Positions 1-64,000 of a stretch of DNA of 64,000 bases are shown piece by piece. Source of the DNA: Candidatus Argoarchaeum ethanivorans (lineage in GTDB: Archaea; Halobacteriota; Methanosarcinia; Methanosarcinales; EX4572-44); assembly GCA_004193545.1 (NCBI GenBank), contig RPGO01000030.1, forward strand, positions 1-64,000. The letters are read 5' to 3'. A model generated the notes under the pieces. The model ran no database searches. It was not told the DNA's origin and saw only the letters and a program-made list of their open reading frames with translations. The stretch's first letter is position 1, and every line of letters begins with the position of its first letter. The position numbers were made by a program, and so were the translations under genes.

Positions 1-1144
1 GGTTGTTTTTGTTGAATTCTTCATCCTCTTTCATAAAGTATGGTTCTATGCTTATCTCTGGCTTTGGGAAGTTGAATGGTTTGCCAAAGTAGTCGCCTTT
101 GAGCATTACCTGCATCAGAGCCTCAAACAGGAGTCTGACTTCACGCTCAAACTCACTGTAAGTGCGAAGCTGCGCCTGTACTCCATCCCATACTTTACCT
201 TTGTAGACTGCTGGTTTGTCTTTCCATAGTTTAGGGACTCCTGGTGATAGCTGTACACTGCTAAAGACTGGCTGCCCACCACGAGCTACCATCATCTGCG
301 TCATCTCATAGACGAACATCTGCATGAGCTGCTCAATTTCTTCATAAGTCATGCCTTCGACGTACGGTGCAAGAAACGTCAGGAAGTTATAGAAACCCTG
401 GCCTCCTGAAAAATTTGTCTGTGCACTGCCAAGAGCTTTTACTGCATGAAGCACAGCAACTTCCGGTTTCATGGCTGGTCCTGCAACACTTGCTTTAATA
501 CCTGAGCCGTCTGGCATGAGCCCATAGTAAAAGAAATAACGCAGGTCCCAATCCTGGCAGAATGCACGGGTTCCAAGGTATTCGAGGTCGTGAATGTGTA
601 TGTCTCCTTTCAGGTGTGCATCTGCGATCTGTGGCGGCAAGAGGAGGAGGTATTGTTCTTTTGAAATTTTATCTGCTTTTTTCTTGTGGCTTGTTTCTGC
701 ATTTTCCTGAAGATTTGCATTGTCCCGTGCCTCAAAGCCATCTCCAATATCTATTTGATGAGCGTCATACACAGGAGTCCCCACTCTTGTAGAGATGTTT
801 CTCCATTCTATATGCCCGTGTTCAAGGAGCACGATGTTAACAATTTCTCGTATGAGCGGCCCTGATAGGAATTTTACACCCATTTTTTGGATACGTCGCT
901 CGGTTTCCTTTGCTATCTCTTTTGCTTGCTCTTCGCTTATTGCTGGTAGTTTGTAGAATTGTTCTGATAATTTGGTTTCATTCTGCAACTGTTTTACGAT
1001 GAGATTTTTATCCCATTCAAGAAAGTGTCCATCAGTGGTGCGCACTTTTGGCATTGACACCGATGCACCATCAAGTGTTTTTTGTGTGGTTGGGTTTTGA
1101 AAGTCCATTGTAGTATAGTCATCTTGAATATTTTTCGTTGTCAT
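1..1144 (-). CDS. nrdD: Anaerobic (class III) ribonucleoside-triphosphate reductase, N-terminal part, cut by window edge
   Basis: Oxygen-sensitive glycyl-radical enzyme that reduces ribonucleoside triphosphates to dNTPs. About 381 codons are present, starting at the ATG at 1144-1142; the reading frame stays open to base 1. Residues ~28-105 form an ATP-cone allosteric domain (VRTTDGHFLEWDKN onward), followed by the NrdD core with the typical run around GDIHIHDLEYLGTRAFCQDW and a FSGGQGFYNF segment. The C-terminal glycyl-radical loop and zinc site would lie outside the window. It follows the glutaredoxin gene by 20 bp and is probably co-transcribed with it. Family identity rests on recognisable NrdD motifs. 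An anaerobic RNR as the only one visible here fits a strict anaerobe. Confidence 0.9.
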   Translation of the reverse strand, partial: MTTKNIQDDYTTMDFQNPTTQKTLDGASVSMPKVRTTDGHFLEWDKNLIVKQLQNETKLSEQFYKLPAISEEQAKEIAKETERRIQKMGVKFLSGPLIREIVNIVLLEHGHIEWRNISTRVGTPVYDAHQIDIGDGFEARDNANLQENAETSHKKKADKISKEQYLLLLPPQIADAHLKGDIHIHDLEYLGTRAFCQDWDLRYFFYYGLMPDGSGIKASVAGPAMKPEVAVLHAVKALGSAQTNFSGGQGFYNFLTFLAPYVEGMTYEEIEQLMQMFVYEMTQMMVARGGQPVFSSVQLSPGVPKLWKDKPAVYKGKVWDGVQAQLRTYSEFEREVRLLFEALMQVMLKGDYFGKPFNFPKPEISIEPYFMKEDEEFNKNN

Positions 1145-1164
1145 TTTTAATTCTTGTTTCTGGA

Positions 1165-1431
1165 TCATGCAGATTCTTCCTGTGAAAGTATATTGTTTAG
1201 TGAGTTAATATCTAAATTATTATCCCTGAACAGTTTGTCGTGTGTGTAAAACTTGTTTCTTATCTGAAGCACTGGTGCAGACAGTGTGAACACACCATTC
1301 ATATTAAGCTCTGTAAGAGCTTCCGCGGTTGTCATATTTACTTCTTGATATGTTTTATTTTGCTTTCCCAGTGCCTGTTTTAATTGTTTGCAGTTTGGGC
1401 AAACACCAGTCGTGTATACTCGAATATCCAT
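1165..1431 (-). CDS. NrdH/glutaredoxin-like small thiol protein
   Basis: Small thioredoxin-fold protein of 88 residues with a CPNC redox pair close to the N-terminus (YTTGVCPNCKQLKQAL) and a cis-Pro type strand (LSAPVLQIRNKFYT). Such proteins pass electrons to ribonucleotide reductases; its place 20 bp upstream of nrdD makes that the likely job. An ATG at 1461 would add 10 residues, but the ATG at 1431 has GGAGT seven bases upstream and is preferred. No partner thioredoxin reductase is visible. The call is by motif and context; the exact subfamily is inferred. Confidence 0.8.
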   Translation of the reverse strand: MDIRVYTTGVCPNCKQLKQALGKQNKTYQEVNMTTAEALTELNMNGVFTLSAPVLQIRNKFYTHDKLFRDNNLDINSLNNILSQEESA

Positions 1432-1520
1432 TTTTTTTACTCCTTTTGTTATACACTTCACATCAACATAATGTATAATAATGGTTTTTTACAGCATGAT
1501 TGAATACCATAAAAAATCAT

Positions 1521-1583
1521 GTGTTACCAGAGATTATCACATAGTTATCAAATATGATAACAAATATGATAACATAAGGTAAC
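1521..1583. promoter_or_regulatory. Nested palindromes upstream of nrdH-nrdD
   Basis: A perfect inverted repeat, GTTATCA-AATA-TGATAAC (1544-1561), is followed by a second AAATATGATAAC half site (1562-1573), and the group is bracketed by GTTACC (1523-1528) and GGTAAC (1578-1583). It lies about 90-150 bases upstream of the reductase operon. The arrangement looks like an operator cluster; the regulator is unknown. Confidence 0.5.
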
Positions 1584-1686
1584 TCACAAATAATGATTTA
1601 TCAGGGAACTATTAACCAGATTTGTACTTGCCAGAACACTATGTGGTCAACATCCTTTAGCACCGAAAAAGGCATTGGATCAAAGC

Positions 1687-2446
1687 TAGTGTCACGACAA
1701 TTTAATTTTCAGACAAAGATTATAAACATATAAGTCCACCCATATTCCATAGAAGAAATGAAGAAGAAAGGGGGTTTTGAAACAATAAACAAGAGAAGTA
1801 TCAGGCTGATTTTAAAAAAGCAAAACTAAACATATTCCAAAAGAAGAGTAATAGTGGATTTCACACGGGTTCGTGAAGATACTTGCCCTCGAAGAATACC
1901 TGGATGTCGAAAACATCCAACTGGTCATGGACAATCTCGGGTACCCACAGAGAAAATAAGAGATTTAGAATAAAAAAATAGGTAAAAGTGTGGCTGATTA
2001 GACACACTTCCAATAAATTAATAACAAGCCACCACAACCACAACCAGCCATTGCAACCGCAAATGCAATACCAGTCGTGTTTACAAGATTAAGTTGAACC
2101 TGATATAATGCATCTTCACTGGTGAGCAATGAGCTATTGTAAACCTTACTGATGGCAGTTACACCAAAACATAGCACGACAAACGACCCAATAAGCCCTC
2201 TAATATAATTAACCAATTCCATATTTTTTTTCACCTCCCAAAAAACAGACAAATAGTTTTCATATAGCAAAAAACTCAATGTCTTACAGCTTTTAAAAAG
2301 CATAGGTCTATATTGTTTTAAGTTATATAAATAGATTACTATGTTTGTATTAAAATTTGTTGTTTGCTGTGCTTGTGGTGAATGTGATGGATAATCGAGT
2401 GTATTGACAAACGGGTTGGAGATACAACTAAATTGTAGAGACATTA
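1687..2446 (+). mobile_element. Decayed IS630-type remnant (same family as the copies at 10.6-13 kb)
   Basis: Left end TAGTGTCACGACAATTT (from 1687) and the following ~270 bases align in patches with the intact-length IS630 copies at 10617 and 11795: the start region, the end of the first transposase ORF (around 1770-1830) and the DDE region around 1855-1960 (VMDN-like). A right-end match lies at 2424-2444, and TA dinucleotides flank both ends (1687-1688, 2445-2446). Large internal deletions leave no usable transposase. A small gene (1998-2222) sits between the two remnant halves. Confidence 0.65.
1998..2222 (-). CDS. Small two-helix membrane protein with a Cys-Gly-Cys-Gly-Gly motif
   Basis: 74-residue protein not assigned to a family. 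The ATG at 2222 has a near-perfect GGGAGGTG Shine-Dalgarno site about 10 bases upstream, so it is chosen over longer readings that run back into IS debris. Two hydrophobic segments (~residues 9-25 and 49-70) are joined by a short polar loop; the second contains GCGCGG, and the last residues are WKCV. It sits inside a decayed IS630 remnant, so it could be an acquired gene or one interrupted by the IS. The strong ribosome-binding site argues that it is translated. Function unknown. Confidence 0.6.
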   Translation of the reverse strand: MELVNYIRGLIGSFVVLCFGVTAISKVYNSSLLTSEDALYQVQLNLVNTTGIAFAVAMAGCGCGGLLLIYWKCV

Positions 2447-2470
2447 ATGTCATGACAATTTAATTTTCAG
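2424..2470. repeat. Back-to-back IS630 ends (right end, TA, left end)
   Basis: A right-end sequence (ACTAAATTGTAGAGACAT) is followed by TA at 2445-2446 and at once by a left-end sequence (ATGTCATGACAATTTAATTT). This is the same junction arrangement as the tandem copies at 11775-11815, so a second remnant probably began here. Together the two ends form an imperfect palindrome. The rest of the second remnant was not recognised. Confidence 0.55.
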
Positions 2471-3054
2471 GCACAATATAGTCCATATCCATGAGTTTCC
2501 TAAGCAACAAGAAAAATGCAGCACAATCAACACACGGTTTTTGGCTCTTAACCAAGCAGATTCGTAAGATTTGTATAAATATTTACCAAAATATTTTGTA
2601 ACCGTAAGCTTGTATAAGATGTATTTATAAAAAGTTACACATGGATATGTTAGTCATGGATGGGAAGTTGTTGAGAAATATATTGAGACGTGGGAATTAT
2701 ATGTAAAAAAAAGGAAAACGTGATTGCACTGGCTCTGTACTTAAGTACGTGGTTTGGTGACTTGTGAGTTTTCTTAGAGGTTTCGCAAATATAAACTATC
2801 AGATCAACTGCCATTTTCACAGATTCTCGCCTGCCTAAAAATTAAATTGATGAGACAATAGGGAATTTAATCGCGGAGCCAAGCAGAGGGGAAATAGGAG
2901 ATGCCTTTGCGCTCTCCGCGGTGAGAAAAGTTATCTCACGATTGATGATTTTCAAAAATTGGGTAAACTATTTACTGGGAGTTCCCTAACTGCACACAAC
3001 GCGAGCAGAAATAATGAACTTTGATAATCGGATTAGCAACAATCCTTGACGCAC
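2471..3054. other. Mostly non-coding stretch with relics
   Basis: No convincing gene. It contains a dispersed IS200-type end (2731-2766) and a short open stretch at 2846-2989 (plus strand, stop at both sides, no start) reading DETIGNLIAEPSRGEIGDAF and on. That composition looks like former coding sequence, but no family was recognised. The remainder up to the argS promoter shows nothing clear. Confidence 0.4.
2731..2766 (+). repeat. IS200/IS605-type right-end relic
   Basis: GGCTCTGTACTTAAGTACG followed by GGTTTGGTGACTT matches almost base for base the sequence just after the broken TnpA at 16542-16576. It contains the perfect palindrome GTACTTAAGTAC. Probably the transposon end left by a lost element. 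Confidence 0.55.
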
Positions 3055-3070
3055 AGGAAAGTATAAACGC
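3055..3070 (+). promoter_or_regulatory. BRE/TATA promoter of argS
   Basis: AGGAAAGTATAAACGC matches an archaeal BRE plus TATA box. The same box recurs at 25684-25698 and 60445-60460. A start of transcription ~25 bases on would place the palindromic repeats at 3101-3211 in the argS leader. Confidence 0.55.
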
Positions 3071-3100
3071 AACCATATCCTCTTGCTACATACTTTCTAT

Positions 3101-3211
3101 GCACTCGACTGCTTTGCAGTCGAGAATTGGCCGTTAACCGTTATTTCTGCACAACGAAGTTGTGCAGTGCTTCGCAGTCGAGAGTTATTTCTGCACAACG
3201 AAGTTGTACAG
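3101..3211 (+). repeat. Modular palindromic repeat, locus A (argS leader)
   Basis: Contains hairpin CTCGACTGC/GCAGTCGAG (3104-3124), a GGCCGTTAACCG spacer, hairpin CTGCACAAC-GAA-GTTGTGCAG (3147-3167), a half site, and a second CTGCACAAC/GTTGTACAG hairpin (3191-3211). The last hairpin ends one base before the TGAGGA Shine-Dalgarno site of argS. Related copies occur at eight other loci in the window. Confidence 0.8.
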
Positions 3212-3223
3212 TGAGGAATCATA

Positions 3224-4912
3224 ATGTTCATACGATTTAAAAATGAAGTAGAATCAGTTTTAAAGACTGCTTTAAAAGATGCTGGTTTTAAGTTGCTGCC
3301 AATTCCACTTGAAGAGTCAGAGCATGCCGACCTTGCAACATCTGTGGCGTTTCGTCTTTCACCAATCTACAAGAAAAACCCGGTAATGATTGCAGGAGAG
3401 ATAAAAGAAAAAATACAACTAAAAGAGAATACTCTTATCGATCGAATAGAGGTCGCGGGAGCATATATCAACTTCTTTGTCGGTGAGAAATATCTTGTTG
3501 ATACACTAAACGCCATTCAATCAGATGATTTTGAAAGCATGGTAACTAACACAAAGGTGATAATTGAGCATACTTCTGTCAATCCAAACGGTCCCTTGCA
3601 TGTCGGGCATATTCGAAATTCTATCATTGGGGACACTTTGGCAAGAATTCTGAGAATGGCTGGCTATGATGTTGAGGTGCAGTATTATGTTAACGATATG
3701 GGACGGCAGATTGCAGTTGTATCATGGGCACTTGAACAGTTTGTTTTTGATGGTCAAAAGAAATCGGATCATGCCATAGCTGACGTGTATATCAAGGCTA
3801 ATCAGGTACTTGAGGAATCTGTTAATAAAAAAAGTGAAATCAACACGTTAATGCAGCGACTGGAAAAAGCGGACAGGGCAGTAATACAACGATTTAGCAA
3901 AGCAGTACAACTTGCAATGGATGGAATACGTGAGACACTTAATCGAATGAACATTATTCACGATCGGTTTATAGAAGAGTCATCTTTTGTGCTTTCGGGT
4001 GCAGTAAAAGAGATCGTGGAGGATATTAAAAAAACAGGTAGAGTAAAAAGTGATAATGGTGCTCTTGTGGTGGATCTCTCAGATTTTGGCATCGATAAAA
4101 GTCTTGTTTTGCAGCGAAGCGATGGCACGAGCCTGTACAGCACAAGAGACCTTGCATATCATAAATGGAAGGCACAACACTGCGACTGGATGATTGATGT
4201 GCTTGGTGCTGATCACAAACTAATATCCACGCAGCTCAAGCTCGTGCTTCGCACCATTGGATTAAAGCAGCCTGATGTTATTATCTTCGAGTTTGTATCT
4301 CTTCCAGAGGGCTCAATGAGCACACGAAAAGGTATGTTCGTTTCTGCTGATGAACTCATTGATGAGATTGAAAAACATGCTTACAAAGAAGTAAATGAAC
4401 GCCGCCCTGAAAAAAGTGAAGAGTTTAAAAAAGAGGTGGCACAGATGATCGGCACTGCAGCGATACGCTATGATGTAATCAAAATATCTGCTGATAAATC
4501 AACAGTGTTTGACTGGCGAGAAGCACTTGATTTTGAAAAACAGGGCGCACCATTCATACAATATGCCCATGCCAGAGCATGCAGCATCCTTAAAAAAGCA
4601 GCAGAGGAAGAGTGCGACTTTGAAAACGCTGATGTGCATCTTCTTAACCATAAAAACGAAAAACTGCTGATAAAAAAGATGGCATATCTATCTAATGTTA
4701 TCTACACAGCAGCAAAAGAATTAAAACCACACATTCTCGCTATCTATGCTCGTGAGCTTGCTGATGCGTTTAACCAGTTCTACCGGGACTCGCCAGTGTT
4801 GCAGGCAGATGAAAACCTGCGAAGGTCTCGCCTGATGCTTGTTAGATGTGCCAGGAGAAGGCTCAAGACAACACTTGACACTCTTGGAATGGCAGCACCA
4901 GAAGAAATGTAA
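3224..4912 (+). CDS. argS: Arginyl-tRNA synthetase
   Basis: Cytoplasmic class I synthetase that charges tRNA-Arg. 562 residues, a usual length. An N-terminal additional domain occupies ~residues 1-90. The HIGH-type motif is in GPLHVGHIRNSIIGDTLAR (~residue 124), the KMSKS-type loop in SMSTRKGMF (~residue 366), and the DALR anticodon-binding helix bundle ends at the family-typical LGMAAPEEM. The ATG at 3224 has TGAGGA about seven bases upstream. The gene has its own TATA box at 3055 and a leader full of palindromic repeats. Its last 32 bases are repeated at 4956-4987, after the stop. Confidence 0.95.
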   Translation: MFIRFKNEVESVLKTALKDAGFKLLPIPLEESEHADLATSVAFRLSPIYKKNPVMIAGEIKEKIQLKENTLIDRIEVAGAYINFFVGEKYLVDTLNAIQSDDFESMVTNTKVIIEHTSVNPNGPLHVGHIRNSIIGDTLARILRMAGYDVEVQYYVNDMGRQIAVVSWALEQFVFDGQKKSDHAIADVYIKANQVLEESVNKKSEINTLMQRLEKADRAVIQRFSKAVQLAMDGIRETLNRMNIIHDRFIEESSFVLSGAVKEIVEDIKKTGRVKSDNGALVVDLSDFGIDKSLVLQRSDGTSLYSTRDLAYHKWKAQHCDWMIDVLGADHKLISTQLKLVLRTIGLKQPDVIIFEFVSLPEGSMSTRKGMFVSADELIDEIEKHAYKEVNERRPEKSEEFKKEVAQMIGTAAIRYDVIKISADKSTVFDWREALDFEKQGAPFIQYAHARACSILKKAAEEECDFENADVHLLNHKNEKLLIKKMAYLSNVIYTAAKELKPHILAIYARELADAFNQFYRDSPVLQADENLRRSRLMLVRCARRRLKTTLDTLGMAAPEEM

Positions 4913-4987
4913 CCTGCACTTGATTGCTAGCGCAATCAAGAGTCACGAGTTGCCTTCTTGGAATGGCAGCACCAGAAGAAATGTAAC
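4882..4987 (+). repeat. Palindromic repeat (locus B) between 32-bp direct copies of the argS end
   Basis: The 32 bases 4882-4913 (argS codons up to and including the stop) recur without change at 4956-4987. The 42 bases between (4914-4955) are a member of the palindromic family, with hairpin arms CTTGATTGC/GCAATCAAG (4919-4940). The second argS tail has no coding role. It looks like a long target duplication made on insertion of the repeat. Confidence 0.75.
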
Positions 4988-5050
4988 ATCACTATATGCT
5001 CAGTGTGTAGAAATGTACCAGGCATCTGGATACTCTTTGGATGGCAGTTC

Positions 5051-5737
5051 TCATCTTAACCCTGTCTGCGTGATTGTAAATTCACATGAAACGCCTTCAG
5101 GACGAAAGCGGTGTTTTTGGAGTATGGCACGTCTTCGCTGTGGCCTGATCTTTTCGAGTTGAATGATGGTTTTTGATATGTGAGCAAAAGGATTTCCACC
5201 GAGTGGCATCATTGAATTAGAATCGATGTCAGTGTAGACTTGATTAGTTATCAGCACAGCTATTTTGTATCTGCGTGCAAGACTGTGAAGAATGGACAGT
5301 TGGCTGGTTAGCTGTCTTCGAAAAATCATGTTATTACTATCCTCAAGGCTTGCACGATAAAACATGATCGGTGAATCAAACACTATAAGTCCAATATCTT
5401 TGTTCATTAGTCTCTCGCAGTCGCTAACAGCACTGTTTTGACTTGTAAAATCAGAAGGCTCGTAGATGATGATGCTCTTTGCAATCTCTTCTGCATCTTT
5501 TCCTGCGATCTGCTTGAATCGTTCCGGTGAAAAACCCTCGGTGTCGATGAATATGATTTTTTTATCCTGCACAGCGCAGGCTATGGATAATTGAATTACA
5601 AGATTTGTTTTGCCACTGCCAGCTTCGCCATATACTTGTGTTACAATGCCAGCTTCAAAACCGCCGCCAACAAGTTCATCAAGTGGTGTGCAGCCAGAGA
5701 GAAGTTTTATATTATGGTTGCCCTGAATGAGAATCAC
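5051..5737 (-). CDS. radB: DNA repair and recombination protein RadB
   Basis: RecA/RadA-family paralogue of archaea, thought to assist RadA in homologous recombination. 228 residues, the usual compact length without the N-terminal helix-hairpin-helix domain of RadA. Walker A is GEAGSGKTN (~residue 37); Walker B is LIVFDSP (~residue 120); a QVYTD segment and PLGGNP follow. The start at 5737 faces rps3ae across an 80-base intergenic region. It converges with argS. No truncation is seen. Confidence 0.92.
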   Translation of the reverse strand: MILIQGNHNIKLLSGCTPLDELVGGGFEAGIVTQVYGEAGSGKTNLVIQLSIACAVQDKKIIFIDTEGFSPERFKQIAGKDAEEIAKSIIIYEPSDFTSQNSAVSDCERLMNKDIGLIVFDSPIMFYRASLEDSNNMIFRRQLTSQLSILHSLARRYKIAVLITNQVYTDIDSNSMMPLGGNPFAHISKTIIQLEKIRPQRRRAILQKHRFRPEGVSCEFTITQTGLR

Positions 5738-5817
5738 CTGACTTTAATTAATATTAACGTCCCAAAGGTTAAATATATAACGAATACATTCAGGTCATAT
5801 ATTTCGGAGGAAAAAAA
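5738..5817. promoter_or_regulatory. Divergent promoter region radB / rps3ae
   Basis: AT-rich 80-base spacer. AGGTTAAATATATAACG (about 5766-5782) is a BRE/TATA match for rps3ae on the plus strand. GGAGG at 5805-5809 is the Shine-Dalgarno site of rps3ae. Confidence 0.5.
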
Positions 5818-6405
5818 TTGGCTAAACCAACAAGAAAGACTGATAATTGGAAATCAAAAAACTGGTACTCGGTACTGTCACCTGAAATACTTGGAACAGT
5901 TAACGTAGGCAAAACCATAACAAGCAATCCAGACAATCTTATAGGAAGAGTTATCGAGACAACGCTTGGAGATGTGACAAGAGATTTTTCAAAACAGAAC
6001 ATCAAATTAAAACTTAAAATCTCAAGGATTGGAGGAGACTCTGCTCACACCAAATTCATGGGACATCAACTAACACAGGATTACCTTCGCTCTCTTGTAA
6101 AAAGACGAAGCTCTGCCATCGATTCAAATGTAGATGTGACAACAAGCGATGGGTATAAAATCAGGGTGAAACCTACATGTTTCACACTCAAAAGAGCACA
6201 TTTGGTACAGATAGAGGGGATGCGAAAACAGATGAATCACATAATCACTGACCGCGCAAAGAATCTTAACTTTAATCAATTCATGGAAGAGGCTTTTAAT
6301 GGAAAGCTATCCTCAATAATCTACAAAGAGACGAAAAAAATATACCCGCTGCGAAGAGTGGAGATTAGAAAAACTGAAGTCAAGAGAGAGGCAGCCGCAT
6401 CTTAA
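5818..6405 (+). CDS. rps3ae: 30S ribosomal protein eS1 (S3Ae)
   Basis: Ribosomal protein shared by archaea and eukaryotes, part of the small-subunit platform. 195 residues. Starts with a TTG codon preceded by GGAGG seven bases upstream; no ATG fits the conserved start (MAKPTRKTDNWKSKNWY). The core GRVIETTLGDVTRDFSKQ and the conserved end KIYPLRRVEIRKTEV are typical. One of the clearest archaeal markers in the window. Confidence 0.95.
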   Translation: MAKPTRKTDNWKSKNWYSVLSPEILGTVNVGKTITSNPDNLIGRVIETTLGDVTRDFSKQNIKLKLKISRIGGDSAHTKFMGHQLTQDYLRSLVKRRSSAIDSNVDVTTSDGYKIRVKPTCFTLKRAHLVQIEGMRKQMNHIITDRAKNLNFNQFMEEAFNGKLSSIIYKETKKIYPLRRVEIRKTEVKREAAAS

Positions 6406-6440
6406 AGAACAACATTTTTTTTACTCATGCACGGCAGGCA

Positions 6441-6450
6441 AGTATATAAG
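6441..6450 (+). promoter_or_regulatory. TATA box of acs
   Basis: AGTATATAAG lies ~90 bases before the preferred acs start, in an otherwise gene-free spacer; transcription would begin near 6465-6470. Confidence 0.45.
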
Positions 6451-6532
6451 TAATGGATGCTTTTAGTGCCGTCAGAATCTGGATGTGTTTACATCAGATA
6501 TTCTGTTTAAAACAATTTATACGGATGATAAA

Positions 6533-8497
6533 ATGGATGAAACAAGCATCACGTCTGTTATAGGAGAGATACGCAAATTCGAACCGCCAGAAGGGTTCAG
6601 TGCAAAAGCGTATATAAAGACTCTTGAAGAATACAAGAAAATCTACAATGAATCCATTGCCGACCCATCGGCTTTTTGGGCAGAGAAAGCAGAAGAGTAC
6701 CTTGACTGGTTCAAAAAATGGGATACTGTCCATACATGGGATTCTGAAAATGTAAAGCATACATGGTTTGCAGGAGGAAAACTTAATGCATCGTACAACT
6801 GCCTTGACAGACACCTTAAAAGCTGGAGAAAAAATAAGGCTGCAATCATTTTCGAAGGCGAGCATGGCGACTCAAAAGTTTATACCTATCAGCAGCTTCA
6901 TCACGAAGTCTGCAAGTTTGCAAATGTACTGAAAAGCCAGGGAGTTACAAAAGGCGACCGGGTATCGATTTATTTACCAATGATACCGGAACTTCCGATA
7001 GCAATGCTTGCATGCACACGCATTGGAGCTATCCACAGTGTGGTATTTGGTGGATTTAGTGCAGATGCATTGCGCGATAGAATTCTTGGACCTGGATGCA
7101 AACTTCTTATCACCTCAGATGGCAGTTTTAGATCAGGCAAAACGATACCACTGAAAGCAAATGCTGATGAGGCAGTATCCCAATGTGATTGTATCGAGCA
7201 TGTAATCGTAGTAAACAGGACAAAGAACAGCATCAATATGGTAGAGGGACGCGACCACTGGTGGCATGAACTCATGCAGGACTCTCCGGCAGTATGCGAA
7301 CCGGAACAGATGGATGCGGAAGACCCACTGTTTATTCTATATACAAGCGGGAGTACAGGCAAGCCAAAAGGAGTACTTAATACTACAGGAGGCTACCTGC
7401 TCTACGTGACCCAGACATTTAAATGGGTTTTTGACTACAAGGATGAGGACACGTTTTGGTGCACAGCAGACATTGGATGGGTTACCGGACACAGTTATAT
7501 TGTGTATGGCCCACTGAGCGCCGGTGCTACAAGTCTCATGTTCGAGGGCGTACCCAATTATCCAAAACCTGATCGATTCTGGGCAATTGTAGAAAAATAT
7601 AAAGTTAATACACTCTACACTGCACCAACAGCCATCAGAGCGATGATGAAAGACGGGGACAAGTGGCCACTTGGAAGAGACTTATCAAGCCTTCGGGTGC
7701 TTGGAAGCGTTGGCGAGCCAATAAACCCGGAAGCATGGATGTGGTACTACAACATTATCGGAAAAGGTAACTGCCCAATCGTAGACACGTGGTGGCAGAC
7801 AGAAACCGGCGGCATACTGATTACACCGCTGCCTGGTGCAGTACCTACAAAACCAGGCTCAGCCACATTGCCCTATCCGGGCATTGAGCCAGTGATTCTT
7901 CGGGAAGATGGCAGCGTTGCTGATGTAAATGAGGGTGGATACCTTGTTATTAAAAAACCATGGCCAGGGCTAATGAGAACCGTGTACGAGCATCACGAAC
8001 GATTCAAGAAAACCTATTTCACCAAATTCCCAGGACTTTACGTCACCGGGGACGGCGCCCGTAAAGATGGCGACGGCTACTACTGGCTGATGGGCAGGGT
8101 TGATGACGTAATCAATGTGTCAGGACATCGAATGGGTACAGCCGAAATCGAAAGCTCACTTGACTCGCATGAAACAGTAGCAGAGTCCGCAGTAGTAGGA
8201 TTTCCACATACTATTAAGGGTGAGGGGATCTACGCATTTGTTATTTTAAAAACAGGCAGAGAACCCAGCGACGAACTCAGAAACGAATTATTAAAGCATG
8301 TACGAAAAGAGATTGGCCCCATAGCTAAGCCAGATGTGCTCCAGTTTGCAGATGGTCTGCCAAAAACACGAAGCGGCAAAATCATGAGACGCATACTCAA
8401 GAAAATAGCTGCCGGTGATGTGAAAGATGTCGGTGATACAAGTACCCTGGCAGATCCAAGTGTTGTTGATGTGCTCATAGCAGGAAGAGAAAAATAA
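6533..8497 (+). CDS. acs: Acetyl-CoA synthetase (AMP-forming)
   Basis: Activates acetate to acetyl-CoA with ATP giving AMP and PPi. ~654 residues from the ATG at 6533; a GTG at 6485 would add 16 residues unlike the family and is not preferred. Motifs in order: the N-terminal ACAS domain, phosphate loop [11 protein letters not shown] (~residue 264), WWQTETGG, then the hinge and C-terminal domain [21 protein letters not shown], and [11 protein letters not shown], which carries the lysine acetylated in Acs enzymes. Expected to run acetate assimilation or, in some methane- and alkane-cycling archaea, acetate exchange. No neighbouring carbon-metabolism gene in the same unit. Confidence 0.95.
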
Positions 8498-8569
8498 AGA
8501 TTGGGGACAAAAAACCCAACCCAACTCTTTTATATGATTTGGAACTACCTGTAATTGGGGGCACTTCGT

Positions 8570-9283
8570 ATGAAGGATGCAAGTCAGATAGAAAAACAAG
8601 GTCCTAAAAAGATAAGTGAATTGACTGGTTTGCCAATTAAACTAATTATAGCTACACAAAAGTCAATATACAAACTTGGAATAAAACATTCTGAATATAT
8701 ATTCTTAGACGTAGGTATAATTTCATCGATTTATAACGAAATGAAGTACGCAGTTACTGATTCAAAAAGTACAGAAGAATGTGACCAGAAGTTTTCTGAA
8801 ATACTGAATAACCACTCAACTTTACTTCCTTTAGAATTATTCATTGAGAAAAATGAATTTCAAAATATGTTAGGTCAACAGGAGGTTTCAATCGATGACC
8901 TGCTGCGCGAAACACGAGCCAGAATTCCACACTATGAAGTCTCTGTTAGCCCTGAAGCTTTAGTTTTAGCTGCAATTATTCTAAAAATCTTACCTAATAA
9001 CTTTCTGTCTGTAGTACGTTCACATCTGTCATCTTTAGTTTATGAAAGAACTTTACGTAATAGTTTTAGCAAATCCATGAATGATCTGATTGGACGAATT
9101 GGTGAGGGGAAAATAACACATGAAGATGGCGAAAGAGTTGCAGCGAGTGTATCAAAGATATACTTAGACTCAATTAAAGCAATCAGGTCTTCAACTAACA
9201 ACACAAAAAAATTAGAAACATCATCTGAAGTGAAAGATTTTATTGATGAAACTATGAAACATTTAGATGACGACACAATCTAA
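8570..9283 (+). CDS. Hypothetical protein
   Basis: 237 residues, not recognised. The ATG at 8570 has GGGGG about eight bases upstream; a TTG at 8555 would add five residues. No signal peptide or membrane segment. Predicted mostly helical and polar, with a conserved-looking segment around residues 120-145 (DDLLRETRARIPHYEVSVSP, then a hydrophobic helix) and a Lys/Ser-rich C-terminus. It follows acs by ~70 bases and is followed by an insertion-sequence island, so it could be the last gene before the IS insertions. Between its stop and the IS (9284-9373) lies a short open remnant with no recognisable family. Confidence 0.5.
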   Translation: MKDASQIEKQGPKKISELTGLPIKLIIATQKSIYKLGIKHSEYIFLDVGIISSIYNEMKYAVTDSKSTEECDQKFSEILNNHSTLLPLELFIEKNEFQNMLGQQEVSIDDLLRETRARIPHYEVSVSPEALVLAAIILKILPNNFLSVVRSHLSSLVYERTLRNSFSKSMNDLIGRIGEGKITHEDGERVAASVSKIYLDSIKAIRSSTNNTKKLETSSEVKDFIDETMKHLDDDTI

Positions 9284-9375
9284 CCTAAGTTTCAAAGAAA
9301 CGTAAAATCCTTCTGGCGAATCATGGCATCTTCAGGAAAGAAGAGTATGGATAGTCTCAAAGATGAACTAGTATA

Positions 9376-10609
9376 ACGATTCCAAATTAATCTTACAATA
9401 ATCATACCACAATTCTGCCAGGCATATCATCCATTTTGTATTTCCACTTAAATATCACTGGAGTTTCGTTTATATCATCAAAATATTGACTTATGCGATC
9501 AATCAGTTTCTCTTTTGAAGATACCCTCATCCCCCTCAACAAACTTCTTGTCATTTTACTGAACAAACTTTCAATAATATTCAGCCACGAAGCGTGTTTC
9601 GGAGTAAAGACGAATTGAAACCGTTGTGGAACACTTTCAAGATATTTTTGAGTTTCCTTTGACGTATGAACCCTCAGATTGTCAAGGATGACTACGATTT
9701 TAAGTTTTTGTGGATAGTATAAATCCATTATCTTCAAAAAATCAATGAATTCAGCACTCCGGTGTTTTTCATAAACTTGATAATGAATTGTTCCGGTTAA
9801 CAAGTCGATTCCTGCCAACAAAGAAAGAGTTCTGTTCCTTACATATTCATAATCACGCGAAATAGTAGGATATTTATCAACTACTGGCATTAAATCCGGA
9901 TATTTGTTCCCAACTGCTTGCATACCTGGTTTTTCATCATACGAAACAATTGCTACATCCACATCTTTGCCATTTTTCCTCACTTCCGGAAGTTTTTCTA
10001 CCTGCTTATATGTATGCAAAACAACAGCACTCTTCGACTCGAAATTCGGATCGATTTGGTTAATATATGATGAGATTTTATGTGGTTTTATGTTGCTTGC
10101 ACTAAGAATTTTTGAAAATCGTTCCTGAAGATATCTTCACTGCCTCGGGATATCCTTTATCTATACAGTTATCGCGAATATATTCTGCCAATAGTCGTTG
10201 TGTCCAAAGTTCATGTGGATATCCAAAATCTTTTGGTTTCATACAGGCAAGAGAGATAATCCACGCACGTCCTTCGGGAGTGAGTTTTTTTGGTCTACCA
10301 TTTCTCGGTAAATCATCGATCGCTTCATAAATCCCATAGGCGAGAGCCTTTTTTATACATCGGATTACTTTTTGACGATTTGTGTTTAATTCATTAGCTA
10401 TTTGTGAATTATTCATTCCCTGATAACACAAAAGCAGAATTTTTGCCCTTTCAACTGTTCTCACTGGTTCGGTCCTTGAACGAGTCGATGAAATTAAGTA
10501 TTCAAGTTCTTTATCAGTCAACTCTAATTTTGGACGTTTGCTTATAAATGGCATCAAGATTAATTAGCAGCCATCGTTAATAAATATTGTTATATTATTT
10601 TGGAATCGA
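9376..10609 (-). mobile_element. IS630-type insertion sequence with TA flanks
   Basis: Terminal inverted repeats: ACGATTCCAAATTAATCTTA at the left end against the complement of ATATTATTTTGGAATCGA at the right. TA dinucleotides at 9374-9375 and 10610-10611 are the target duplication expected for IS630/Tc1-like elements. The single transposase gene is frameshifted. Confidence 0.8.
9402..10557 (-). pseudogene. IS630-family transposase, one frameshift
   Basis: The N-terminal half (10557-10102, 151 residues) carries a helix-turn-helix (NNSQIANELNTNRQKVIRCI); the C-terminal half (stop at 9402) carries the DDE site: D in VSYDEKPGMQ, D in VVILDNLRVHT, E in SWLNIIESLFSK. The frames disagree near 10110-10120; removing one T from a run of four would rejoin GT-I-S-K-IL to the downstream frame SASNIKPHKISSY. 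Either a recent frameshift or a sequencing slip. Full length would be ~384 residues. Not related closely to the tandem copies next to it. Confidence 0.8.
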
Positions 10610-10616
10610 TACACTA

Positions 10617-11792
10617 GTGTCTCAGCAACTTAATTTTTAGACAAAGTTTATAAACCTGTGAGTCCAACCATATTCTATGGAAAAAATAAAACTTACAGAG
10701 AAAGAGGTGGAGTATCTCAACGATTTCGTGAAAATGGGGCGTAAAAGCGCGAGAGAATTGACCCGGGCACATATTTTGCTTCTGGTCAATGATGGAAAAA
10801 AGGAAATGGAGATAAAAGATACGCTGCGGATCAGCAGGGCAACCGTTTCCAACACCAAGAAGAAATACCGCGAAGAAAGTCTCCAAAACGCCCTCGCGGA
10901 GAAACCAAGATCCGGTCAGCCTAAAAAGTATACAGAGAAACATGCGGCGGAAGTTATAGCGCAGGCATGCACCGAATCACCTGATGGGCGCAAGAGATGG
11001 ACACTTACACTACTAACAGAAGAAATGCGAAAGAAGGATGGGTTTGAAACGATAAACAAAGAGAGTATCAGGCTTATTTTAAAAAAAGCAAAACTAAACC
11101 TTGGTTAAGGCGGATGTGGTGCATACAGACGATCGACACCGAATACAGAGAACGGATGTACGATGTTCTCGATCTGTACGAAGAACCGTACGACCCGGGA
11201 AGTCCCATTGTCTGTTTTGACGAGAAACCAAAGCAACTTCTTGGAGATAAAAGGATTTCCATCCCTATGAAGCCTGGAATCCCTGTGAAATATGATTATG
11301 AATATATCAGGAACGGTACAGCAAACATTTTCATGGCGGTCGAATTTAAAGCAGGGAAACGGGTGACGAGAGGATCACCAAAAGAAGAACTATGGTGGAT
11401 TTTGCACAATTCGTGAAGATGCTTGTCGATGAAGAATACCCAGACGTTAAAATCATCCGACTGGTCATGGATAATCTCAATACTCACAAGGAAAAGTCAT
11501 TTTACGAGGCATTCGGCGAGGGGGAGGCGGAAATGATTTTGAGCAAGATCGAGTTTCATTACACACCAAAGCATGCAAGCTGGCTTAATGCCGCTGAAAT
11601 CGAGATCAATGTAATGGATATCGAATGCACTGACAGACGGATTGGAGATATGGAGATACTGACTCATGAGGTGACAGCGTGGACCAGGAGACGGAATGAC
11701 GATGAAAAGAAAATCAACTGGGGGTTTACGAGGAGGAAGGCGGATAAGAAACTGTCCAAGTATTATGTCTAAGAACTAAATTGTCGAGACAC
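10617..11792 (+). mobile_element. IS630-type element, tandem copy 1
   Basis: 1176 bases between TA dinucleotides (10615-10616 and 11793-11794). Left end GTGTCTCAGCAACTTAATTT; right end is the complement of GTGTCTCGACAATTTAGTTC. It is followed head-to-tail, sharing one TA, by an almost identical copy; by eye the copies differ at three positions. A third, decayed copy is at 1687-2446. Confidence 0.88.
10677..11772 (+). pseudogene. IS630-family transposase in three frames, copy 1
   Basis: ORF a (10677-11108) holds the helix-turn-helix. ORF b (from about 11081 to 11416) holds the first Asp (VCFDEKPKQL). ORF c (to 11772) holds the second Asp (LVMDNLNTH) and the Glu (SWLNAAEIEIN). The a-to-b change is a -1 shift on a run of seven A (11081-11087) lying in the A-AAA-AAA phase of a programmed slippery site; after it the protein would read SKTKPWLRRMWCIQ, the IS630 pattern. 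The b-to-c shift, near 11362-11372, has no slippery site and looks like the loss of one G. So the element may use frameshifting once but is probably inactivated. Confidence 0.75.
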
Positions 11793-11794
11793 TA

Positions 11795-12970
11795 GTGTCT
11801 CAGCAACTTAATTTTTAGACAAAGTTTATAAACCTGTGAGTCCAACCATATTCTATGGAAAAAATAAAACTTACAGAGAAAGAGGTGGAGTATCTCAACG
11901 ATTTCGTGAAAATGGGGCGTAAAAGCGCGAGAGAATTGACCCGGGCACATATTTTGCTTCTGGTCAATGATGGAAAAAAGGAAATGGAGATAAAAGATAC
12001 GCTGCGGATCAGCAGGGCAACCGTTTCCAACACCAAGAAGAAATACCGCGAAGAAAGTCTCCAAAACGCCCTCGCGGAGAAACCAAGATCCGGTCAGCCT
12101 AAAAAGTATACAGAGAAACATGCGGCGGAAGTTATAGCGCAGGCATGCACCGAATCACCTGATGGGCGCAAGAGATGGACACTTACACTACTAACAGAAG
12201 AAATGCGAAAGAAGGATGGGTTTGAAACGATAAACAAAGAGAGTATCAGGCTTATTTTAAAAAAAGCAAAACTAAACCTTGGTTAAGGCGGATGTGGTGC
12301 ATACAGACGATCGACACCGAATACAGAGAACGGATGTACGATGTTCTCGATCTGTACGAAGAACCGTACGACCCGGGAAGTCCCATTGTCTGTTTTGACG
12401 AGAAACCAAAGCAACTTCTTGGAGATAAAAGGATTTCCATCCCTATGAAGCCTGGAATCCCTGTGAAATATGATTATGAATATATCAGGAACGGTACAGC
12501 AAACATTTTCATGGCGGTCGAATTTAAAGCAGGGAAACGGGTGACGAGAGGATCACCAAAAGAAGAACTATGGTGGATTTTGCACAATTCGTGAAGATGC
12601 TTGTCGATGAAGAATACCCAGACGTTGAAAACATCCGACTGGTCATGGATAATCTCAATACTCACAAGGAAAAGTCATTTTACGAGGCATTCGGCGAGGG
12701 GGAGGCGGAAATGATTTTGAGCAAGATCGAGTTTCATTACACACCAAAGCATGCAAGCTGGCTTAATGCCGCTGAAATCGAGATCAATGTAATGGATATC
12801 GAATGCACTGACAGACGGATTGGAGATATGGAGATACTGACTCATGAGGTGACAGCGTGGACCAGGAGACGGAATGACGATGAAAAGAAAATCAACTGGG
12901 GGTTTACGAGGAGAAAGGCGGATAAGAAACTGTCCAAGTATTATGTCTAAGAACTAAATTGTCGAGACAC
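11795..12970 (+). mobile_element. IS630-type element, tandem copy 2
   Basis: Second 1176-base copy, TA at 11793-11794 and 12971-12972. Same ends and internal structure as copy 1. The only differences noticed are near 12627-12632 (two bases) and 12914 (one base). The head-to-tail arrangement could come from insertion beside copy 1 or from unequal recombination. Confidence 0.88.
11855..12950 (+). pseudogene. IS630-family transposase in three frames, copy 2
   Basis: Same three-part transposase as copy 1, with the same A7 slippery site (12259-12265) and the same second frame break, so the second break predates the duplication. One visible protein difference is in the DDE domain, where copy 1 reads VKIIRLVMD and copy 2 VENIRLVMD; the second matches the usual IS630 pattern better. 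Confidence 0.75.
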
Positions 12971-12974
12971 TAGT

Positions 12975-13085
12975 AAAGGTGGGTATCTGACAAATGAAGC
13001 ACCTGAAAGAATGTATTTAGATGCTGCAGAACTTGGAGTGGAATATTTTGTTGTTCCATGGACAAAAGTAGATAAAATGGGTTGT
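12975..13085 (+). pseudogene. Gene fragment, weak resemblance to orotidine 5'-phosphate decarboxylase
   Basis: An open stretch right after the IS reads GGYLTNEAPERMYLDAAELG then VEYFVVPWTKVDKMG. This looks like the middle of a TIM-barrel protein of the OMP-decarboxylase group (APE...Y..AAELGV..FVVP), but the piece is too short to be sure. No start or stop of its own. It ends where the ABC-permease fragment begins, so two unrelated fragments are joined here. Confidence 0.3.
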
Positions 13086-13089
13086 ATGT

Positions 13090-13655
13090 GTCTCTTGCCA
13101 AGGGGGCTCTTGAATCAGCGGAACCAGGTGATTTTTTTCAGTGTATGAACTTTTCATTGCTATTCGACATGCTAGATCCCGTCGCAGGCAGACCCGATTC
13201 TTTCCATATACTGGGTATTGGGCTTTGCGAGTGATGATTCTTATGGGTGTCCCAGGCAAGTATGGTTGAACTGAAGGAACTTCCTTAAAAGACGAAGTGG
13301 ACAACATGCCTCATGTAACAGTTTGAACCGAAATCAGACAGTTACATATCTGTTGCGGAGCCTTGCATACGGTATTAAGGAATCGAGGGGTGACAGGGCA
13401 TCACCTGTTCTATCGAACTAGGCAACCTTTGCATACAAAGACACGTCAAGGGAATATTGCTCATGCAAAGAGTTCTCGTAAAAGAGCACAACACAGTGCT
13501 TCACTGAGAAGACGTTACCGAGGCTTACGGGACTGAAGTAACACACAAGAGCGTGATACTTGGAGACTCACTATCTGAGAAACTGGATGTGAGAGTGGGT
13601 GACGCTTGATGCAACCTTTCCTGAAAAAACAGGACAACAAACTCTCAATGCCTTT
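13090..13655 (+). pseudogene. Decayed copy of an ABC permease (relative of 22003-23166)
   Basis: Nearly every stretch of this region can be matched to the complement of 22.6-23.2 kb: the last codons of the PGF-CTERM gene, the Shine-Dalgarno site CAGGTGA, the permease start (VYELFIAIRH in the intact gene), the first membrane helix, and the periplasmic region down to AFAYKDTSRN-, KEHNTVL- and LGDSLSEKLDV-like codons. Many small insertions and deletions break all frames. The copy includes the junction between two genes, so it is a piece of that locus (or of a paralogous one), not only of the permease. Confidence 0.85.
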
Positions 13656-13679
13656 TTTGATCTTGGAGATTTACCATTT

Positions 13680-13889
13680 TCAGGCATAATCATCAACGGT
13701 TAAACCAGCAAGTTTTATAAGCTTTCTGATTGTGCCCCTATCAAGTTCTTTATGTCTTGGAACAGAAAATGTAACTATAGAACCAGGTTTTATCATTATG
13801 GTATGACCAGTTTGCCTTGCCACAAACCATCCAGCGTTATTAAAAGCCTTGACCGCTTCTATGCCATACATTCCTGGTAGTTTTGCCAT
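13680..13889 (-). CDS. hicA: HicA-family mRNA interferase toxin
   Basis: 69-residue double-stranded-RNA-binding-fold toxin of type II toxin-antitoxin systems; cleaves mRNA when not held by HicB. The family pattern is visible: GIEAVKAFNNAGWFVARQTG, then the catalytic-type His in GHTIMIKPG, VPRHKELDRGTIRKLIKLAGL at the end. The start ATG overlaps the hicB stop as TGATG, so translation is coupled. HicB-then-HicA order is one of the two orders known for this family. Confidence 0.88.
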   Translation of the reverse strand: MAKLPGMYGIEAVKAFNNAGWFVARQTGHTIMIKPGSIVTFSVPRHKELDRGTIRKLIKLAGLTVDDYA

Positions 13890-14113
13890 CAGACAGCTAT
13901 TTCTATTAGTTTCTCTTCGCCTTTTATTTCAATCTTTTCATTCAAGACAGCTAAGCAGCCTTGAATTGCATCCTTTATATTTTCCAGCGCCTCTTCGAAC
14001 TTCTTCCCCTGTGATACACAGCCTATTATGGATTGGCATTCGACGACGTACCAACCAGCTTCTCCTGCAGGAATTATTGTGACCTCATACCCAATATAGC
14101 TTCTGTAAAGCAT
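13889..14113 (-). CDS. hicB: HicB-family antitoxin
   Basis: Antitoxin that binds HicA. ~74 residues from the ATG at 14113 (a GTG at 14122 would add three). The partial RNase H-like fold is visible: YEVTIIPAGEAGWYVVECQS, GCVSQGKKFEEALENIKDAI. There is no added C-terminal DNA-binding domain, so if the pair regulates itself another feature is needed; a perfect palindrome lies at 14149-14162 just upstream. Confidence 0.85.
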   Translation of the reverse strand: MLYRSYIGYEVTIIPAGEAGWYVVECQSIIGCVSQGKKFEEALENIKDAIQGCLAVLNEKIEIKGEEKLIEIAV

Positions 14114-14148
14114 CACAACCACAAGAGGAATGTATTTATCTATGACTG

Positions 14149-14162
14149 GTCACTATAGTGAC
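14149..14162. promoter_or_regulatory. Perfect palindrome between hicB and lplA
   Basis: GTCACTATAGTGAC sits in the 76-base divergent spacer, 28 bases before lplA and 36 before hicB. Candidate operator, possibly for HicBA autoregulation or for control of lplA. Confidence 0.45.
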
Positions 14163-14189
14163 TGATAACTGATGATGGATTGAATAGCG

Positions 14190-14948
14190 ATGAAATGGAG
14201 ATACCTTGATATTGGCTTGATAGACCCTTATGAAGCGATGGCAGTGCACGAGGCGATGTTTATATCTCGTATAGAACAAAAAAGTCTGGACACTTTATAT
14301 CTGGAGCGATACACATCAAAATCCGTGTTCCTTGGATACCATCAATGTGCAGAGGCTGAACTAAATCTAAATTATTGCAGGGAAAATGATGTTAAAGTGG
14401 TACGGCGTTCGACCGGGGGCGGGGCAGGTTATATGGATTCCAAACAGTTGAACTATGAGGTAGTGGTAGATAGAAAAATGCATAACATTCCATCAGACTT
14501 TGTTGCATCCTACGAGAGAATCATGGATGGTTTCGTAGAGGCATTAAAATACATCGGACTGGATGCAGAATTTAAGCCTACAAACGATTTAATTGTAAAT
14601 GGCGGGAAGATATCTGGTGGATGCATGGCACGCCAGAATGCGATTCTTCTACAGCACGGTTCACTACTGGTTGATTTTGACATGGATACCGCTTTTAAGG
14701 TATTGAATGTCCCAACGATAAAATATGAAAGTAAAGGATTGAAATCAGCGAAAAGCAGGGTTAGTTGGATAAATAAGGAATTAGGTTATGATGTCGATCT
14801 GGATGAACTAAAAGCAGCGATTAGGAAGGGATTTGAGAAATCCTTTGGAATAGAATTTGAAGACTCTGGGTTGACACCGTATGAAGAGGAACTGGTGCAA
14901 GACTTACTTCCCAAGTATCGATCAACAGAATTTATTTACAGGTTATAG
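14190..14948 (+). CDS. lplA: Lipoate-protein ligase A, catalytic subunit
   Basis: Attaches lipoate (or octanoate) to lipoyl domains through a lipoyl-AMP intermediate. 252 residues, the length of the catalytic domain alone. Motifs: RRSTGGGAGYMD (~residue 71, substrate pocket), NDLIVNGGKISGGCMARQ with the catalytic-type Lys (~residues 130-147), then QHGSLLVDFD. The C-terminal domain is a separate gene two bases downstream, the LplA/LplB split known from Thermoplasma. A lipoate-dependent complex (for example the glycine cleavage system or a 2-oxoacid dehydrogenase) is implied but none is in the window. Confidence 0.9.
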   Translation: MKWRYLDIGLIDPYEAMAVHEAMFISRIEQKSLDTLYLERYTSKSVFLGYHQCAEAELNLNYCRENDVKVVRRSTGGGAGYMDSKQLNYEVVVDRKMHNIPSDFVASYERIMDGFVEALKYIGLDAEFKPTNDLIVNGGKISGGCMARQNAILLQHGSLLVDFDMDTAFKVLNVPTIKYESKGLKSAKSRVSWINKELGYDVDLDELKAAIRKGFEKSFGIEFEDSGLTPYEEELVQDLLPKYRSTEFIYRL

Positions 14949-14950
14949 AA

Positions 14951-15247
14951 ATGAAAATCGATATACCCAGCTATCAACAAGGATTGTATAAATCAGCAGG
15001 CGGACTGATACGTGTTTTTTTAAAAGAAAAAGATGGAAAAATTGATGATATTTTATTTACCGGTGATTTTTTCATATTTCCAGAAGACTCGTTGAATATA
15101 ATGGCCCAATCTTTAAAAAATGCTGCGTTAGATAAAAGGATAATAATAGACACACTAAAAGAAGTATATCTTAAAGAAAATGTAGATTCGCCAGGTGCAA
15201 CTATAGGGGATTTTGCGAATGCAGTAATGGCTGCGACATCAAGGTGA
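14951..15247 (+). CDS. lplB: Lipoate-protein ligase C-terminal subunit (LplB)
   Basis: 98 residues matching the small C-terminal domain of lipoate ligases (KSAGGLIRVFLKEKDGKIDD, GDFFIFPED, ending with PGATIGDFANAVMAA). In Thermoplasma this domain is a separate subunit needed for lipoyl-AMP formation. It starts three bases after the lplA stop, so the two make one operon. Residue patterns and context agree. Confidence 0.88.
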   Translation: MKIDIPSYQQGLYKSAGGLIRVFLKEKDGKIDDILFTGDFFIFPEDSLNIMAQSLKNAALDKRIIIDTLKEVYLKENVDSPGATIGDFANAVMAATSR

Positions 15248-15340
15248 TTATAATCTTCTTGAAGCTAATTTGACAGCCTCCTATACAAATAGTTTTGTTT
15301 TAGTAAACCATATATAGCACTTTATCTATTTATATAGTGG

Positions 15341-15751
15341 ATGACCATTAAGTCTTTAGATAATCAGTTTGTTCGAGGATTTGCCCTTGTTATGTTGATG
15401 GCCTTTGTTCTGTATGCAGTGATTCTTGGTATTATATATATGGCCTCAGACACTCCTCAAAAGGTAATGCTACCTGCACCGATAGTAGTTCTCGTATTTG
15501 CTCTTGCATTTGTTTTCACATCTATATTTTTTTCTAATCATCGCAGTGTTATATATCCATGGTCACTCCTGGGTGGGGGAATAGTCGCGCTTGCAGTTAC
15601 TTTTATTGTGACAGCAGTTTACGGGGGTATCCAGTATATGAATGGAAATGGCTTCGCTGGACTTGGTTGGGAAGTATCACTATATCTCCTGGCAGGATGC
15701 ATCGTCTCAAGTGTGGTGTCAGTCACTTACCTGGATCAAAATAGCCGGTAG
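15341..15751 (+). CDS. Four-helix integral membrane protein
   Basis: 136 residues with four hydrophobic segments (~residues 13-35, 44-64, 73-95, 105-125). No family was recognised. The stop codon (TAG in GGTAGCTTTTAA) seems to be part of the palindromic repeat at 15749 onward, because the same GGTAGCTTTTAA begins the module at 62769, so the C-terminus may have been set by insertion of the repeat. A TATA-like ATATATAGCAC lies ~30 bases before the start. Confidence 0.6.
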   Translation: MTIKSLDNQFVRGFALVMLMAFVLYAVILGIIYMASDTPQKVMLPAPIVVLVFALAFVFTSIFFSNHRSVIYPWSLLGGGIVALAVTFIVTAVYGGIQYMNGNGFAGLGWEVSLYLLAGCIVSSVVSVTYLDQNSR

Positions 15752-15919
15752 CTTTTAACTCTCGATTGCGAGAAGCACTGCACAACTTCGCTTTCGCAGA
15801 ACCGCATACTCCGTGTGCAGAGACGAACAGTAACTGCATACAACGCAAGCACTACACAACTTCGTTGTGCAGAAATAATTCTCGATTGCGTTAGCAATCG
15901 AGTGCAGAAAACAACTCTT
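15749..15919 (-). repeat. Modular palindromic repeat, locus C
   Basis: Read on the minus strand it contains the CTCGATTGC/GCAATCGAG hairpin (~15880-15902), ACAACGAAGTTGT (~15856-15871), TGCACACGGAGTATGC (~15804-15820), and CTGCGAAAGCGAAGTTGTGCAG (~15778-15800). The stretch 15749-15825 matches the module at 62769-62842 closely (GTAGCTTTTAA then CTCGA... to CTTTCGCAGAAC). Orientation is opposite to the surrounding genes. Confidence 0.75.
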
Positions 15920-16116
15920 GATTTAATTAGTATACCCCGCAGCAGAGCGTGTGGTTGGGATGAAAGATCAGGTAGCGGTCAAAGCAATAGAACAAAGGCT
16001 GCGGCTTGATACTTCGCATCAATTGAATCAACTCTACAAAGAATCATCACCACGAAACATGCCCACCGATCAACAGGTTTGTGCAGGGTTGATGCAATGC
16101 AATTGTCAGGATTAAC
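15920..16116. other. Spacer with a possible coding relic
   Basis: One plus-strand frame is open over most of this stretch (GMKDQVAVKAIEQRLRLD, then LNQLYKESSPRNM), with no start and no known family. It may be left from a gene cut by the IS200-type insertion that follows. Confidence 0.3.
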
Positions 16117-16560
16117 ATGGCACAGAGAAACGACCTTCGCCACGATAGACACACAGTGTCACTGCTGACCGATCACATGGTCTTCTCACCCAAGTATCGC
16201 GGTAAAATTTTAACAGGTGATGTTGCTCTGGTTACCGAAGGCACCATCCGAAAAACCTGCAAGGAGATGGATATTCAAATCATAGACATGGCAGTGAACA
16301 CAGATCACGTCTACCTCTTCATAAAATATCCGCCGAAGTATTCCGTAAGCTATATAAGCCAAGAGGGTCAAAGGTAGAAGCAGCAGAGTGCTCAGAAAAG
16401 AATTTCCACACCTGAAAAAGTGGTGCGGAGGTCATCTATGGGCACCAAGCTGCTACCATGGATCGGTTGGACAAGGATAGGATGTCGTTGAGCGATATAT
16501 ACAGAATCAAGATAAACCGAATGCAAAGAAACTCACATACAGGCTCTGTACTTAAGTACG
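16117..16560 (+). pseudogene. IS200/IS605-family TnpA (Y1 transposase), frameshifted
   Basis: Starts LLTDHMVFSPKYRGKILTGD and continues to NTDHVYLFIKYPPKYSVSYI, the TnpA pattern. The HUH motif reads H-V-Y, so the second metal His is already lost. After 16370 at least two frame changes are needed to follow the remaining TnpA sequence (KKWCGGHLWAPSCYHGSVGQ, then ERYIQNQDKPNAKKLTYRLC). No TnpB partner. Dead element. Confidence 0.8.
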
Positions 16561-16576
16561 GGGTTTGGTGACTTAT
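16542..16576 (+). repeat. IS200/IS605-type right end
   Basis: GGCTCTGTACTTAAGTACG followed by GGGTTTGGTGACTTA, at the 3' edge of the tnpA pseudogene and also at 2731-2766. The GTACTTAAGTAC palindrome may be the end hairpin recognised by TnpA. Confidence 0.55.
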
Positions 16577-16645
16577 AATATCATGGGAAAAAATCGAAAA
16601 AAATAAAGAGTATAAAGGAAGGAAAAACTGGAGGGATAAAAATCG

Positions 16646-18472
16646 ATGGATTATATTATTAAGGGAATGATTAAAAAAGAGGATCTGGGAAAACTTCCAG
16701 ATGTATTACCTGTTATGGTGTATGCCGCGAGGGACAGAAGAGTGCTTGGTTCAGCACCGGTTAATGAGGATGGAAGTTTTGAGATAAAATATAAGTACAA
16801 GGTTTCTGGTAGAGAGAAAAAACCAATTGGTGCATACTTGATTATAGGGCCAAAACTTCCTGGCGATCAAATACTGAAAACAAAACTTGAGAGAAAATTT
16901 CTTAGTTCTAAAGGATTTAAAAGAGCAAGCCCACGGTATAAGTATGAGTTTGAAGAGGCAATACCCATCTCAAAGAAAGATAAGAGAATATACGCGGGAA
17001 CTATCATGGAATTTGCCTCTGGCTTTACCTACATGGGATATATTAGAACCTGTTTGCCATTAATTGAAGATGCGGGGCATCCATGTCCTCTTGGATGTGT
17101 AAATCCCGGTACCTTATCTACATCCGAGCATCGTGCATATGTGCGAATATCCAGGGAAGATAACATTATTGGGGATGACATTCTGGTGAGTGACGGAAGT
17201 GAAAGTGAAGAATCCTTATCAGGAGAGTTTAGTGTAACTGAAATAATACCTGGTTTGTGGATATTCCCTTTAGGGTACACAGCTCTCGTGGAGGTCTATC
17301 AAAAAATTGGTGGGATCACTAATACACTATATAGTGGCAATCACAGATTTGAACACAATTATCCGCAGTATATTTGTATTGACAGAGATGAAGTAGAAAT
17401 AATTGAAATACCCGAACTGGAGGGTCTTGGAGTTGGAAACTCCTTTGGATTTACACGAGTGAGTAATATCCCTATAGATTATATAGACCAAAGCACAGGA
17501 TATGCCGATTCTAGTGGTGCGACAGATAGTGCAACACACAAAGTTAAAGATTTTGCATTCTTTGGAGAGCTACACCTCTATGCAAATATCGGTGAAGAGT
17601 TACAGGTTGATGATTCAACAGGGGATTGCAAAATACAGTACATCAGAGTGAAGTATGAACATTTAGTTGAAGATGGTACTGGTGGTTACATTACAGATGC
17701 TGAAGGTTATATTCAAACTCCTTTTGGAAACGCAAGAGAACCAAGAGAAGGTGAAGGAGACGATCTAATAACTGAAACAATGGGACCATTGCCCCTAAGT
17801 GAAACAGGGGGTATGATTGGAGTGTATAGATATGCTAATCCGTATGAAACCGCGGCATTAGATCCTGATAAAGAGATAAATGATTGGGTGTTTAAGGGAT
17901 TGCTTATGGTTATATATCCGTCATCTTTACCATTTAACTACGGAAGATACAGGTTAACTGTAGAAGCATATGGTACTGATATGGAGGATGTAGGCATTGC
18001 TGATGCTGATGACAACGACTTTGTAGAGGTGTTCAATTTGCTGATAGATAATGATATATCTGCATTGACTGGAGATATCAAGGATATTGAGGGAACGGGT
18101 GCTTGTGGTTTATTGGACCATAGGGGGAGTCCCACTTCAGAATTTGATATCACCGTTGATTTTGATATTAATAACAGTCATGGAAATTTAAGAGATTTTA
18201 AACTGACTGCCTGTTGGGGGGAAAATTGTGAGAAAGAATTGGAATGCGGAGAATACCCAACATATCCCGGAATAACTCCTCCAAAGTGGGATGGTGAAAG
18301 TGGCATCCGCACGACTAAAACGTGTGCGTGGGTAGAATGTGCTTATCAGTTTAGACTAATGGCACATAGAAGAGTGACCAATGGGTTCTCTGATGAAACC
18401 GAGAGAGAAGTATTCACTAAACACATTACTATACGCTCTATGAACTCATATGATCCGTCCTGCAACATGTGA
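16646..18472 (+). CDS. Large orphan protein, probably beta-rich
   Basis: 608 residues, not recognised. GGAGGG ten bases before the ATG supports the start. No signal peptide and no membrane segment, so a cytoplasmic or non-classically exported protein. Residues ~20-60 (PVMVYAARDRRVLGSAPVNE, DGSFEIKYKY) resemble a carboxypeptidase-regulatory-like beta-sandwich. Later parts are rich in Gly, Asp and Thr with repeated DGTGGYITD-, DSTGDCKIQY-like turns. Cys are clustered (HPCPLGC; TACWGENCEKELECGEY; KTCAWVECAYQ), which may bind metal or form disulfides. Only IS and repeat debris surrounds it, so it may have been acquired. Confidence 0.6.
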   Translation: MDYIIKGMIKKEDLGKLPDVLPVMVYAARDRRVLGSAPVNEDGSFEIKYKYKVSGREKKPIGAYLIIGPKLPGDQILKTKLERKFLSSKGFKRASPRYKYEFEEAIPISKKDKRIYAGTIMEFASGFTYMGYIRTCLPLIEDAGHPCPLGCVNPGTLSTSEHRAYVRISREDNIIGDDILVSDGSESEESLSGEFSVTEIIPGLWIFPLGYTALVEVYQKIGGITNTLYSGNHRFEHNYPQYICIDRDEVEIIEIPELEGLGVGNSFGFTRVSNIPIDYIDQSTGYADSSGATDSATHKVKDFAFFGELHLYANIGEELQVDDSTGDCKIQYIRVKYEHLVEDGTGGYITDAEGYIQTPFGNAREPREGEGDDLITETMGPLPLSETGGMIGVYRYANPYETAALDPDKEINDWVFKGLLMVIYPSSLPFNYGRYRLTVEAYGTDMEDVGIADADDNDFVEVFNLLIDNDISALTGDIKDIEGTGACGLLDHRGSPTSEFDITVDFDINNSHGNLRDFKLTACWGENCEKELECGEYPTYPGITPPKWDGESGIRTTKTCAWVECAYQFRLMAHRRVTNGFSDETEREVFTKHITIRSMNSYDPSCNM

Positions 18473-18473
18473 A

Positions 18474-18742
18474 GAAGCGGATGTTTTTTCTGTAGAAAAG
18501 GTCAGTAAGATATATGTCCTAGATGATATTGCTGAAGAGACAGGGATCCATAAATGCAATAACCAAAAAAATGTTTTACACGCAGGAAGAGAGAAATGCA
18601 GCAAAGGGATGCCTCGGAATTTATTCCGAGTGTGGCGTGGATGAGGCTCTCGATTACGCAAGCAATCGAGTGCAGAAAATAATTCTCGACTACGAAGTAG
18701 TCGAGCCCACGCGGTTTCAATTTTTTTGAGTTCCGGATCGAT
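18474..18742. repeat. Modular palindromic repeat, locus D, with a decayed gene piece before it
   Basis: 18649-18670 (arms CTCGATT/AATCGAG) and 18685-18705 (arms CTCGACTAC/GTAGTCGAG) are two hairpins of the family, minus orientation, nested in an outer GCGTGG/CCCACGC pair (18635 and 18706). A third hairpin, CTCGGAAT-TT-ATTCCGAG, is at 18613-18630. Upstream, 18480-18540 reads VEKVSKIYVLDDIAEETGI, like the start of a transposase or other gene, but frames break within 60 bases. It lies between convergent genes, so a terminator role is also possible. Confidence 0.55.
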
Positions 18743-18789
18743 ATGTTATTTCGTTACATGCCCTTAGTAATCCAAACCCTATTTCAACC

Positions 18790-20064
18790 TCACAAACTTA
18801 TTCTGTATGCTTCAACTGTTTTTTCGATGTCTTCTTCACTGTGTGCTGTTGATAGGAAGTTAGTCTCAAATTGCGAGGGTGGTAAAAACACACCGTTCTT
18901 TAACATTCTTTGGAAAAACTGGTAGTATGCTTCTTTGTTGCACTGTAGAGCTTCTGTGTAGTTTTTTGGCTTTTTTCCAAAGAACAGCTTGAACAGGCTT
19001 GCTGTGCCCCCGACACTATACGGCAACTTTTTATCCATAATTATATCAGCAAGGCTTGCCCTGAGCTTGTCACCAGTGTCATTCAGGTTTTTATATATTG
19101 CTTTTTGTTCTATAAGCTTCAGCACTGCACCTGCTGCTGCAAGAGACACCGGGTTTGCATTGAATGTGCCTGCCTGATATACTGGTCCCGATGGTGTTAC
19201 AATTTGCATGATCTCGCGTTTTCCCCCGATTACGCCAATTGGAAAGCCACCGCCGAGCACTTTGCCAAGTGTGGTCATGTCAGGTGTTACTCCATAGTGT
19301 TCCTGTGCACCGCCCTGTGATATTCTAAACCCTGTTATTACTTCATCGAAAATCAAAACCACGTCGTTTTCTGCTGTAATCTTTCTAACCTCTGTAAGGT
19401 AATCTTTTTCTGGAAGTATTGGCCCAATGTTTCCAAGCACAGGCTCCATAATCAATGCTGCAACATCATTTTTGTTTTGTTCAATCACATTAACCAGTGC
19501 TTCTGTGTCGTTGTAAGGTATTTGAAGCGTGTCTTTTGTAACACTTTTAGGTATTCCAAGTGAGTCCGGAACTCCGTGAGTTGCTGCCCCGGAACCTGCT
19601 TTTACCAGTACAGAATCGTGTGCACCATGAAACCCGCCCTCGATTTTTATAAACTTGTTTTTGTTTGTGTAACCTCTTGCAATGCGGATAGCACCCATCG
19701 TAGCTTCGGTACCAGTGGAAACAAAACGCACCATGTCGATACTTGGATACAGGTTTGTGATTTTCTCTGCAATGTTAACCTCTGCTTCGGTTGGAATTCC
19801 GTACAACCAGCCGCGTTCAAGCTGCTCTGTTACTGCTTTTTTTATGGCAGGATGTTCATGTCCAAAGAACTTTGGCCCGTAAGCCATGCAATAGTCGATA
19901 AATTCATTACTGTCAACATCAATGACTTTCGAGCCGCTTGCTCTTTTAACATAAAACGGATACGGCTTAATAGCACGCACCGGACTATTTACGCCGCCAC
20001 ACAAAAGCCTGTTTGCACGATCAAAAATAACGCGTGAAGTATCAGTGTTCATGTAGAGCAACAT
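18790..20064 (-). CDS. hemL: Glutamate-1-semialdehyde 2,1-aminomutase
   Basis: PLP enzyme that makes 5-aminolevulinate from glutamate-1-semialdehyde in C5 tetrapyrrole synthesis, which feeds haem, F430 and corrinoids. 424 residues, full length. Conserved pieces: [40 protein letters not shown], and the PLP lysine in [13 protein letters not shown] (~residue 264). The ATG at 20064 has an AGGATG-type site upstream; the ATG at 20052 is an alternative. No other hem gene is next to it. It fits the high haem demand of the cytochrome region. Confidence 0.93.
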
Positions 20065-20132
20065 CTACGCCATCCTTTATATTGTTTATCAAATCAAACC
20101 CTTGTGAGACAACGACTCATGAGGTTTTGATT

Positions 20133-20822
20133 TTAAGTTGATTTATCCTCTGTGATTTTGCCGTCCACGAGTCCAATGATTCGCTCTGTTTTTTCTGCCA
20201 TTTGTTCGTCGTGTGTTACAAGGATGAATGTCTGGTTGTGTTCTCTGTTGAGTTTGCGCAGCAGTTCGTAGATTTTCTCGCTTGTTTTGGAGTCGAGGTT
20301 GCCTGTGAGTTCGTCTCCTATGACGATTTCCGGGCTGTTTGCAAGTGCTCGTGCGATTGCAACTCTCTGGTTTTCTCCTCCTGAGAGTTGTCTTGGTTTG
20401 TGGTTTATTCTTTCACCAAGCCCTACTTCTTTAAGCATTGTATGGGCTTTTGCTCTGGCGTTGGTGGGTTTGATTCCGTTTATTAGTAGTGGCATCATCA
20501 CGTTTTCCACAGCATTAAAATCGGGTAGCAGGTGGTGGTATTGGAAGATGAATCCGAGTTTCTGGTTTCTCATTTTGGAGCGTTCCTTTTCAGATGCTTT
20601 TGTGATATCAACTCCGTCTAATGTGATTGTTCCGCTTGTGGGTGTGTCAAGTATTCCAATCATGTTCAGGAGTGTACTTTTTCCAGAGCCTGAGGGACCT
20701 ACGATTGCCATGAATTCCCCGCGTCCAATCGTCATGTTGACGTTATCGAGGGCTTTTATTTTAACACCGTCACCATAAACTTTTGTCAGGTCTGTTATCT
20801 GGATTATGTTTTTCTCAGACAC
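20133..20822 (-). CDS. ABC transporter ATPase, MacB/LolD family
   Basis: 229-residue nucleotide-binding subunit. Walker A GPSGSGKST (~residue 41), Q-loop FIFQYHHLLPDFNAVENV, signature LSGGENQRVAIARAL, Walker B EIVIGDELTGNLDS, H-loop ILVTHDEQMA. The extended LolD/MacB pattern (RSKMRNQKLGFIFQ) fits type VII ABC systems, which drive lipoprotein or peptide movement at the membrane surface by mechanotransmission. Its start overlaps the end of the first permease by eight bases. It is the last gene of a four- or five-gene operon. Confidence 0.92.
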   Translation of the reverse strand: MSEKNIIQITDLTKVYGDGVKIKALDNVNMTIGRGEFMAIVGPSGSGKSTLLNMIGILDTPTSGTITLDGVDITKASEKERSKMRNQKLGFIFQYHHLLPDFNAVENVMMPLLINGIKPTNARAKAHTMLKEVGLGERINHKPRQLSGGENQRVAIARALANSPEIVIGDELTGNLDSKTSEKIYELLRKLNREHNQTFILVTHDEQMAEKTERIIGLVDGKITEDKST

Positions 20823-21981
20823 TGTGAATCGCCTCCACCGGATCCATTTTTGAGGCTCTGTGGGCTGGATTTATACCGGCTAAGATGTTGATTACCATGG
20901 AGAATGCTCCTGCTATAAGGAAGTTTTCAGATGCTATTCGGATGGGAAGGTGGTCGAGCCCAAAGTACATTTCAGGCGGAACAGGAATTGTATAGGATAT
21001 GAGTAATATGCAGGATACGTATCCAAGCACTGCTCCGATAATTACACCTATTATTCCAAGTATGCCTGCTTCAAGCAGGAAGATTGCGAGTATGCTTTTT
21101 CTGGATGTTCCCATGGCAAGTAGCATGCCGATCTCACCAACCTTTTCCATCACTATCATATTTAGAATATTTGCGATGCTAAATCCTGATATGGCAAAGA
21201 TCATAAGATAGAAGATAAAGACAAACTGCCTCTGTGTGTTCAGTAGATTCAGTATCTCTGAACTTTGTTCCATCCAGCTCTCTGCATCATAACCTGTCTC
21301 CCTATCAATTCTATCTGCCAATGGATCAACAGCGTAGACATCAGAAACACGTATTCCGATACCTGTCACAATACCACTTTTTCCATAGAAATCCTGGACT
21401 TGCTCAAGGTTTGCGTACGCCAGTGTCTCGTCAGCCGATGTCCCTGTTTGGATAATTCCGGTGATCTTGAAATCGGATGGCTTTGATCCTGGAAAGCTAA
21501 CGGTAACAGTATCATCTATTCCAACTTCCAATTTGTCTGCAAGCTTTGATCCGAGGATGATGCGGTTTCCTGTCCCCAGGATGGATTCAAATTCACCTGC
21601 AATCATATCCTTTTTCACATTCAGGACATGATCTTCATCAACAGGTCTCACGCCTGAGAGAACAGCCCCTTCCACGTTATGTCTGTACTGGATGGCAGCA
21701 CCTCTCTTGTAGTAGGATGAAACGGCAGCCACGCCTTCCTGTTCACGTATAAAGCTTTCAAGTCCGTGATAAAGAGATATGTAGTCTTCATTCTCTTTTG
21801 GTGAAACCGTAATGTGTGCCTGGTTTTCAACCGTTGTCTCGATGATGTTTTCTCTAAATCCTGTCAGCATTGACATGGAAACGATTATTATTGCTACCGA
21901 GAGTGCGACAGCTATTACTGAAAACGTGGTCTGCCTGCGGCGCGCTTTGATATGCCGAAGGGCAATATTTATCTCGAACAT
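20815..21981 (-). CDS. ABC transporter permease, FtsX/LolE (MacB) type
   Basis: 388 residues. One N-terminal membrane helix (~18-40), a large extracytoplasmic domain (~45-255, MacB_PCD type), then three C-terminal helices (~260-375). Ends with the family signature RASKMDPVEAIHSV. Paralogue of the upstream permease; the two probably form a heterodimer with the ATPase. Acts in the cytoplasmic membrane. Confidence 0.9.
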   Translation of the reverse strand: MFEINIALRHIKARRRQTTFSVIAVALSVAIIIVSMSMLTGFRENIIETTVENQAHITVSPKENEDYISLYHGLESFIREQEGVAAVSSYYKRGAAIQYRHNVEGAVLSGVRPVDEDHVLNVKKDMIAGEFESILGTGNRIILGSKLADKLEVGIDDTVTVSFPGSKPSDFKITGIIQTGTSADETLAYANLEQVQDFYGKSGIVTGIGIRVSDVYAVDPLADRIDRETGYDAESWMEQSSEILNLLNTQRQFVFIFYLMIFAISGFSIANILNMIVMEKVGEIGMLLAMGTSRKSILAIFLLEAGILGIIGVIIGAVLGYVSCILLISYTIPVPPEMYFGLDHLPIRIASENFLIAGAFSMVINILAGINPAHRASKMDPVEAIHSV

Positions 21982-22002
21982 GACTCAGCCATCCATCCAG
22001 GA

Positions 22003-23166
22003 TTATTCACTACTTATCGCCTCCACCGGGTCAAGTCTTGAGGCACGTCTTGCAGGAAATATGCCTGCAACCAGGTTCAAAAGAAAGGTGAAAATGACGA
22101 TCATAACAGCGTCCTTTGTCCTTACCACAAACGGAAAAGTACTTACACCACCATAGGCTTCTTCTCCGATATCCATAGTAATAGATCCCAAATATAGGGA
22201 GACTACTATTCCTGCAAGAACGCCCACCACAGGACCAATCAATCCCATGATTCCACCTTCCAGTAAGAATATTGTCAGAATGCTTCTTCTTGGAACACCC
22301 ATTGCCATAAGCATGCCTATCTCTTTTGTCTTCTCCATCACCACCATGAATAGTGTACTCACCATACTGAAGGACGCAATCACAATAATCATGCCAAGAA
22401 TGATGAAATTGCTGAGACCTTCGATCATTATCATCTGCAGTATCTCAGGATTTGTCTCCATCCAGCTTGAAGCCTGGTACCCCACAGCATCTATCTCATC
22501 CGCTATTGGCTGCGCATAATCAGGATCTTCAACCCGTACTAGGATACTGTTTGCCACATTGGAATTGTCAAAAAAGTGTTGAGCAGTAGATAGTGGTACG
22601 TATGCCAGGGTCTCGTCCTGGGGCGTGCCGCTGTCGTATATGCCAACCACCTTAAGGGTGGTAGGTTTTGCTTCAGGAAAGGTTGCATCAAGCGTGTCAC
22701 CCACTTTCACATCCAGTTTCTCAGATAGTGAGTCTCCAAGTATCACGCTCTTGTGTGTTACTTCAAGGTCCCTGAAGCTTCCCTCGGTAATGTCTTTCTC
22801 AGTGTGAAGCACTGTGTTGTGCTCTTTTACGAGAATCCCTTGCATGAGCACATTCCTTGACGTGTCTTTGTATGCAAAGGTTGCCTGCCCGGATAGAACA
22901 GGTGATGCTCCTGTCACCCCCTCGATCTCTCTAATATCGTATGCAAGGCTCCGGTATAAATAGATATAATCCTCGTCTGATTTCGGTTCAACCGTTACAT
23001 GAGGCATGTTGTCCACTGTCTTTTTATACAGTTCCTCTGTAAAACCAACCATACTTGCCTGGGACACCATGAGAATCATCACTGCAAGCCCAATACCCAG
23101 TATGGAAAGAATCGTCTGCCTGCGACGTGATCTAAGATGTCGAATAGCAATGAAGAGTTCATACAC
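22003..23166 (-). CDS. ABC transporter permease, FtsX/LolC (MacB) type
   Basis: 387 residues from the GTG at 23166, which has AGGTGA eight bases upstream and avoids overlap with the previous gene; reading from 23214 would add 16 residues. Same layout as its neighbour: one N-terminal helix (ILSILGIGLAVMILMVSQ), extracytoplasmic domain, three C-terminal helices, closing RASRLDPVEAISSE. A decayed copy of its first half lies at 13090-13655. It forms an operon with the PGF-CTERM protein upstream and the other ABC genes downstream. Confidence 0.9.
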   Translation of the reverse strand: MYELFIAIRHLRSRRRQTILSILGIGLAVMILMVSQASMVGFTEELYKKTVDNMPHVTVEPKSDEDYIYLYRSLAYDIREIEGVTGASPVLSGQATFAYKDTSRNVLMQGILVKEHNTVLHTEKDITEGSFRDLEVTHKSVILGDSLSEKLDVKVGDTLDATFPEAKPTTLKVVGIYDSGTPQDETLAYVPLSTAQHFFDNSNVANSILVRVEDPDYAQPIADEIDAVGYQASSWMETNPEILQMIMIEGLSNFIILGMIIVIASFSMVSTLFMVVMEKTKEIGMLMAMGVPRRSILTIFLLEGGIMGLIGPVVGVLAGIVVSLYLGSITMDIGEEAYGGVSTFPFVVRTKDAVMIVIFTFLLNLVAGIFPARRASRLDPVEAISSE

Positions 23167-23174
23167 TGAAAAAA

Positions 23175-24320
23175 TCACCTGGTTCCGCGATTCAAGAGCC
23201 CTGGCAAGAGACATATAACCATAATTGCAAAAGCTGCTCCATAGACATTGAAGCCCGGTGTCTCTGCCGGAGTCGGAACAGTAGACTCGTTTTCATCTCT
23301 TTTCTCTTCTGCTTCTATTACGGTGTCCCACACATCCACCACATCACCGTCATTTCCCAGAAGCGTTACAGAGAGTCCATAAAGACCAGCCGGGAGTCTC
23401 TTATTCCACGTAACCTCAATAGTTTCATCATCCTCTAACATCAAGATCGGCGATCTTTCCTGAATTACTTCTACTGTCTCGTTATCCTTTGACACCGTAA
23501 AGACGATTTCGCCAGTAAACGGAACCTGAGACAATCCCAAAACAGTAGCACTTGCCCCAGTCTCATCCCTGTAAAGCTCAGTTATCCTGGCATCATCCAT
23601 CGCAGTAAAATCCTCAGACCTGGCAATCACAGTATCACCGGGAGGAATTCCAAAGTCTCTTGGCGATGAAACTCGGACTTTCACCCTTGTTGAGTAATTA
23701 TTATTATTTTCAAGCCGCACATTCCAGTTTTTAGAGAGAGTCATTGCCTGCACTACCGTCACCCGGCGATCTGTGGTTTTGTAGATCACCGTATCCACGT
23801 CCACAAGCATGTATTCTACATCTGCCAGTACAAACTCCTGTTCCGAACCAATTCGGGGAGTGTTCGGTCTTAAAATAACGCTAACACCACTGGAATCGGA
23901 GTTAATATCTTTAATGAATACCTTTGGTATTTCCTGTATGCCCCAGCCGTATGAAAAGTTGTAATATTCTCTCTCCAAGACTACGCCGTCGATTGAGAGA
24001 GTCATTCTAACGGTATAAAAACCATCTTCAGGGCTACTTATATTCCAGCACATTACCTTTGTTATATCAGTATCAGGCAAATCCACTCCAATAATAAATT
24101 CTTTTGACTTCAGCACGTCTCCGCCAAATATCAGGTCTGCACCGATGGTAACGTTCGCATAGTTTCTCTCTGAGTGAAGTGTAACATCAGCCGACTCGAT
24201 ATCCGAATAAAGATCAACAATCCTGATGTCCTCTGCACTCGCTAACCCTGCAAGAATAAAAATCAGGACTGCCGAGAAAACAGCAATTAATATTTTACGA
24301 CTGCTGAAACAGCTCACCAT
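23175..24320 (-). CDS. Secreted surface protein with PGF-CTERM-like anchor
   Basis: 381 residues. Signal peptide ~1-29 (ending LAGLASA), then repeated Ig-like beta domains rich in Val and Thr, a short Glu/Thr/Pro linker, and a C-terminus TPAETPGFNVYGAAF, a hydrophobic stretch and basic end LLNRGTR. That tail is the tripartite PGF-CTERM signal handled by archaeosortase A, so the mature protein is probably lipid-anchored on the outside. It is the first large gene of the ABC operon (eight bases before the permease), so a partner or substrate of the transporter is likely. Family function not known. Confidence 0.75.
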   Translation of the reverse strand: MVSCFSSRKILIAVFSAVLIFILAGLASAEDIRIVDLYSDIESADVTLHSERNYANVTIGADLIFGGDVLKSKEFIIGVDLPDTDITKVMCWNISSPEDGFYTVRMTLSIDGVVLEREYYNFSYGWGIQEIPKVFIKDINSDSSGVSVILRPNTPRIGSEQEFVLADVEYMLVDVDTVIYKTTDRRVTVVQAMTLSKNWNVRLENNNNYSTRVKVRVSSPRDFGIPPGDTVIARSEDFTAMDDARITELYRDETGASATVLGLSQVPFTGEIVFTVSKDNETVEVIQERSPILMLEDDETIEVTWNKRLPAGLYGLSVTLLGNDGDVVDVWDTVIEAEEKRDENESTVPTPAETPGFNVYGAAFAIMVICLLPGLLNRGTR

Positions 24321-24412
24321 CTTTTCACCCCATAACCATCAAACCAATCAAGCAAATCTTTTATGATTTGTTCAGAAAACAATATCTGTTCACAGTAATT
24401 TTCCACGATCAT
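24314..24412 (-). CDS. Candidate 32-residue leader protein
   Basis: MIVENYCEQILFSEQI followed by IKDLLDWFDGYGVKRW, ending in a TGA that overlaps the ATG of the PGF-CTERM gene. GAGGAG lies 3-9 bases before the ATG and the next GTG codon. Position, overlap and codon-like composition suggest a translated small ORF coupled to the operon. No homologue known to me. Confidence 0.4.
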   Translation of the reverse strand: MIVENYCEQILFSEQIIKDLLDWFDGYGVKRW

Positions 24413-24472
24413 CAACTCCTCAAAATCCTTCCGAATGATCTCGGTTACCTATAAAAACCAGTGGTGGAGTAT

Positions 24473-25483
24473 TTAACGTTTGATTTCTATCTCAGTGTTA
24501 CACTTCTGGCATCTGTTATCAGAAGTAAGCCCATCACACGTTACATCAAAACCATGCCGTCTGATTAACAGTTCACCACAGTTTGGACAATAGGTGTTAT
24601 CTTTTTCTGTGCCAGGCACATTTCCAATGTACACGTATTTCATAGCTTCTTCCTTGGCAATGCTATAAGCGTCTTCAAGTGTGCGAAGTGGTGTGGGCGG
24701 TAATTTATCCAATTTATAATAAGGATAAAAACGTGTAAAGTGCATCGGTGTGTAATCACCAAGATTGTCACGTACCCACTGCACAAGTTCTCTTATTTCC
24801 TCTAAGGAATCATTAAGTGTTGGAATAATAAGGTTTACAACTTCTACGTGCATACCAAGTTCTCTTGCAAGTTTTGCAGATCTAAGTACTGGTGCAAGTT
24901 TAGCACTGCATATTTCTTTATAAAAACCATCTCTAAATGATTTAATGTCAACACTGAAAGCATCAAGATATGGTGCAATCATTCGAAGTGCCTTCTCGCT
25001 GATGTATCCATTTGTAACATACACGATAGCAATCCCTGCCTCGTGTGCCAGTTTTGCAGTATCATAAGTATACTCAAACCATATCGCAGGTTCGTTGTAA
25101 GTAAATGAAATGCTCCGGCAGCCTGAAGACAGAGCACGGTTGAGAGCGTCTTCTGGAAGTATTTCAACAGTATTCACCTCGTCAATACGCATCTGCGAAA
25201 TAGTATAATTCTGACAGTTCTTACATCTAAAATTACAGCCCACGGTACCAAGAGAATAACTCGTACTGCAAGGCATAAAATGGTACAGTGGTTTCTTCTC
25301 AATTGGATCAACAGATGCACTGGATACAACACCATAAATCAATGTGTACAGCTTGCCATTTTTATTCTGCCGGGTTCTACAGAAACCATACTTACCCTCG
25401 GAGACTATGCACTCTCGATTACATACATGGCACTTGACTTTGCCATCTTCCATCGATGTATACAGCTTAGCTTCTTTAATCAA
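24473..25483 (-). CDS. amrS: AmmeMemoRadiSam-system radical SAM enzyme
   Basis: 336 residues, PflA-like. N-terminal Cys pair CHVCNRECIVSEGKYGFC (~18-35), the radical SAM cluster GCNFRCKNCQNY (~82-93) with C-x3-C-x2-C, GCRSISFTYNEPAIW, and a C-terminal zinc-ribbon-like part CPNCGELL...CQKC. AmrS, with MEMO1 and AmmeCR1 proteins, makes up the AmmeMemoRadiSam group, whose reaction is not established to my knowledge. The memo and amr partners are not in this window. Confidence 0.88.
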   Translation of the reverse strand: MIKEAKLYTSMEDGKVKCHVCNRECIVSEGKYGFCRTRQNKNGKLYTLIYGVVSSASVDPIEKKPLYHFMPCSTSYSLGTVGCNFRCKNCQNYTISQMRIDEVNTVEILPEDALNRALSSGCRSISFTYNEPAIWFEYTYDTAKLAHEAGIAIVYVTNGYISEKALRMIAPYLDAFSVDIKSFRDGFYKEICSAKLAPVLRSAKLARELGMHVEVVNLIIPTLNDSLEEIRELVQWVRDNLGDYTPMHFTRFYPYYKLDKLPPTPLRTLEDAYSIAKEEAMKYVYIGNVPGTEKDNTYCPNCGELLIRRHGFDVTCDGLTSDNRCQKCNTEIEIKR

Positions 25484-25683
25484 ACAACATCACACCCATA
25501 ACTTGGAAATATTCGCAATTAATACATAGCACTCTAACATTAAAAACGTAGCCCTCAAACAAACGCACACTTACCACGGTTTGACCTTGAGATTTTTCTG
25601 GTATTGTGAAAGTTCAAAACCAAGGTTAAATTTATAATATATGCTGGCTATTGTAATTGTTTACTATATTTTTTAAAACGTAT

Positions 25684-25698
25684 AGGAAGTATAAACGC
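25684..25698 (+). promoter_or_regulatory. BRE/TATA promoter of the LeuA-family gene
   Basis: AGGAAGTATAAACGC, the same box as before argS (3055). Transcription would start just before the repeats at 25711. Confidence 0.55.
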
Positions 25699-25710
25699 AT
25701 TTGTTTATCT

Positions 25711-25829
25711 TGCACTTGATTGCTTTGCAATCGAGAGTTATTTCCGCACACGGAGTGTACGGTTCTGCATAACGAAGTTGTGCAGTGGTTCGCAATCGAG
25801 AGTTATTTCCGCACAACGAAGTTGTGTGG
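25711..25829 (+). repeat. Modular palindromic repeat, locus E
   Basis: Hairpins: CTTGATTGC/GCAATCGAG (25715-25735, one G-U wobble), CCGCACAC/GTGTACGG (25744-25762), CTGCATAAC/GTTGTGCAG (25765-25785, one wobble), half site, CCGCACAAC/GTTGTGTGG (25809-25829, one wobble). The last hairpin ends four bases before the GGAGAG ribosome-binding site, as at argS. Confidence 0.8.
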
Positions 25830-25845
25830 TGTTGGAGAGATTTAT

Positions 25846-27272
25846 ATGAAAGAATATCGTTCATACGAAGATTTGCCTAAGATTAAGCTGCCTCATGGAC
25901 AGGACGTGTATATCAGCGATAGCACGATCCGTGACGGCTCTCAAATGGCAGGAATCGTACTTAAGAAACGCCACAAGCTGAAGATCTACGATTACCTGCA
26001 TAAAATGTGTATTGAAAAACTTGAAGCTTTTGTGTTCAATGAGCGGGATCGTGCAGCAGTGCGTGACATGCTTGATTACGGGTATGAGTGCCCCGAAGTG
26101 ACAGGTTGGGCAAGATCCAATCCAAAGGATATCGATTCTGTATTGAGTATGGAGGGAATAGAAGAAACTGGTATCCTCATGTCGGTGTCAGATTCACACA
26201 TTATTGAGAAGATGGGTCTTAAAAATAGAGAAGAAGCACAGGACAAGTATATTGAAACTTTGCAGTATGCAGTGGATCATGGACTCCGCACACGTGCTCA
26301 CATCGAGGATATTACCCGCTCAGATATCAATAATTTCGTATTCCCGCTCGTAAAAGAACTGATTGAGATAGACCCCAACTGCATTATTAGACCATGTGAC
26401 ACGCTTGGTTTTGGAATACCATTTGTGGATGTTAGCGAACCATACGGGGTACCGTATATTATCAATGGATTGAAGGAAATCGGGGTAAAGAATATTGAAT
26501 CACACATGCATGATGACTTTGGGCTCGGTGTGTCAAACACTATTTCAGCTTACTGGCATGGTGCTAACTGGACAAGTGTCACCTTCCTTGGTATCGGGGA
26601 ACGTGCTGGTAATGCCGAACTTGAGAAGATATTGCTATTTTTAAAGCAGAGGGTAGAAGGTTTTGATAAATATGACTTAAGCACTATCAGTGAATTCTCT
26701 CGTTTTATGGAGGATGAAATTGGAATTCGCATACCATGCAACAAAGCACTTGTAGGTCGAAATGTATTTGCACATGAAAGTGGAATCCATTCAGCAGGTG
26801 TTATCAAAAATCCATTCACCTATGAGCCTTATCCACCAGAGTTGATAGGAGCAACCAGGCAGCTTCTGATTGGGGACTCTTCTGGACTTGAAGTGATCCG
26901 GCATAAAGTAGAAGAGACATTGAATAAACTGATGCGTGTGACAATTACTCTTGACAAACATGACAGGCGTATAAAAGCAATCCAGAGAGAGATTCACCGA
27001 TTGTATGATACAGAGCAGCGAGTGTCCTTAAAGTAGAAGAGACATTGAATAAACTGATGCGTGTGACAATTACTCTTGACAAACATGACAGGCGTATAAA
27101 AGCAATCCAGAGAGAGATTCACCGATTGTATGATACAGAGCAGCGAGTGTCCTGCATTTCAGACGAGGAACTGCGCGGTTATGTAGAAAAATACTTCATG
27201 TTCGAATCAATGATTGAAAATAATACTTACAGCGAAGATACGGGTGATACGAGCAGCAGCATGGAAAAATGA
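25846..27272 (+). pseudogene. LeuA/homocitrate-synthase-family acyltransferase, C-terminus broken by a tandem duplication
   Basis: HMGL-like TIM-barrel enzyme that joins acetyl-CoA to a 2-oxoacid. The start ATG at 25846 has GGAGAG seven bases upstream. Catalytic motifs: STIRDGSQMAGI (~residue 25), SHMHDDFGLGVSNT, GIGERAGNAELE, and the HESGIHSAG region. Similar proteins have been assigned as (Re)-citrate or homocitrate synthases; which applies here cannot be told. A 125-bp tandem duplication (26904-27153) shifts the frame: the protein now ends SLK at 27036 with ~396 residues, and the original last ~45 residues (to 27272) are out of frame. It may still work, or the duplication may be an assembly artefact. 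Confidence 0.75.
26904..27153 (+). repeat. Perfect 125-bp tandem duplication
   Basis: 26904-27028 and 27029-27153 are identical by eye. 125 is not a multiple of three, so the downstream coding sequence is shifted and a TAG follows soon after the junction. Confidence 0.9.
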
Positions 27273-27334
27273 AAAAGTATAGATGACAATGGTATTTGTT
27301 AAAGTTGTGTTAATTTTAGAAGTGCCCTTGTATA

Positions 27335-27919
27335 CTATGTTCGCTCAAGATATTGCAGCATGTCTTCGATGTGCACGTTCTTACCAGATAGGTGTATTGC
27401 CAACACATCGTTTCCGTGACAGTCAGAACATGCGATACCACGTGGACGATGCACTGTGATTAAGTTACCATCGCACGATTCTATAGGATTTGGATAGCTA
27501 TGACACTTTCCACATCTTGCTGCACCCCCTTCCAAAGTGGGAACTTCCCCCTTTTCTCCATGGCAATCGTTACATAAAACACCACTATCTTCCATTGGAT
27601 GGGAGTTGTGGTCTATCGTATGGCAGAGCATACAGTATCGTGCCATTTCATTGTGCAGGCTATCTGCTTGAGGTACGCTGCGTTTATCTGTTAAATGGCA
27701 ATTCTCACATGAATTATACGTTGCATCTGTCTGCGAAGTGGTTGTGGAAGAAGGTATTGTAACTACTGTTGTAACTGGAGTTGGTAACGGTGTGGTTGTT
27801 TCCTTTATTGTGCTTACTGGTGTTTTATCTGTATCGGTTTGATACACAATAACTACTGTAAAGATGATAGCAATTATTACTACGATAATTCCTATTTTAA
27901 ATCCTTTGACACTATTCAT
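27335..27919 (-). CDS. Membrane-anchored pentahaem c-type cytochrome
   Basis: 194 residues. One uncleaved-looking N-terminal helix (~8-27), a Thr/Pro/Ser-rich linker (~28-65), then five CxxCH motifs: CENCH, CMLCH, CNDCH, CGKCH, CSDCH. Extra His residues (NHNSHP, HRPR, IHL) could be distal ligands. Same plan and haem spacing as the proteins at 28014 and 53351: three paralogues. Outside the membrane it could pass electrons from quinone-linked complexes to the larger cytochromes. Confidence 0.85.
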   Translation of the reverse strand: MNSVKGFKIGIIVVIIAIIFTVVIVYQTDTDKTPVSTIKETTTPLPTPVTTVVTIPSSTTTSQTDATYNSCENCHLTDKRSVPQADSLHNEMARYCMLCHTIDHNSHPMEDSGVLCNDCHGEKGEVPTLEGGAARCGKCHSYPNPIESCDGNLITVHRPRGIACSDCHGNDVLAIHLSGKNVHIEDMLQYLERT

Positions 27920-28013
27920 TGAAATTTATAACCTTTTATAATTTAATTATGTAGTTCCAACCCCATCATTTATAAATCTTGAGTTTTTGTTTTCCAGACG
28001 TGATGCTAGAATT

Positions 28014-28502
28014 CTAAGATCGTTCATGGAGGCTTTGAAGATCCTGTATATGACAAAGATCGCATGTGTAGCCTTTTTTGATATGTATATCTATGATGTT
28101 CCCAGAGCTTGGCTTCAGCGGATCATCGTAATTATGGCAGGTATCACAGATAATTTCATGACCAGGCAGGCGTTGAGGTGTGATTGCATTGTCTGTGTGG
28201 CAGTATTGACAGGTCAAGTTCACTGTTTTATCACTGGTATGCAGGTCATGTAGGTCTGCCCCATGACATGCTTTACAATAATTCCCCCCGTCTTTGTGCC
28301 TGGTGAGGTTTTCCGGTTGCTTATGACAGATATTACACTCAATTGTTTGTTCTTGTATCTCTTCGAATTCAGGTATTATTATTTGTGGGTTTGTGACATT
28401 CTTTGGTGCAAAAACGTTGGTCGTGGCTGCAATATACGCGGCACTGGCTATGAGAATTATACCTGTTATAACCATTGTTATGATGTATGGCGTATCTTTC
28501 AT
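28014..28502 (-). CDS. Membrane-anchored pentahaem c-type cytochrome
   Basis: 162 residues. The ATG at 28502 overlaps the preceding gene's stop as ATGA and is preferred over the ATG at 28532. N-terminal helix, short linker, five motifs: CNICH, CKACH, CQYCH, CDTCH, CDLCH. The pattern HKDGGNYCKACHGADLH corresponds to HKEGGKYCFKCHGSDVH in the 53351 protein, so these two are the closest pair. Translationally coupled to the small lipoprotein upstream. Confidence 0.85.
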   Translation of the reverse strand: MKDTPYIITMVITGIILIASAAYIAATTNVFAPKNVTNPQIIIPEFEEIQEQTIECNICHKQPENLTRHKDGGNYCKACHGADLHDLHTSDKTVNLTCQYCHTDNAITPQRLPGHEIICDTCHNYDDPLKPSSGNIIDIHIKKGYTCDLCHIQDLQSLHERS

Positions 28503-28906
28503 TGCCACTTTAGTGGTGTGCTTTTTTTGCAAAGAGGGTTGCCCATTTCATCAGTTACCTTTACAATCACATCGACTGTGTCTCCAGTATTTGGTATTGT
28601 TCTAAGGTCTGTTGTTATCTCGTATTCGCCCTCACCTATGTAGCTGCTGTATCGTAAGTAGCCGATTTCTCGCTTGTCTTTTATGATTCTAAGAGTTACA
28701 CATGGAAATGGTGGTGACATGTCGCGATATTCTTCTAACCTGTTTACACTGTCTACTTCCGCCAGTAATTGTGTGATTTGTGGTTTCCCGTCCGTTTCTG
28801 TGATTGTTATTTTGGTTATTATGACTGGTTTATCCTTATCAACACAACCAGACGCAAAGACAAGCACCATGAATAATATAACAACAATGATCGATCTCAT
28901 AATCAA
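28499..28906 (-). CDS. Small lipoprotein
   Basis: 135 residues with a lipoprotein signal peptide (helix then FASGC at ~residue 21), followed by a beta-rich domain of unknown family (YEITTDLRTIPNTGDTVDVI). Coupled by ATGA to the pentahaem cytochrome, so probably its outer-surface partner. An ATG two codons in (28900) is an equally good start. Confidence 0.6.
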   Translation of the reverse strand: MIMRSIIVVILFMVLVFASGCVDKDKPVIITKITITETDGKPQITQLLAEVDSVNRLEEYRDMSPPFPCVTLRIIKDKREIGYLRYSSYIGEGEYEITTDLRTIPNTGDTVDVIVKVTDEMGNPLCKKSTPLKWQ

Positions 28907-28995
28907 AACATAATATTTAATACAATATAAGCTTTTGTAAATTATGAATTCAAACTGAAAAGATTAATAAATAAGTTAAAACAGATGTTGATTTA

Positions 28996-29439
28996 ATGAT
29001 AAAGAATTTTTTGATTGCAACCACAGCAAGTGTTGTTGCTGGAGGTATTATCTATAGCCTGGTTGTTTTACTTGTTAATTATTTTGCGCCAATTGTTGCT
29101 GTAATCGCCGGGTTTGTTAGTGGAATAGGGCTTGTGGTTTTGAGCAGATGCAATAAAGAGAATAACAAGGATATTTCAGCAGTTGGTCTATGCTATTTTG
29201 GAGTGGTTGCTGTAATGTCGCTTTTTACTGGATATCTGCTTATTTACTATTTTAAACCAGTGATTATTCATGGTATTATGTGTCATCCAAAAAACTTCAT
29301 CGCATTTCCACAGTTTATTGTAAACACGCTTAAAATCCCAGATATTTTAAGCACAATATTCGGGGGCATTGCAGCATCAGCACTATCACATAAAATAAGA
29401 GCGATTTATGAATATTTTCGCCGTTCTTCGCCTGTATGA
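28996..29439 (+). CDS. Integral membrane protein
   Basis: 147 residues with four hydrophobic segments (~5-30, 33-50, 66-88, 110-130); no family recognised. It points against the surrounding cytochrome genes, and its last 34 bases overlap the end of the tetrahaem cytochrome gene. A TATA-like AATAAATAAG lies ~25 bases before the ATG, so the leader would be very short. Confidence 0.55.
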   Translation: MIKNFLIATTASVVAGGIIYSLVVLLVNYFAPIVAVIAGFVSGIGLVVLSRCNKENNKDISAVGLCYFGVVAVMSLFTGYLLIYYFKPVIIHGIMCHPKNFIAFPQFIVNTLKIPDILSTIFGGIAASALSHKIRAIYEYFRRSSPV

Positions 29440-30173
29440 TTGGACCTGCTTTGGGCGATTGTTATATCTATCGGGACAGTTGAGTGACAACTAATACATG
29501 CCAGATAGCTCTTTGAAGTATAATCACCTGCAAGATTTCCTGGAGTATGGTTGAATGGTTCACCTGCCACAAATCCGGTTGGCTCATTGACCAGACTTAG
29601 ATAGAATGCATTATGAAGATTGCCTGATTCATTCAAAACATTTCCAGCATCAACTGTTGGCAATGTGTCGAATAACTGAGGATCATTGAACGTATAATTT
29701 CTATTTCCATGGCACCAGTCATCATCGCAAGTTCTTACGATAAGTGCATGACTGTGTTTATCTGCCAGTGATGAATTGTGGCAGAGGTGGCAGATTTCAT
29801 TTCCATCGATTTCATTGCTGCCATCTGCATCTAACTTTTCCAATCTTGATTCTGTGTCATTGATCCACGAACTTCCATTCCATGTCCAGATCTTATCTTC
29901 TACTGTGTCAATGGTGCCACCTGATGGATGGTAATCAATACCGCCAATTGCAAGATACGTGGTGTAATTGGTGTTGTTTGCAGCTCTGATGTGTGCATCT
30001 CCTGCTGCTGATGTAGCCCACACCTCACCGTATTCTTCTTCATGGCATTTTTGACAGTTTATCTGATTATAAAAGACGTGCTGCCCACTAAACATTGAAA
30101 ATATGTCAGGCACCACAAACATTGTAAGCGATATTAAGGCAAGCAGTAATAATATAATATTACTACGTTTCAT
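29406..30173 (-). CDS. Small surface multihaem cytochrome (SMFxGQH family)
   Basis: 255 residues. N-terminal helix (~4-24) continuing into FSMFSGQHVFYNQ, a motif also present at 49267. Three CxxCH (CQKCH, CHLCH, CISCH) and one CX4CH (CDDDWCH), thus up to four haems. Contains an EF-hand-like DADGSNEIDGNE run, a possible Ca site. Many Asn-X-Thr/Ser sequons suggest glycosylation outside the cell. Small tetrahaem archaeal cytochromes can polymerise into extracellular nanowires; whether this is one is inference. It overlaps the preceding gene by 11 bases. Confidence 0.8.
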   Translation of the reverse strand: MKRSNIILLLLALISLTMFVVPDIFSMFSGQHVFYNQINCQKCHEEEYGEVWATSAAGDAHIRAANNTNYTTYLAIGGIDYHPSGGTIDTVEDKIWTWNGSSWINDTESRLEKLDADGSNEIDGNEICHLCHNSSLADKHSHALIVRTCDDDWCHGNRNYTFNDPQLFDTLPTVDAGNVLNESGNLHNAFYLSLVNEPTGFVAGEPFNHTPGNLAGDYTSKSYLACISCHSTVPIDITIAQSRSNHTGEERRKYS

Positions 30174-30579
30174 TGAAGAACTCCATGCTATTATTATATA
30201 ATTGAGAATCTGATTTGCCTATTATGTAATGTGCAGACTGGTTTAATCCACTTATACCAGTATAGAGTGTAATATCACCAGTTGTTTCATTATAATTTGA
30301 GTGACAATTGGTACAATAAATCTTCTTGGTAAGATTGTGTACCATATTAACCTGTGGAGTTGTGTTTGGATTGTATCCATGACATAAACAATTCACATCA
30401 CTATGCACACCAGCACTAACATTTGTTACTGATGCGGGATGGCACTTGTTGCAAAACTTCCATGGGTCAGTCTCATTTTTATAGCTGTATAATTCATGGC
30501 TGTTGGAAAACATCGCACCGGCTATGCCTATAATTAACATGACCACAATTACAGCTATAATTACTTTTTTTAACCTCAT
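30163..30579 (-). CDS. Small multihaem cytochrome with an unusual CXCH site
   Basis: 138 residues. N-terminal helix (~5-24), AMFSNSHELYSYK, then CNKCH, a shortened CLCH (in DVNCLCHGY) and CTNCH. The layout (CNKCH...VHSDVNCLCHGYNP...VHN) looks like a NrfH/NapC-type or 'HSDV-C' cytochrome whose middle site lost one residue. Lies six bases after the giant cytochrome gene and overlaps the next one, so all three are one operon. Confidence 0.75.
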   Translation of the reverse strand: MRLKKVIIAVIVVMLIIGIAGAMFSNSHELYSYKNETDPWKFCNKCHPASVTNVSAGVHSDVNCLCHGYNPNTTPQVNMVHNLTKKIYCTNCHSNYNETTGDITLYTGISGLNQSAHYIIGKSDSQLYNNSMEFFNET

Positions 30580-30585
30580 GGTTTT

Positions 30586-33500
30586 TCAATACCAGCTCTG
30601 GATTGTTTTATTGCCTTTGTCCGGATATTCATGGCACCATCTGCATTCATGCTCGGCGCTTGAGTTGAAGTTTGACTTTGCATTTTCATAAGTTGTTGCA
30701 TCATGGCAGGTTGTGCAGTTTGCAATCTCAAGTACGCATGTTCCTCCAACCATGTAAGTTAGCGGGTTACCTGTCACATTATGCCGATCGCTCTCGTTGA
30801 TTAAGTCTAACTGATATGAATGGCAGCACTCGCACCATTTCCATGTGTACTCCTCGAGTGGATGCCAGTTAACAGGCTGATCAGTATGGATATGACATTC
30901 TGTACAGTTTACAGTTGCATGCACGCCATAATTAAACATCGTCTCATTCACATAATATTTACTTGCAGTAGAATCATCCAGCCCGAAATGACAGTTGTCG
31001 CAGTCCTGCTCCCATGATATGGTTGGGATGGTCAGGTTCTGGTCGTGCATCCGTCCTGTGTTGTGGCACTCTGTAATGGTGCAAGATTCTGTTCTGGTTG
31101 CATGCGGAATGTTCTCGGTGTAATTCTGCGAACCAGCACGCTCAAATATCTCGATGAACTCGTTTGTGGAGTTCCTGTGGCACCATGTGCAATCTGACAG
31201 GTTGCTTGCTGTTGCGATGTCAGGACGGCTTCGAGGATAGTGCGATGCCTCTGATAGATTCTGGCGATATGAAGACTGTCCAGCGAGTCCTTCGAACCCA
31301 GAAACTTTCATGGTGGTGAGGTTGTGGCAGCCGTAGCCACAGGACTCTGAGTTCGTCTCCGCGGTGGTGCGCGCAGAGATGTTGATGCCGCTTTTGAAGT
31401 GGTTGTAGACAGCGGTTGCATTACTTACGTTTTGGTATGCATAGGTTCCATTATGACATTCATAACAGAGATACGCATCATTGTTGAAGGTGCCTCTGTG
31501 CCCCTCTTCTGGACACGCTCCCTCTGGTACATGGCAGCCCCAGCACTTGGAGTTGTTCGCGTCACCCACCGTTATTGCAACCGAAGTCATGTTGTCATTC
31601 ACATTTGCATGCACTCCAAAATTCACTGCTGTGACATTAATTTTATACTTCAAGCCCTGCTGATCAGCTCCGTATGTTGCATGGCAGTTGGTGCAGTTCG
31701 CATCAGTTAGTACCCGTTCTAATGTGCCACTGTGGAGCCTACCTACACCATGACATTCATCACACGTCTGGATCTGATAGTGGTTGACCTTTTTCATGGA
31801 TTGCTGCTCTACAAATACAGTCGATAGATTGTCATGACAGTAACCGCAATAAGCTCCCGGGTCATTTTCGATATATGTAGTGACAATATCTGTTCGATTG
31901 TCGCCGTAATGGGATATTAGTGAGAAGTTCGTGAAGTAAGGATCTGTCTCGTTTTCATCGAATGTGTAGCGCATCTCTGACTGGTTGTGGCAGCCCATGC
32001 ATGAGTCTAAATCTGTGGGGCGTGTCCAGTATGCCTCTATGCAGGTTCCACTCTTGAAGTGATTGTGCACTTCGGGTGCATCGCTCACATTACTGAATAA
32101 CGTGGTGTTGTCTTTGTTGTGGCAGTCGTAACAGTTGTAGGCAGGCTCTAGCCGGTTGCTGTGCTCATCCATGCCAACACCTTCTGGGAAATGACAGACC
32201 CAGCACGACTTGTTGATGTCGCCATCGACACTCGCATTGTTCATCCCGGCGTGGATCGCACCCATATATGCAATCTCATCAATCCTGCGCCTTTCTGCAC
32301 TACCGTTACTGCCATGACACCTGAGGCAGTCAGGATCACCAACGATGCTCACCGCGTTTATGTTGTGGAAGTCAACAGGTGTCTGGTTGTGGCTATGGCA
32401 GAAGCAGCAGCCATCCTCAGGATTTGCTTCGTCTGTGAAGTTGCCGTGCTTGTTTGCGGTTGCATTGCCATAGAGAGTTGCGTTGGCTCTTGCGCTTGTT
32501 GTATTATCGTGGCAGTACCCACATTTCGTTGTTGGAGTAAGAAGACTACTCGTTGTACCGTAATGTGAGACACCTGAGAAAATCGTGTGTCCAAGTTCCT
32601 TGTAAGCGGTATCATTGTTATCGGAATTAAAGCTGTTGTTGTGACAGTCCACGCACCGACCATTGTCGCTGTGTTGGTTCGTTTTGACATATGTCGAGTT
32701 TGGATAATGGTCACTTATCAGAGGAGGCAGCCTGTTCAGACCGAGAGCAGGATCGCTTGCACTCTCCCATGTATGCCCATCACCTGTTGCTCCACTCCAT
32801 GCCTCGCTTCGTGCATGGCAGTCCTCGCAGGTGTACGGCAGCTCATCAACTGTTATGATCCCATCCTCATTCCGATCAGTGATCCCGTTTCGATCACCCA
32901 TGCCTTCTGGAATCGTACCGTCGCTCTGATGACAGCCCCAGCATGGGTTTGACCTGTTATCCATCCCATACGTCTCGTGGACGAGGGTGTTGTTCAAGAT
33001 GTTTCCATGAATTCCCATCTTGATTGCAGTGGCATTTACAAGCGACTGGACTCCGTACTTGCTATTCACATCATGGCATAAGGTGCAGTTGGGACCTCCG
33101 CCAGCGTAGATTGATTCGTTGTGGAAGTGTGTAAGTGTGCTCTCTTCAACACTACCGACCCAATCAGGTCTGACATGGCAGTAGGTGTAGCACGTAGAGA
33201 CATTTGTTGTGTCAGCGCCGTACATATTATCGGCGATGTACGTGGCATTGCCCCAGATCGAACCGTTGGTCGAGTCGCAGTGGCAGTATAAGCAGTCTGT
33301 GGTGTTGAATAGTGGATTATCAATTCCAAATGCCAGCCCCTGTGTTTTATTCAGCCCATAGTGCGAGACGTCGCCCATCGTTGATCTGCCTGTATAGGTA
33401 ATAAAACTTTTAGATGGAGTATACTTCCAGACCTTGAGTTCGCCTATGGAACTGTTTGGGAGAACGCTCGGAGCATGGCAGTCGTCACATGAGCCGCCAA

Positions 33501-36500
33501 TTCCGACACTGGTCTGGATGAGTATCGATTCAGCGCCTTTTGTGGTCGGACCATGGTTATCGATCGCGGCAACAAGCCCCTGCGTGTGCGGCGGCTGACC
33601 ATCGTAAGGTCCATGGCACTTTGCACATTTGTATGGATTCAGTGCCCGATCCGGATGGAAATATGGACTTGGCGGTGTTCCGTTGGTGCAGTGACATGCC
33701 CAGCAGATCGCATTGTCTCCGGTGATATTTACGATCTGTGGGGCGGTGTACCCGCGATATTCGAGCCATTCAGTGAAGTTTTTGTCAGTTCCCTGGAGAT
33801 CGCTGCCTGTTCTAAACGCACCGCTCAGATTGGTGTGCATCGCAAGTTTTACCGCGGTCAGGTTCACGATCGGACGGATCGGGTCGGTGTTGTACGCGGA
33901 CGCGTTGTTGTCGTGGCACTCGAGGCAACCCGCACCGCCAGCGGGGGTGTAGTTGACGAATGGCTGGCGGTAGTTGAAGCTGTTTGGGAGTTTAAATCCA
34001 TGACACCCGCCACAGGATGGATTATCAAGACCGCCAGCCTGATTCATCGTTGAATTCGACCAGTTCGCATGATCCAGTATCGTTTGATTTACCCAATCGC
34101 CATCATTATCCGCCCCGCTTGGAAGTGTGAGATTCGTGATGTAGGTATATTTTATCGGTGGGCGTGTCGTTGCCGGATAATCAGAACCATGCGGATTGTG
34201 ACAGGAGTAACAATGATAGTTGGGATGACCGGTCCATCCTGCCTGTCCGCCTTGTGGAGAGTGAATATTCTGTAACATTGGAGTTCCAGTACTACCAAAA
34301 CCCGTCCCCCAATGATAATACTCATCCCGAAAGTTCGTTTGATTCGTGTAATTCTGAAGATGCGAATTAGTCTCGCCCGACATCTTCGCGACGAGTTTCT
34401 CCTCAAGATGACACACAAAGCAGAGTGCATAGTTGGCTGAGTTATAGTTACCTTCTGTGTTAGTCCTGTAATACCTCAGCAAATCAGAATCATACTCCGT
34501 CCCATGATTGTCATGGCATGCCTTGCATGAAAGTTTTCCATCCCCGAGTGGATGATGTGTCGTCTGGTTGAACTCAGTCTCCTGAACAAGCCGTTCCTGT
34601 GTCGCACTCGCGCCGTGGCAGTTAAGACCACCAGTTTTGCCAGTGTAGCATAACTGCGGGCTCTGATTGTACAACAGATCCTTTCCGCTCTCGTTTCCGT
34701 GTGGAATCGCAATGGAATCGTTCTCGTTATGGCAGTCGATGCATTGTCCGGGCGTGTATGGCTCATCGAGGCTATTAAATACCTGTGAGGTGTAGTTCGT
34801 CCAGTGTAGTGTGTCCTTGAACTTGAGCTTATCCAGATGGCAGTAGTAGCACTTGCCGTTCGGTGTGTAGCCTGTGTCAACGAGAATTGTAACCCCGGGT
34901 CCTGTAATCTCGGTCGTGATGTTCCGATATGTGATATTCTTACCCTGTATCTTGTCCCATCTGTTGATTGCAGTGCAGTTCATCGGCTGATAAGTGGTTT
35001 TTCCAGTCACGTTCTCCTTGTACTCGATTATCGGAAGCCAGTTATCGCCTGATGCAGGGGGCCCATAGTAATCGAAATCATTGCTGCTCAACCTGCCGTG
35101 GTTTGAAAGTGGTATCTCATTTTCACCCCAGACCGTCACATTCCCGATATCAGAAAACTCGCCGTACCTGACCGTGAGATTCGCCCAGACAAACTCTATA
35201 TGGTAGTTGTCCCAGCAGAGCACATCGATCCTCCACATCAATGTCAGATTTGAAGTATCCTCATAGCCTACCTCTGTCTTGTTAAATACCGTGTCAAGTG
35301 TTGCGAGTCTGGTGTCGTTTGTAAGGTAGAAGGTGTAATTCGCTGTCACCGACTCGTTGTTTACAATCACACAATAGTTTGAGTCGTTGAGGCGGATGTC
35401 GAACTCTGACGAATTGCGTGTGAGATCGTTTCCGATGATCGTTGCGTTCGTTGAGTGCTCTTCAAGGAGGATGCCTGTAATCGTATAGTTTGTGATGTTG
35501 TTTGCGGTTAAGTTGTGATCCCTTGATTCTGTCAGGAATATCCCTCTCAGTGTTGCATCGATTGTGTTATTCGTGAGGTTTCCCTGGTTTGACTCTGACA
35601 TATAAATCCCGTCCTCACCTCTTATCGTGGTGTTCAGAATTTTGGTATAGTTTGATCCTGAACAGTACACACATGTGTTGTTTGCAGTGAGGTTGGAATC
35701 TGTGAGAGTAATATAATCGGACGTAGATAAATATGCGCTGTGTGATGATGTTGAGGTGATCGTTGTGTTTGTGAGATTGGTGTAATGTGCACCGATGGTG
35801 TATAGTCCATACCGATCTACAGATGAGATCATTGTGTTGGTAATTGTGGTGTAATCTGATGAGGATAGGTACATTGCATTAGAGGTTGTGGCTGCGAAAC
35901 TGCTGTCTGTTATGTTGTTGTGATCCGAATCCTCTTCGAAATGCGCTCCATACAGGTTGCTTGGACTTATCGTATCGAGATCAATGATGCTGTTCTCAGA
36001 TGAGCCGTATAGCCAGATGCCATTGCAGTTATTCGATATGGCGTTGTTTGTCAGGTTATTGTTACTTGAATTCCGTAAAAATATGCCATAACCGGATTTG
36101 ATATTATTCGAAAATTCGCTGTTTCTTATGGTGAGGTTGGTGCAATCGATGAGCGTGATCTTTCCGACATTGCTCACATTGGATGCAAAGAGATACTTAT
36201 TTTCGATGATGTTATCGCCCAGTTCGGTGATCTTGTCGTGCTCATCGTAATAGTAGTTTATTTGTTCGCCGTTTGCTGTGTTGTTTCGCCAGATGTGATT
36301 ATAAAAAGAATTCCTAACATAAGAGACTTTCAGTGCATAATGCCCGCTGAGTGATGATATGGTGTTGTTACTTAAATAATTATAATTTGTATACGCCCCA
36401 ATACCTGTGTTGTTGTTCGATAGTATGGTGTTGTTGGCAATAGTGTTTTGCGTGCTTAGAGAGCTATAATAATATGTACCTATGCAGATGCCGCCATCGC

Positions 36501-38283
36501 CACGGTTCTTTGACACATTATTATGTGTGATGTCGTCATGCCCGGCTCCGTCCAAACAGATACCTCCCTTGGTGTTGTTTGTGATGTTGTTGTAATTGAC
36601 ATGATTGTAACTGCTCGATCCTTCGGAATGAACTCCATAATTGTTGTTATTCAGAATATCGCTGTCGTTTATGATGTTGTTGCTCGAACCAGCAAGATAA
36701 AACCCCTGTTTTGTGTTATTTTCAATGATTACGGATGTGATGTTATTCCAACTCGTCGATTCGAGATTGATGCCGTACACAGTGTTGTTCTCAATCGTGC
36801 TGCTCCTGATGCTCACATTCGATGAAGACCCGATGATCCGGATGCCATCTCCGTTATGTATCGTGCAGCCAGTAAACCACAGATCGCTGCAATCAACGAT
36901 TGTGACATGCCCGATGTCGGCATCAGTGATCGTAACATTACTATCTGTGCAATTGTAGTACACCCGCCCCCCGTTCACTTCGTTTGTTGTGTCGATGTCC
37001 TGATCATAGTTCCCTTTAACATAGAGGTTGTAGTCTGTGCTGTTGATTATATCGTTGGATTTAAGGATGCTGCTATGGGATGAGGTGATATTTATACCAT
37101 ATTCGCTGCTGTCTGTGATTGTATTGCCTGTCAATGTGTTGTTTGTTGAGGATTTGAGGTTCATCCCATCCCTATTGCAGGCAAGGTCGTTAGAAAGCAG
37201 AGTGCTGTTTTCTGAACTCTGCATAAAAATTCCATAATCTCCGCTGTCTGTGACGTTATTCTCTGAAATGTTGCAGTAGTTTGAGTTTTGGATGTAAATG
37301 CCGTGATCTATGACACTGTTGATGGTGCTGTTGATAACGTTTATGTTGTTGGATGAATATGCATGGATGCCATGCTTATTATTGCCTCCTGCAATGCTGA
37401 AATCTCGGAGCGTGTTGTTGAAGGTTGATTCGAGGTGCACGGCATCGTTGGTTGTGATAGAGTACGACCCTCGCGTGATGCTGATATTATTTAATGTGTT
37501 GTTGTTTGAATTCTGGATGTAAATACCGTGATAGTAGCTGCTCTTTTCTGCGATGGTGATGCTTTCGAGGGTGTTGTCGTTCGAGTCATGTATGTGGATA
37601 CCATGCCAGTACCGGACTCTATAGTTATAACTGTGCGATTTGGTGTGCCCCGCCTCTATTGTGCAGTCTCTGATGCTTGCGTTGCTTGCAGAATGGAGAT
37701 AGATTCCATGTGTGGTGGTGGTGACATAAACATAATTCAGTCCATCCCCATGTCTGAATGTGCAGTTGTATATACTGACACTCTCGTTTGTCTCGATACT
37801 GAATCCATTGTTGTGTACACAGCATTCGATAGTAGTGTTCGTGACATTGCCCCGGCTTCCGCTTTCGTATATCCAGCCGTAGTAGTCTGATGTACTGGTA
37901 TCCTTATGGGTGATCTCTGAACCATTGATGTTCATCACGCCGCCATTGTGTACGGTGATCGAATACTTGATGGAAGATGTGCTATCCATCTTCACAGTCG
38001 CATTCTCAATCTCCAGCACAGCGCCGCCATTCACGATAATGTCCCCTGCCACGTTGCTTACGTTGTTGCTAAGATTTGTACTCCACTGAGAATCATTTGT
38101 AGTGGTTACGATGATCTCGCCGTAGTCAACAGCCCCGGCGATTCCGCAGAAGATTATGAGTAAAAAAAAGATAGAAGCACAGCTCATAAAACGCGTCCTA
38201 CATGTTCTACCATCCTGCCATATCCCGGTTATCTGGTGTCGGAACATCATAATTCGTTTCATCAGTACGTGTTGGAAATTCAC
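30586..38283 (-). CDS. Giant extracellular cytochrome: parallel beta-helix fused to a 32-haem domain
   Basis: 2565 residues. Signal peptide ends near AGAVDYGE (~residue 52); the first 32 residues are uncertain, and an ATG at ~residue 33 is a reasonable start. Residues ~60-1000 are a long run of NosD/PbH1-type right-handed beta-helix coils (repeats such as NNTLNNISI, HGIYIQNSN, SSNNIINDS), very rich in Asn, Ser, Thr and N-glycosylation sequons. A beta-domain follows (~1040-1140). From ~1145 to 2556 there are 32 CxxCH motifs, two CX3CH (CYTYCH, CGYGCH), one CX4CH (CTITECH) and one wide CX9CH. No C-terminal anchor is visible. Probably a cell-surface electron conduit; the helix may replace the S-layer domain used in other ANME cytochromes. 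Confidence 0.92.
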   Translation of the reverse strand: MNFQHVLMKRIMMFRHQITGIWQDGRTCRTRFMSCASIFFLLIIFCGIAGAVDYGEIIVTTTNDSQWSTNLSNNVSNVAGDIIVNGGAVLEIENATVKMDSTSSIKYSITVHNGGVMNINGSEITHKDTSTSDYYGWIYESGSRGNVTNTTIECCVHNNGFSIETNESVSIYNCTFRHGDGLNYVYVTTTTHGIYLHSASNASIRDCTIEAGHTKSHSYNYRVRYWHGIHIHDSNDNTLESITIAEKSSYYHGIYIQNSNNNTLNNISITRGSYSITTNDAVHLESTFNNTLRDFSIAGGNNKHGIHAYSSNNINVINSTINSVIDHGIYIQNSNYCNISENNVTDSGDYGIFMQSSENSTLLSNDLACNRDGMNLKSSTNNTLTGNTITDSSEYGINITSSHSSILKSNDIINSTDYNLYVKGNYDQDIDTTNEVNGGRVYYNCTDSNVTITDADIGHVTIVDCSDLWFTGCTIHNGDGIRIIGSSSNVSIRSSTIENNTVYGINLESTSWNNITSVIIENNTKQGFYLAGSSNNIINDSDILNNNNYGVHSEGSSSYNHVNYNNITNNTKGGICLDGAGHDDITHNNVSKNRGDGGICIGTYYYSSLSTQNTIANNTILSNNNTGIGAYTNYNYLSNNTISSLSGHYALKVSYVRNSFYNHIWRNNTANGEQINYYYDEHDKITELGDNIIENKYLFASNVSNVGKITLIDCTNLTIRNSEFSNNIKSGYGIFLRNSSNNNLTNNAISNNCNGIWLYGSSENSIIDLDTISPSNLYGAHFEEDSDHNNITDSSFAATTSNAMYLSSSDYTTITNTMISSVDRYGLYTIGAHYTNLTNTTITSTSSHSAYLSTSDYITLTDSNLTANNTCVYCSGSNYTKILNTTIRGEDGIYMSESNQGNLTNNTIDATLRGIFLTESRDHNLTANNITNYTITGILLEEHSTNATIIGNDLTRNSSEFDIRLNDSNYCVIVNNESVTANYTFYLTNDTRLATLDTVFNKTEVGYEDTSNLTLMWRIDVLCWDNYHIEFVWANLTVRYGEFSDIGNVTVWGENEIPLSNHGRLSSNDFDYYGPPASGDNWLPIIEYKENVTGKTTYQPMNCTAINRWDKIQGKNITYRNITTEITGPGVTILVDTGYTPNGKCYYCHLDKLKFKDTLHWTNYTSQVFNSLDEPYTPGQCIDCHNENDSIAIPHGNESGKDLLYNQSPQLCYTGKTGGLNCHGASATQERLVQETEFNQTTHHPLGDGKLSCKACHDNHGTEYDSDLLRYYRTNTEGNYNSANYALCFVCHLEEKLVAKMSGETNSHLQNYTNQTNFRDEYYHWGTGFGSTGTPMLQNIHSPQGGQAGWTGHPNYHCYSCHNPHGSDYPATTRPPIKYTYITNLTLPSGADNDGDWVNQTILDHANWSNSTMNQAGGLDNPSCGGCHGFKLPNSFNYRQPFVNYTPAGGAGCLECHDNNASAYNTDPIRPIVNLTAVKLAMHTNLSGAFRTGSDLQGTDKNFTEWLEYRGYTAPQIVNITGDNAICWACHCTNGTPPSPYFHPDRALNPYKCAKCHGPYDGQPPHTQGLVAAIDNHGPTTKGAESILIQTSVGIGGSCDDCHAPSVLPNSSIGELKVWKYTPSKSFITYTGRSTMGDVSHYGLNKTQGLAFGIDNPLFNTTDCLYCHCDSTNGSIWGNATYIADNMYGADTTNVSTCYTYCHVRPDWVGSVEESTLTHFHNESIYAGGGPNCTLCHDVNSKYGVQSLVNATAIKMGIHGNILNNTLVHETYGMDNRSNPCWGCHQSDGTIPEGMGDRNGITDRNEDGIITVDELPYTCEDCHARSEAWSGATGDGHTWESASDPALGLNRLPPLISDHYPNSTYVKTNQHSDNGRCVDCHNNSFNSDNNDTAYKELGHTIFSGVSHYGTTSSLLTPTTKCGYCHDNTTSARANATLYGNATANKHGNFTDEANPEDGCCFCHSHNQTPVDFHNINAVSIVGDPDCLRCHGSNGSAERRRIDEIAYMGAIHAGMNNASVDGDINKSCWVCHFPEGVGMDEHSNRLEPAYNCYDCHNKDNTTLFSNVSDAPEVHNHFKSGTCIEAYWTRPTDLDSCMGCHNQSEMRYTFDENETDPYFTNFSLISHYGDNRTDIVTTYIENDPGAYCGYCHDNLSTVFVEQQSMKKVNHYQIQTCDECHGVGRLHSGTLERVLTDANCTNCHATYGADQQGLKYKINVTAVNFGVHANVNDNMTSVAITVGDANNSKCWGCHVPEGACPEEGHRGTFNNDAYLCYECHNGTYAYQNVSNATAVYNHFKSGINISARTTAETNSESCGYGCHNLTTMKVSGFEGLAGQSSYRQNLSEASHYPRSRPDIATASNLSDCTWCHRNSTNEFIEIFERAGSQNYTENIPHATRTESCTITECHNTGRMHDQNLTIPTISWEQDCDNCHFGLDDSTASKYYVNETMFNYGVHATVNCTECHIHTDQPVNWHPLEEYTWKWCECCHSYQLDLINESDRHNVTGNPLTYMVGGTCVLEIANCTTCHDATTYENAKSNFNSSAEHECRWCHEYPDKGNKTIQSWY

Positions 38284-38494
38284 TTTACGCTGTGTTATGA
38301 TTTATTATTATCTATTTTCTGTTGCCTGAAATTATAGCTCATAAACACAATCATTCACTAATCGTTCAAAACGTATTTCATTTTGAATATGCACAAAGAT
38401 TCCAAGCAATTCATAGGCAGGAGTACGCCAAAATCCTTATAATAGATAAAGAATATTAACCAGAGTAGAATGTAATAATTTTGGGTGATGAAAA

Positions 38495-39052
38495 TTGTTA
38501 GAACATAACTCTTTTGATACGCAGCAGAATAACACGCATTCAAACCTCGAGCATGCTGTTGAAAATGGCTACTTAAAACCTGTAGACGAAGTGATCGAAT
38601 TACTTAGGGAAGTGATTGATGTACTTGAGGAGATAAATGGTATTGATGCTACAGAAGAATTGTTGTATGATATCGGCAAAAGCAGGGGTAAGTGCATCGG
38701 GAAACTACTTGGAACAGGAAAACACCCAAAAACTGCTATCGAAGAATTTATTGAGCACGTCAAACATTGCTATTCCATAGAAGTTATAGATCAAAAAGAC
38801 ACGGAAAAGAAATATACAGCAAAACTACAGATCAACGAATGCATAATAAAAAAACTATGTGGAGGTTGGAGTGAACCTATGAGAAACCTTCATTGCAGAA
38901 ATATCAATGGATTATTTGAAGGAGCACTATCTTTTATGACTAAGATGAGTGTTACTGCATTACTCAGTGCTGATGAGGATGTATGCCATATTACTATGGT
39001 ATTCAATAATAATAATAATAATAATAATAAGCGGAATCACATCATTCACTAA
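38495..39052 (+). CDS. Hypothetical protein, possibly V4R-like, with poly-Asn tail
   Basis: 185 residues. TTG start with GGGTGA about eight bases upstream; the overlapping ATG just before it meets a stop in seven codons. Residues ~45-170 (DIGKSRGKCIGKLL, ...HCRNINGLFEGALSFMTK...DVCHITMVF) resemble small-molecule-binding V4R/heme-NO-like domains, weakly. Three Cys-containing segments and no membrane helix. The end is eight Asn from an (AAT)8 tract, then KRNHIIH. It is divergent from the giant cytochrome gene, so it could be a sensor or regulator for it; that is speculation. Confidence 0.5.
   Translation: MLEHNSFDTQQNNTHSNLEHAVENGYLKPVDEVIELLREVIDVLEEINGIDATEELLYDIGKSRGKCIGKLLGTGKHPKTAIEEFIEHVKHCYSIEVIDQKDTEKKYTAKLQINECIIKKLCGGWSEPMRNLHCRNINGLFEGALSFMTKMSVTALLSADEDVCHITMVFNNNNNNNNKRNHIIH
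39005..39028 (+). repeat. (AAT)8 microsatellite in the coding sequence
   Basis: Eight AAT units code for eight Asn near the C-terminus of the 38495 gene. Changes by whole units would keep the frame. A shorter Asn tract from the same triplet is at ~46655-46671 in the 2145-residue cytochrome. Confidence 0.9.
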
Positions 39053-39057
39053 ATCAA

Positions 39058-40917
39058 TCATCGTCTTCTCCGCATGAACTTGGATAGGAGTGTAAGAATA
39101 ACTCCTGCAAGCAGCAAAGTACATCCTGCCCATAATACATTTAAAAGTGGATACTTGTTAACTATCAGGTCAACATGTCCTGTTTCGAGTCGACACGGCG
39201 GCATTCCTTTCAGGTCAACTATGGTGGCTGACAGCAAGCTGTACTTTACAGCAGGTCTGCTGACAAAGCAAAACTGACGGTGCTTCATGAATGTTGTAGT
39301 CAGGTTGTTTGTTCTGTCGCCTTCAGTTAGTTCAATGTTAGCGGTTTGAATCCAGTCAGATCCAACTTTGTTAACTTTAAAGTCAAGTAGTTTCACACCA
39401 ACACTTGCATTTTCTTTGTAAACATTTTCTTCGTTCAAAGCAAAACTGAAGTTGTCAACCGTTGATAGAGACATGCTAACGACAGCTCCAAGAAGTGCAA
39501 AACCAAAACCAAGATGGATGATATTAACCCCGGCTCTATGTATAAATACTGCTCTGCTTTTTATCCTCATATCATGGACTATTCTAAACAGAGTATTGCT
39601 TGTAATAAAAAAAAATGCTGGAAGAATAAGTATCAAACGGTTATATTGTACCACAAATATAAGTAAGACATTTATGATAAAAAATATTGCGGTTGTATAG
39701 GCAATTATTTGATTTTTCACTTTTCCATACAACATACAGATACCTGTAAGATACACCAGAAGGATCGTTGGAATATATGACATGGCATTATAAAATTCAG
39801 TAGATACAACAGTCCAGTATCCCATATATTGAAGAACAATACAGATGTTTGGTCCCCAGAACGCTATAAAGGCAAGAACTATCAACAGTAAAATTGTGAA
39901 ATAAAATGTGTTGTGTGGGGCAAGAGCTGCACTCAAAGGTGATGATTCTATAGCGCTTTTTTCACCAAACAGTAAAGCAAGTAATGCTGATATAATTGCC
40001 ACAACAAGGATAAAAATAAGAAGCACTAAAAATGTTGGTGTTTCTAAAAATGTGTGAATTGAATTGTATATGCCACTTCGTGCTACGAAAGTAGTATATA
40101 TGCAGCCTATGAAACTGTATATGCAAAGAAGCGGAAACAGTCTGCGGTACTCACCGACATTGAACCTAATTTCCGCATGCAGTGCTGCTGTTATGAGTAG
40201 CCATGTTGCAAGTGTTACTGATTGGATTGGATCCCACTGCCAGAAGCCTGTCCACCCAAGAAGCCTGTTTGCCCAGATTCCTCCTGAAATCATGCTAATA
40301 CTTAAAAATAACCAAGATAATCGTAGATAGTCTTTAATACGATGTTTTTTGCCAGTTGTAAGATATGCTGCTGAAACTGCTGCCGGAATCAGTGCAAAGG
40401 CGTATGCTGCAAACGCTGTGAAAATATGAATTGGCATCAGTATGTCTATTAGTGCTGGGTTGATGCTGTTTCCGATGGCTGGTATTGATGCACCTTCTCC
40501 AATAAGTATGGATCTAAATGGATTCATTATAATTGTTAGAAAAAGTAAAAAACTGCATGCAGCAAGTGCATAAATGCTATCGTACTGGTTTGTATTTTGT
40601 CTATGTCGCTTGAGATTGATAAATGCGAGCAAAATAGAGAGCCATGCCCATACAAGATACGTTCCATCCTGCCCTACCAGTATGGCTGCGAGTCGGTAAC
40701 CAATCGGAAGCACGTCACTATTAAACATCCAGACATAATATGTGCTAAAATCAAGTGAAACGAATGCATAAGATAATGCTAATACAGATGCTGTAATGGA
40801 GACGGCTGCTATTCCAGCAGACCAGAGACCAATTCTTACTTGTTTGATAATTAAAAATATAACAGCAAGAACTGTGAATATGAAACTGGTGTATAGAAGC
40901 GCTCCACCAATATTCAT
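39058..40917 (-). CDS. ccmF: Cytochrome c haem lyase, CcmF/CcsA superfamily
   Basis: 619-residue polytopic membrane protein. WWD-type haem-handling motif GGIWANRLLGWTGFWQWDPI (~residue 212), with flanking His in helices (HIFTAFAAYAFAL; LHAEIRFNVGEYRR), about 14 membrane segments, and an extracytoplasmic domain before the last helix. Attaches haem to apocytochrome CxxCH sites outside the membrane. Overlaps the 35-haem gene by four bases (ATGA), so the two are made together. Other ccm genes (ccmABCE) are not in the window. Confidence 0.92.
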   Translation of the reverse strand: MNIGGALLYTSFIFTVLAVIFLIIKQVRIGLWSAGIAAVSITASVLALSYAFVSLDFSTYYVWMFNSDVLPIGYRLAAILVGQDGTYLVWAWLSILLAFINLKRHRQNTNQYDSIYALAACSFLLFLTIIMNPFRSILIGEGASIPAIGNSINPALIDILMPIHIFTAFAAYAFALIPAAVSAAYLTTGKKHRIKDYLRLSWLFLSISMISGGIWANRLLGWTGFWQWDPIQSVTLATWLLITAALHAEIRFNVGEYRRLFPLLCIYSFIGCIYTTFVARSGIYNSIHTFLETPTFLVLLIFILVVAIISALLALLFGEKSAIESSPLSAALAPHNTFYFTILLLIVLAFIAFWGPNICIVLQYMGYWTVVSTEFYNAMSYIPTILLVYLTGICMLYGKVKNQIIAYTTAIFFIINVLLIFVVQYNRLILILPAFFFITSNTLFRIVHDMRIKSRAVFIHRAGVNIIHLGFGFALLGAVVSMSLSTVDNFSFALNEENVYKENASVGVKLLDFKVNKVGSDWIQTANIELTEGDRTNNLTTTFMKHRQFCFVSRPAVKYSLLSATIVDLKGMPPCRLETGHVDLIVNKYPLLNVLWAGCTLLLAGVILTLLSKFMRRRR

Positions 40918-43900
40918 CTAAATCGTCTCCAGGCAAAATACAACAAACCAAATATGATTATAACAGCAGGTATACAAATTTTTAGTATAAATTCTGTTAT
41001 CACAAGTTTCCTCGGCTTTACTACTTTAAGCACTCCGATACCTGTTTTGCTCCAGTGTCCTGCCGAATCCTTTACCCGTACGAAAATAAAATGCTCTCCA
41101 TAAGACATCATAGAAGTATTTATCGTATCACCGACAACTGCCGATGATTCGCCATTTTCTCCTATTATGTATTTCAGGTGCTTTCCTTTGCCTTTGATTC
41201 CAAGTATGTCAATGAAGTACTCTGCACGAACGATCTTCATCAAAGGCGGAAGCACCACGGTAACTCTGAGAACGCTAACCTCTCCTATAGCAACTGTATT
41301 CGGTTCAAGCGTTACCACCACGCGTGGCAGGAATTCGGTTGCTGCAAGACTGTGGAAGCTGATCGGATCCTCGCCACCGTGACAGATTGTACAGTTTGGT
41401 GCAAAACCGTGTGCCGTACCCTTTGGGGATCTTCCTTCTGTTCCCATATTTGTGGCATTAAATGGTGAGCATCCGCCGTGGTACGTGTGACAGTCCTTGC
41501 ATCCTGTTATATTTCCAGGGGTCCAATCCTTCCAGTCAGGGTTCTGCACAGTACCACGCGAATATGTGTCAAAATGGAATCTGCTTTCACCGGTGGCATT
41601 ATGACAGGAGCTGCATGTTCTAAGCGGCTCGTCTGAGACGTTGCCTATCGTTGCCATGGTTCCACGAGTGATGCCTACTGCTTTTTGTTGTGTTTCATTG
41701 AAAAGATCGATTTCTTCGCCGTGACAGACATAACACGGTCGTAACGCTTCTTCACTGACATTGGCTTCGATGTGCGTAAGATTGTGGTATAAATCTGCTT
41801 CAGGGTTGTGGCACAGCCCGCATGTTTCAGTTCTGTTTACAATCTCTATCTCTGCAGTCGAGTAATGGGATGCTCCATATTCGGTATGGCAGTCGATGCA
41901 CCTGATGCCTTCAAATGGTTGATATTCCCTTCCCTCGTGTTCTTCATGGCATTCAATGCAGTCAAGTGCAAAATTTCTTGCACCAATAATGCCTGTTTTA
42001 CCGACCATGCTTGGTGCATGGAATATGCTCACGCCTTTTGGATCATGGCAAGCTTCGCAACCGGATTTTACTTTTATCCCGCGTCCATGCCTGAATATTT
42101 TTATCTGGGCTTCTGGTTTGTGTGAAAACTCTCCTTCAATGCTGTGGCACTGGAAGCAGTAGCCCATTGTCTGATTACCGCGCACGACTTCAAGGGATTC
42201 ATGCAGCGTGGTATTTGTCGCATTGTGGCACATCTCACACGTGTAGTTATAATTTTTCAGGGTGTCTGCACTATCCTCTGGTGCACCTGGATAATGAGTA
42301 CGAATGACTGTAAGATTGAGCTCCTCGCAACGTTCTTTGTTCACATGGCAGTCTTTACACTCTCGTGTTATGGTTATTCCGGGCTTATGGAAATTGGTTA
42401 ATCCTTCACCGGCATGGCAGCGTGTACAGGTATTGTTTGAATTGTGTTTTATAACCTGCGGGGCACTACCCCACTCCGGTGCATTTGTTTCGTTGTTGTG
42501 GCACACACTGCAATCTGATGTGTTTAACAGGTCTTCTCGTGTTGAATAATGGGACGCTGAAGCTTGTGTGTGCTTGTCTTCCAGTAACATATTTGAATGA
42601 CAATCCCAGCATGCAGAAGTAGTTGAGATTTCAGCACCCTGGTAATGTGTGTAAACCTGCTTTGCCCCAAACTTCGAGTGTCCATGACAGTGGATACAGG
42701 TTTGCGGCGTGCAATTCCCAAAGTATGGTGTCGGGTGCCTGACAGGTTCACCGCTGCTGCCATTGCCATGACATGCCCAGCATGCTTTGTTTGCATCATC
42801 GGTGATGAAACTGAAATAGTCTGCATCTTTGTTCAAACCAGCATGCACACCGCGTTTGAACTGATCAATATCGATTTTAATTGGTGCAACTCCATCCCCG
42901 GAATGGCAGCTAATGCAGTCAGAGCTGTATCCACCCGGTGTGAGTGTGTACACATGGAATGTTTCAGGTTTCTCCCCAACTGTTATGTAACTATCAAGAG
43001 GCAGGTATTTCAAAGGAATTCCAGATTGCAGTACCTGTGTTGTTGCACTCAATGTTTTCTGTTTCCCTGCAATAACTCGAATATTACTCAGTACGATAGA
43101 AGGAGCTGCACCGATAAAAACACGGTCAAGTTTTACTCTGATAACATCGATCTTTCGATCAAGCAACCGTTCTTCGTATGTAAAGTAGCATCCTTCATTT
43201 ATTATTACATCATCGACCAGTGTTTCATTCTTGTACAACCGAAGCTTTGCACCGCCTCGTTTAATGTTTACATCTGCAACATAGAGAATGTATCCGCATG
43301 TAAGATTCAATGATTCTCCGATATCAAGCATGATGGTTTCATTGTCTGTGAGGTTAACAGGCATCCGGGCAAGCGTTACGTTTTCAATATCCTTTTTAAG
43401 AACGTAGTAATCAGTGCCTTCTGGCGCGTTTGCACGATATTGGCTGTCATGGCACCCCCAGCAAGCCTTGTTTTCTGTTTCACGGTGTATGCGTGATGCA
43501 AGTATGGTTCCTGACAACTCTGCAACATAACGATCTTTTGCTGTGAATAACCTGTTTACCGTAAGGTTGACAATGGTTGTTTTTCCTGGTGCAATGCCGC
43601 AAACTTCATATTTAAATACATCACCTTTTACAATCAATTCTTCACGCAGTATCTCTTCATCTTTTTCAAATTTAAATATTGCAGCATCACGTGTTGTCTC
43701 GATCAGTGTAAGTGAATAGTTGTCAACGAGCTTCCATTGCTGGTTTGCTACCAGTGTTTTGTTAATTGTTGTGTAGTGCACGTGGTCTCCTTGGTCAGGT
43801 GCGTTTCCCCAGCCATCAACAATACCAGTATGGCATCTGATGCAGTCTCTTGTCTCAAGAGATTCCTTCTTAAGGTAATGGGATGCTGAGATTTCAATGG

Positions 43901-46900
43901 TTGTGGCATGATGTGCACCCTGGGCATGACATAATGCACATGAAGCATTGGTTGGCACACTGCTTTGATCAGGAATGTGTTTGTAAACAATTGGCGTATC
44001 AGCAAAACCACTGATGTGGCACTCTTCACAAATTTTCGCCTTGTATTCTTCACCGTGTTTCATGTCCACATCGATTGTTAAGGTAAACTCTGTATCTCCA
44101 CTCACATCACATACAATAGCAGTCCAATTTCCCAGTTGTGGTGAACTGATGTTTATCCTTGTTCCTGTATAGTTCGTATCAGGTGCATACAGGGTCAGAT
44201 TAAGTATACTACTTCCATTCCAATCAAGTGTAGCGTTTAGACATGTAATGTTAGATACCATGCTAAAGTTATACGTGTACGATTCTCTATTGACAATAAT
44301 ATCTTTAAATACCTGGCGTGGCGTGTGACAATCTACACAAAAAATGTTTGCATGCGCTGATGTTCTAAATTCAGCCCCTTCAAATTCGGTCTTGTTGCTA
44401 TGACAAACCAAACATGCTTCATTGTCTTTGCTCATAATTGGAACTTCCAGGCTTTTATCATGGATTCTACCTGAACCATGACAGGATGTACAGTTCGTCC
44501 CATGTGTAATATCAGCATTACTTGGATCTACAAAAACACAATAAAACTCGCGTCCACCACCTGTGTGACAGTACGAACAGTTGGTTATAACCTGATTGTT
44601 TTCAACCACCCACATATCAGTTCTCTGTCTACCATAGTGAGATATGTAGTTTTTAGCCCGTGGATATTTTACATTTTCAGTTGGTGGTGCAATTGTCAAT
44701 GATTTGTTATGGCATATTGTACAGTTTGAATCTGTTTGTATATCTTCACCATTTGGCTGATGCTCTCTTACCTGCAGCGGCGTCTGGTTGAGGTATTCAC
44801 TGTTTAATGGGGTGCCGGTATCATGGCAGTCCTCGCAAGCTGGCAAATCAGTAACACGTTTTGTATGAGATGAGTCAATGAGCTGCTGTGTATAATTGAC
44901 ATGACAGCCCCAGCAAACACGGCTGATACTGGTATAATTTGTTTGACTGAACTGTCCGGTGATGTTACGATGAATGCTGCCAAAGAATCCGGTTTTATTA
45001 ATTATCGGTATACCTGAAGTTACGTTTGCACCACCTTCAAGATGACAATCGGTGCAGTCTCCACCAGCTGCCGCCTCAGGTTCAACATGCGGATCATTAT
45101 GACAGAGCATGCAACCAGTATACTCCATTTCATAATAATCTGCCACGGCATGTCCACCAGGTCGCTGTGTGTGGCAGTCAGTGCAGTTCCTGATTGAAAT
45201 ATCATGGAATGAATTGTGGCATAATCGGCATGTAACATCATCCATACCATCATCATTAGTATCAGCATGAGTATGTGATAGCCCATTGTTGTCCCACGAA
45301 GGTATCGGTTTGGATGTCTTAGCTCCTGATAAATCTCCACTTGCCCCGGGATTGTGGCATTCACTGCAGTTCCATGGTATATGAATAATAGGCTTACTCT
45401 GTATGGAATGGTTTGACGTTATTGTGTAATTGAACATTCCCGGTGAACGAGAAAATATCTTCGCAATCCATGTGCCGCTTTTCGGGACAGCATTAAAACT
45501 TGTAGTGTGTAACTTATCACCAACAGGGTAACATATCTTCGAACCTTCTGCAAATACAGCAGTCCCATTAACACTCGGAACTGTATACGTGCCCTGCCAT
45601 TTGTCTCCAGTGTTTAAATCCTGCAGACCATTTACATCATCTACTGGTCCAACCAACGTGAGAAATATTTCATACAGTGGGTCGTCCCCATCTACCGTCA
45701 CATTGATTGTTCCGGAGTTAACGTCAATGATGTATGTTTTTGTTACTGCTTCGTATGACATAAACTCTGGTTCATAGTCTCCGATTGTGTCATTTAGTGT
45801 GGTTACTCCATCGAATTGCGGATAAATCAAGCCGTGTCCTTCACTTTTATAATAAATTCCATGACATGCTTCACATGATACATTGTAGTGTACTCCACTT
45901 CGACCTAAATATGACCCGTTTAATGAATGCGGCACTGCAATGTCGTACGTATCTTTTCCGCTTTGACTGTGAATGAAACTTGTGTGGCACTGTGTGCAGT
46001 CTGCATCTGTCACGTGCGATGGAATGTTAAACTTGGTCTGTGGAATTTTCCTCCCAACAGAACTTTTGCGATACAACTGCACGTTGGTGTTTGAATTATT
46101 AAAAATGGTCACCCAACCACTTTCTCCATAAATAAATCCACCTTCATGGCCATACTTGATGTCATGCAGATGAATTGGTGTTGCACGAAGGAACTGCGAT
46201 GAATAAGTGCTGTGGCACATTGTAAGGCAGCTACCTTTTATGTTAGAGGTGATGTTGTCCGGGTGCATTGCAGTAACCGGATTTCTCACTGATAAATCGC
46301 TCTGTGGACTCCACGAATCATGGCATCCTCTTGCTTGACATCCCCATAAAGTGGTGTTGAAACTGGTGGATGCTGACAAATCCTCTGAACCTATTGTGGT
46401 GCTGAACTCAATTGTGTATCTGCCGGCATAAGCATCATTCGGGTACGTGAATGTTCCATAATATATCTGGTGAATATAGTTTTCACTAAGCTCTATTGTT
46501 TCTGATTTTGTTGAGAAGTGATCGCCTGCATAATCATAATGCGGATAGTAAATTGTTGCTGTTAGTTTAGGAGCTCTGGTCTCTGCACCATTACTAAAAA
46601 TAATATTACCGTCTGATGTCTCAACTGTTATATCGTCGATCCACCATTCACCATTGTTATTATTATTATTTGAAATGAAATGAAATGCTACAAATACTTT
46701 CTGTCCGCTATATTGTGTTAAATTGATTGATTCCTGTGTCCATCCGCTGCTGTTGCCTGAATATTCTGCAAGTGTATCCCATGTAGCCCCCATGTCTACC
46801 GATACTTTAACAAAGCCTCCGCTGTCCATCATCCTGTACTGATTCCAGAATGTCAGGTTAATCGTCTGGTCTGAAGATGTTTCTGCCCCGATAAACATTC

Positions 46901-47351
46901 GCTTGAACCAGTTGAATATTTTTGTTGACAAGCTTGTGGTTTCCGGATAACCGGTCAGGTCTATATCCTGCCATGGTGCACCAGTGGTATCATAGTTATC
47001 AAGATAGTGCCAGCTGTGTGTGCCTTTCTCAGCGTTCCAGCTGTACCCACCGCTTTTTTTTGTTGTACTATCTCTTATCCATGATTGTGGTGAAAGGCCG
47101 CTTACTGGTGTAGTGTTTTCCATAATACTTACTAATACCAGATTTTTCTGCTGCATTCCAATTTCAGTATCCCACCAGTTCCAGCCAGTGGTATCACCAT
47201 TTGAGAGATATCCAAGTTGATAAGGTGTCTGCCCGTAGCCAAGTGTCACTGTATACGTTTCCGCCTTAACAATAACTGTACAAGCACTGAACACTAAAAC
47301 AAGAAAACTGATGATTAATAATAGTGTTCGTCCAGTGCAAGCGTTTTTCAT
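40914..47351 (-). CDS. Giant membrane-anchored 35-haem cytochrome
   Basis: 2145 residues. Signal peptide ~1-31. Residues ~60-300 resemble an immune-inhibitor-A/MAM-like jelly roll (FVKVSVDMGATWDTL, QKVFVAFHFISNNNN, GEWWIDDITVET). Then 35 CxxCH motifs from ~455 to ~2040, preceded by CX4CH (CQARGCH, ~339) and CX3CH (CLTMCH), interrupted by beta-domains (~525-660, 1080-1120, 1260-1480). A second Ig-like domain (~2040-2110) is followed by a C-terminal helix and WRRFR, so the protein is held at the membrane, unlike the 2565-residue one. Operon: signal peptidase, membrane protein, this gene, ccmF, with four-base overlaps. Confidence 0.92.
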   Translation of the reverse strand: MKNACTGRTLLLIISFLVLVFSACTVIVKAETYTVTLGYGQTPYQLGYLSNGDTTGWNWWDTEIGMQQKNLVLVSIMENTTPVSGLSPQSWIRDSTTKKSGGYSWNAEKGTHSWHYLDNYDTTGAPWQDIDLTGYPETTSLSTKIFNWFKRMFIGAETSSDQTINLTFWNQYRMMDSGGFVKVSVDMGATWDTLAEYSGNSSGWTQESINLTQYSGQKVFVAFHFISNNNNNNGEWWIDDITVETSDGNIIFSNGAETRAPKLTATIYYPHYDYAGDHFSTKSETIELSENYIHQIYYGTFTYPNDAYAGRYTIEFSTTIGSEDLSASTSFNTTLWGCQARGCHDSWSPQSDLSVRNPVTAMHPDNITSNIKGSCLTMCHSTYSSQFLRATPIHLHDIKYGHEGGFIYGESGWVTIFNNSNTNVQLYRKSSVGRKIPQTKFNIPSHVTDADCTQCHTSFIHSQSGKDTYDIAVPHSLNGSYLGRSGVHYNVSCEACHGIYYKSEGHGLIYPQFDGVTTLNDTIGDYEPEFMSYEAVTKTYIIDVNSGTINVTVDGDDPLYEIFLTLVGPVDDVNGLQDLNTGDKWQGTYTVPSVNGTAVFAEGSKICYPVGDKLHTTSFNAVPKSGTWIAKIFSRSPGMFNYTITSNHSIQSKPIIHIPWNCSECHNPGASGDLSGAKTSKPIPSWDNNGLSHTHADTNDDGMDDVTCRLCHNSFHDISIRNCTDCHTQRPGGHAVADYYEMEYTGCMLCHNDPHVEPEAAAGGDCTDCHLEGGANVTSGIPIINKTGFFGSIHRNITGQFSQTNYTSISRVCWGCHVNYTQQLIDSSHTKRVTDLPACEDCHDTGTPLNSEYLNQTPLQVREHQPNGEDIQTDSNCTICHNKSLTIAPPTENVKYPRAKNYISHYGRQRTDMWVVENNQVITNCSYCHTGGGREFYCVFVDPSNADITHGTNCTSCHGSGRIHDKSLEVPIMSKDNEACLVCHSNKTEFEGAEFRTSAHANIFCVDCHTPRQVFKDIIVNRESYTYNFSMVSNITCLNATLDWNGSSILNLTLYAPDTNYTGTRINISSPQLGNWTAIVCDVSGDTEFTLTIDVDMKHGEEYKAKICEECHISGFADTPIVYKHIPDQSSVPTNASCALCHAQGAHHATTIEISASHYLKKESLETRDCIRCHTGIVDGWGNAPDQGDHVHYTTINKTLVANQQWKLVDNYSLTLIETTRDAAIFKFEKDEEILREELIVKGDVFKYEVCGIAPGKTTIVNLTVNRLFTAKDRYVAELSGTILASRIHRETENKACWGCHDSQYRANAPEGTDYYVLKKDIENVTLARMPVNLTDNETIMLDIGESLNLTCGYILYVADVNIKRGGAKLRLYKNETLVDDVIINEGCYFTYEERLLDRKIDVIRVKLDRVFIGAAPSIVLSNIRVIAGKQKTLSATTQVLQSGIPLKYLPLDSYITVGEKPETFHVYTLTPGGYSSDCISCHSGDGVAPIKIDIDQFKRGVHAGLNKDADYFSFITDDANKACWACHGNGSSGEPVRHPTPYFGNCTPQTCIHCHGHSKFGAKQVYTHYQGAEISTTSACWDCHSNMLLEDKHTQASASHYSTREDLLNTSDCSVCHNNETNAPEWGSAPQVIKHNSNNTCTRCHAGEGLTNFHKPGITITRECKDCHVNKERCEELNLTVIRTHYPGAPEDSADTLKNYNYTCEMCHNATNTTLHESLEVVRGNQTMGYCFQCHSIEGEFSHKPEAQIKIFRHGRGIKVKSGCEACHDPKGVSIFHAPSMVGKTGIIGARNFALDCIECHEEHEGREYQPFEGIRCIDCHTEYGASHYSTAEIEIVNRTETCGLCHNPEADLYHNLTHIEANVSEEALRPCYVCHGEEIDLFNETQQKAVGITRGTMATIGNVSDEPLRTCSSCHNATGESRFHFDTYSRGTVQNPDWKDWTPGNITGCKDCHTYHGGCSPFNATNMGTEGRSPKGTAHGFAPNCTICHGGEDPISFHSLAATEFLPRVVVTLEPNTVAIGEVSVLRVTVVLPPLMKIVRAEYFIDILGIKGKGKHLKYIIGENGESSAVVGDTINTSMMSYGEHFIFVRVKDSAGHWSKTGIGVLKVVKPRKLVITEFILKICIPAVIIIFGLLYFAWRRFR

Positions 47352-48406
47352 CTTTTCCCACGTCTCAATTTGCTACCTACAATGTACGATGCGACAAGCA
47401 AAATACCTGTTAGTACCAGATAGTCAGGTGAATATGCAGGCATCCATTTTAGATTGTATTTTATATTAATCATTTGTAAGACTAATAATAATCCAAAAAC
47501 GAGTGAACTTATAATTAAAGATGTCGAAATTGAGTGACGCTTTCGAGTAAACTTTTCTTTTAGTATCGTCAGGTGTGCTATTCCTTTATTTTCTTTTGGA
47601 ATTTTATTTGTCAGTTTATTTAAATCAAATGGTAAGCATCCCTCGATAATATACTTGCTCCATGTAAAATATGCAGTTGCATACACTACAAGCCCAAGGG
47701 TCATGCTGCCTATGAGTGTTCCGCCCCCATAGACTACCTCAAATAGAATCGTTGTGATTGGGATAGTCAGTATCGGGATAAATGCCCAAACCCATGCAGA
47801 TGACCGCTGCCAGAGGTTGTAATCGTATGTGATTTCAAGCCACCAGACGATGTACAGCATTGTTATCAAGTACGGTGTGTAAGCACGTGTAAAACTCAAA
47901 AGGAATAAAAATACTGCAAGAGTGGCATTGATTAACAAAACCAATCGAAGAAAACGCGATACTTCCGAAGCAATATCAATGCCGTAGGCTGATCCGTCCC
48001 CTTGAATTGTGAGAGTTACAGAACGCTTTCCGAGTCGATCGATATTGGTATTCATACTGTTCATCCGCTCTTCAATTTTATCAATCATCACCTGGGTGCC
48101 TGCAATTTCTTTGAGGATTGGTTCAAGTCGTGTATAGATTCCATTTTCAAACCCAACATCAATCAGTTGCTCAAGTGCGATTGTTTTTCTTACAAGATTG
48201 ATCCCACCACACAATGTAGCCACTCCAAGCAGTATGATTGTTAGATTTATAATAACCTCTCTTTGCTCAAACTCTTCTCCAGACAACAGATCAATTACTG
48301 GCTGATAGGACAGGTATACAAGGTAAATTCCAGCAATAACTATGCAGATAGCACCAAATTTTCCAAATAGTGAAATACCAGTTTTTCCGCTCATTTCAAT
48401 CAACAA
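47348..48406 (-). CDS. Polytopic membrane protein in the cytochrome operon
   Basis: 352 residues, family not recognised. Two N-terminal helices (~10-32, 50-70), a coiled-coil-like stretch (~85-125: IKEIAGTQVMIDKIEERMNS), then six or so helices (~150-345). The stop overlaps the start of the 35-haem cytochrome (ATGA). An ATG four codons in (48394) is an alternative start. It could be an assembly or export factor for the giant cytochrome, or a quinone-side module; no cofactor motif is seen. Confidence 0.6.
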   Translation of the reverse strand: MLIEMSGKTGISLFGKFGAICIVIAGIYLVYLSYQPVIDLLSGEEFEQREVIINLTIILLGVATLCGGINLVRKTIALEQLIDVGFENGIYTRLEPILKEIAGTQVMIDKIEERMNSMNTNIDRLGKRSVTLTIQGDGSAYGIDIASEVSRFLRLVLLINATLAVFLFLLSFTRAYTPYLITMLYIVWWLEITYDYNLWQRSSAWVWAFIPILTIPITTILFEVVYGGGTLIGSMTLGLVVYATAYFTWSKYIIEGCLPFDLNKLTNKIPKENKGIAHLTILKEKFTRKRHSISTSLIISSLVFGLLLVLQMINIKYNLKWMPAYSPDYLVLTGILLVASYIVGSKLRRGKR

Positions 48407-48421
48407 CGATTATATAATTAT

Positions 48422-49195
48422 TTAGTGTTTGCTGCTTGCAGCTAAGAAAATGTAGAGCAGTATGCAGATTATAAATATTGTAAATCCAAGTTTTTTGACA
48501 TTTTTAAGAATCTGGCTTACTCTGTGCATTTCAGACCCATATTTTGTAATCTGTACCTTATCTGAATCAAATAGCAGATATTCACCAATATTCTTAACTA
48601 TTATTGGTTCACCCTTGAATAATATGGCTTCTCCCTGTATTGTCTCTTTTTTCAGTGTCCAGTCATCAGGAAATGCTACTGCATCACCCTTTGTTTTGAT
48701 GACATCCCCTGATACAGAGTGTACCCGATGAATGACCGGCATCCTCGCTTTTTTTGTGTTAAACATGACAATGTCACCCTGCTGTGGGTTGACATGCAGG
48801 TTCTGTATGAGAACTAGGTCCTTTACCTCAAGAGCAGGCGACATGCTGCCTGAAGTTACGATAGCAAGAAATACGTAGTGGTTAAGGACGATGTATGCTA
48901 TAACGATCGTGATTAACAGTGGAATAAGCACCGGTAAAACTCTCTGTCTTTTTGATAACTCCCCATAGTGTCCCATCCTGCTTTCGACAGATTTTTTCTG
49001 ATTTTGGTAAGTGATTTTTTTTATTAAAGTACTGATAACATTTGGAAAAAATGTTGAATTTCTTACATGTATATTACGTAAGATTATAAAAAAGATTAAT
49101 GTGGCTAAAAACAGGATTAATAAAACTTGATTAATATATAAGAGATAAAAAAATGAAGATAATAATATACCAATCGAATCTTCTACAAACGACAT
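48422..49195 (-). CDS. Signal peptidase I (archaeal/Sec11 type)
   Basis: 257 residues. Three N-terminal membrane segments (~15-42, 85-110), then the S26B catalytic pattern: TSGSMSPALEVKDLVLIQ with the Ser nucleophile (~residue 117), GDIVMFNTK, VIHRVHSVSGDVIKTKGD with the His that replaces the bacterial Lys, and a final helix (~235-252). Cleaves signal peptides on the outer face. Having one inside the cytochrome operon suggests a dedicated peptidase; the general one is presumably elsewhere. Confidence 0.88.
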   Translation of the reverse strand: MSFVEDSIGILLSSFFYLLYINQVLLILFLATLIFFIILRNIHVRNSTFFPNVISTLIKKITYQNQKKSVESRMGHYGELSKRQRVLPVLIPLLITIVIAYIVLNHYVFLAIVTSGSMSPALEVKDLVLIQNLHVNPQQGDIVMFNTKKARMPVIHRVHSVSGDVIKTKGDAVAFPDDWTLKKETIQGEAILFKGEPIIVKNIGEYLLFDSDKVQITKYGSEMHRVSQILKNVKKLGFTIFIICILLYIFLAASSKH

Positions 49196-49266
49196 GGTTT
49201 ATTATATAAAAATATCAAATATTTAAAAATTAAAAAAATTAAAGATGATCAATATCAATGATCATC

Positions 49267-49938
49267 TTAATCCATCACAAGTGTTGTATTCGTGGTGACA
49301 CCAATATCCCATGTCTCAGTCGTTGTGTTTATACTTGCATTGATATCAAGCCCGCCGAACTTGTACCATGTGATATTGATATTGGTCATAGTATGGCATC
49401 CGATACATGCGGAACTGTCGGTTGCAGCACCTTCGGATTGATTGTAGAAATCACTGTGTGCAGAACTAGAACTTCTTAACTGTACTGTTGCATTGTAATG
49501 ACAGTCTCCACAATCTACCTTTATTGCGGCATGGGGGGTGGCCTGACTTCGCCATGTTCCATTGAAAGCAGTTGAGTAACTTGTATTGCTCAAACCTTCT
49601 TGTGTGAAATCCTCAAAGTTATAGCCTGTCAACGATGTAATATTCAAGCCATAATCAGTCTCAAGTATTGTTTCATTAATCTGATGACAGATACTGCACC
49701 CTGAAGTGCCTGAGTAATTCACAGCAAAAGTTGCATGTGCACCACCACGAGCTAAATTTGCATTCCACTCATCAACCTCTGGCTGATGACACTTTGCACA
49801 TAAATCTACCATATCATCCGGGTTCTTAACACTATACCATGTGTGCTGCCCTACAAACATTGACATGGTTGAAGGCAGTACAAAAAGTCCAATAGCTAAA
49901 ATGCTACAAGACAACAACAATATATATTTACCTTTCAT
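49267..49938 (-). CDS. Small surface tetrahaem cytochrome (SMFxGQH family)
   Basis: 223 residues. N-terminal helix (~5-25) followed by SMFVGQHTWYSVK, the motif shared with the 29406 protein. Four CxxCH: CAKCH, CSICH, CGDCH, CIGCH. Ends in a Thr/Asn-rich beta tail (NTTTETWDIGVTTNTTLVMD). First gene of the unit that leads to the signal peptidase, giant cytochrome and ccmF. Size, haem count and coupling to a haem lyase recall the archaeal tetrahaem subunits that form extracellular cytochrome nanowires; membership needs a structure or search. Confidence 0.85.
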   Translation of the reverse strand: MKGKYILLLSCSILAIGLFVLPSTMSMFVGQHTWYSVKNPDDMVDLCAKCHQPEVDEWNANLARGGAHATFAVNYSGTSGCSICHQINETILETDYGLNITSLTGYNFEDFTQEGLSNTSYSTAFNGTWRSQATPHAAIKVDCGDCHYNATVQLRSSSSAHSDFYNQSEGAATDSSACIGCHTMTNINITWYKFGGLDINASINTTTETWDIGVTTNTTLVMD

Positions 49939-50056
49939 TTTTTTATCACCTCTTAATTAGTTTACTGACAATCAATACTACTACTCATAATCACATAAAT
50001 ATCTTTCTTTTTTTTAATAGTTACGCAACTTTTCCATCTTTCTAAAGCAATATCGA
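49939..50056. promoter_or_regulatory. Promoter region of the tetrahaem-ccmF unit
   Basis: AT-rich spacer; on the minus strand the ATG at 49938 is preceded by AAGAGGTGATAAAAAA (a strong Shine-Dalgarno site). No single TATA box stands out. Confidence 0.35.
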
Positions 50057-50469
50057 GGCTGTCAACTTGTTGGGTGTTATACCAGAACCCTAATTTCTTT
50101 CATGCGTTCAAACCCAGAACAGTAGACATTATACCTGAATACACAAGCAAGTCGAAACAATGCCAACACCCAACAACTTTACAACCACGCAATATCGGGG
50201 TTGTAAACTCTCCGGGTGTTGGCGCTCATTATAGAAAGATCCATGCTGAAACACCTGTATCTTCTTTTTAAATCTGATTTTGTCTTATAATTCAAGTTTC
50301 TATCCAAAAATAAATCGAAAAATCTATGCATAAGGAAAACAGAGTATGTACAATGAGTGTTACAATGTTATCTACTTTGAAAACAAACATCTCGCAGATT
50401 CAGCTTCTCTTGTCTGATTTTTCCAACGGTACCCCGGAACCATAGAAGATCATAGCAGAGCGATTTTCG

Positions 50470-51604
50470 ATGGATAATAAACCGTATCATGTGAACAAGG
50501 GATTGATTCTCCTGGCAGATAACCATTTTGAACTTGTTAACCCAATTTGTCCTATTTGTGGTTCTTATTGTGTGATTCGGCAGGAATTTCAGGAGCGAAA
50601 TCCGATACTGGGTGAGTTTGGATCTTGTGAGATTTATATGAGGCGTTATTTGTGTAAAAAATGCCACAGAAAGTTTGTAACACAGTTAAACCTGGTTGTA
50701 TAGCCGAATCATCGATATGCATCGATATTCAAGGAGAAAATAGATGGTTTAGTCAAAACAGGCTACCGTTCCTTGCGAAAACTGGGTGAGGATCTCCATA
50801 CGTTCTTCGGAATCTCGCCCTCTCACCAATCGATAACCTTCACACCAATCGATAAAGAACTGGCTAAGAATCGGGGATGAAAAGAGAATCAATAACCATA
50901 TACCAGATTATTCTGGATATTACTGCTATGATGAGCAATATATCAAGATTGATGGTAGAAAAAGCTATCGTCTGACATTATTTGACGCTTTATTGAATAT
51001 CCCAATCGCTGAAGAGATAGCCAAGAAAATAGATTACACGACAGTTTACAACTTTTTAAAATCAGTACTTGCAGATAAACCGCTTATTACAATAACAACG
51101 GATCACAAGAGGATGTACAATAGCATAATCGAGAAACTGGGAGCTTTACATCAATTATGCATATTCCACCTATTCAAAATGATAGGAAAGGAAATGATAG
51201 GAGAAGATGTATACGACCGTTTAAAGTCCAAAACTATCCCATATCGAGATAAAATCAAATTATGCATATACTTCACTAAAATCAAGGAAATATTCAGGAC
51301 ATACGACCTTAATGTTGCAATAAATAGATTAAATAAATTATTAGATAAATATGACGATATTTCACGCGTTTTACAAAAGTGGATACGAAAAAAGATCATC
51401 CCTGACTTTGAACGACTTAATATCTTCATGAGAGATGGGTCAATCCCCAAAACGAATAATCAAGTTGAAAATTACTACCGACAGACCGATCCCAACCAAA
51501 TAAAAAGGAAATACAAGACATATCAAGGAATACTCGCCTTTCTAACAAGAAAAATGGAATACTGGACATCAAAACATGGGAAGATACAACACCCAACAAG
51601 TTGA
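50470..51604 (+). pseudogene. MULE/IS256-like DDE transposase, several breaks
   Basis: N-terminal piece with two zinc-type Cys pairs (CPICGSYC, CKKCHRKF), a stop at 50701, then GYRSLRKLGEDLHTFFGISP, a frame change near 50870, YDEQYIKIDGRKSYRLTLFD (first Asp), and from 50993 an open part with ITTDHKRMYNSII (second Asp), LHQLCIFHLFK (C..H) and TNNQVENYYRQ (Glu). This order is that of MULE-type transposases. At least one stop and one frameshift make it a pseudogene. Confidence 0.7.
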
Positions 51605-51737
51605 CAGCCCAAAATTACTACCGACAGACCGATCCCAACCAAATAAAAAGGAAATACAAGACATATCAAGGAATACTCGCCTTTCTAACAAGAAAAATGG
51701 AATACTGGACATCAAAACATGGGAAGATACAACACCC
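51468..51737 (+). repeat. 127-bp direct duplication of the transposase 3' end
   Basis: 51468-51594 recurs at 51611-51737 (period 143), separated by a transposon-end sequence (AACAAGTTGACAGCCC). The second copy is followed by a slightly different end (GGAGAGTTTACAGCC), so two related elements seem to have recombined here. Confidence 0.85.
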
Positions 51738-51958
51738 GGAGAGTTTACAGCCCCGATATTGGTGGTTGTAAAGTTGTTGGGTGTTGGCATTGTTTCGACT
51801 TGGTTGTATAGTTCAGGTATAATGTCTACTGTTCTGGGTTTAAACGCATGAAAGAAATTAGAGTTCTGGTATAACACCCAATAAGTTGACAGCCCCGCAA
51901 TATCTGCTTTGTTGAATAAATAGTCCCTTTTTGACTCTCCTAAGAATTTTCTTCTATC

Positions 51959-52898
51959 CTACGCCCAATTTAATAGCATGTTATAAAATGTAAACTTCAT
52001 AATAACTTCTTTGAACATACCAGAGTTACTACTCGCTCGTACCGATTCACCAAAGATTCGTTTTACAGAAGAGTAGGTGCCCTCAACTACCCATCGCATT
52101 CCGTAATCATATTTCTTTTTCCATTCATCGTAGCCAAGTTTCTTTCGTTCTCGTACACATTTCGCCCTATAAGGTGAACCCTTTGCTTTGGTACTTGCAT
52201 CTTTTCTCGTTTTGATCCCTGATTCTATGCCCTTTTTATGCAAGAAACTGAAGTTGCCTTTAGTATCGTAGGCCCCATCACCTAAAGCCCGCTTTATTTT
52301 ATCATAACCTATGGTTTCTTCAGATACTTCAATTAAATCTTCAAATTTATCCCCGTCACTGGTCTGTTCGTCAGTGACCTCTATAGCAACAATTTCCTTT
52401 GTGTTTACATTAACCGCTATATGAGCCTTAATCCAACCTCTATGGATTCTCCATTTTTCTCGCATCCATTCTCCTCTGTTTGTAACCTTTACTCCAGAAC
52501 TATCTACTGCAATGATAATATCTTCGTCCTTATTCTTTATCGTATCACTAAGCTCCAGCTCCAATTTTTCAATCCGTTTGAATAACGTCGTATAATCTGC
52601 GGCGCTCTAGCTTTGGGATCATTTCGGATAATTTACGACTGAATCATTCCATATGTCGATAAGGCATGGCAAATATAATATGAATAAATGCCATCCACAA
52701 TATGAACTGTTTAGGATACTGGAAGGGTGCTCCACGTTTGTTTTTATTCATTTTTGCTATCTCAAGATCCCAGTTCTCGACGAATTCTAAAGAAAGATAC
52801 AATTCACCTCTTTGAACCAATCTTTCATTGTATTCCTTCCAGTTTCTGTTATCTTTGTATTTCTTGCCCCATCTTTTCTTTTCCCATCGTTTTGACAT
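51959..52898 (-). pseudogene. IS5-family transposase, frameshifted
   Basis: N-terminal part 52898-52644 (SLEFVENWDLEIAKMNKNKR, PFQYPKQFILWMAFIHI) runs into an in-frame TGA; the following ~80 bases need a frame change to continue as YTTLFKRIEKLELELSD into the second part (52564-51959), which has DEDIIIAVDSSGVKV (Asp), LGDGAYDTKGNF (Asp) and RWVVEGTYSSVKRIFG (Glu), the IS5 DDE set. Flanks carry related TGAATAA-TA sequences (~51913 and ~52911), perhaps the ends. Not functional as written. Confidence 0.8.
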
Positions 52899-52908
52899 AG
52901 TGCATCAT

Positions 52909-52928
52909 AACTGAATAGTTATTCAGTT
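52909..52928. promoter_or_regulatory. Palindrome before the 52965 gene
   Basis: AACTGAATA-GT-TATTCAGTT, followed directly by ATATATTTATAT, which could be the TATA box of the plus-strand gene. The palindrome could be an operator or an IS5-type terminal sequence. Confidence 0.45.
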
Positions 52929-52964
52929 ATATATTTATATCTGTTAAATGCATACGGGAGCCAC

Positions 52965-53273
52965 ATGAAAACTGCTACTCTCATTATTTTTCATCTGCAT
53001 AGAAAAGATAAAAAAATTGAAATGAGTAATGCATGCAAATTATATCGGGAATTGTATGGATATAATAATTATTCATTCTATGGAAAGTACCGTAGTAGAA
53101 TTGATGGGTTAATTGACAAAATCAATGGTATTCGAATTGTAAGGAGTGTAGTAATCGTTAGAAATGAAGATGCAAAATCAGTAATGGATCTCCTGTTAAA
53201 ATACCAAGCCGAAATAATCACAAAAAAAGTGATTTTAGATCAGAATGATATTAGACAACTGCGAATCGACTAA
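52965..53273 (+). CDS. Hypothetical small protein
   Basis: 102 residues, no family recognised. Basic and alpha/beta in pattern, with two strand-helix units (TATLIIFHLHRKDKK; RIVRSVVIVRNEDAKSVMDL), like a small ferredoxin-like fold. YRELYGYNNYSFYGKYRSRID is Tyr/Arg-rich and may bind nucleic acid. It stands alone beside an IS5 remnant and before a cytochrome gene. No clear Shine-Dalgarno site; the leader from the presumed TATA box would be ~15-20 bases. Confidence 0.5.
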   Translation: MKTATLIIFHLHRKDKKIEMSNACKLYRELYGYNNYSFYGKYRSRIDGLIDKINGIRIVRSVVIVRNEDAKSVMDLLLKYQAEIITKKVILDQNDIRQLRID

Positions 53274-53350
53274 AGAATTATTCAACACAGCAGCAATATC
53301 AAAACACTTAAATACAACATTTTTCCTATAACTATCAAGGTGAAATAGCT

Positions 53351-53923
53351 ATGATTTTAGAAAAAAAAGGTCCAATTATATGTACAGTGCTCATTATTGC
53401 AGCAATGATGATATTAGGTATGGGTTGTACGGATATAGATTCAAAAACACCGGTTGAAAAACCTCTGGAAACTCCTGTTAAAACAGCTCCGGAAACTCCT
53501 GTTAAAACAACACCAGTACCAACACCAAAGCCTACTCCAAAACCAACAACGGTTGTCGCAGCTCCTCAGCCAATAAAATGTGATTTGTGTCATGTCGATT
53601 CAGGAACGTTGTTACCACATAAAGAAGGTGGTAAATACTGCTTCAAATGTCACGGCAGTGATGTGCACCCTATACACATTGGAACTGGCACTGTAAATCT
53701 TAAGTGTGAAAGTTGTCATGGCCCAGCAACAGATCTCAGCATACCAAAAGCAGAAGCCGGGCATGTAACATGTGAAAAGTGTCATGCAGCACCTCCAGAT
53801 TCATTCCAGCCATCCAATGGAGACATAGTAGAAATACATCTTTCACGAAATGTGTATTGTACCAAATGTCATGGTTCAGATGTGTATAAGCTCCACGAGA
53901 CAGTTTTAGGGACATCGAAATAA
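53351..53923 (+). CDS. Pentahaem c-type cytochrome lipoprotein
   Basis: 190 residues. Lipoprotein-type signal (helix ~8-24, ILGMGC), a Pro/Thr/Lys linker with repeated ETPVKT and PTPKPT units (~35-68), then five CxxCH: CDLCH, CFKCH, CESCH, CEKCH, CTKCH. It is a paralogue of the two pentahaem proteins at 27335 and 28014 but is lipid-anchored. TATA-like TTAAATACA lies ~40 bases before the ATG; AAGGTGAAATAGCT gives the ribosome site. Monocistronic. Confidence 0.85.
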   Translation: MILEKKGPIICTVLIIAAMMILGMGCTDIDSKTPVEKPLETPVKTAPETPVKTTPVPTPKPTPKPTTVVAAPQPIKCDLCHVDSGTLLPHKEGGKYCFKCHGSDVHPIHIGTGTVNLKCESCHGPATDLSIPKAEAGHVTCEKCHAAPPDSFQPSNGDIVEIHLSRNVYCTKCHGSDVYKLHETVLGTSK

Positions 53924-53994
53924 GTCAGGTCGTATCTGAAAAATTATGAAGTCCGGTAAACGTAAAACAACATGAGCGTTTACTGGAGTTCAAG

Positions 53995-55077
53995 CTATAG
54001 AGCAAACTTCTTAAGTTGTTCATACCTGTCGTTGATGATTTCTTTAAACTCTCTTGGATGTGCCTTAATTCGGAGAGCAAGTTCAGTATCACCAAGGTAC
54101 TCTATCCATCTCACTACCCACTTGACATCTTCTTCTTTGATACTGTCAAGATGTTCTATCAGTCCTTTTAACCCTTTGCAGACTTTATTTGGAAGATGAT
54201 ACCCCTCTACTCCTTCCCCAAGTATTATCCTTCGTGCAACTCTGCATCGACTGGCTGCTTCATCTGGCGTTAACATATTCTTGTGTTCGTTTGTGCCTTC
54301 GAGATGGTATATATTCTCTATGCTTTTTGCTGCACTGCTTGCTAAATTTAGTAAAGTATTATTGTCCAGTTCGGTTAATTTATGGGGCAGTTCATAGTAG
54401 CATTCGACAGCACCAATGACCATATTTTTTCCAATGAGTGGTATTGCAACAGCAGATAATGGCTCTATTCCGTTTTTAATCTTTGGAGTAGGATACTTTT
54501 TCATATCTTCTGGTGTTATTGAGGTTTTAATCGATGCATCAGATATGGCATCCCATGCAAGAGTGTTGTGCATGGCAGTTTCTTTGGGCATAGTGCCTAT
54601 CACGATGTTCTCTGTATGTGTATGTTTCAGGTGTGAGTTTTTTAATAGATAAATTAATATGGAATCGCTTCCAGTAGTTTTTTGTATTAAACTTGAAATT
54701 ATTTCAAGAGTTTTATCGAGGTTTAAACATGCTGTCAGTGCATCCCCTGTCTGTGTTATTGCCTCGTGCAGCTGACTGCCGGTTCTCTCCCACAGCTCAA
54801 AGTATTCTTTATAGAGGAGGCTGAAGTTCATAATGAATTCAAGAAGGAAAATAGAGGATTTTGAGATGATAAGCGGAATTTCATTGAATGGCACCTTATT
54901 AATCAGTTTTCCAATACCATCTATATGGACAGCAGCTATTTCTTCAAGTCCAACTCTTTCATTTATACTCTCTCTGCTGAATTCATAGGCTTTGTAGAGT
55001 GCTGCTTCATCATCTCCCCCGAATAGATAGTCATTAAGAAGTGTTATATATGTCTCTTTCAGTTCTTCAGGATTCAT
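53995..55077 (-). CDS. Stress-signalling protein: RsbU/RsbR-N-like plus GAF domain
   Basis: 360 residues. N-terminal helical domain (~5-75: TYITLLNDYLFGGDDEAALY, AYEFSRESINERVGLEEIA) of the kind found at the front of RsbU phosphatases and some kinases. A GAF domain follows (~118-262: TLEIISSLIQKTTGSDSILI ... AVAIPLIGKNMVIGAVECYY). The last ~90 residues are helical and unassigned. No kinase or phosphatase domain. It overlaps the RsbX-like gene by four bases and closes the stressosome operon, so it probably senses a small molecule or binds the module through its N-domain. Confidence 0.7.
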   Translation of the reverse strand: MNPEELKETYITLLNDYLFGGDDEAALYKAYEFSRESINERVGLEEIAAVHIDGIGKLINKVPFNEIPLIISKSSIFLLEFIMNFSLLYKEYFELWERTGSQLHEAITQTGDALTACLNLDKTLEIISSLIQKTTGSDSILIYLLKNSHLKHTHTENIVIGTMPKETAMHNTLAWDAISDASIKTSITPEDMKKYPTPKIKNGIEPLSAVAIPLIGKNMVIGAVECYYELPHKLTELDNNTLLNLASSAAKSIENIYHLEGTNEHKNMLTPDEAASRCRVARRIILGEGVEGYHLPNKVCKGLKGLIEHLDSIKEEDVKWVVRWIEYLGDTELALRIKAHPREFKEIINDRYEQLKKFAL

Positions 55078-55664
55078 GTACTCTCCTCACGCGCTACAAG
55101 CAGCGTTGCATCATCATCATCTCGTGCATACTGTTTGAATAGTTCTTCTGCTATTGTTTGTTCTTCAAGGTTTTGCAGTCTGATACACAGGTCTGAGTTG
55201 ATTCGTGAGATTATACCGTCTGTATACATAAGTATTAAATCTCCTCTTTTGTATGGATATGTGTATTCTTTTACTGCCGGCATGTTGTACCCGACTATGC
55301 CCCCTCTTGGTATAGGATAAATGTTTTTCATACCAATAATGCGTGTTGCAATATTGCCGATCCCTGCATAGCGTATCGTACCACAAGGTGCATCGACAAG
55401 AATTGAAGCCATGACCACACCATCAGTGCTTTTAAGTGCTTCATGGCATCGATTAAAAAGAATGATTAGATTGCAATCTTCGCTGGATTGAATGTATTTT
55501 TTTATGGTGTTTACACATTTGGTTGCAGCATTGTCTGCATGAACTCCGTGCCCTATCCCATCAATAACACTAATTAATATTTTCTGATCGATTTTTTCAA
55601 TCACGTAGGAATCGCCATTTGCACTAAAACCCTTCTTTGGTCGACTGATTACACCTACATTCAT
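55074..55664 (-). CDS. rsbX: RsbX/SpoIIE-type PP2C phosphatase
   Basis: 196 residues from the ATG at 55664 (ATGA overlap with the kinase; a GTG at 55673 is possible). Metal-binding PP2C pattern: SANGDSYVIE, SVIDGIGHGVHADNAA, GIGNIATRI, LILMYTDGI, and ARDDDDATLLV. In Bacillus RsbX dephosphorylates RsbR and RsbS to reset the stressosome; the same role is expected given its place after rsbR-rsbS-rsbT. No regulatory domain is fused. Confidence 0.85.
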   Translation of the reverse strand: MNVGVISRPKKGFSANGDSYVIEKIDQKILISVIDGIGHGVHADNAATKCVNTIKKYIQSSEDCNLIILFNRCHEALKSTDGVVMASILVDAPCGTIRYAGIGNIATRIIGMKNIYPIPRGGIVGYNMPAVKEYTYPYKRGDLILMYTDGIISRINSDLCIRLQNLEEQTIAEELFKQYARDDDDATLLVAREEST

Positions 55665-56026
55665 TTCAACCACTTCCTTGTTAGGATGCGTGTTCCATGT
55701 GCTTCTGTTGTAATAATCATTTCATCCATCAGATGTTCAATGCTCTTAAGACCTATTCCAAGACCGTGTCCAGTATTTTTTTGCATCATGTCTCTGCCGG
55801 AATCCTTGCAGATAATTTCAAGTCCTTTCTCGACGGGACGAAACTCCATGGTTCCGCCATCTGCATATTTTACTGCATTTTCAGCAAGTTCTGAGACAGC
55901 GGTAGCAATTCGATATTGATCGTAAACATCAAACCCAACACTTTCTGCAATTTTTTTCACCGTTTCTCGTGCAGTTACAATGCTTGCTTCACTGTTCACA
56001 TACAGCACTTCAGTAGCAACTTGCAT
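55661..56026 (-). CDS. GHKL serine kinase, RsbT/RsbW-like (second kinase)
   Basis: 121 residues, single HATPase domain. N-box ELAENAVKYADGG, G1 region DSGRDM (weaker than the DKGPGI of its neighbour), G2 GHGLGIGLKSIEHLM. The start resembles RsbT (SEASIVTARETVKKIAESVGF). It lies six bases after the rsbT gene and overlaps rsbX. It could phosphorylate RsbS or RsbR, or bind an output protein like RsbW. No sigma factor exists in archaea, so the target is open. Confidence 0.8.
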   Translation of the reverse strand: MQVATEVLYVNSEASIVTARETVKKIAESVGFDVYDQYRIATAVSELAENAVKYADGGTMEFRPVEKGLEIICKDSGRDMMQKNTGHGLGIGLKSIEHLMDEMIITTEAHGTRILTRKWLK

Positions 56027-56032
56027 AACGTG

Positions 56033-56443
56033 TTATCTTAACCATTTCTTAATCGTTACTCTGGTACCTTCTCCAGGTTTTGATTTGATGTCAAAGTCAT
56101 CCATGAGCATTTTTGCACCAGAAAGTCCAAGCCCAAGACTGTTTGATGTGCTGTATCCAGCTTTGAGAACAAGTTCAATGCTTTCTATGCCAGGTCCCTT
56201 ATCAGTACATATAATCGCCATACCATCCTTTTTATCAACATCACTGTGTATCTTTTTTATGATCACTTTGCCTTTGCCTGTATAAGTGACGATGTTCCTG
56301 GTAAGCTCTGAGATAGCAGTGGTGATTTTTGTCTGATCAACGATGTTAAAACCAAGTTGTTTCGCCATTTCTCTCCCAACACCCCGTGCAGTAATGATGT
56401 CTGCACTGGATTTGATTGATATTCTTTTTTCTGTCTCACTCAA
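56033..56443 (-). CDS. rsbT: Stressosome serine kinase RsbT
   Basis: 136 residues from the TTG at 56443, which has GGTGG eight bases upstream and gives the family start (SETEKRISIKSSADIITARG); an upstream TTG at 56473 is possible. HATPase motifs: ELTRNIVTYTGKG (N-box), CTDKGPGI (G1), GLGLGLSGAKMLMDDF (G2), GEGTRVTIKKW. RsbT phosphorylates RsbS and RsbR and leaves the complex on stress. It follows rsbS in the canonical order. Confidence 0.88.
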   Translation of the reverse strand: MSETEKRISIKSSADIITARGVGREMAKQLGFNIVDQTKITTAISELTRNIVTYTGKGKVIIKKIHSDVDKKDGMAIICTDKGPGIESIELVLKAGYSTSNSLGLGLSGAKMLMDDFDIKSKPGEGTRVTIKKWLR

Positions 56444-56462
56444 AACGAAACCACCCAACCTT

Positions 56463-56822
56463 TCACATTTCAATACGTCTTTTTAATATATCTATTCCTT
56501 TTTCAAGGTTCAATGCAGTATTTAGATTCCACTTGATACGTATTCCAAGTTCTACAAGTGTTAATGCAACCGCGGGACGGATGCCAACCACAACAGTCTT
56601 TGCACCAAGGAGGTCAGCGGTGTTTGCAATGTTTGAAAGAGTTCTACCCATGAAACTGTCAACCACATCAAGGGCAGTAATGTCAATAATCAATCCAGAT
56701 GCACTAACTTCCTTAATTCTGGATAATATGTCTTTTTGCAGCTTTAATATCTCATCATCTGACATTTCTGCCTGGATGGTCACAACAAGAAAATTCTCAA
56801 TTTTTAATATAGGAATATCCAA
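56463..56822 (-). CDS. rsbS: Stressosome STAS protein RsbS
   Basis: 119 residues, one STAS domain. TTG at 56822 follows GAGGTG by six bases and gives MDIPILKIENFLVV; a GTG at 56831 is an alternative. The phosphorylated-type Ser is in DVVDSFMGRTLSNIA. GAKTVVVGIRPAVALTLVELG is the second STAS signature. With RsbR it builds the stressosome core that holds RsbT. Confidence 0.88.
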   Translation of the reverse strand: MDIPILKIENFLVVTIQAEMSDDEILKLQKDILSRIKEVSASGLIIDITALDVVDSFMGRTLSNIANTADLLGAKTVVVGIRPAVALTLVELGIRIKWNLNTALNLEKGIDILKRRIEM

Positions 56823-56832
56823 CCAGAGCACC

Positions 56833-57645
56833 TCACTTTTGAAGCATTTCGTCAGCTAACTTGAGCCCTGTACGAAGATTGTTTTTTGTAATCAGTGTTG
56901 AAATGTCAACACCAATGTTTACCAGTGTTTGCGCATTTGGTGGGCTTATTCCTGTGATAATGGTTTCTGCACCAAGCATTTTTGCTGCCTGCACAGTTTT
57001 TATTATATGGTTTGCTACCAGACTGTCAATAATCGGAACCCCCGTAAGGTCAATAATAATAATGGATGCCTGGTATTCAGCAATCTTGTTTAACAGTTCC
57101 TCCACGATTTGCTGTGACCTTGCAGAGTCGATGATTCCGATTAAGGGCAGTATCAGCATTTCATCCCGTATTTGCAGTACTGGTATGGATAAAGCAAGCA
57201 TCGCTTCTTTTTGCTGTTGCAGAATCTCTTTCTCGCTTTCTTCTACAAAAGCAAGAGCCTTGATAGACACAATTTTATTTATAACGGTTGCACAAGCAGA
57301 TATAAGATCGCAAAGTCTTTTATCATCTTTGAATTTTTCAAATATGAAACATTGATACACATCTCGAAGTTTTAACATGCCACCTATAATCTGGTCAACA
57401 GCCATGTGTTGAAGCACAGCTTTCTGTGCTATATCTCTTGCATATTTTTCAGCATCGCCATATTTACCGGTTTTGAAGGTTGATACAGCTATATTATATA
57501 GATTAGTGAACTGTTTTTCTATTTCATCATCGCTTACCTGTTCAAGAAAACCAAGCTTTTTCATCTCAGATATCCACTGCTCTTTCAACTGATCCGCATG
57601 ACCCTCAAACAACAAACTCAACTCTTTGTTCAGATCCCTACTCAT
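56833..57645 (-). CDS. rsbR: Stressosome sensor RsbR
   Basis: 270 residues. N-terminal helical sensor domain (~1-140, globin-like in size, with no obvious haem-binding pattern), a linker helix (ESEKEILQQQKEAMLALSIP), then STAS (~150-265) with IDLTGVPIIDSLVANHII holding the Ser, and GAETIITGISPPNAQTLVNIG. SD GGGTGAT six bases before the ATG. First gene of a six-gene operon whose members overlap or lie within ~30 bases. The region from its Shine-Dalgarno site to codon 5 is duplicated upstream with a palindromic repeat between. Confidence 0.9.
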   Translation of the reverse strand: MSRDLNKELSLLFEGHADQLKEQWISEMKKLGFLEQVSDDEIEKQFTNLYNIAVSTFKTGKYGDAEKYARDIAQKAVLQHMAVDQIIGGMLKLRDVYQCFIFEKFKDDKRLCDLISACATVINKIVSIKALAFVEESEKEILQQQKEAMLALSIPVLQIRDEMLILPLIGIIDSARSQQIVEELLNKIAEYQASIIIIDLTGVPIIDSLVANHIIKTVQAAKMLGAETIITGISPPNAQTLVNIGVDISTLITKNNLRTGLKLADEMLQK

Positions 57646-57722
57646 GCCGTATCACCCGCACACTCCGTGTACGGAAATAACTCTTGATTGTAGTTCAAAT
57701 CCCTACTCATGCTATATCACCC
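57628..57722 (-). repeat. Palindromic repeat F1 between ~30-bp copies of the rsbR start
   Basis: 57628-57657 (rsbR Shine-Dalgarno, ATG and first codons) recurs at 57693-57722 with three differences. The 35 bases between (57658-57692) belong to the palindromic family (minus-strand: CAATCAAGAGTTATTTCCG, then TACACGGAGTGTGC). Same arrangement as at the end of argS (4882-4987). Confidence 0.75.
57642..57710 (-). CDS. Leader ORF made by the duplicated rsbR start
   Basis: 22 residues (MSRDLNYNQELFPYTEC...) starting at the duplicated ATG, with its own copy of the GGGTGA ribosome site, reading through the palindromic repeat and stopping at a TGA that overlaps the real rsbR ATG (ATGA). It would couple rsbR translation to the leader. 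Translation itself is inferred. Confidence 0.45.
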   Translation of the reverse strand: MSRDLNYNQELFPYTECAGDTA

Positions 57723-57762
57723 TTGGCTATTTTGTGCCTTGAAAATACCTGCTATTGGTTTC

Positions 57763-57833
57763 TGCACTCGATTGCTAACGCACTCGAGAATTGGCCGTTA
57801 ACCGTTATCTCTGCACAACGAAGTTGTGCAGTG
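57763..57833 (+). repeat. Modular palindromic repeat F2
   Basis: CTCGATTGC...CACTCGAG (57767-57788), the GGCCGTTAACCG spacer and CTGCACAAC-GAA-GTTGTGCAG (57811-57831). It matches locus A (3101-3170) over ~70 bases. It lies between the serA stop and rsbR, antisense to both. Confidence 0.8.
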
Positions 57834-57877
57834 CTGTATCACAACCTTGCTATTATGTTCTCTTTGAAAATACAGGA

Positions 57878-59455
57878 CTATAATACTATCTGCTGGGCAC
57901 TGACGATGCCATCTACTGCCTGCACTTCTTTTAGAATCTCTTCGGTTATGGGTGTGTCGATGTTTAGAATCATTATGGCATTACTCCCCTGTTTGATGCG
58001 TCCTACCTGCATGCCTGCGATATTGGTATTGTGTTTTCCAAGTACCACGCAGCATGGACCTATTATATTTGGTCGATCTTCGTGTATTACCAGTATCATA
58101 TATTTGCTTGCAGTGATGTTTATGTGATAATCATCTATCTGCACGATGTGATTTTCACTGCCAACAACAATACCGTTTACTTTCTTGGCAGCATCTCCAT
58201 AAGTAATAATCAAGCTTACGACACTTGGGTAACAGTCTGTAGTATCTGATTTGCTTTCAGTGACTTTTATTTTTCTCTCTTTTGCAATTACCGGTGCATT
58301 GATATAATTCACGCCCGAACCAAGAGCAGACTCCAGCAATCCTTTTAGAGCAGCTATAGTAACAGTATCAACATCCTTGTTTGCAATATCGCCCTGGTAA
58401 GAGACTTCCACAGCATCATAGTTGCCTCCAACAAGCTGTGCACCAATAAGACCAAGTGTTTCTGCCAGATGTACATACGGGGTGATAATATTCACAACCT
58501 CTGGACGCACATAGGGCATGTTTATAGCATTTTTTACTTGCTGTCCTGATAATTCATTTTTAATCTGTTCTGCAACAGTAATTGCTACTTTTATCTGTGC
58601 CTCCTCGGTGGATGCTCCAAGATGTGGCGTGAGTACAATGTTATCAAGCTCCAAGAGCTTGCTTTTAAGTGGAGGCTCTTCAACAAATACATCAATAGCT
58701 GCTCCTGCAATCCTTTTGAGTCTGAGTGCATCATATAGTGCATCTTCGTTGATTATACCGCCGCGAGCACAGTTTATCACCCGCGCAGAAGGCTTCATTT
58801 TGGCAAACTCCCCGGTGCTGATCAGGTCTCTGGTGCTTGCGGTCAGTGGTACGTGAACTGTGATGTAGTCTGATTTTTTAATGAGGTCGTCAACTGTTGT
58901 AAGCTTTACTCCAAGTTCAGAAGCTCTTTCATCTGAAATATATGGGTCATAAGCAAGAATGTTCATTTCAAAACCCATCGCTCTTCGCACAACCTCTGCA
59001 CCAACACGGCCCAGTCCAATAACTCCAAGAGTCTTGCCCCGAAGTTCCACTCCAAGGAATTTCTTACGCTCCCATTTTTTAGCCTTCAGACTTGCATGTG
59101 CATCTGGTATTTCCCTTGAGAGTGCAAGGGTCATAGCAACGGTGTGTTCAGCAGCAGAGATGGTATTTCCTTCTGGAGCATTTACCACCACCACTCCCTT
59201 CTGGGTGGCAGCATCCACATCGATATTATCCACTCCAACACCTGCACGACCGATTATTTTTAGCTTACTGCCAGCTTCGATGACCTCTTTTGTTACCATC
59301 GTCTGGCTTCGAACCATCAGAGCATCGTACATGGGTATTCTCTTAATCAATTCACCAGAGGTTAAATCGGTTGCAATATCCACTAAAAATTTCTGCTGGA
59401 GTATCTCAATACCTTCCTCTGCAATCTGGTCAGTTACAAGAACCTTAAAATCCAT
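57878..59455 (-). CDS. serA: D-3-phosphoglycerate dehydrogenase
   Basis: First enzyme of serine synthesis: 3-phosphoglycerate to 3-phosphohydroxypyruvate with NAD. ~525 residues, the long form with intervening (ASB) and ACT domains. Start at the second ATG (59455), seven bases after TGAGGA. Motifs: GRAGVGVDNIDVDAAT, Rossmann GLGRVGAEVVRRA, NCARGGIINE (Arg), FVEEPP (Glu), TPHLGASTEEAQ (His), and the C-terminal ACT domain (LVIHEDRPNIIGPCCVVLGK), expected to bind serine. Monocistronic as far as seen. Confidence 0.94.
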   Translation of the reverse strand: MDFKVLVTDQIAEEGIEILQQKFLVDIATDLTSGELIKRIPMYDALMVRSQTMVTKEVIEAGSKLKIIGRAGVGVDNIDVDAATQKGVVVVNAPEGNTISAAEHTVAMTLALSREIPDAHASLKAKKWERKKFLGVELRGKTLGVIGLGRVGAEVVRRAMGFEMNILAYDPYISDERASELGVKLTTVDDLIKKSDYITVHVPLTASTRDLISTGEFAKMKPSARVINCARGGIINEDALYDALRLKRIAGAAIDVFVEEPPLKSKLLELDNIVLTPHLGASTEEAQIKVAITVAEQIKNELSGQQVKNAINMPYVRPEVVNIITPYVHLAETLGLIGAQLVGGNYDAVEVSYQGDIANKDVDTVTIAALKGLLESALGSGVNYINAPVIAKERKIKVTESKSDTTDCYPSVVSLIITYGDAAKKVNGIVVGSENHIVQIDDYHINITASKYMILVIHEDRPNIIGPCCVVLGKHNTNIAGMQVGRIKQGSNAIMILNIDTPITEEILKEVQAVDGIVSAQQIVL

Positions 59456-59604
59456 AAACATGTCCTCACATAAAAAATTATGTTAATAGTACCTCTTTTT
59501 CAGGACATAATGTAACTCGATTATTTAATAGTTCCTATAGTCATATCTTCCGTAGAAAACCATTCCCATGACCTCAGTTTGCAACAGGGGCTAAAACTAT
59601 AAGA

Positions 59605-60354
59605 ATGAATAAGATACAAACCGGCAAAAGGATGCACGAGATTACCGTACTGCTGTGTTCTGTGAAAGCTGAGGCAGAACACCTCCAGGATAAAATCAAA
59701 AACACTACCTCAATGACTATAGGAAGAAGGCAGGTCCACTTGGGAGAACTCGCAGGCAATAAGATCATGTTTGTTGTAAGCGGGGTTGGAAAAACCAATG
59801 TATCGCACACGTTAACAGCAATCATGGAACAAATAAACCCTCGAAGGGTGATTCTGTTTGGATGTGCTGGAGCTTATCTAGATACAGGGCTAACAACTGG
59901 AGATTTAACAGTAGCTACAAAGGAGGTATATGGTGACGAAGGGATTCTCACGCCAGATGGTTTTTGCGATCTTCAACAGATAAATCTGCCAACTATTGAT
60001 ACGCCAGAGAACACCTGTTATAATGAATTTTTACTGGATGCTGAGCTATCTAAACGCGCTATGGAAGTTTTGAAAAATAATGGCTATGCACCACGTATTG
60101 GTACATTTGTTACTGTGTCTTGCTGCTCAGGCACACAAAAACAAGGTGAACGCTTACATCGTCTTTTTGGTGGTATATGCGAAAACATGGAGGGTGCAGC
60201 AGCAGCTCATGTGTGCACCATTTATGATGTTCCACTTGTTGAAGTTCGGGGAATCAGTAATCTTGTCGTGGATAGGTCTGAACAGGTATGGAATCTGCCA
60301 CTCGCAGTATCAAGATGCCAGCAGGCAGTGCTTACACTGCTTGAGGAAATATGA
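59605..60354 (+). CDS. mqnB: Futalosine hydrolase-like nucleosidase
   Basis: 249 residues, purine-nucleoside phosphorylase/MTAN fold. Motifs: FVVSGVGKTNVSHTLT, LFGCAGAYLDTGLTTGDLTV, and CENMEGAAAAHVCTIYDVPL then EVRGISNLVVDR, the last two typical of MqnB rather than MTA/SAH nucleosidase. MqnB splits futalosine to dehypoxanthine-futalosine in the alternative menaquinone pathway. An ATG at 59632 (after AAAGG) is an alternative start. Other mqn genes are not in the window, so the pathway is inferred. A palindromic repeat begins one base after the stop. Confidence 0.78.
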   Translation: MNKIQTGKRMHEITVLLCSVKAEAEHLQDKIKNTTSMTIGRRQVHLGELAGNKIMFVVSGVGKTNVSHTLTAIMEQINPRRVILFGCAGAYLDTGLTTGDLTVATKEVYGDEGILTPDGFCDLQQINLPTIDTPENTCYNEFLLDAELSKRAMEVLKNNGYAPRIGTFVTVSCCSGTQKQGERLHRLFGGICENMEGAAAAHVCTIYDVPLVEVRGISNLVVDRSEQVWNLPLAVSRCQQAVLTLLEEI

Positions 60355-60430
60355 TGCACTCGATTGCTTCGCAATCGAGAGTTGTTTCCGCACACGAAGT
60401 GTGTAGTTCTGCGAAAGCGAAGTTGTGCAG
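60355..60430 (+). repeat. Modular palindromic repeat, locus G
   Basis: Starts directly after the mqnB stop: CTCGATTGC-TTC-GCAATCGAG (60359-60379), CACAC-GAA-GTGTG (~60391-60403), then CTGCGAAAGCGAAGTTGTGCAG (~60409-60430). The first hairpin may act as a terminator-like structure, but no U-run follows. Confidence 0.8.
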
Positions 60431-60444
60431 TTTCTTGAATGTGT

Positions 60445-60460
60445 AGGAAATTATAAACGC
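60445..60460 (+). promoter_or_regulatory. Orphan BRE/TATA box after mqnB
   Basis: AGGAAATTATAAACGC, near-identical to the argS and 25846-gene promoters, but no plus-strand gene follows. It points into the 3' end of tyrA. It may drive a small or antisense RNA. Confidence 0.45.
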
Positions 60461-60526
60461 GACGCTACTGTTCTGGTTAAATTTGAATCCCATCAATGAG
60501 ATGATCCAGTCCCACCATCTTCTCTA

Positions 60527-61834
60527 TTAACGCAGTGTGCATCCAATACCTTCTAAAAGCTCTGTAATCTGCTGCATAGTTTGCCTGTGGTTTTCTGCAA
60601 TCATCATTATTCGGTAAGTAATACCCTGCTTATCCTGATCTTGACGCTGGTAGGTGTCAATAATCTCTGCGCTGTTTATTATATCTGGGAAGGACTGTTG
60701 TATTATCTGCCTGATGGTGCCAGGGTTTGATCCTTCCGGAACGTAAACTGAGATGTCCTTTGTAACATGAGACATGTACTCTTTTTTCCATTGCAGGTAT
60801 TCTTCATCTCTTAGAAGTTTTATGTTTTCAATTTTCAAGGTGGTTCTTTTCTTATTTTTTTGAAGTGTTATGGTAAGTGGTGTCACCCCTGTAAGAGTAC
60901 CTGTGTGGATCTTGTTTGTGTAGAGATGCTCGACAGCACAGTGTCTTCCAGTTCGTTGAATGAGTGTTTCATACTCTACTATTTTGTTGTGTATGAGTTT
61001 GTCTGAGCGCCTCTGTGCTGATTCAGTGTTCTTGAAATGCACTGCTGCTAATTTCATTTTTTGCACAAATCCTTCGACATCGCCTCTTTTTATAAGGTCT
61101 GATAGCTGTTTGCATTGTGTGATATATATGTCATGCAGATCATTTACCTGTGGATTTGTTTGTATCATGGCATACAGGTAAGGGTTTTGTGCAAGTATGC
61201 GCCCTACAAAATCAAGCATAATCTCATACACCGGGCTCATAAATCTTCTGGATTTTGCAACATCAAAATTAATGGCTTCCAGTGTTGTGCCGATAGAAAT
61301 ATAAGCAAAGTGGGTAAGTCCCTGCACCACGCGCATGATTTCATCATGTTCTCTTGGGGTTATGATTTCAATGTGAGCTCCGCTGTCAGCATATATTTGT
61401 TTAACCAGCGGCAGCCAGTGCTTGCAACGCGCTGTTGGTGTAAGTATCACGGTTTGTCCACGAATATCTGAAATACTTGGACCAAACATCGGGTGAGTGC
61501 CGAGAAATTCAACATCCTCTGGAGTATATTTTTCCATCGCTGCAACAGCTTCCATTTTTATTGAAGTAACATCCATCAGAAGGCTTCTAGACTTCATTTT
61601 TGGCGCAGTCTGTGCAATCATATCCTCTGTTCTGTTGATAGGAACTGAAATCATCACTACATCGCTTGTGTGTATGGTTTCATCAAGGTCTTCTGCAAAC
61701 GGCACATTAAGTTTTTTTGCAATATCAAGACGGTGGTTTTTGCCCCACACATGAACATCGAAACCCCTGCTTTGAAAAAATTTGACGAACCACTGACCTG
61801 TGTCACCAGTACCGCCAATGATTAGCATTTTCAT
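60527..61834 (-). CDS. tyrA: Prephenate dehydrogenase with ACT-like C-terminal domain
   Basis: 435 residues. Makes 4-hydroxyphenylpyruvate for tyrosine. Rossmann motif LIIGGTGDTGQWFVKFF at the start, DVTSIKMEAV, LGTHPMFGPSISDIRGQTVI, and VVQGLTHFAYISIG (catalytic-site His region). Residues ~285-435 include a domain unlike bacterial TyrA (LTGVTPLTITLQKNKKRTTL) and an ACT-like end (DISVYVPEGSNPGTIRQII). The start overlaps the aroE stop by four bases (ATGA). Confidence 0.92.
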   Translation of the reverse strand: MKMLIIGGTGDTGQWFVKFFQSRGFDVHVWGKNHRLDIAKKLNVPFAEDLDETIHTSDVVMISVPINRTEDMIAQTAPKMKSRSLLMDVTSIKMEAVAAMEKYTPEDVEFLGTHPMFGPSISDIRGQTVILTPTARCKHWLPLVKQIYADSGAHIEIITPREHDEIMRVVQGLTHFAYISIGTTLEAINFDVAKSRRFMSPVYEIMLDFVGRILAQNPYLYAMIQTNPQVNDLHDIYITQCKQLSDLIKRGDVEGFVQKMKLAAVHFKNTESAQRRSDKLIHNKIVEYETLIQRTGRHCAVEHLYTNKIHTGTLTGVTPLTITLQKNKKRTTLKIENIKLLRDEEYLQWKKEYMSHVTKDISVYVPEGSNPGTIRQIIQQSFPDIINSAEIIDTYQRQDQDKQGITYRIMMIAENHRQTMQQITELLEGIGCTLR

Positions 61835-62658
61835 TGTTTCTCACCAAGTGCAGTGAGCAGTGCTTTATTCATAACATCAACTGGTTCTGATATACCAGTC
61901 CATATTCTAAACGCTTCAGCACCCTGGTAAATCAACATCTTCTCACCAGTGATGATTCTTGCACCAGAAGCTTCAGCTTCCTTCAGCAATCTGGTATGCA
62001 GAGGATTGTAGACAATATCAAAAACAACAAGATTCGAGTGCATCATCTCCTTTTTAACAAGTGTGTTATTGGTATCTGGGTACATGCCAACCGATGTGGA
62101 ATTTATAAGAATGTCAGCCTCTGCAATATGCTTTTTAAGTTCTGTTAAACTAAATCCTTCTGCTTTTCCAATTACTGAGACATCCTGTGCAAGTGACTGT
62201 GCCCTCTCTTCTGTCCGATTTACAATAAGCAGTCTTGCACCGGCGAGAGCAAACTGAAACGAGATTGCACGAGAAGCGCCACCAGCGCCAAGCAGTAGCA
62301 CGGTCTTATCTTTAATAGAAATACCAGCACTTTCAACCGCCTTCTTTGCACCAATTCCATCAGTATTATATCCTCTCATACCATTTTTAAAATCCACGGT
62401 GTTTACAGCGCCAATTTGCCCTGCAATAGGATCCGGTTCGACAAATTTCAAAGCAGCTTCCTTTAAAGGAATTGTTAGGTTCACCCCACCAAAACCCATC
62501 GCCTGTGCGCCTGAAAGAGCATTTCCAAGGTTCTCTCTCTTAACTTTGAAAGCATGATAGCGTGCCGATAGACCAAGAGCAGATATAGCAGCATTATGTA
62601 TAACGGGCGAGAGACTGTGCGATATCGGATCTCCAAAAACAGCAAACACTTGCTCCAT
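61831..62658 (-). CDS. aroE: Shikimate dehydrogenase
   Basis: 275 residues from the ATG at 62658 (MEQVFAVFGDPISHSLSP, the family start); the frame stays open upstream through the palindromic repeat, which is not taken as coding. Motifs: GVNLTIPLKEAAL (shikimate-binding Lys), GAVNTVDFKNGMRGYNTDGIG, Rossmann LLLGAGGASRAISF, NRTEERA, INSTSVGMYPD. Reduces 3-dehydroshikimate with NADPH. Operon aroE-tyrA. Confidence 0.94.
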   Translation of the reverse strand: MEQVFAVFGDPISHSLSPVIHNAAISALGLSARYHAFKVKRENLGNALSGAQAMGFGGVNLTIPLKEAALKFVEPDPIAGQIGAVNTVDFKNGMRGYNTDGIGAKKAVESAGISIKDKTVLLLGAGGASRAISFQFALAGARLLIVNRTEERAQSLAQDVSVIGKAEGFSLTELKKHIAEADILINSTSVGMYPDTNNTLVKKEMMHSNLVVFDIVYNPLHTRLLKEAEASGARIITGEKMLIYQGAEAFRIWTGISEPVDVMNKALLTALGEKQ

Positions 62659-62702
62659 CAAGTAAACTACACAGTAATAAGAAGTAGAAAAAAGTTTCGT
62701 AA

Positions 62703-62842
62703 CTGCACAACTTCGTTGTGCAGAAACAACTCTCGATTGCGAAGCAATCGAGTGCATAGAAAATAACAGGTAGCTTTTAATTCTCGACTCTCGCAAGCAC
62801 TACACAACTTCGCTTTCGCAGAACTACACACTTCGTGTGTAG
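62703..62842 (-). repeat. Modular palindromic repeat, locus H (upstream of aroE)
   Basis: Minus-strand order: CACACGAAGTGTG (~62826-62842), CTGCGAAAGCGAAGTTGTG (~62805-62823), GAGTCGAGAATTAAAAGC (~62770-62790), CTCGATTGC-TTC-GCAATCGAG (62732-62752), CTGCACAAC-GAA-GTTGTGCAG (62703-62723). The last hairpin ends 45 bases before the aroE ATG. The module at 62769-62842 is shared with locus C. Confidence 0.8.
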
Positions 62843-62915
62843 AAAATAAAAGATGAGCGTAATTGCTCATCTCAACGTTTTAATTTATTTGCTTTTTCCT
62901 TCGTCTATTACTCTA

Positions 62916-64000
62916 TTAGACTACAGCCACAGATTCTTCCGCATCTACCAGGCCATGGCCATATAGCTTTGAATCTCCTAAAGGATCTGCTGTTGTCTGA
63001 AGAACGCTTCTAACATCGCTCTCATTATTGGCCGCCAATATCAGCGCTGCCGTACCGCTTACATGTGGACATGCCATACTTGTTCCATTTATTGTGTCGT
63101 ATCCTTCGTCAAGCCATGTCGATTTTATATCTACCCCTGGTGCTGCCAGCTCAAGGTAATATCCGGAATTACTCCAGTAAGGAGCTGCATTACTCTGATC
63201 TATAGCACCTACCGCAATAACCGAACCACAAGCAGCAGGATATGATATTTCATCTGTTGCAGGATCTCCATCTCCATCGTTTCCAGCAGCCGCAACGAGA
63301 ATCAACCCATTTATGGATGCAGTATTGCATGCCTCTTCCATAGCTTGCGAATCAAATCCACCGCCAAGGCTCATGGATATTACGTCCATACCATTAGCTA
63401 CAGACCACTGGATACCATCGATTATATCACTGTAAGTTCCGCTTCCATCGTTTCGCAAAACTTTCACGCCATAAAGCGATGCACCCGGAGCGACACCCAC
63501 AACGCCTATATCATTGTTTTCGGCTGCGATTATACCTGCACAATGTGTTCCGTGCCCGTTCTTATCTGTCCAGTCTCTTGGTTTAGTCGATTCTCTCGGC
63601 CCGATCACACTCACACCGCCTTTAACATTGTCATCGAGATCAGGATGTTTGTACGCTATACCTGTATCCAGAACCGCAACTTTAACACCAGTGCCTGTGG
63701 TCATAGTCCATGCAAGTTCTGCATCTATCCGGTCAACGCCCCACTGTAATTCCTGTGGTGGTTGTTCTTTTTTTGGTTTGTCTTTTCCTGGTGGTGATGC
63801 GGGTTTGCCCAATGCATACACCATCGCATCCTCTTCAACATACATCACGTTAGGGTTCTTTTGTATTGCTTCGATAGCTTTTGGCGGAAGAGTAGCAGCC
63901 ATAGCAGGAATTATCTTCCAGACCTTGTTGACCGTTCCGCCGTGAGACTCTACAACTTCCCGCATCTCATTGGAGTGGGGCTCTTTGAACCCGATGATCA
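62916..64000 (-). CDS. Subtilisin-family serine protease (S8), N-terminus beyond window
   Basis: At least 360 residues; the frame is open to base 64000. An I9-type propeptide begins IIGFKEPHSNEM and runs to VMYVEEDAMVYAL. Then a Pro/Lys linker and the S8 domain: Asp in VAVLDTGIAYKHPDL, His in NGHGTHCAGIIAAE, oxyanion Asn in LVAAAGNDGDGD, Ser in NGTSMACPHVSG. No C-terminal extension after GHGLVDAEESVAVV. Probably secreted and self-processed; the signal peptide would lie outside. Separate from the aroE-tyrA unit. Confidence 0.93.
   Translation of the reverse strand, partial: IIGFKEPHSNEMREVVESHGGTVNKVWKIIPAMAATLPPKAIEAIQKNPNVMYVEEDAMVYALGKPASPPGKDKPKKEQPPQELQWGVDRIDAELAWTMTTGTGVKVAVLDTGIAYKHPDLDDNVKGGVSVIGPRESTKPRDWTDKNGHGTHCAGIIAAENNDIGVVGVAPGASLYGVKVLRNDGSGTYSDIIDGIQWSVANGMDVISMSLGGGFDSQAMEEACNTASINGLILVAAAGNDGDGDPATDEISYPAACGSVIAVGAIDQSNAAPYWSNSGYYLELAAPGVDIKSTWLDEGYDTINGTSMACPHVSGTAALILAANNESDVRSVLQTTADPLGDSKLYGHGLVDAEESVAVV

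Follow-up and report, generated by a model that had tools for sequence, protein, structure and literature searches.

The window analysed here, a stretch of 64,000 nucleotides from a contig of Candidatus Argoarchaeum ethanivorans (RPGO01000030.1), contains a region that corresponds to the MHC-B/CcmF2 cluster described by Chadwick et al. (PMC9012536), with genes for two small proteins, s138 and s255, downstream. The genes and features of this region are as follows.

29406-30173 (-): small multihaem protein s255, distantly related to the nanowire subunit of A. veneficus (8E5G)
30163-30579 (-): small trihaem protein s138, a few bases downstream of MHC-C
30379-30390 (-): CLCH (C-x-CH) site of s138, from a homologue alignment and a pattern search
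30586-38283 (-): MHC-C ORF, 2565 aa, GTG start; beta-helix/multihaem protein, ANME MHC type C orthologue
30625-34851 (-): 36-haem domain of MHC-C, residues 1145-2553, from motif count, Pfam and orthologue alignment
31063-31083 (-): odd haem site C2401-x4-CH, kept in all orthologues
31324-31341 (-): odd haem site C2315-x3-CH, CG[YFH]GCH in all orthologues
33175-33192 (-): odd haem site C1698-x3-CH, CYTYCH in all orthologues
34615-34650 (-): odd haem site C1212-x9-CH, the spacing being x8 or x9 among orthologues
34852-35370 (-): linker domain, residues 972-1144, without haem, conserved among orthologues
35371-38130 (-): right-handed parallel beta-helix, residues 52-971, from Pfam, AlphaFold2, Foldseek and repeat period
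38131-38250 (-): N-terminal signal region, residues 12-51, from hydropathy and the ORF start of a close relative
39058-40917 (-): CcmF-type haem lyase in the CcmF2 position, adjoining MHC-B, from a domain search and the cluster in PMC9012536
40914-47351 (-): ANME MHC type B (MHC-B), from domain searches, motif count and hydropathy
47348-48406 (-): multi-pass membrane protein, at the place that the '8x TMH' gene occupies in the MHC-B cluster (cf. PMC9012536)
48422-49195 (-): archaeal signal peptidase I, TIGR02228 above cut-off
49267-49938 (-): tetrahaem cytochrome, A. veneficus nanowire relative (8E5G, E 8.9e-14)

The MHC-B of the window has a MAM/choice-of-anchor-J-like N-terminus, 35 CxxCH motifs plus two odd sites, an S-layer domain and a C-terminal transmembrane (TM) helix. 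MHC-C and MHC-B are clustered both in the window and in L034, the locus of a close relative with the same gene order; two ANME-2a/b-like loci (L093 and L043) have the same genes rearranged, with MHC-C and MHC-B clustered together with the signal peptidase and TM genes. In ANME-2c-like loci MHC-C is solitary, and neither s138 nor MHC-B adjoins it. Between CcmF2 and MHC-C, a 185-aa ORF without Pfam match lies on the opposite strand (38495-39052, +), and L034 also has an opposite-strand ORF at this place. Two transposase-like ORFs (50993-51604 and 51959-52564) were found just upstream of the tetrahaem/MHC-B cluster. Elsewhere in the window (10611-12956), a 1178-bp unit that contains transposase-like ORFs (143 and 126 aa) is tandemly duplicated, the copies being 99.2% identical with 9 differences.

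Translation of MHC-C probably starts not at the GTG but at the ATG at residue 12 (38250), giving a protein of 2554 aa, since the ORF of L034 starts at the matching MMFRHQ. By hydropathy, the hydrophobic stretch covers residues 28-60, and the signal is likely cleaved near AGA/VDYG. Besides this signal, no TM helix was detected in MHC-C by hydropathy; a C-terminal TM helix was seen neither in the window protein nor in five orthologues, whereas MHC-B has one. Likewise, Pfam returned no S-layer family for MHC-C, while the identical search recovered the S-layer domain in the neighbouring MHC-B. By the description of Chadwick et al. (2022; PMC9012536), multihaem cytochromes of ANME MHC type C are large and have an N-terminal pectin-lyase-like (beta-helix) domain, proposed to serve partner recognition, but neither an S-layer domain nor a C-terminal membrane helix. 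The published features of type C, namely the beta-helix N-terminus and the lack of an S-layer domain and of a C-terminal TM helix, are all present in MHC-C, and its 36 conserved sites lie within the published range of 20-80 haem sites. The best explanation is that the window gene is the type C orthologue of GoM-Arc1, archaea of the ethane-oxidising type, and that its product is a surface cytochrome that is secreted and has many N-glycosylation sequons. The architecture is known already, the window protein being a further member of the class; an earlier note on this DNA, which held that large ANME cytochromes mostly carry S-layer-type domains, was partly right but overlooked type C.

Orthologues of MHC-C are present in public ANME-2 contigs, including HR1 and E20ANME2, and the order helix-linker-haem is intact in seven separate assemblies (the window, L034, L035, L036, L038, L040 and L093). 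Of the 186 genomes of the order, 18, with the source genome of the window among them, matched a 400-aa junction query strongly (E < 1e-150); a further 11 genomes among the matches listed showed weak matches only, to either the helix or the haem part. The 18 junction-positive genomes belong to the GoM-Arc1 family, the families of ANME-2 contigs (HR1 and CSMAG_887; E20ANME2 and HMMV-459B1), family f5 with two genomes of one genus, which we infer to be ANME-3, and family f4 with one genome, which we take for Methanoperedenaceae because of strong narG-like matches there. With dN/dS values of 0.14-0.31, the beta-helix and the haem domain are both under purifying selection, the beta-helix being the less conserved.

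Several related loci depart from this layout. In ex4572_44 (L041:9218-16494), MHC-C is split by a frameshift inside the beta-helix into 674 + 1759 aa, through either sequencing error or decay. Ca. Ethanoperedens GB37 has a tandem cluster (L053:7035-16994 and L036:10001-25181) with a 2458-aa MHC-C, a 2578-aa MG2-domain cytochrome, a 3320-aa beta-helix/DUF2341 cytochrome with 40 CxxCH and a 102-aa C-terminal remnant. This cluster holds two copies of MHC-C; L036:17448-25181 was rejected as a copy on account of its MG2 domains and the lack of a Pfam beta-helix match. Finally, a ~5000-aa open frame in the source genome (G000:C6:43381-47850, L058) has beta-helix stretches that match the MHC-C rod, no CxxCH in the part examined, and RHS/YD-repeat-like sequence downstream (YEYDDMNRL, YTYDGMGNRL).

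The beta-helix of about 1000 residues that the earlier note had read from the sequence was recovered by both Pfam and structure prediction. Over the first ~950 residues, Pfam returned Beta_helix (E 9.7e-61) and NosD (E 6.2e-46), although MHC-C scored only 65 bits, far below the curated cut-off of 300, for TIGR04247, the NosD copper-binding maturation protein. AlphaFold2, run with 11 orthologous sequences as input, gave a mean pLDDT of 78.5 for residues 52-1151 and of about 90 across residues 52-971, where the predicted rod consists nearly entirely of short beta strands after an N-terminal cap helix. The sequence repeats with a period of 23/47 aa, and the strand autocorrelation peaks at 23. Assuming 0.48 nm per coil, we estimate that the predicted rod has about 38-40 coils and a length of 18-19 nm; the proposed length of tens of nanometres is matched at its low end. 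The helix carries about 55 N-glycosylation sequons and is free of haem motifs. The best solved matches in Foldseek were right-handed beta-helices, namely alginate epimerases/lyases, tailspikes and the surface adhesin PfbA, with low TM-scores that we attribute to the much greater length of the MHC-C query relative to the targets. The fold makes polysaccharide binding by the helix plausible, and the helix may bind a partner or a surface. Helix identity between genera is 41-65%. Large indels among orthologues often, though not always, correspond to whole coils (23-24, 48 or 72-73 residues), and about 690 helix residues are aligned in ANME-2 versus 926 in the window protein. The linker of ~170 residues that follows is 64-83% identical between orthologues and was mostly left unmodelled by AlphaFold2.

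Downstream of residue 1144 we counted 32 CxxCH motifs (shuffled haem domain: mean 0.27, maximum 3), and in addition four odd Cys-His sites, the same counts as in the earlier note. None of the four odd sites is missing from any orthologue whose sequence reaches it. Complete haem domains of orthologues have exactly 36 Cys-His sites each, the one exception being L036a with 38, one of which falls outside the haem domain. The haem part is built from repeats of about 215-240 aa, and Pfam assigned MtrC/MtrF domains II/IV and cytochrome c7 to it. Membership of TIGR03508 (DmsE-type decahaem cytochrome) was not supported (46.3 bits versus a curated cut-off of 192.2), and a haem-domain profile matched no solved cytochrome among the solved structures searched. 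Within residues 1366-2565, which hold 30 haem sites, 27 of the 35 non-motif histidines are conserved in at least 90% of the orthologues; this would provide roughly one axial partner per haem and fits bis-His ligation. Because the four odd sites are conserved, 36 Cys-His sites recur and the conserved histidines nearly match in number, 36 is the best haem count, and haem would be attached at every site. Sequons are enriched in the haem domain (68 versus 21.6 when shuffled). A continuous haem wire is an assumption, since the haem domain could not be modelled (AlphaFold2 without haem, residues 1366-2565: pLDDT 29).

Immediately downstream of MHC-C, s138 has an N-terminal hydrophobic helix, by which it is predicted to be membrane-anchored, and then the motifs CxxCH - CxCH - CxxCH. 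All nine aligned homologues (Methanosarcinales, Methanocellales and Hydrothermarchaeum) share the CxCH motif, which is thus invariant among them, and searched as a pattern it was retrieved in 27 of 30 regions (homologues L099-L128); in the remaining three the pattern picked up an apparently different cytochrome. Within MHC-C itself, the site at 1424-1428 varies between CxxCH, CxCH (L034, L043) and CxxxCH (L035, L037), and in L036a the site at 1959 reads CxCH. CxCH is not unheard of, as one haem-motif pipeline counts CXCH as a haem motif (PMC11218250), the only literature on the motif that we found. Its invariance in s138 and its replacement of CxxCH at sites of MHC-C appear to be new. The conserved odd spacings, CxCH included, bear on the substrates handled by the specialised CcmF haem lyase that adjoins these genes.

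The gene for s138 directly follows MHC-C or another large cytochrome in Argoarchaeum-like, ANME-2a/b-like, Methanocellales and Hydrothermarchaeum loci, with a gap of about 10-30 bases. Relatives of the C-terminal haem part of MHC-C in Methanocellales include proteins of 605 and 614 aa with 16 CxxCH (L049 and L051; also L050), and Hydrothermarchaeum has one of 2035 aa (L052); no Pfam beta-helix was found in the two Methanocellales/Hydrothermarchaeum relatives that were scanned. Gene order points to s138 as the membrane dock of MHC-C, since its pairing with the C-terminal haem part recurs, and since this end of MHC-C is lost in genomes with fusions (see below), where s138 lies elsewhere. The arrangement of an anchorless MHC-C with a predicted membrane-anchored trihaem protein just downstream, which recurs beside cytochromes free of a beta-helix, appears not to have been described before.

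In two ANME-3-like genomes (G184 and G179) and one Methanoperedenaceae-like genome (G044), MHC-C is fused in frame to MHC-B, again apparently a new observation. The resulting proteins of 3130 and 3132 aa (L091 and L096; G184/G179 94.6% identical to each other) and 3346 aa (L092) start with the beta-helix and linker, continue with MHC-C repeats to about residue 2190-2200, and switch to MHC-B from about its residue 751-925. They end in the C-terminal TM helix of MHC-B and adjoin CcmF2; Pfam detected the S-layer domain in L091, while in L092 it is sub-threshold in a region aligning to MHC-B at about 50%. The fusions lack MHC-C's C-terminal end and MHC-B's N-terminal end, as though a docking surface had given way to a covalent joint. 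Conceivably, the joint reflects mere recombination, since it falls between homologous haem repeats. Fusion and gene order suggest, though they do not prove, physical contact of MHC-C with MHC-B and s138. As the fusion is to the S-layer and membrane-anchored half of MHC-B, the helix would be located at the outer end, farthest from the membrane. The Methanoperedenaceae are a mostly non-syntrophic family, and since one fusion sits in a genome of this type, a partner-specific role is not required.

Taking these findings together, we give a probability of about 60% to the reading that MHC-C is a surface cytochrome with its C-terminal 36-haem wire proximal to the cell and its ~18 nm haem-free helix outermost, as an adhesive or reach arm. 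Electrons would probably enter from membrane-side cytochromes, for which the TM-anchored s138 and the MHC-B crossing the S-layer are candidates, pass along the bis-His haem chain in the N-terminal direction, and be handed over to nanowire-type cytochromes or a partner bacterium, while the helix would hold the outer end of the wire on glycan, matrix or the cell wall of a partner. The direction of electron flow, the target of the helix and the docking with s138 and MHC-B are inferred. Of the earlier proposal that the helix carries haems through or beyond the S-layer, 'beyond' agrees with this reading, whereas 'through' is less likely, because the rod is haem-free and the fusions place the helix farthest from the membrane. 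More tentatively, MHC-B and MHC-C could form one composite electron cable, in which MHC-B would span the S-layer, MHC-C would prolong the cable outward, and the helix would dock on the partner surface as a variable tip. Depending on the lineage, anchoring might then be achieved by non-covalent docking on the membrane trihaem protein with its unusual CxCH, or by covalent fusion to MHC-B.

Two other roles are each somewhat less probable than such a cable. Without binding anything specifically, the helix could serve as a passive spacer or rigid stalk, holding the wire upright or packing it into the matrix. Its variable length, often by whole coils, and the absence of a catalytic motif would suit this role, but most relatives of its fold are adhesive or act on carbohydrates, the observed identity between genera is more than a purely passive rod would require, and at the outer end of the fusion proteins there is nothing for it to hold up. 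On an equal footing, MHC-C could be a cell-free secreted matrix cytochrome, OmcZ-like in role, whose helix binds polysaccharide and whose haem domain makes the matrix conductive. Whereas the lack of both a C-terminal TM helix and an S-layer domain, the numerous sequons and the solitary MHC-C genes of ANME-2c-like genomes speak for a free protein, three genomes fuse it in frame to a membrane-anchored S-layer cytochrome, and elsewhere it is recurrently paired with a TM-anchored trihaem protein. That the helix is an enzyme acting on polysaccharide (epimerase or lyase) with a redox domain attached is very improbable: alginate C5-epimerases are indeed its nearest solved folds and its nearest sequence match, but the aligned segment spans only about 125 residues, and the AlgG-type DPHD catalytic motif is absent from the window protein and all orthologues examined. 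An assembly chimera of two genes, the caveat raised at the outset, is refuted, because the homology search found both parts joined in seven uninterrupted orthologues from separate assemblies, and because sequence identity across the junction, over up to 400 aa, amounts to 59-79% in 17 further genomes of the order.

How electrons are exported through a protein S-layer to a partner is a central open question for syntrophic anaerobic alkane-oxidising archaea. The natural fusions provide a polarity, with the rod outward and the membrane anchor opposite, and name MHC-B and s138 as candidate interaction partners. This polarity, the probable anchor, a count of 36 haems and the sites with CxCH are what our analysis adds to the published class.

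Compared with type C in PMC9012536, where GoM-Arc1 is not specifically treated, the 36-site count, the support for bis-His ligation, the pairing with s138 and the coil-sized length variation are new. ANME MHC type B and the ANME-3 HMMV2 hybrid, a single polypeptide with MHC-B and MHC-C features (PMC9012536), share the haem repeats and the CcmF2 neighbourhood with MHC-C; however, the hybrids found here are reversed relative to that wording, with MHC-C N-terminal and MHC-B C-terminal, and extend beyond ANME-3 to a Methanoperedenaceae-like genome. The same study also reported a protein of ANME-2c that has 86 haems and combines S-layer with pectin-lyase-like domains. The alginate C5-epimerases AlgG/AlgE4 and phage tailspikes have the same right-handed parallel beta-helix fold, but the helix of MHC-C is much longer, fused to haem and without the epimerase motif. 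The A. veneficus extracellular cytochrome nanowire (AvECN; 8E5G) has its relatives in the neighbouring genes at 49267-49938 and 29406-30173, whereas the haem domain of MHC-C itself does not match the solved subunit.
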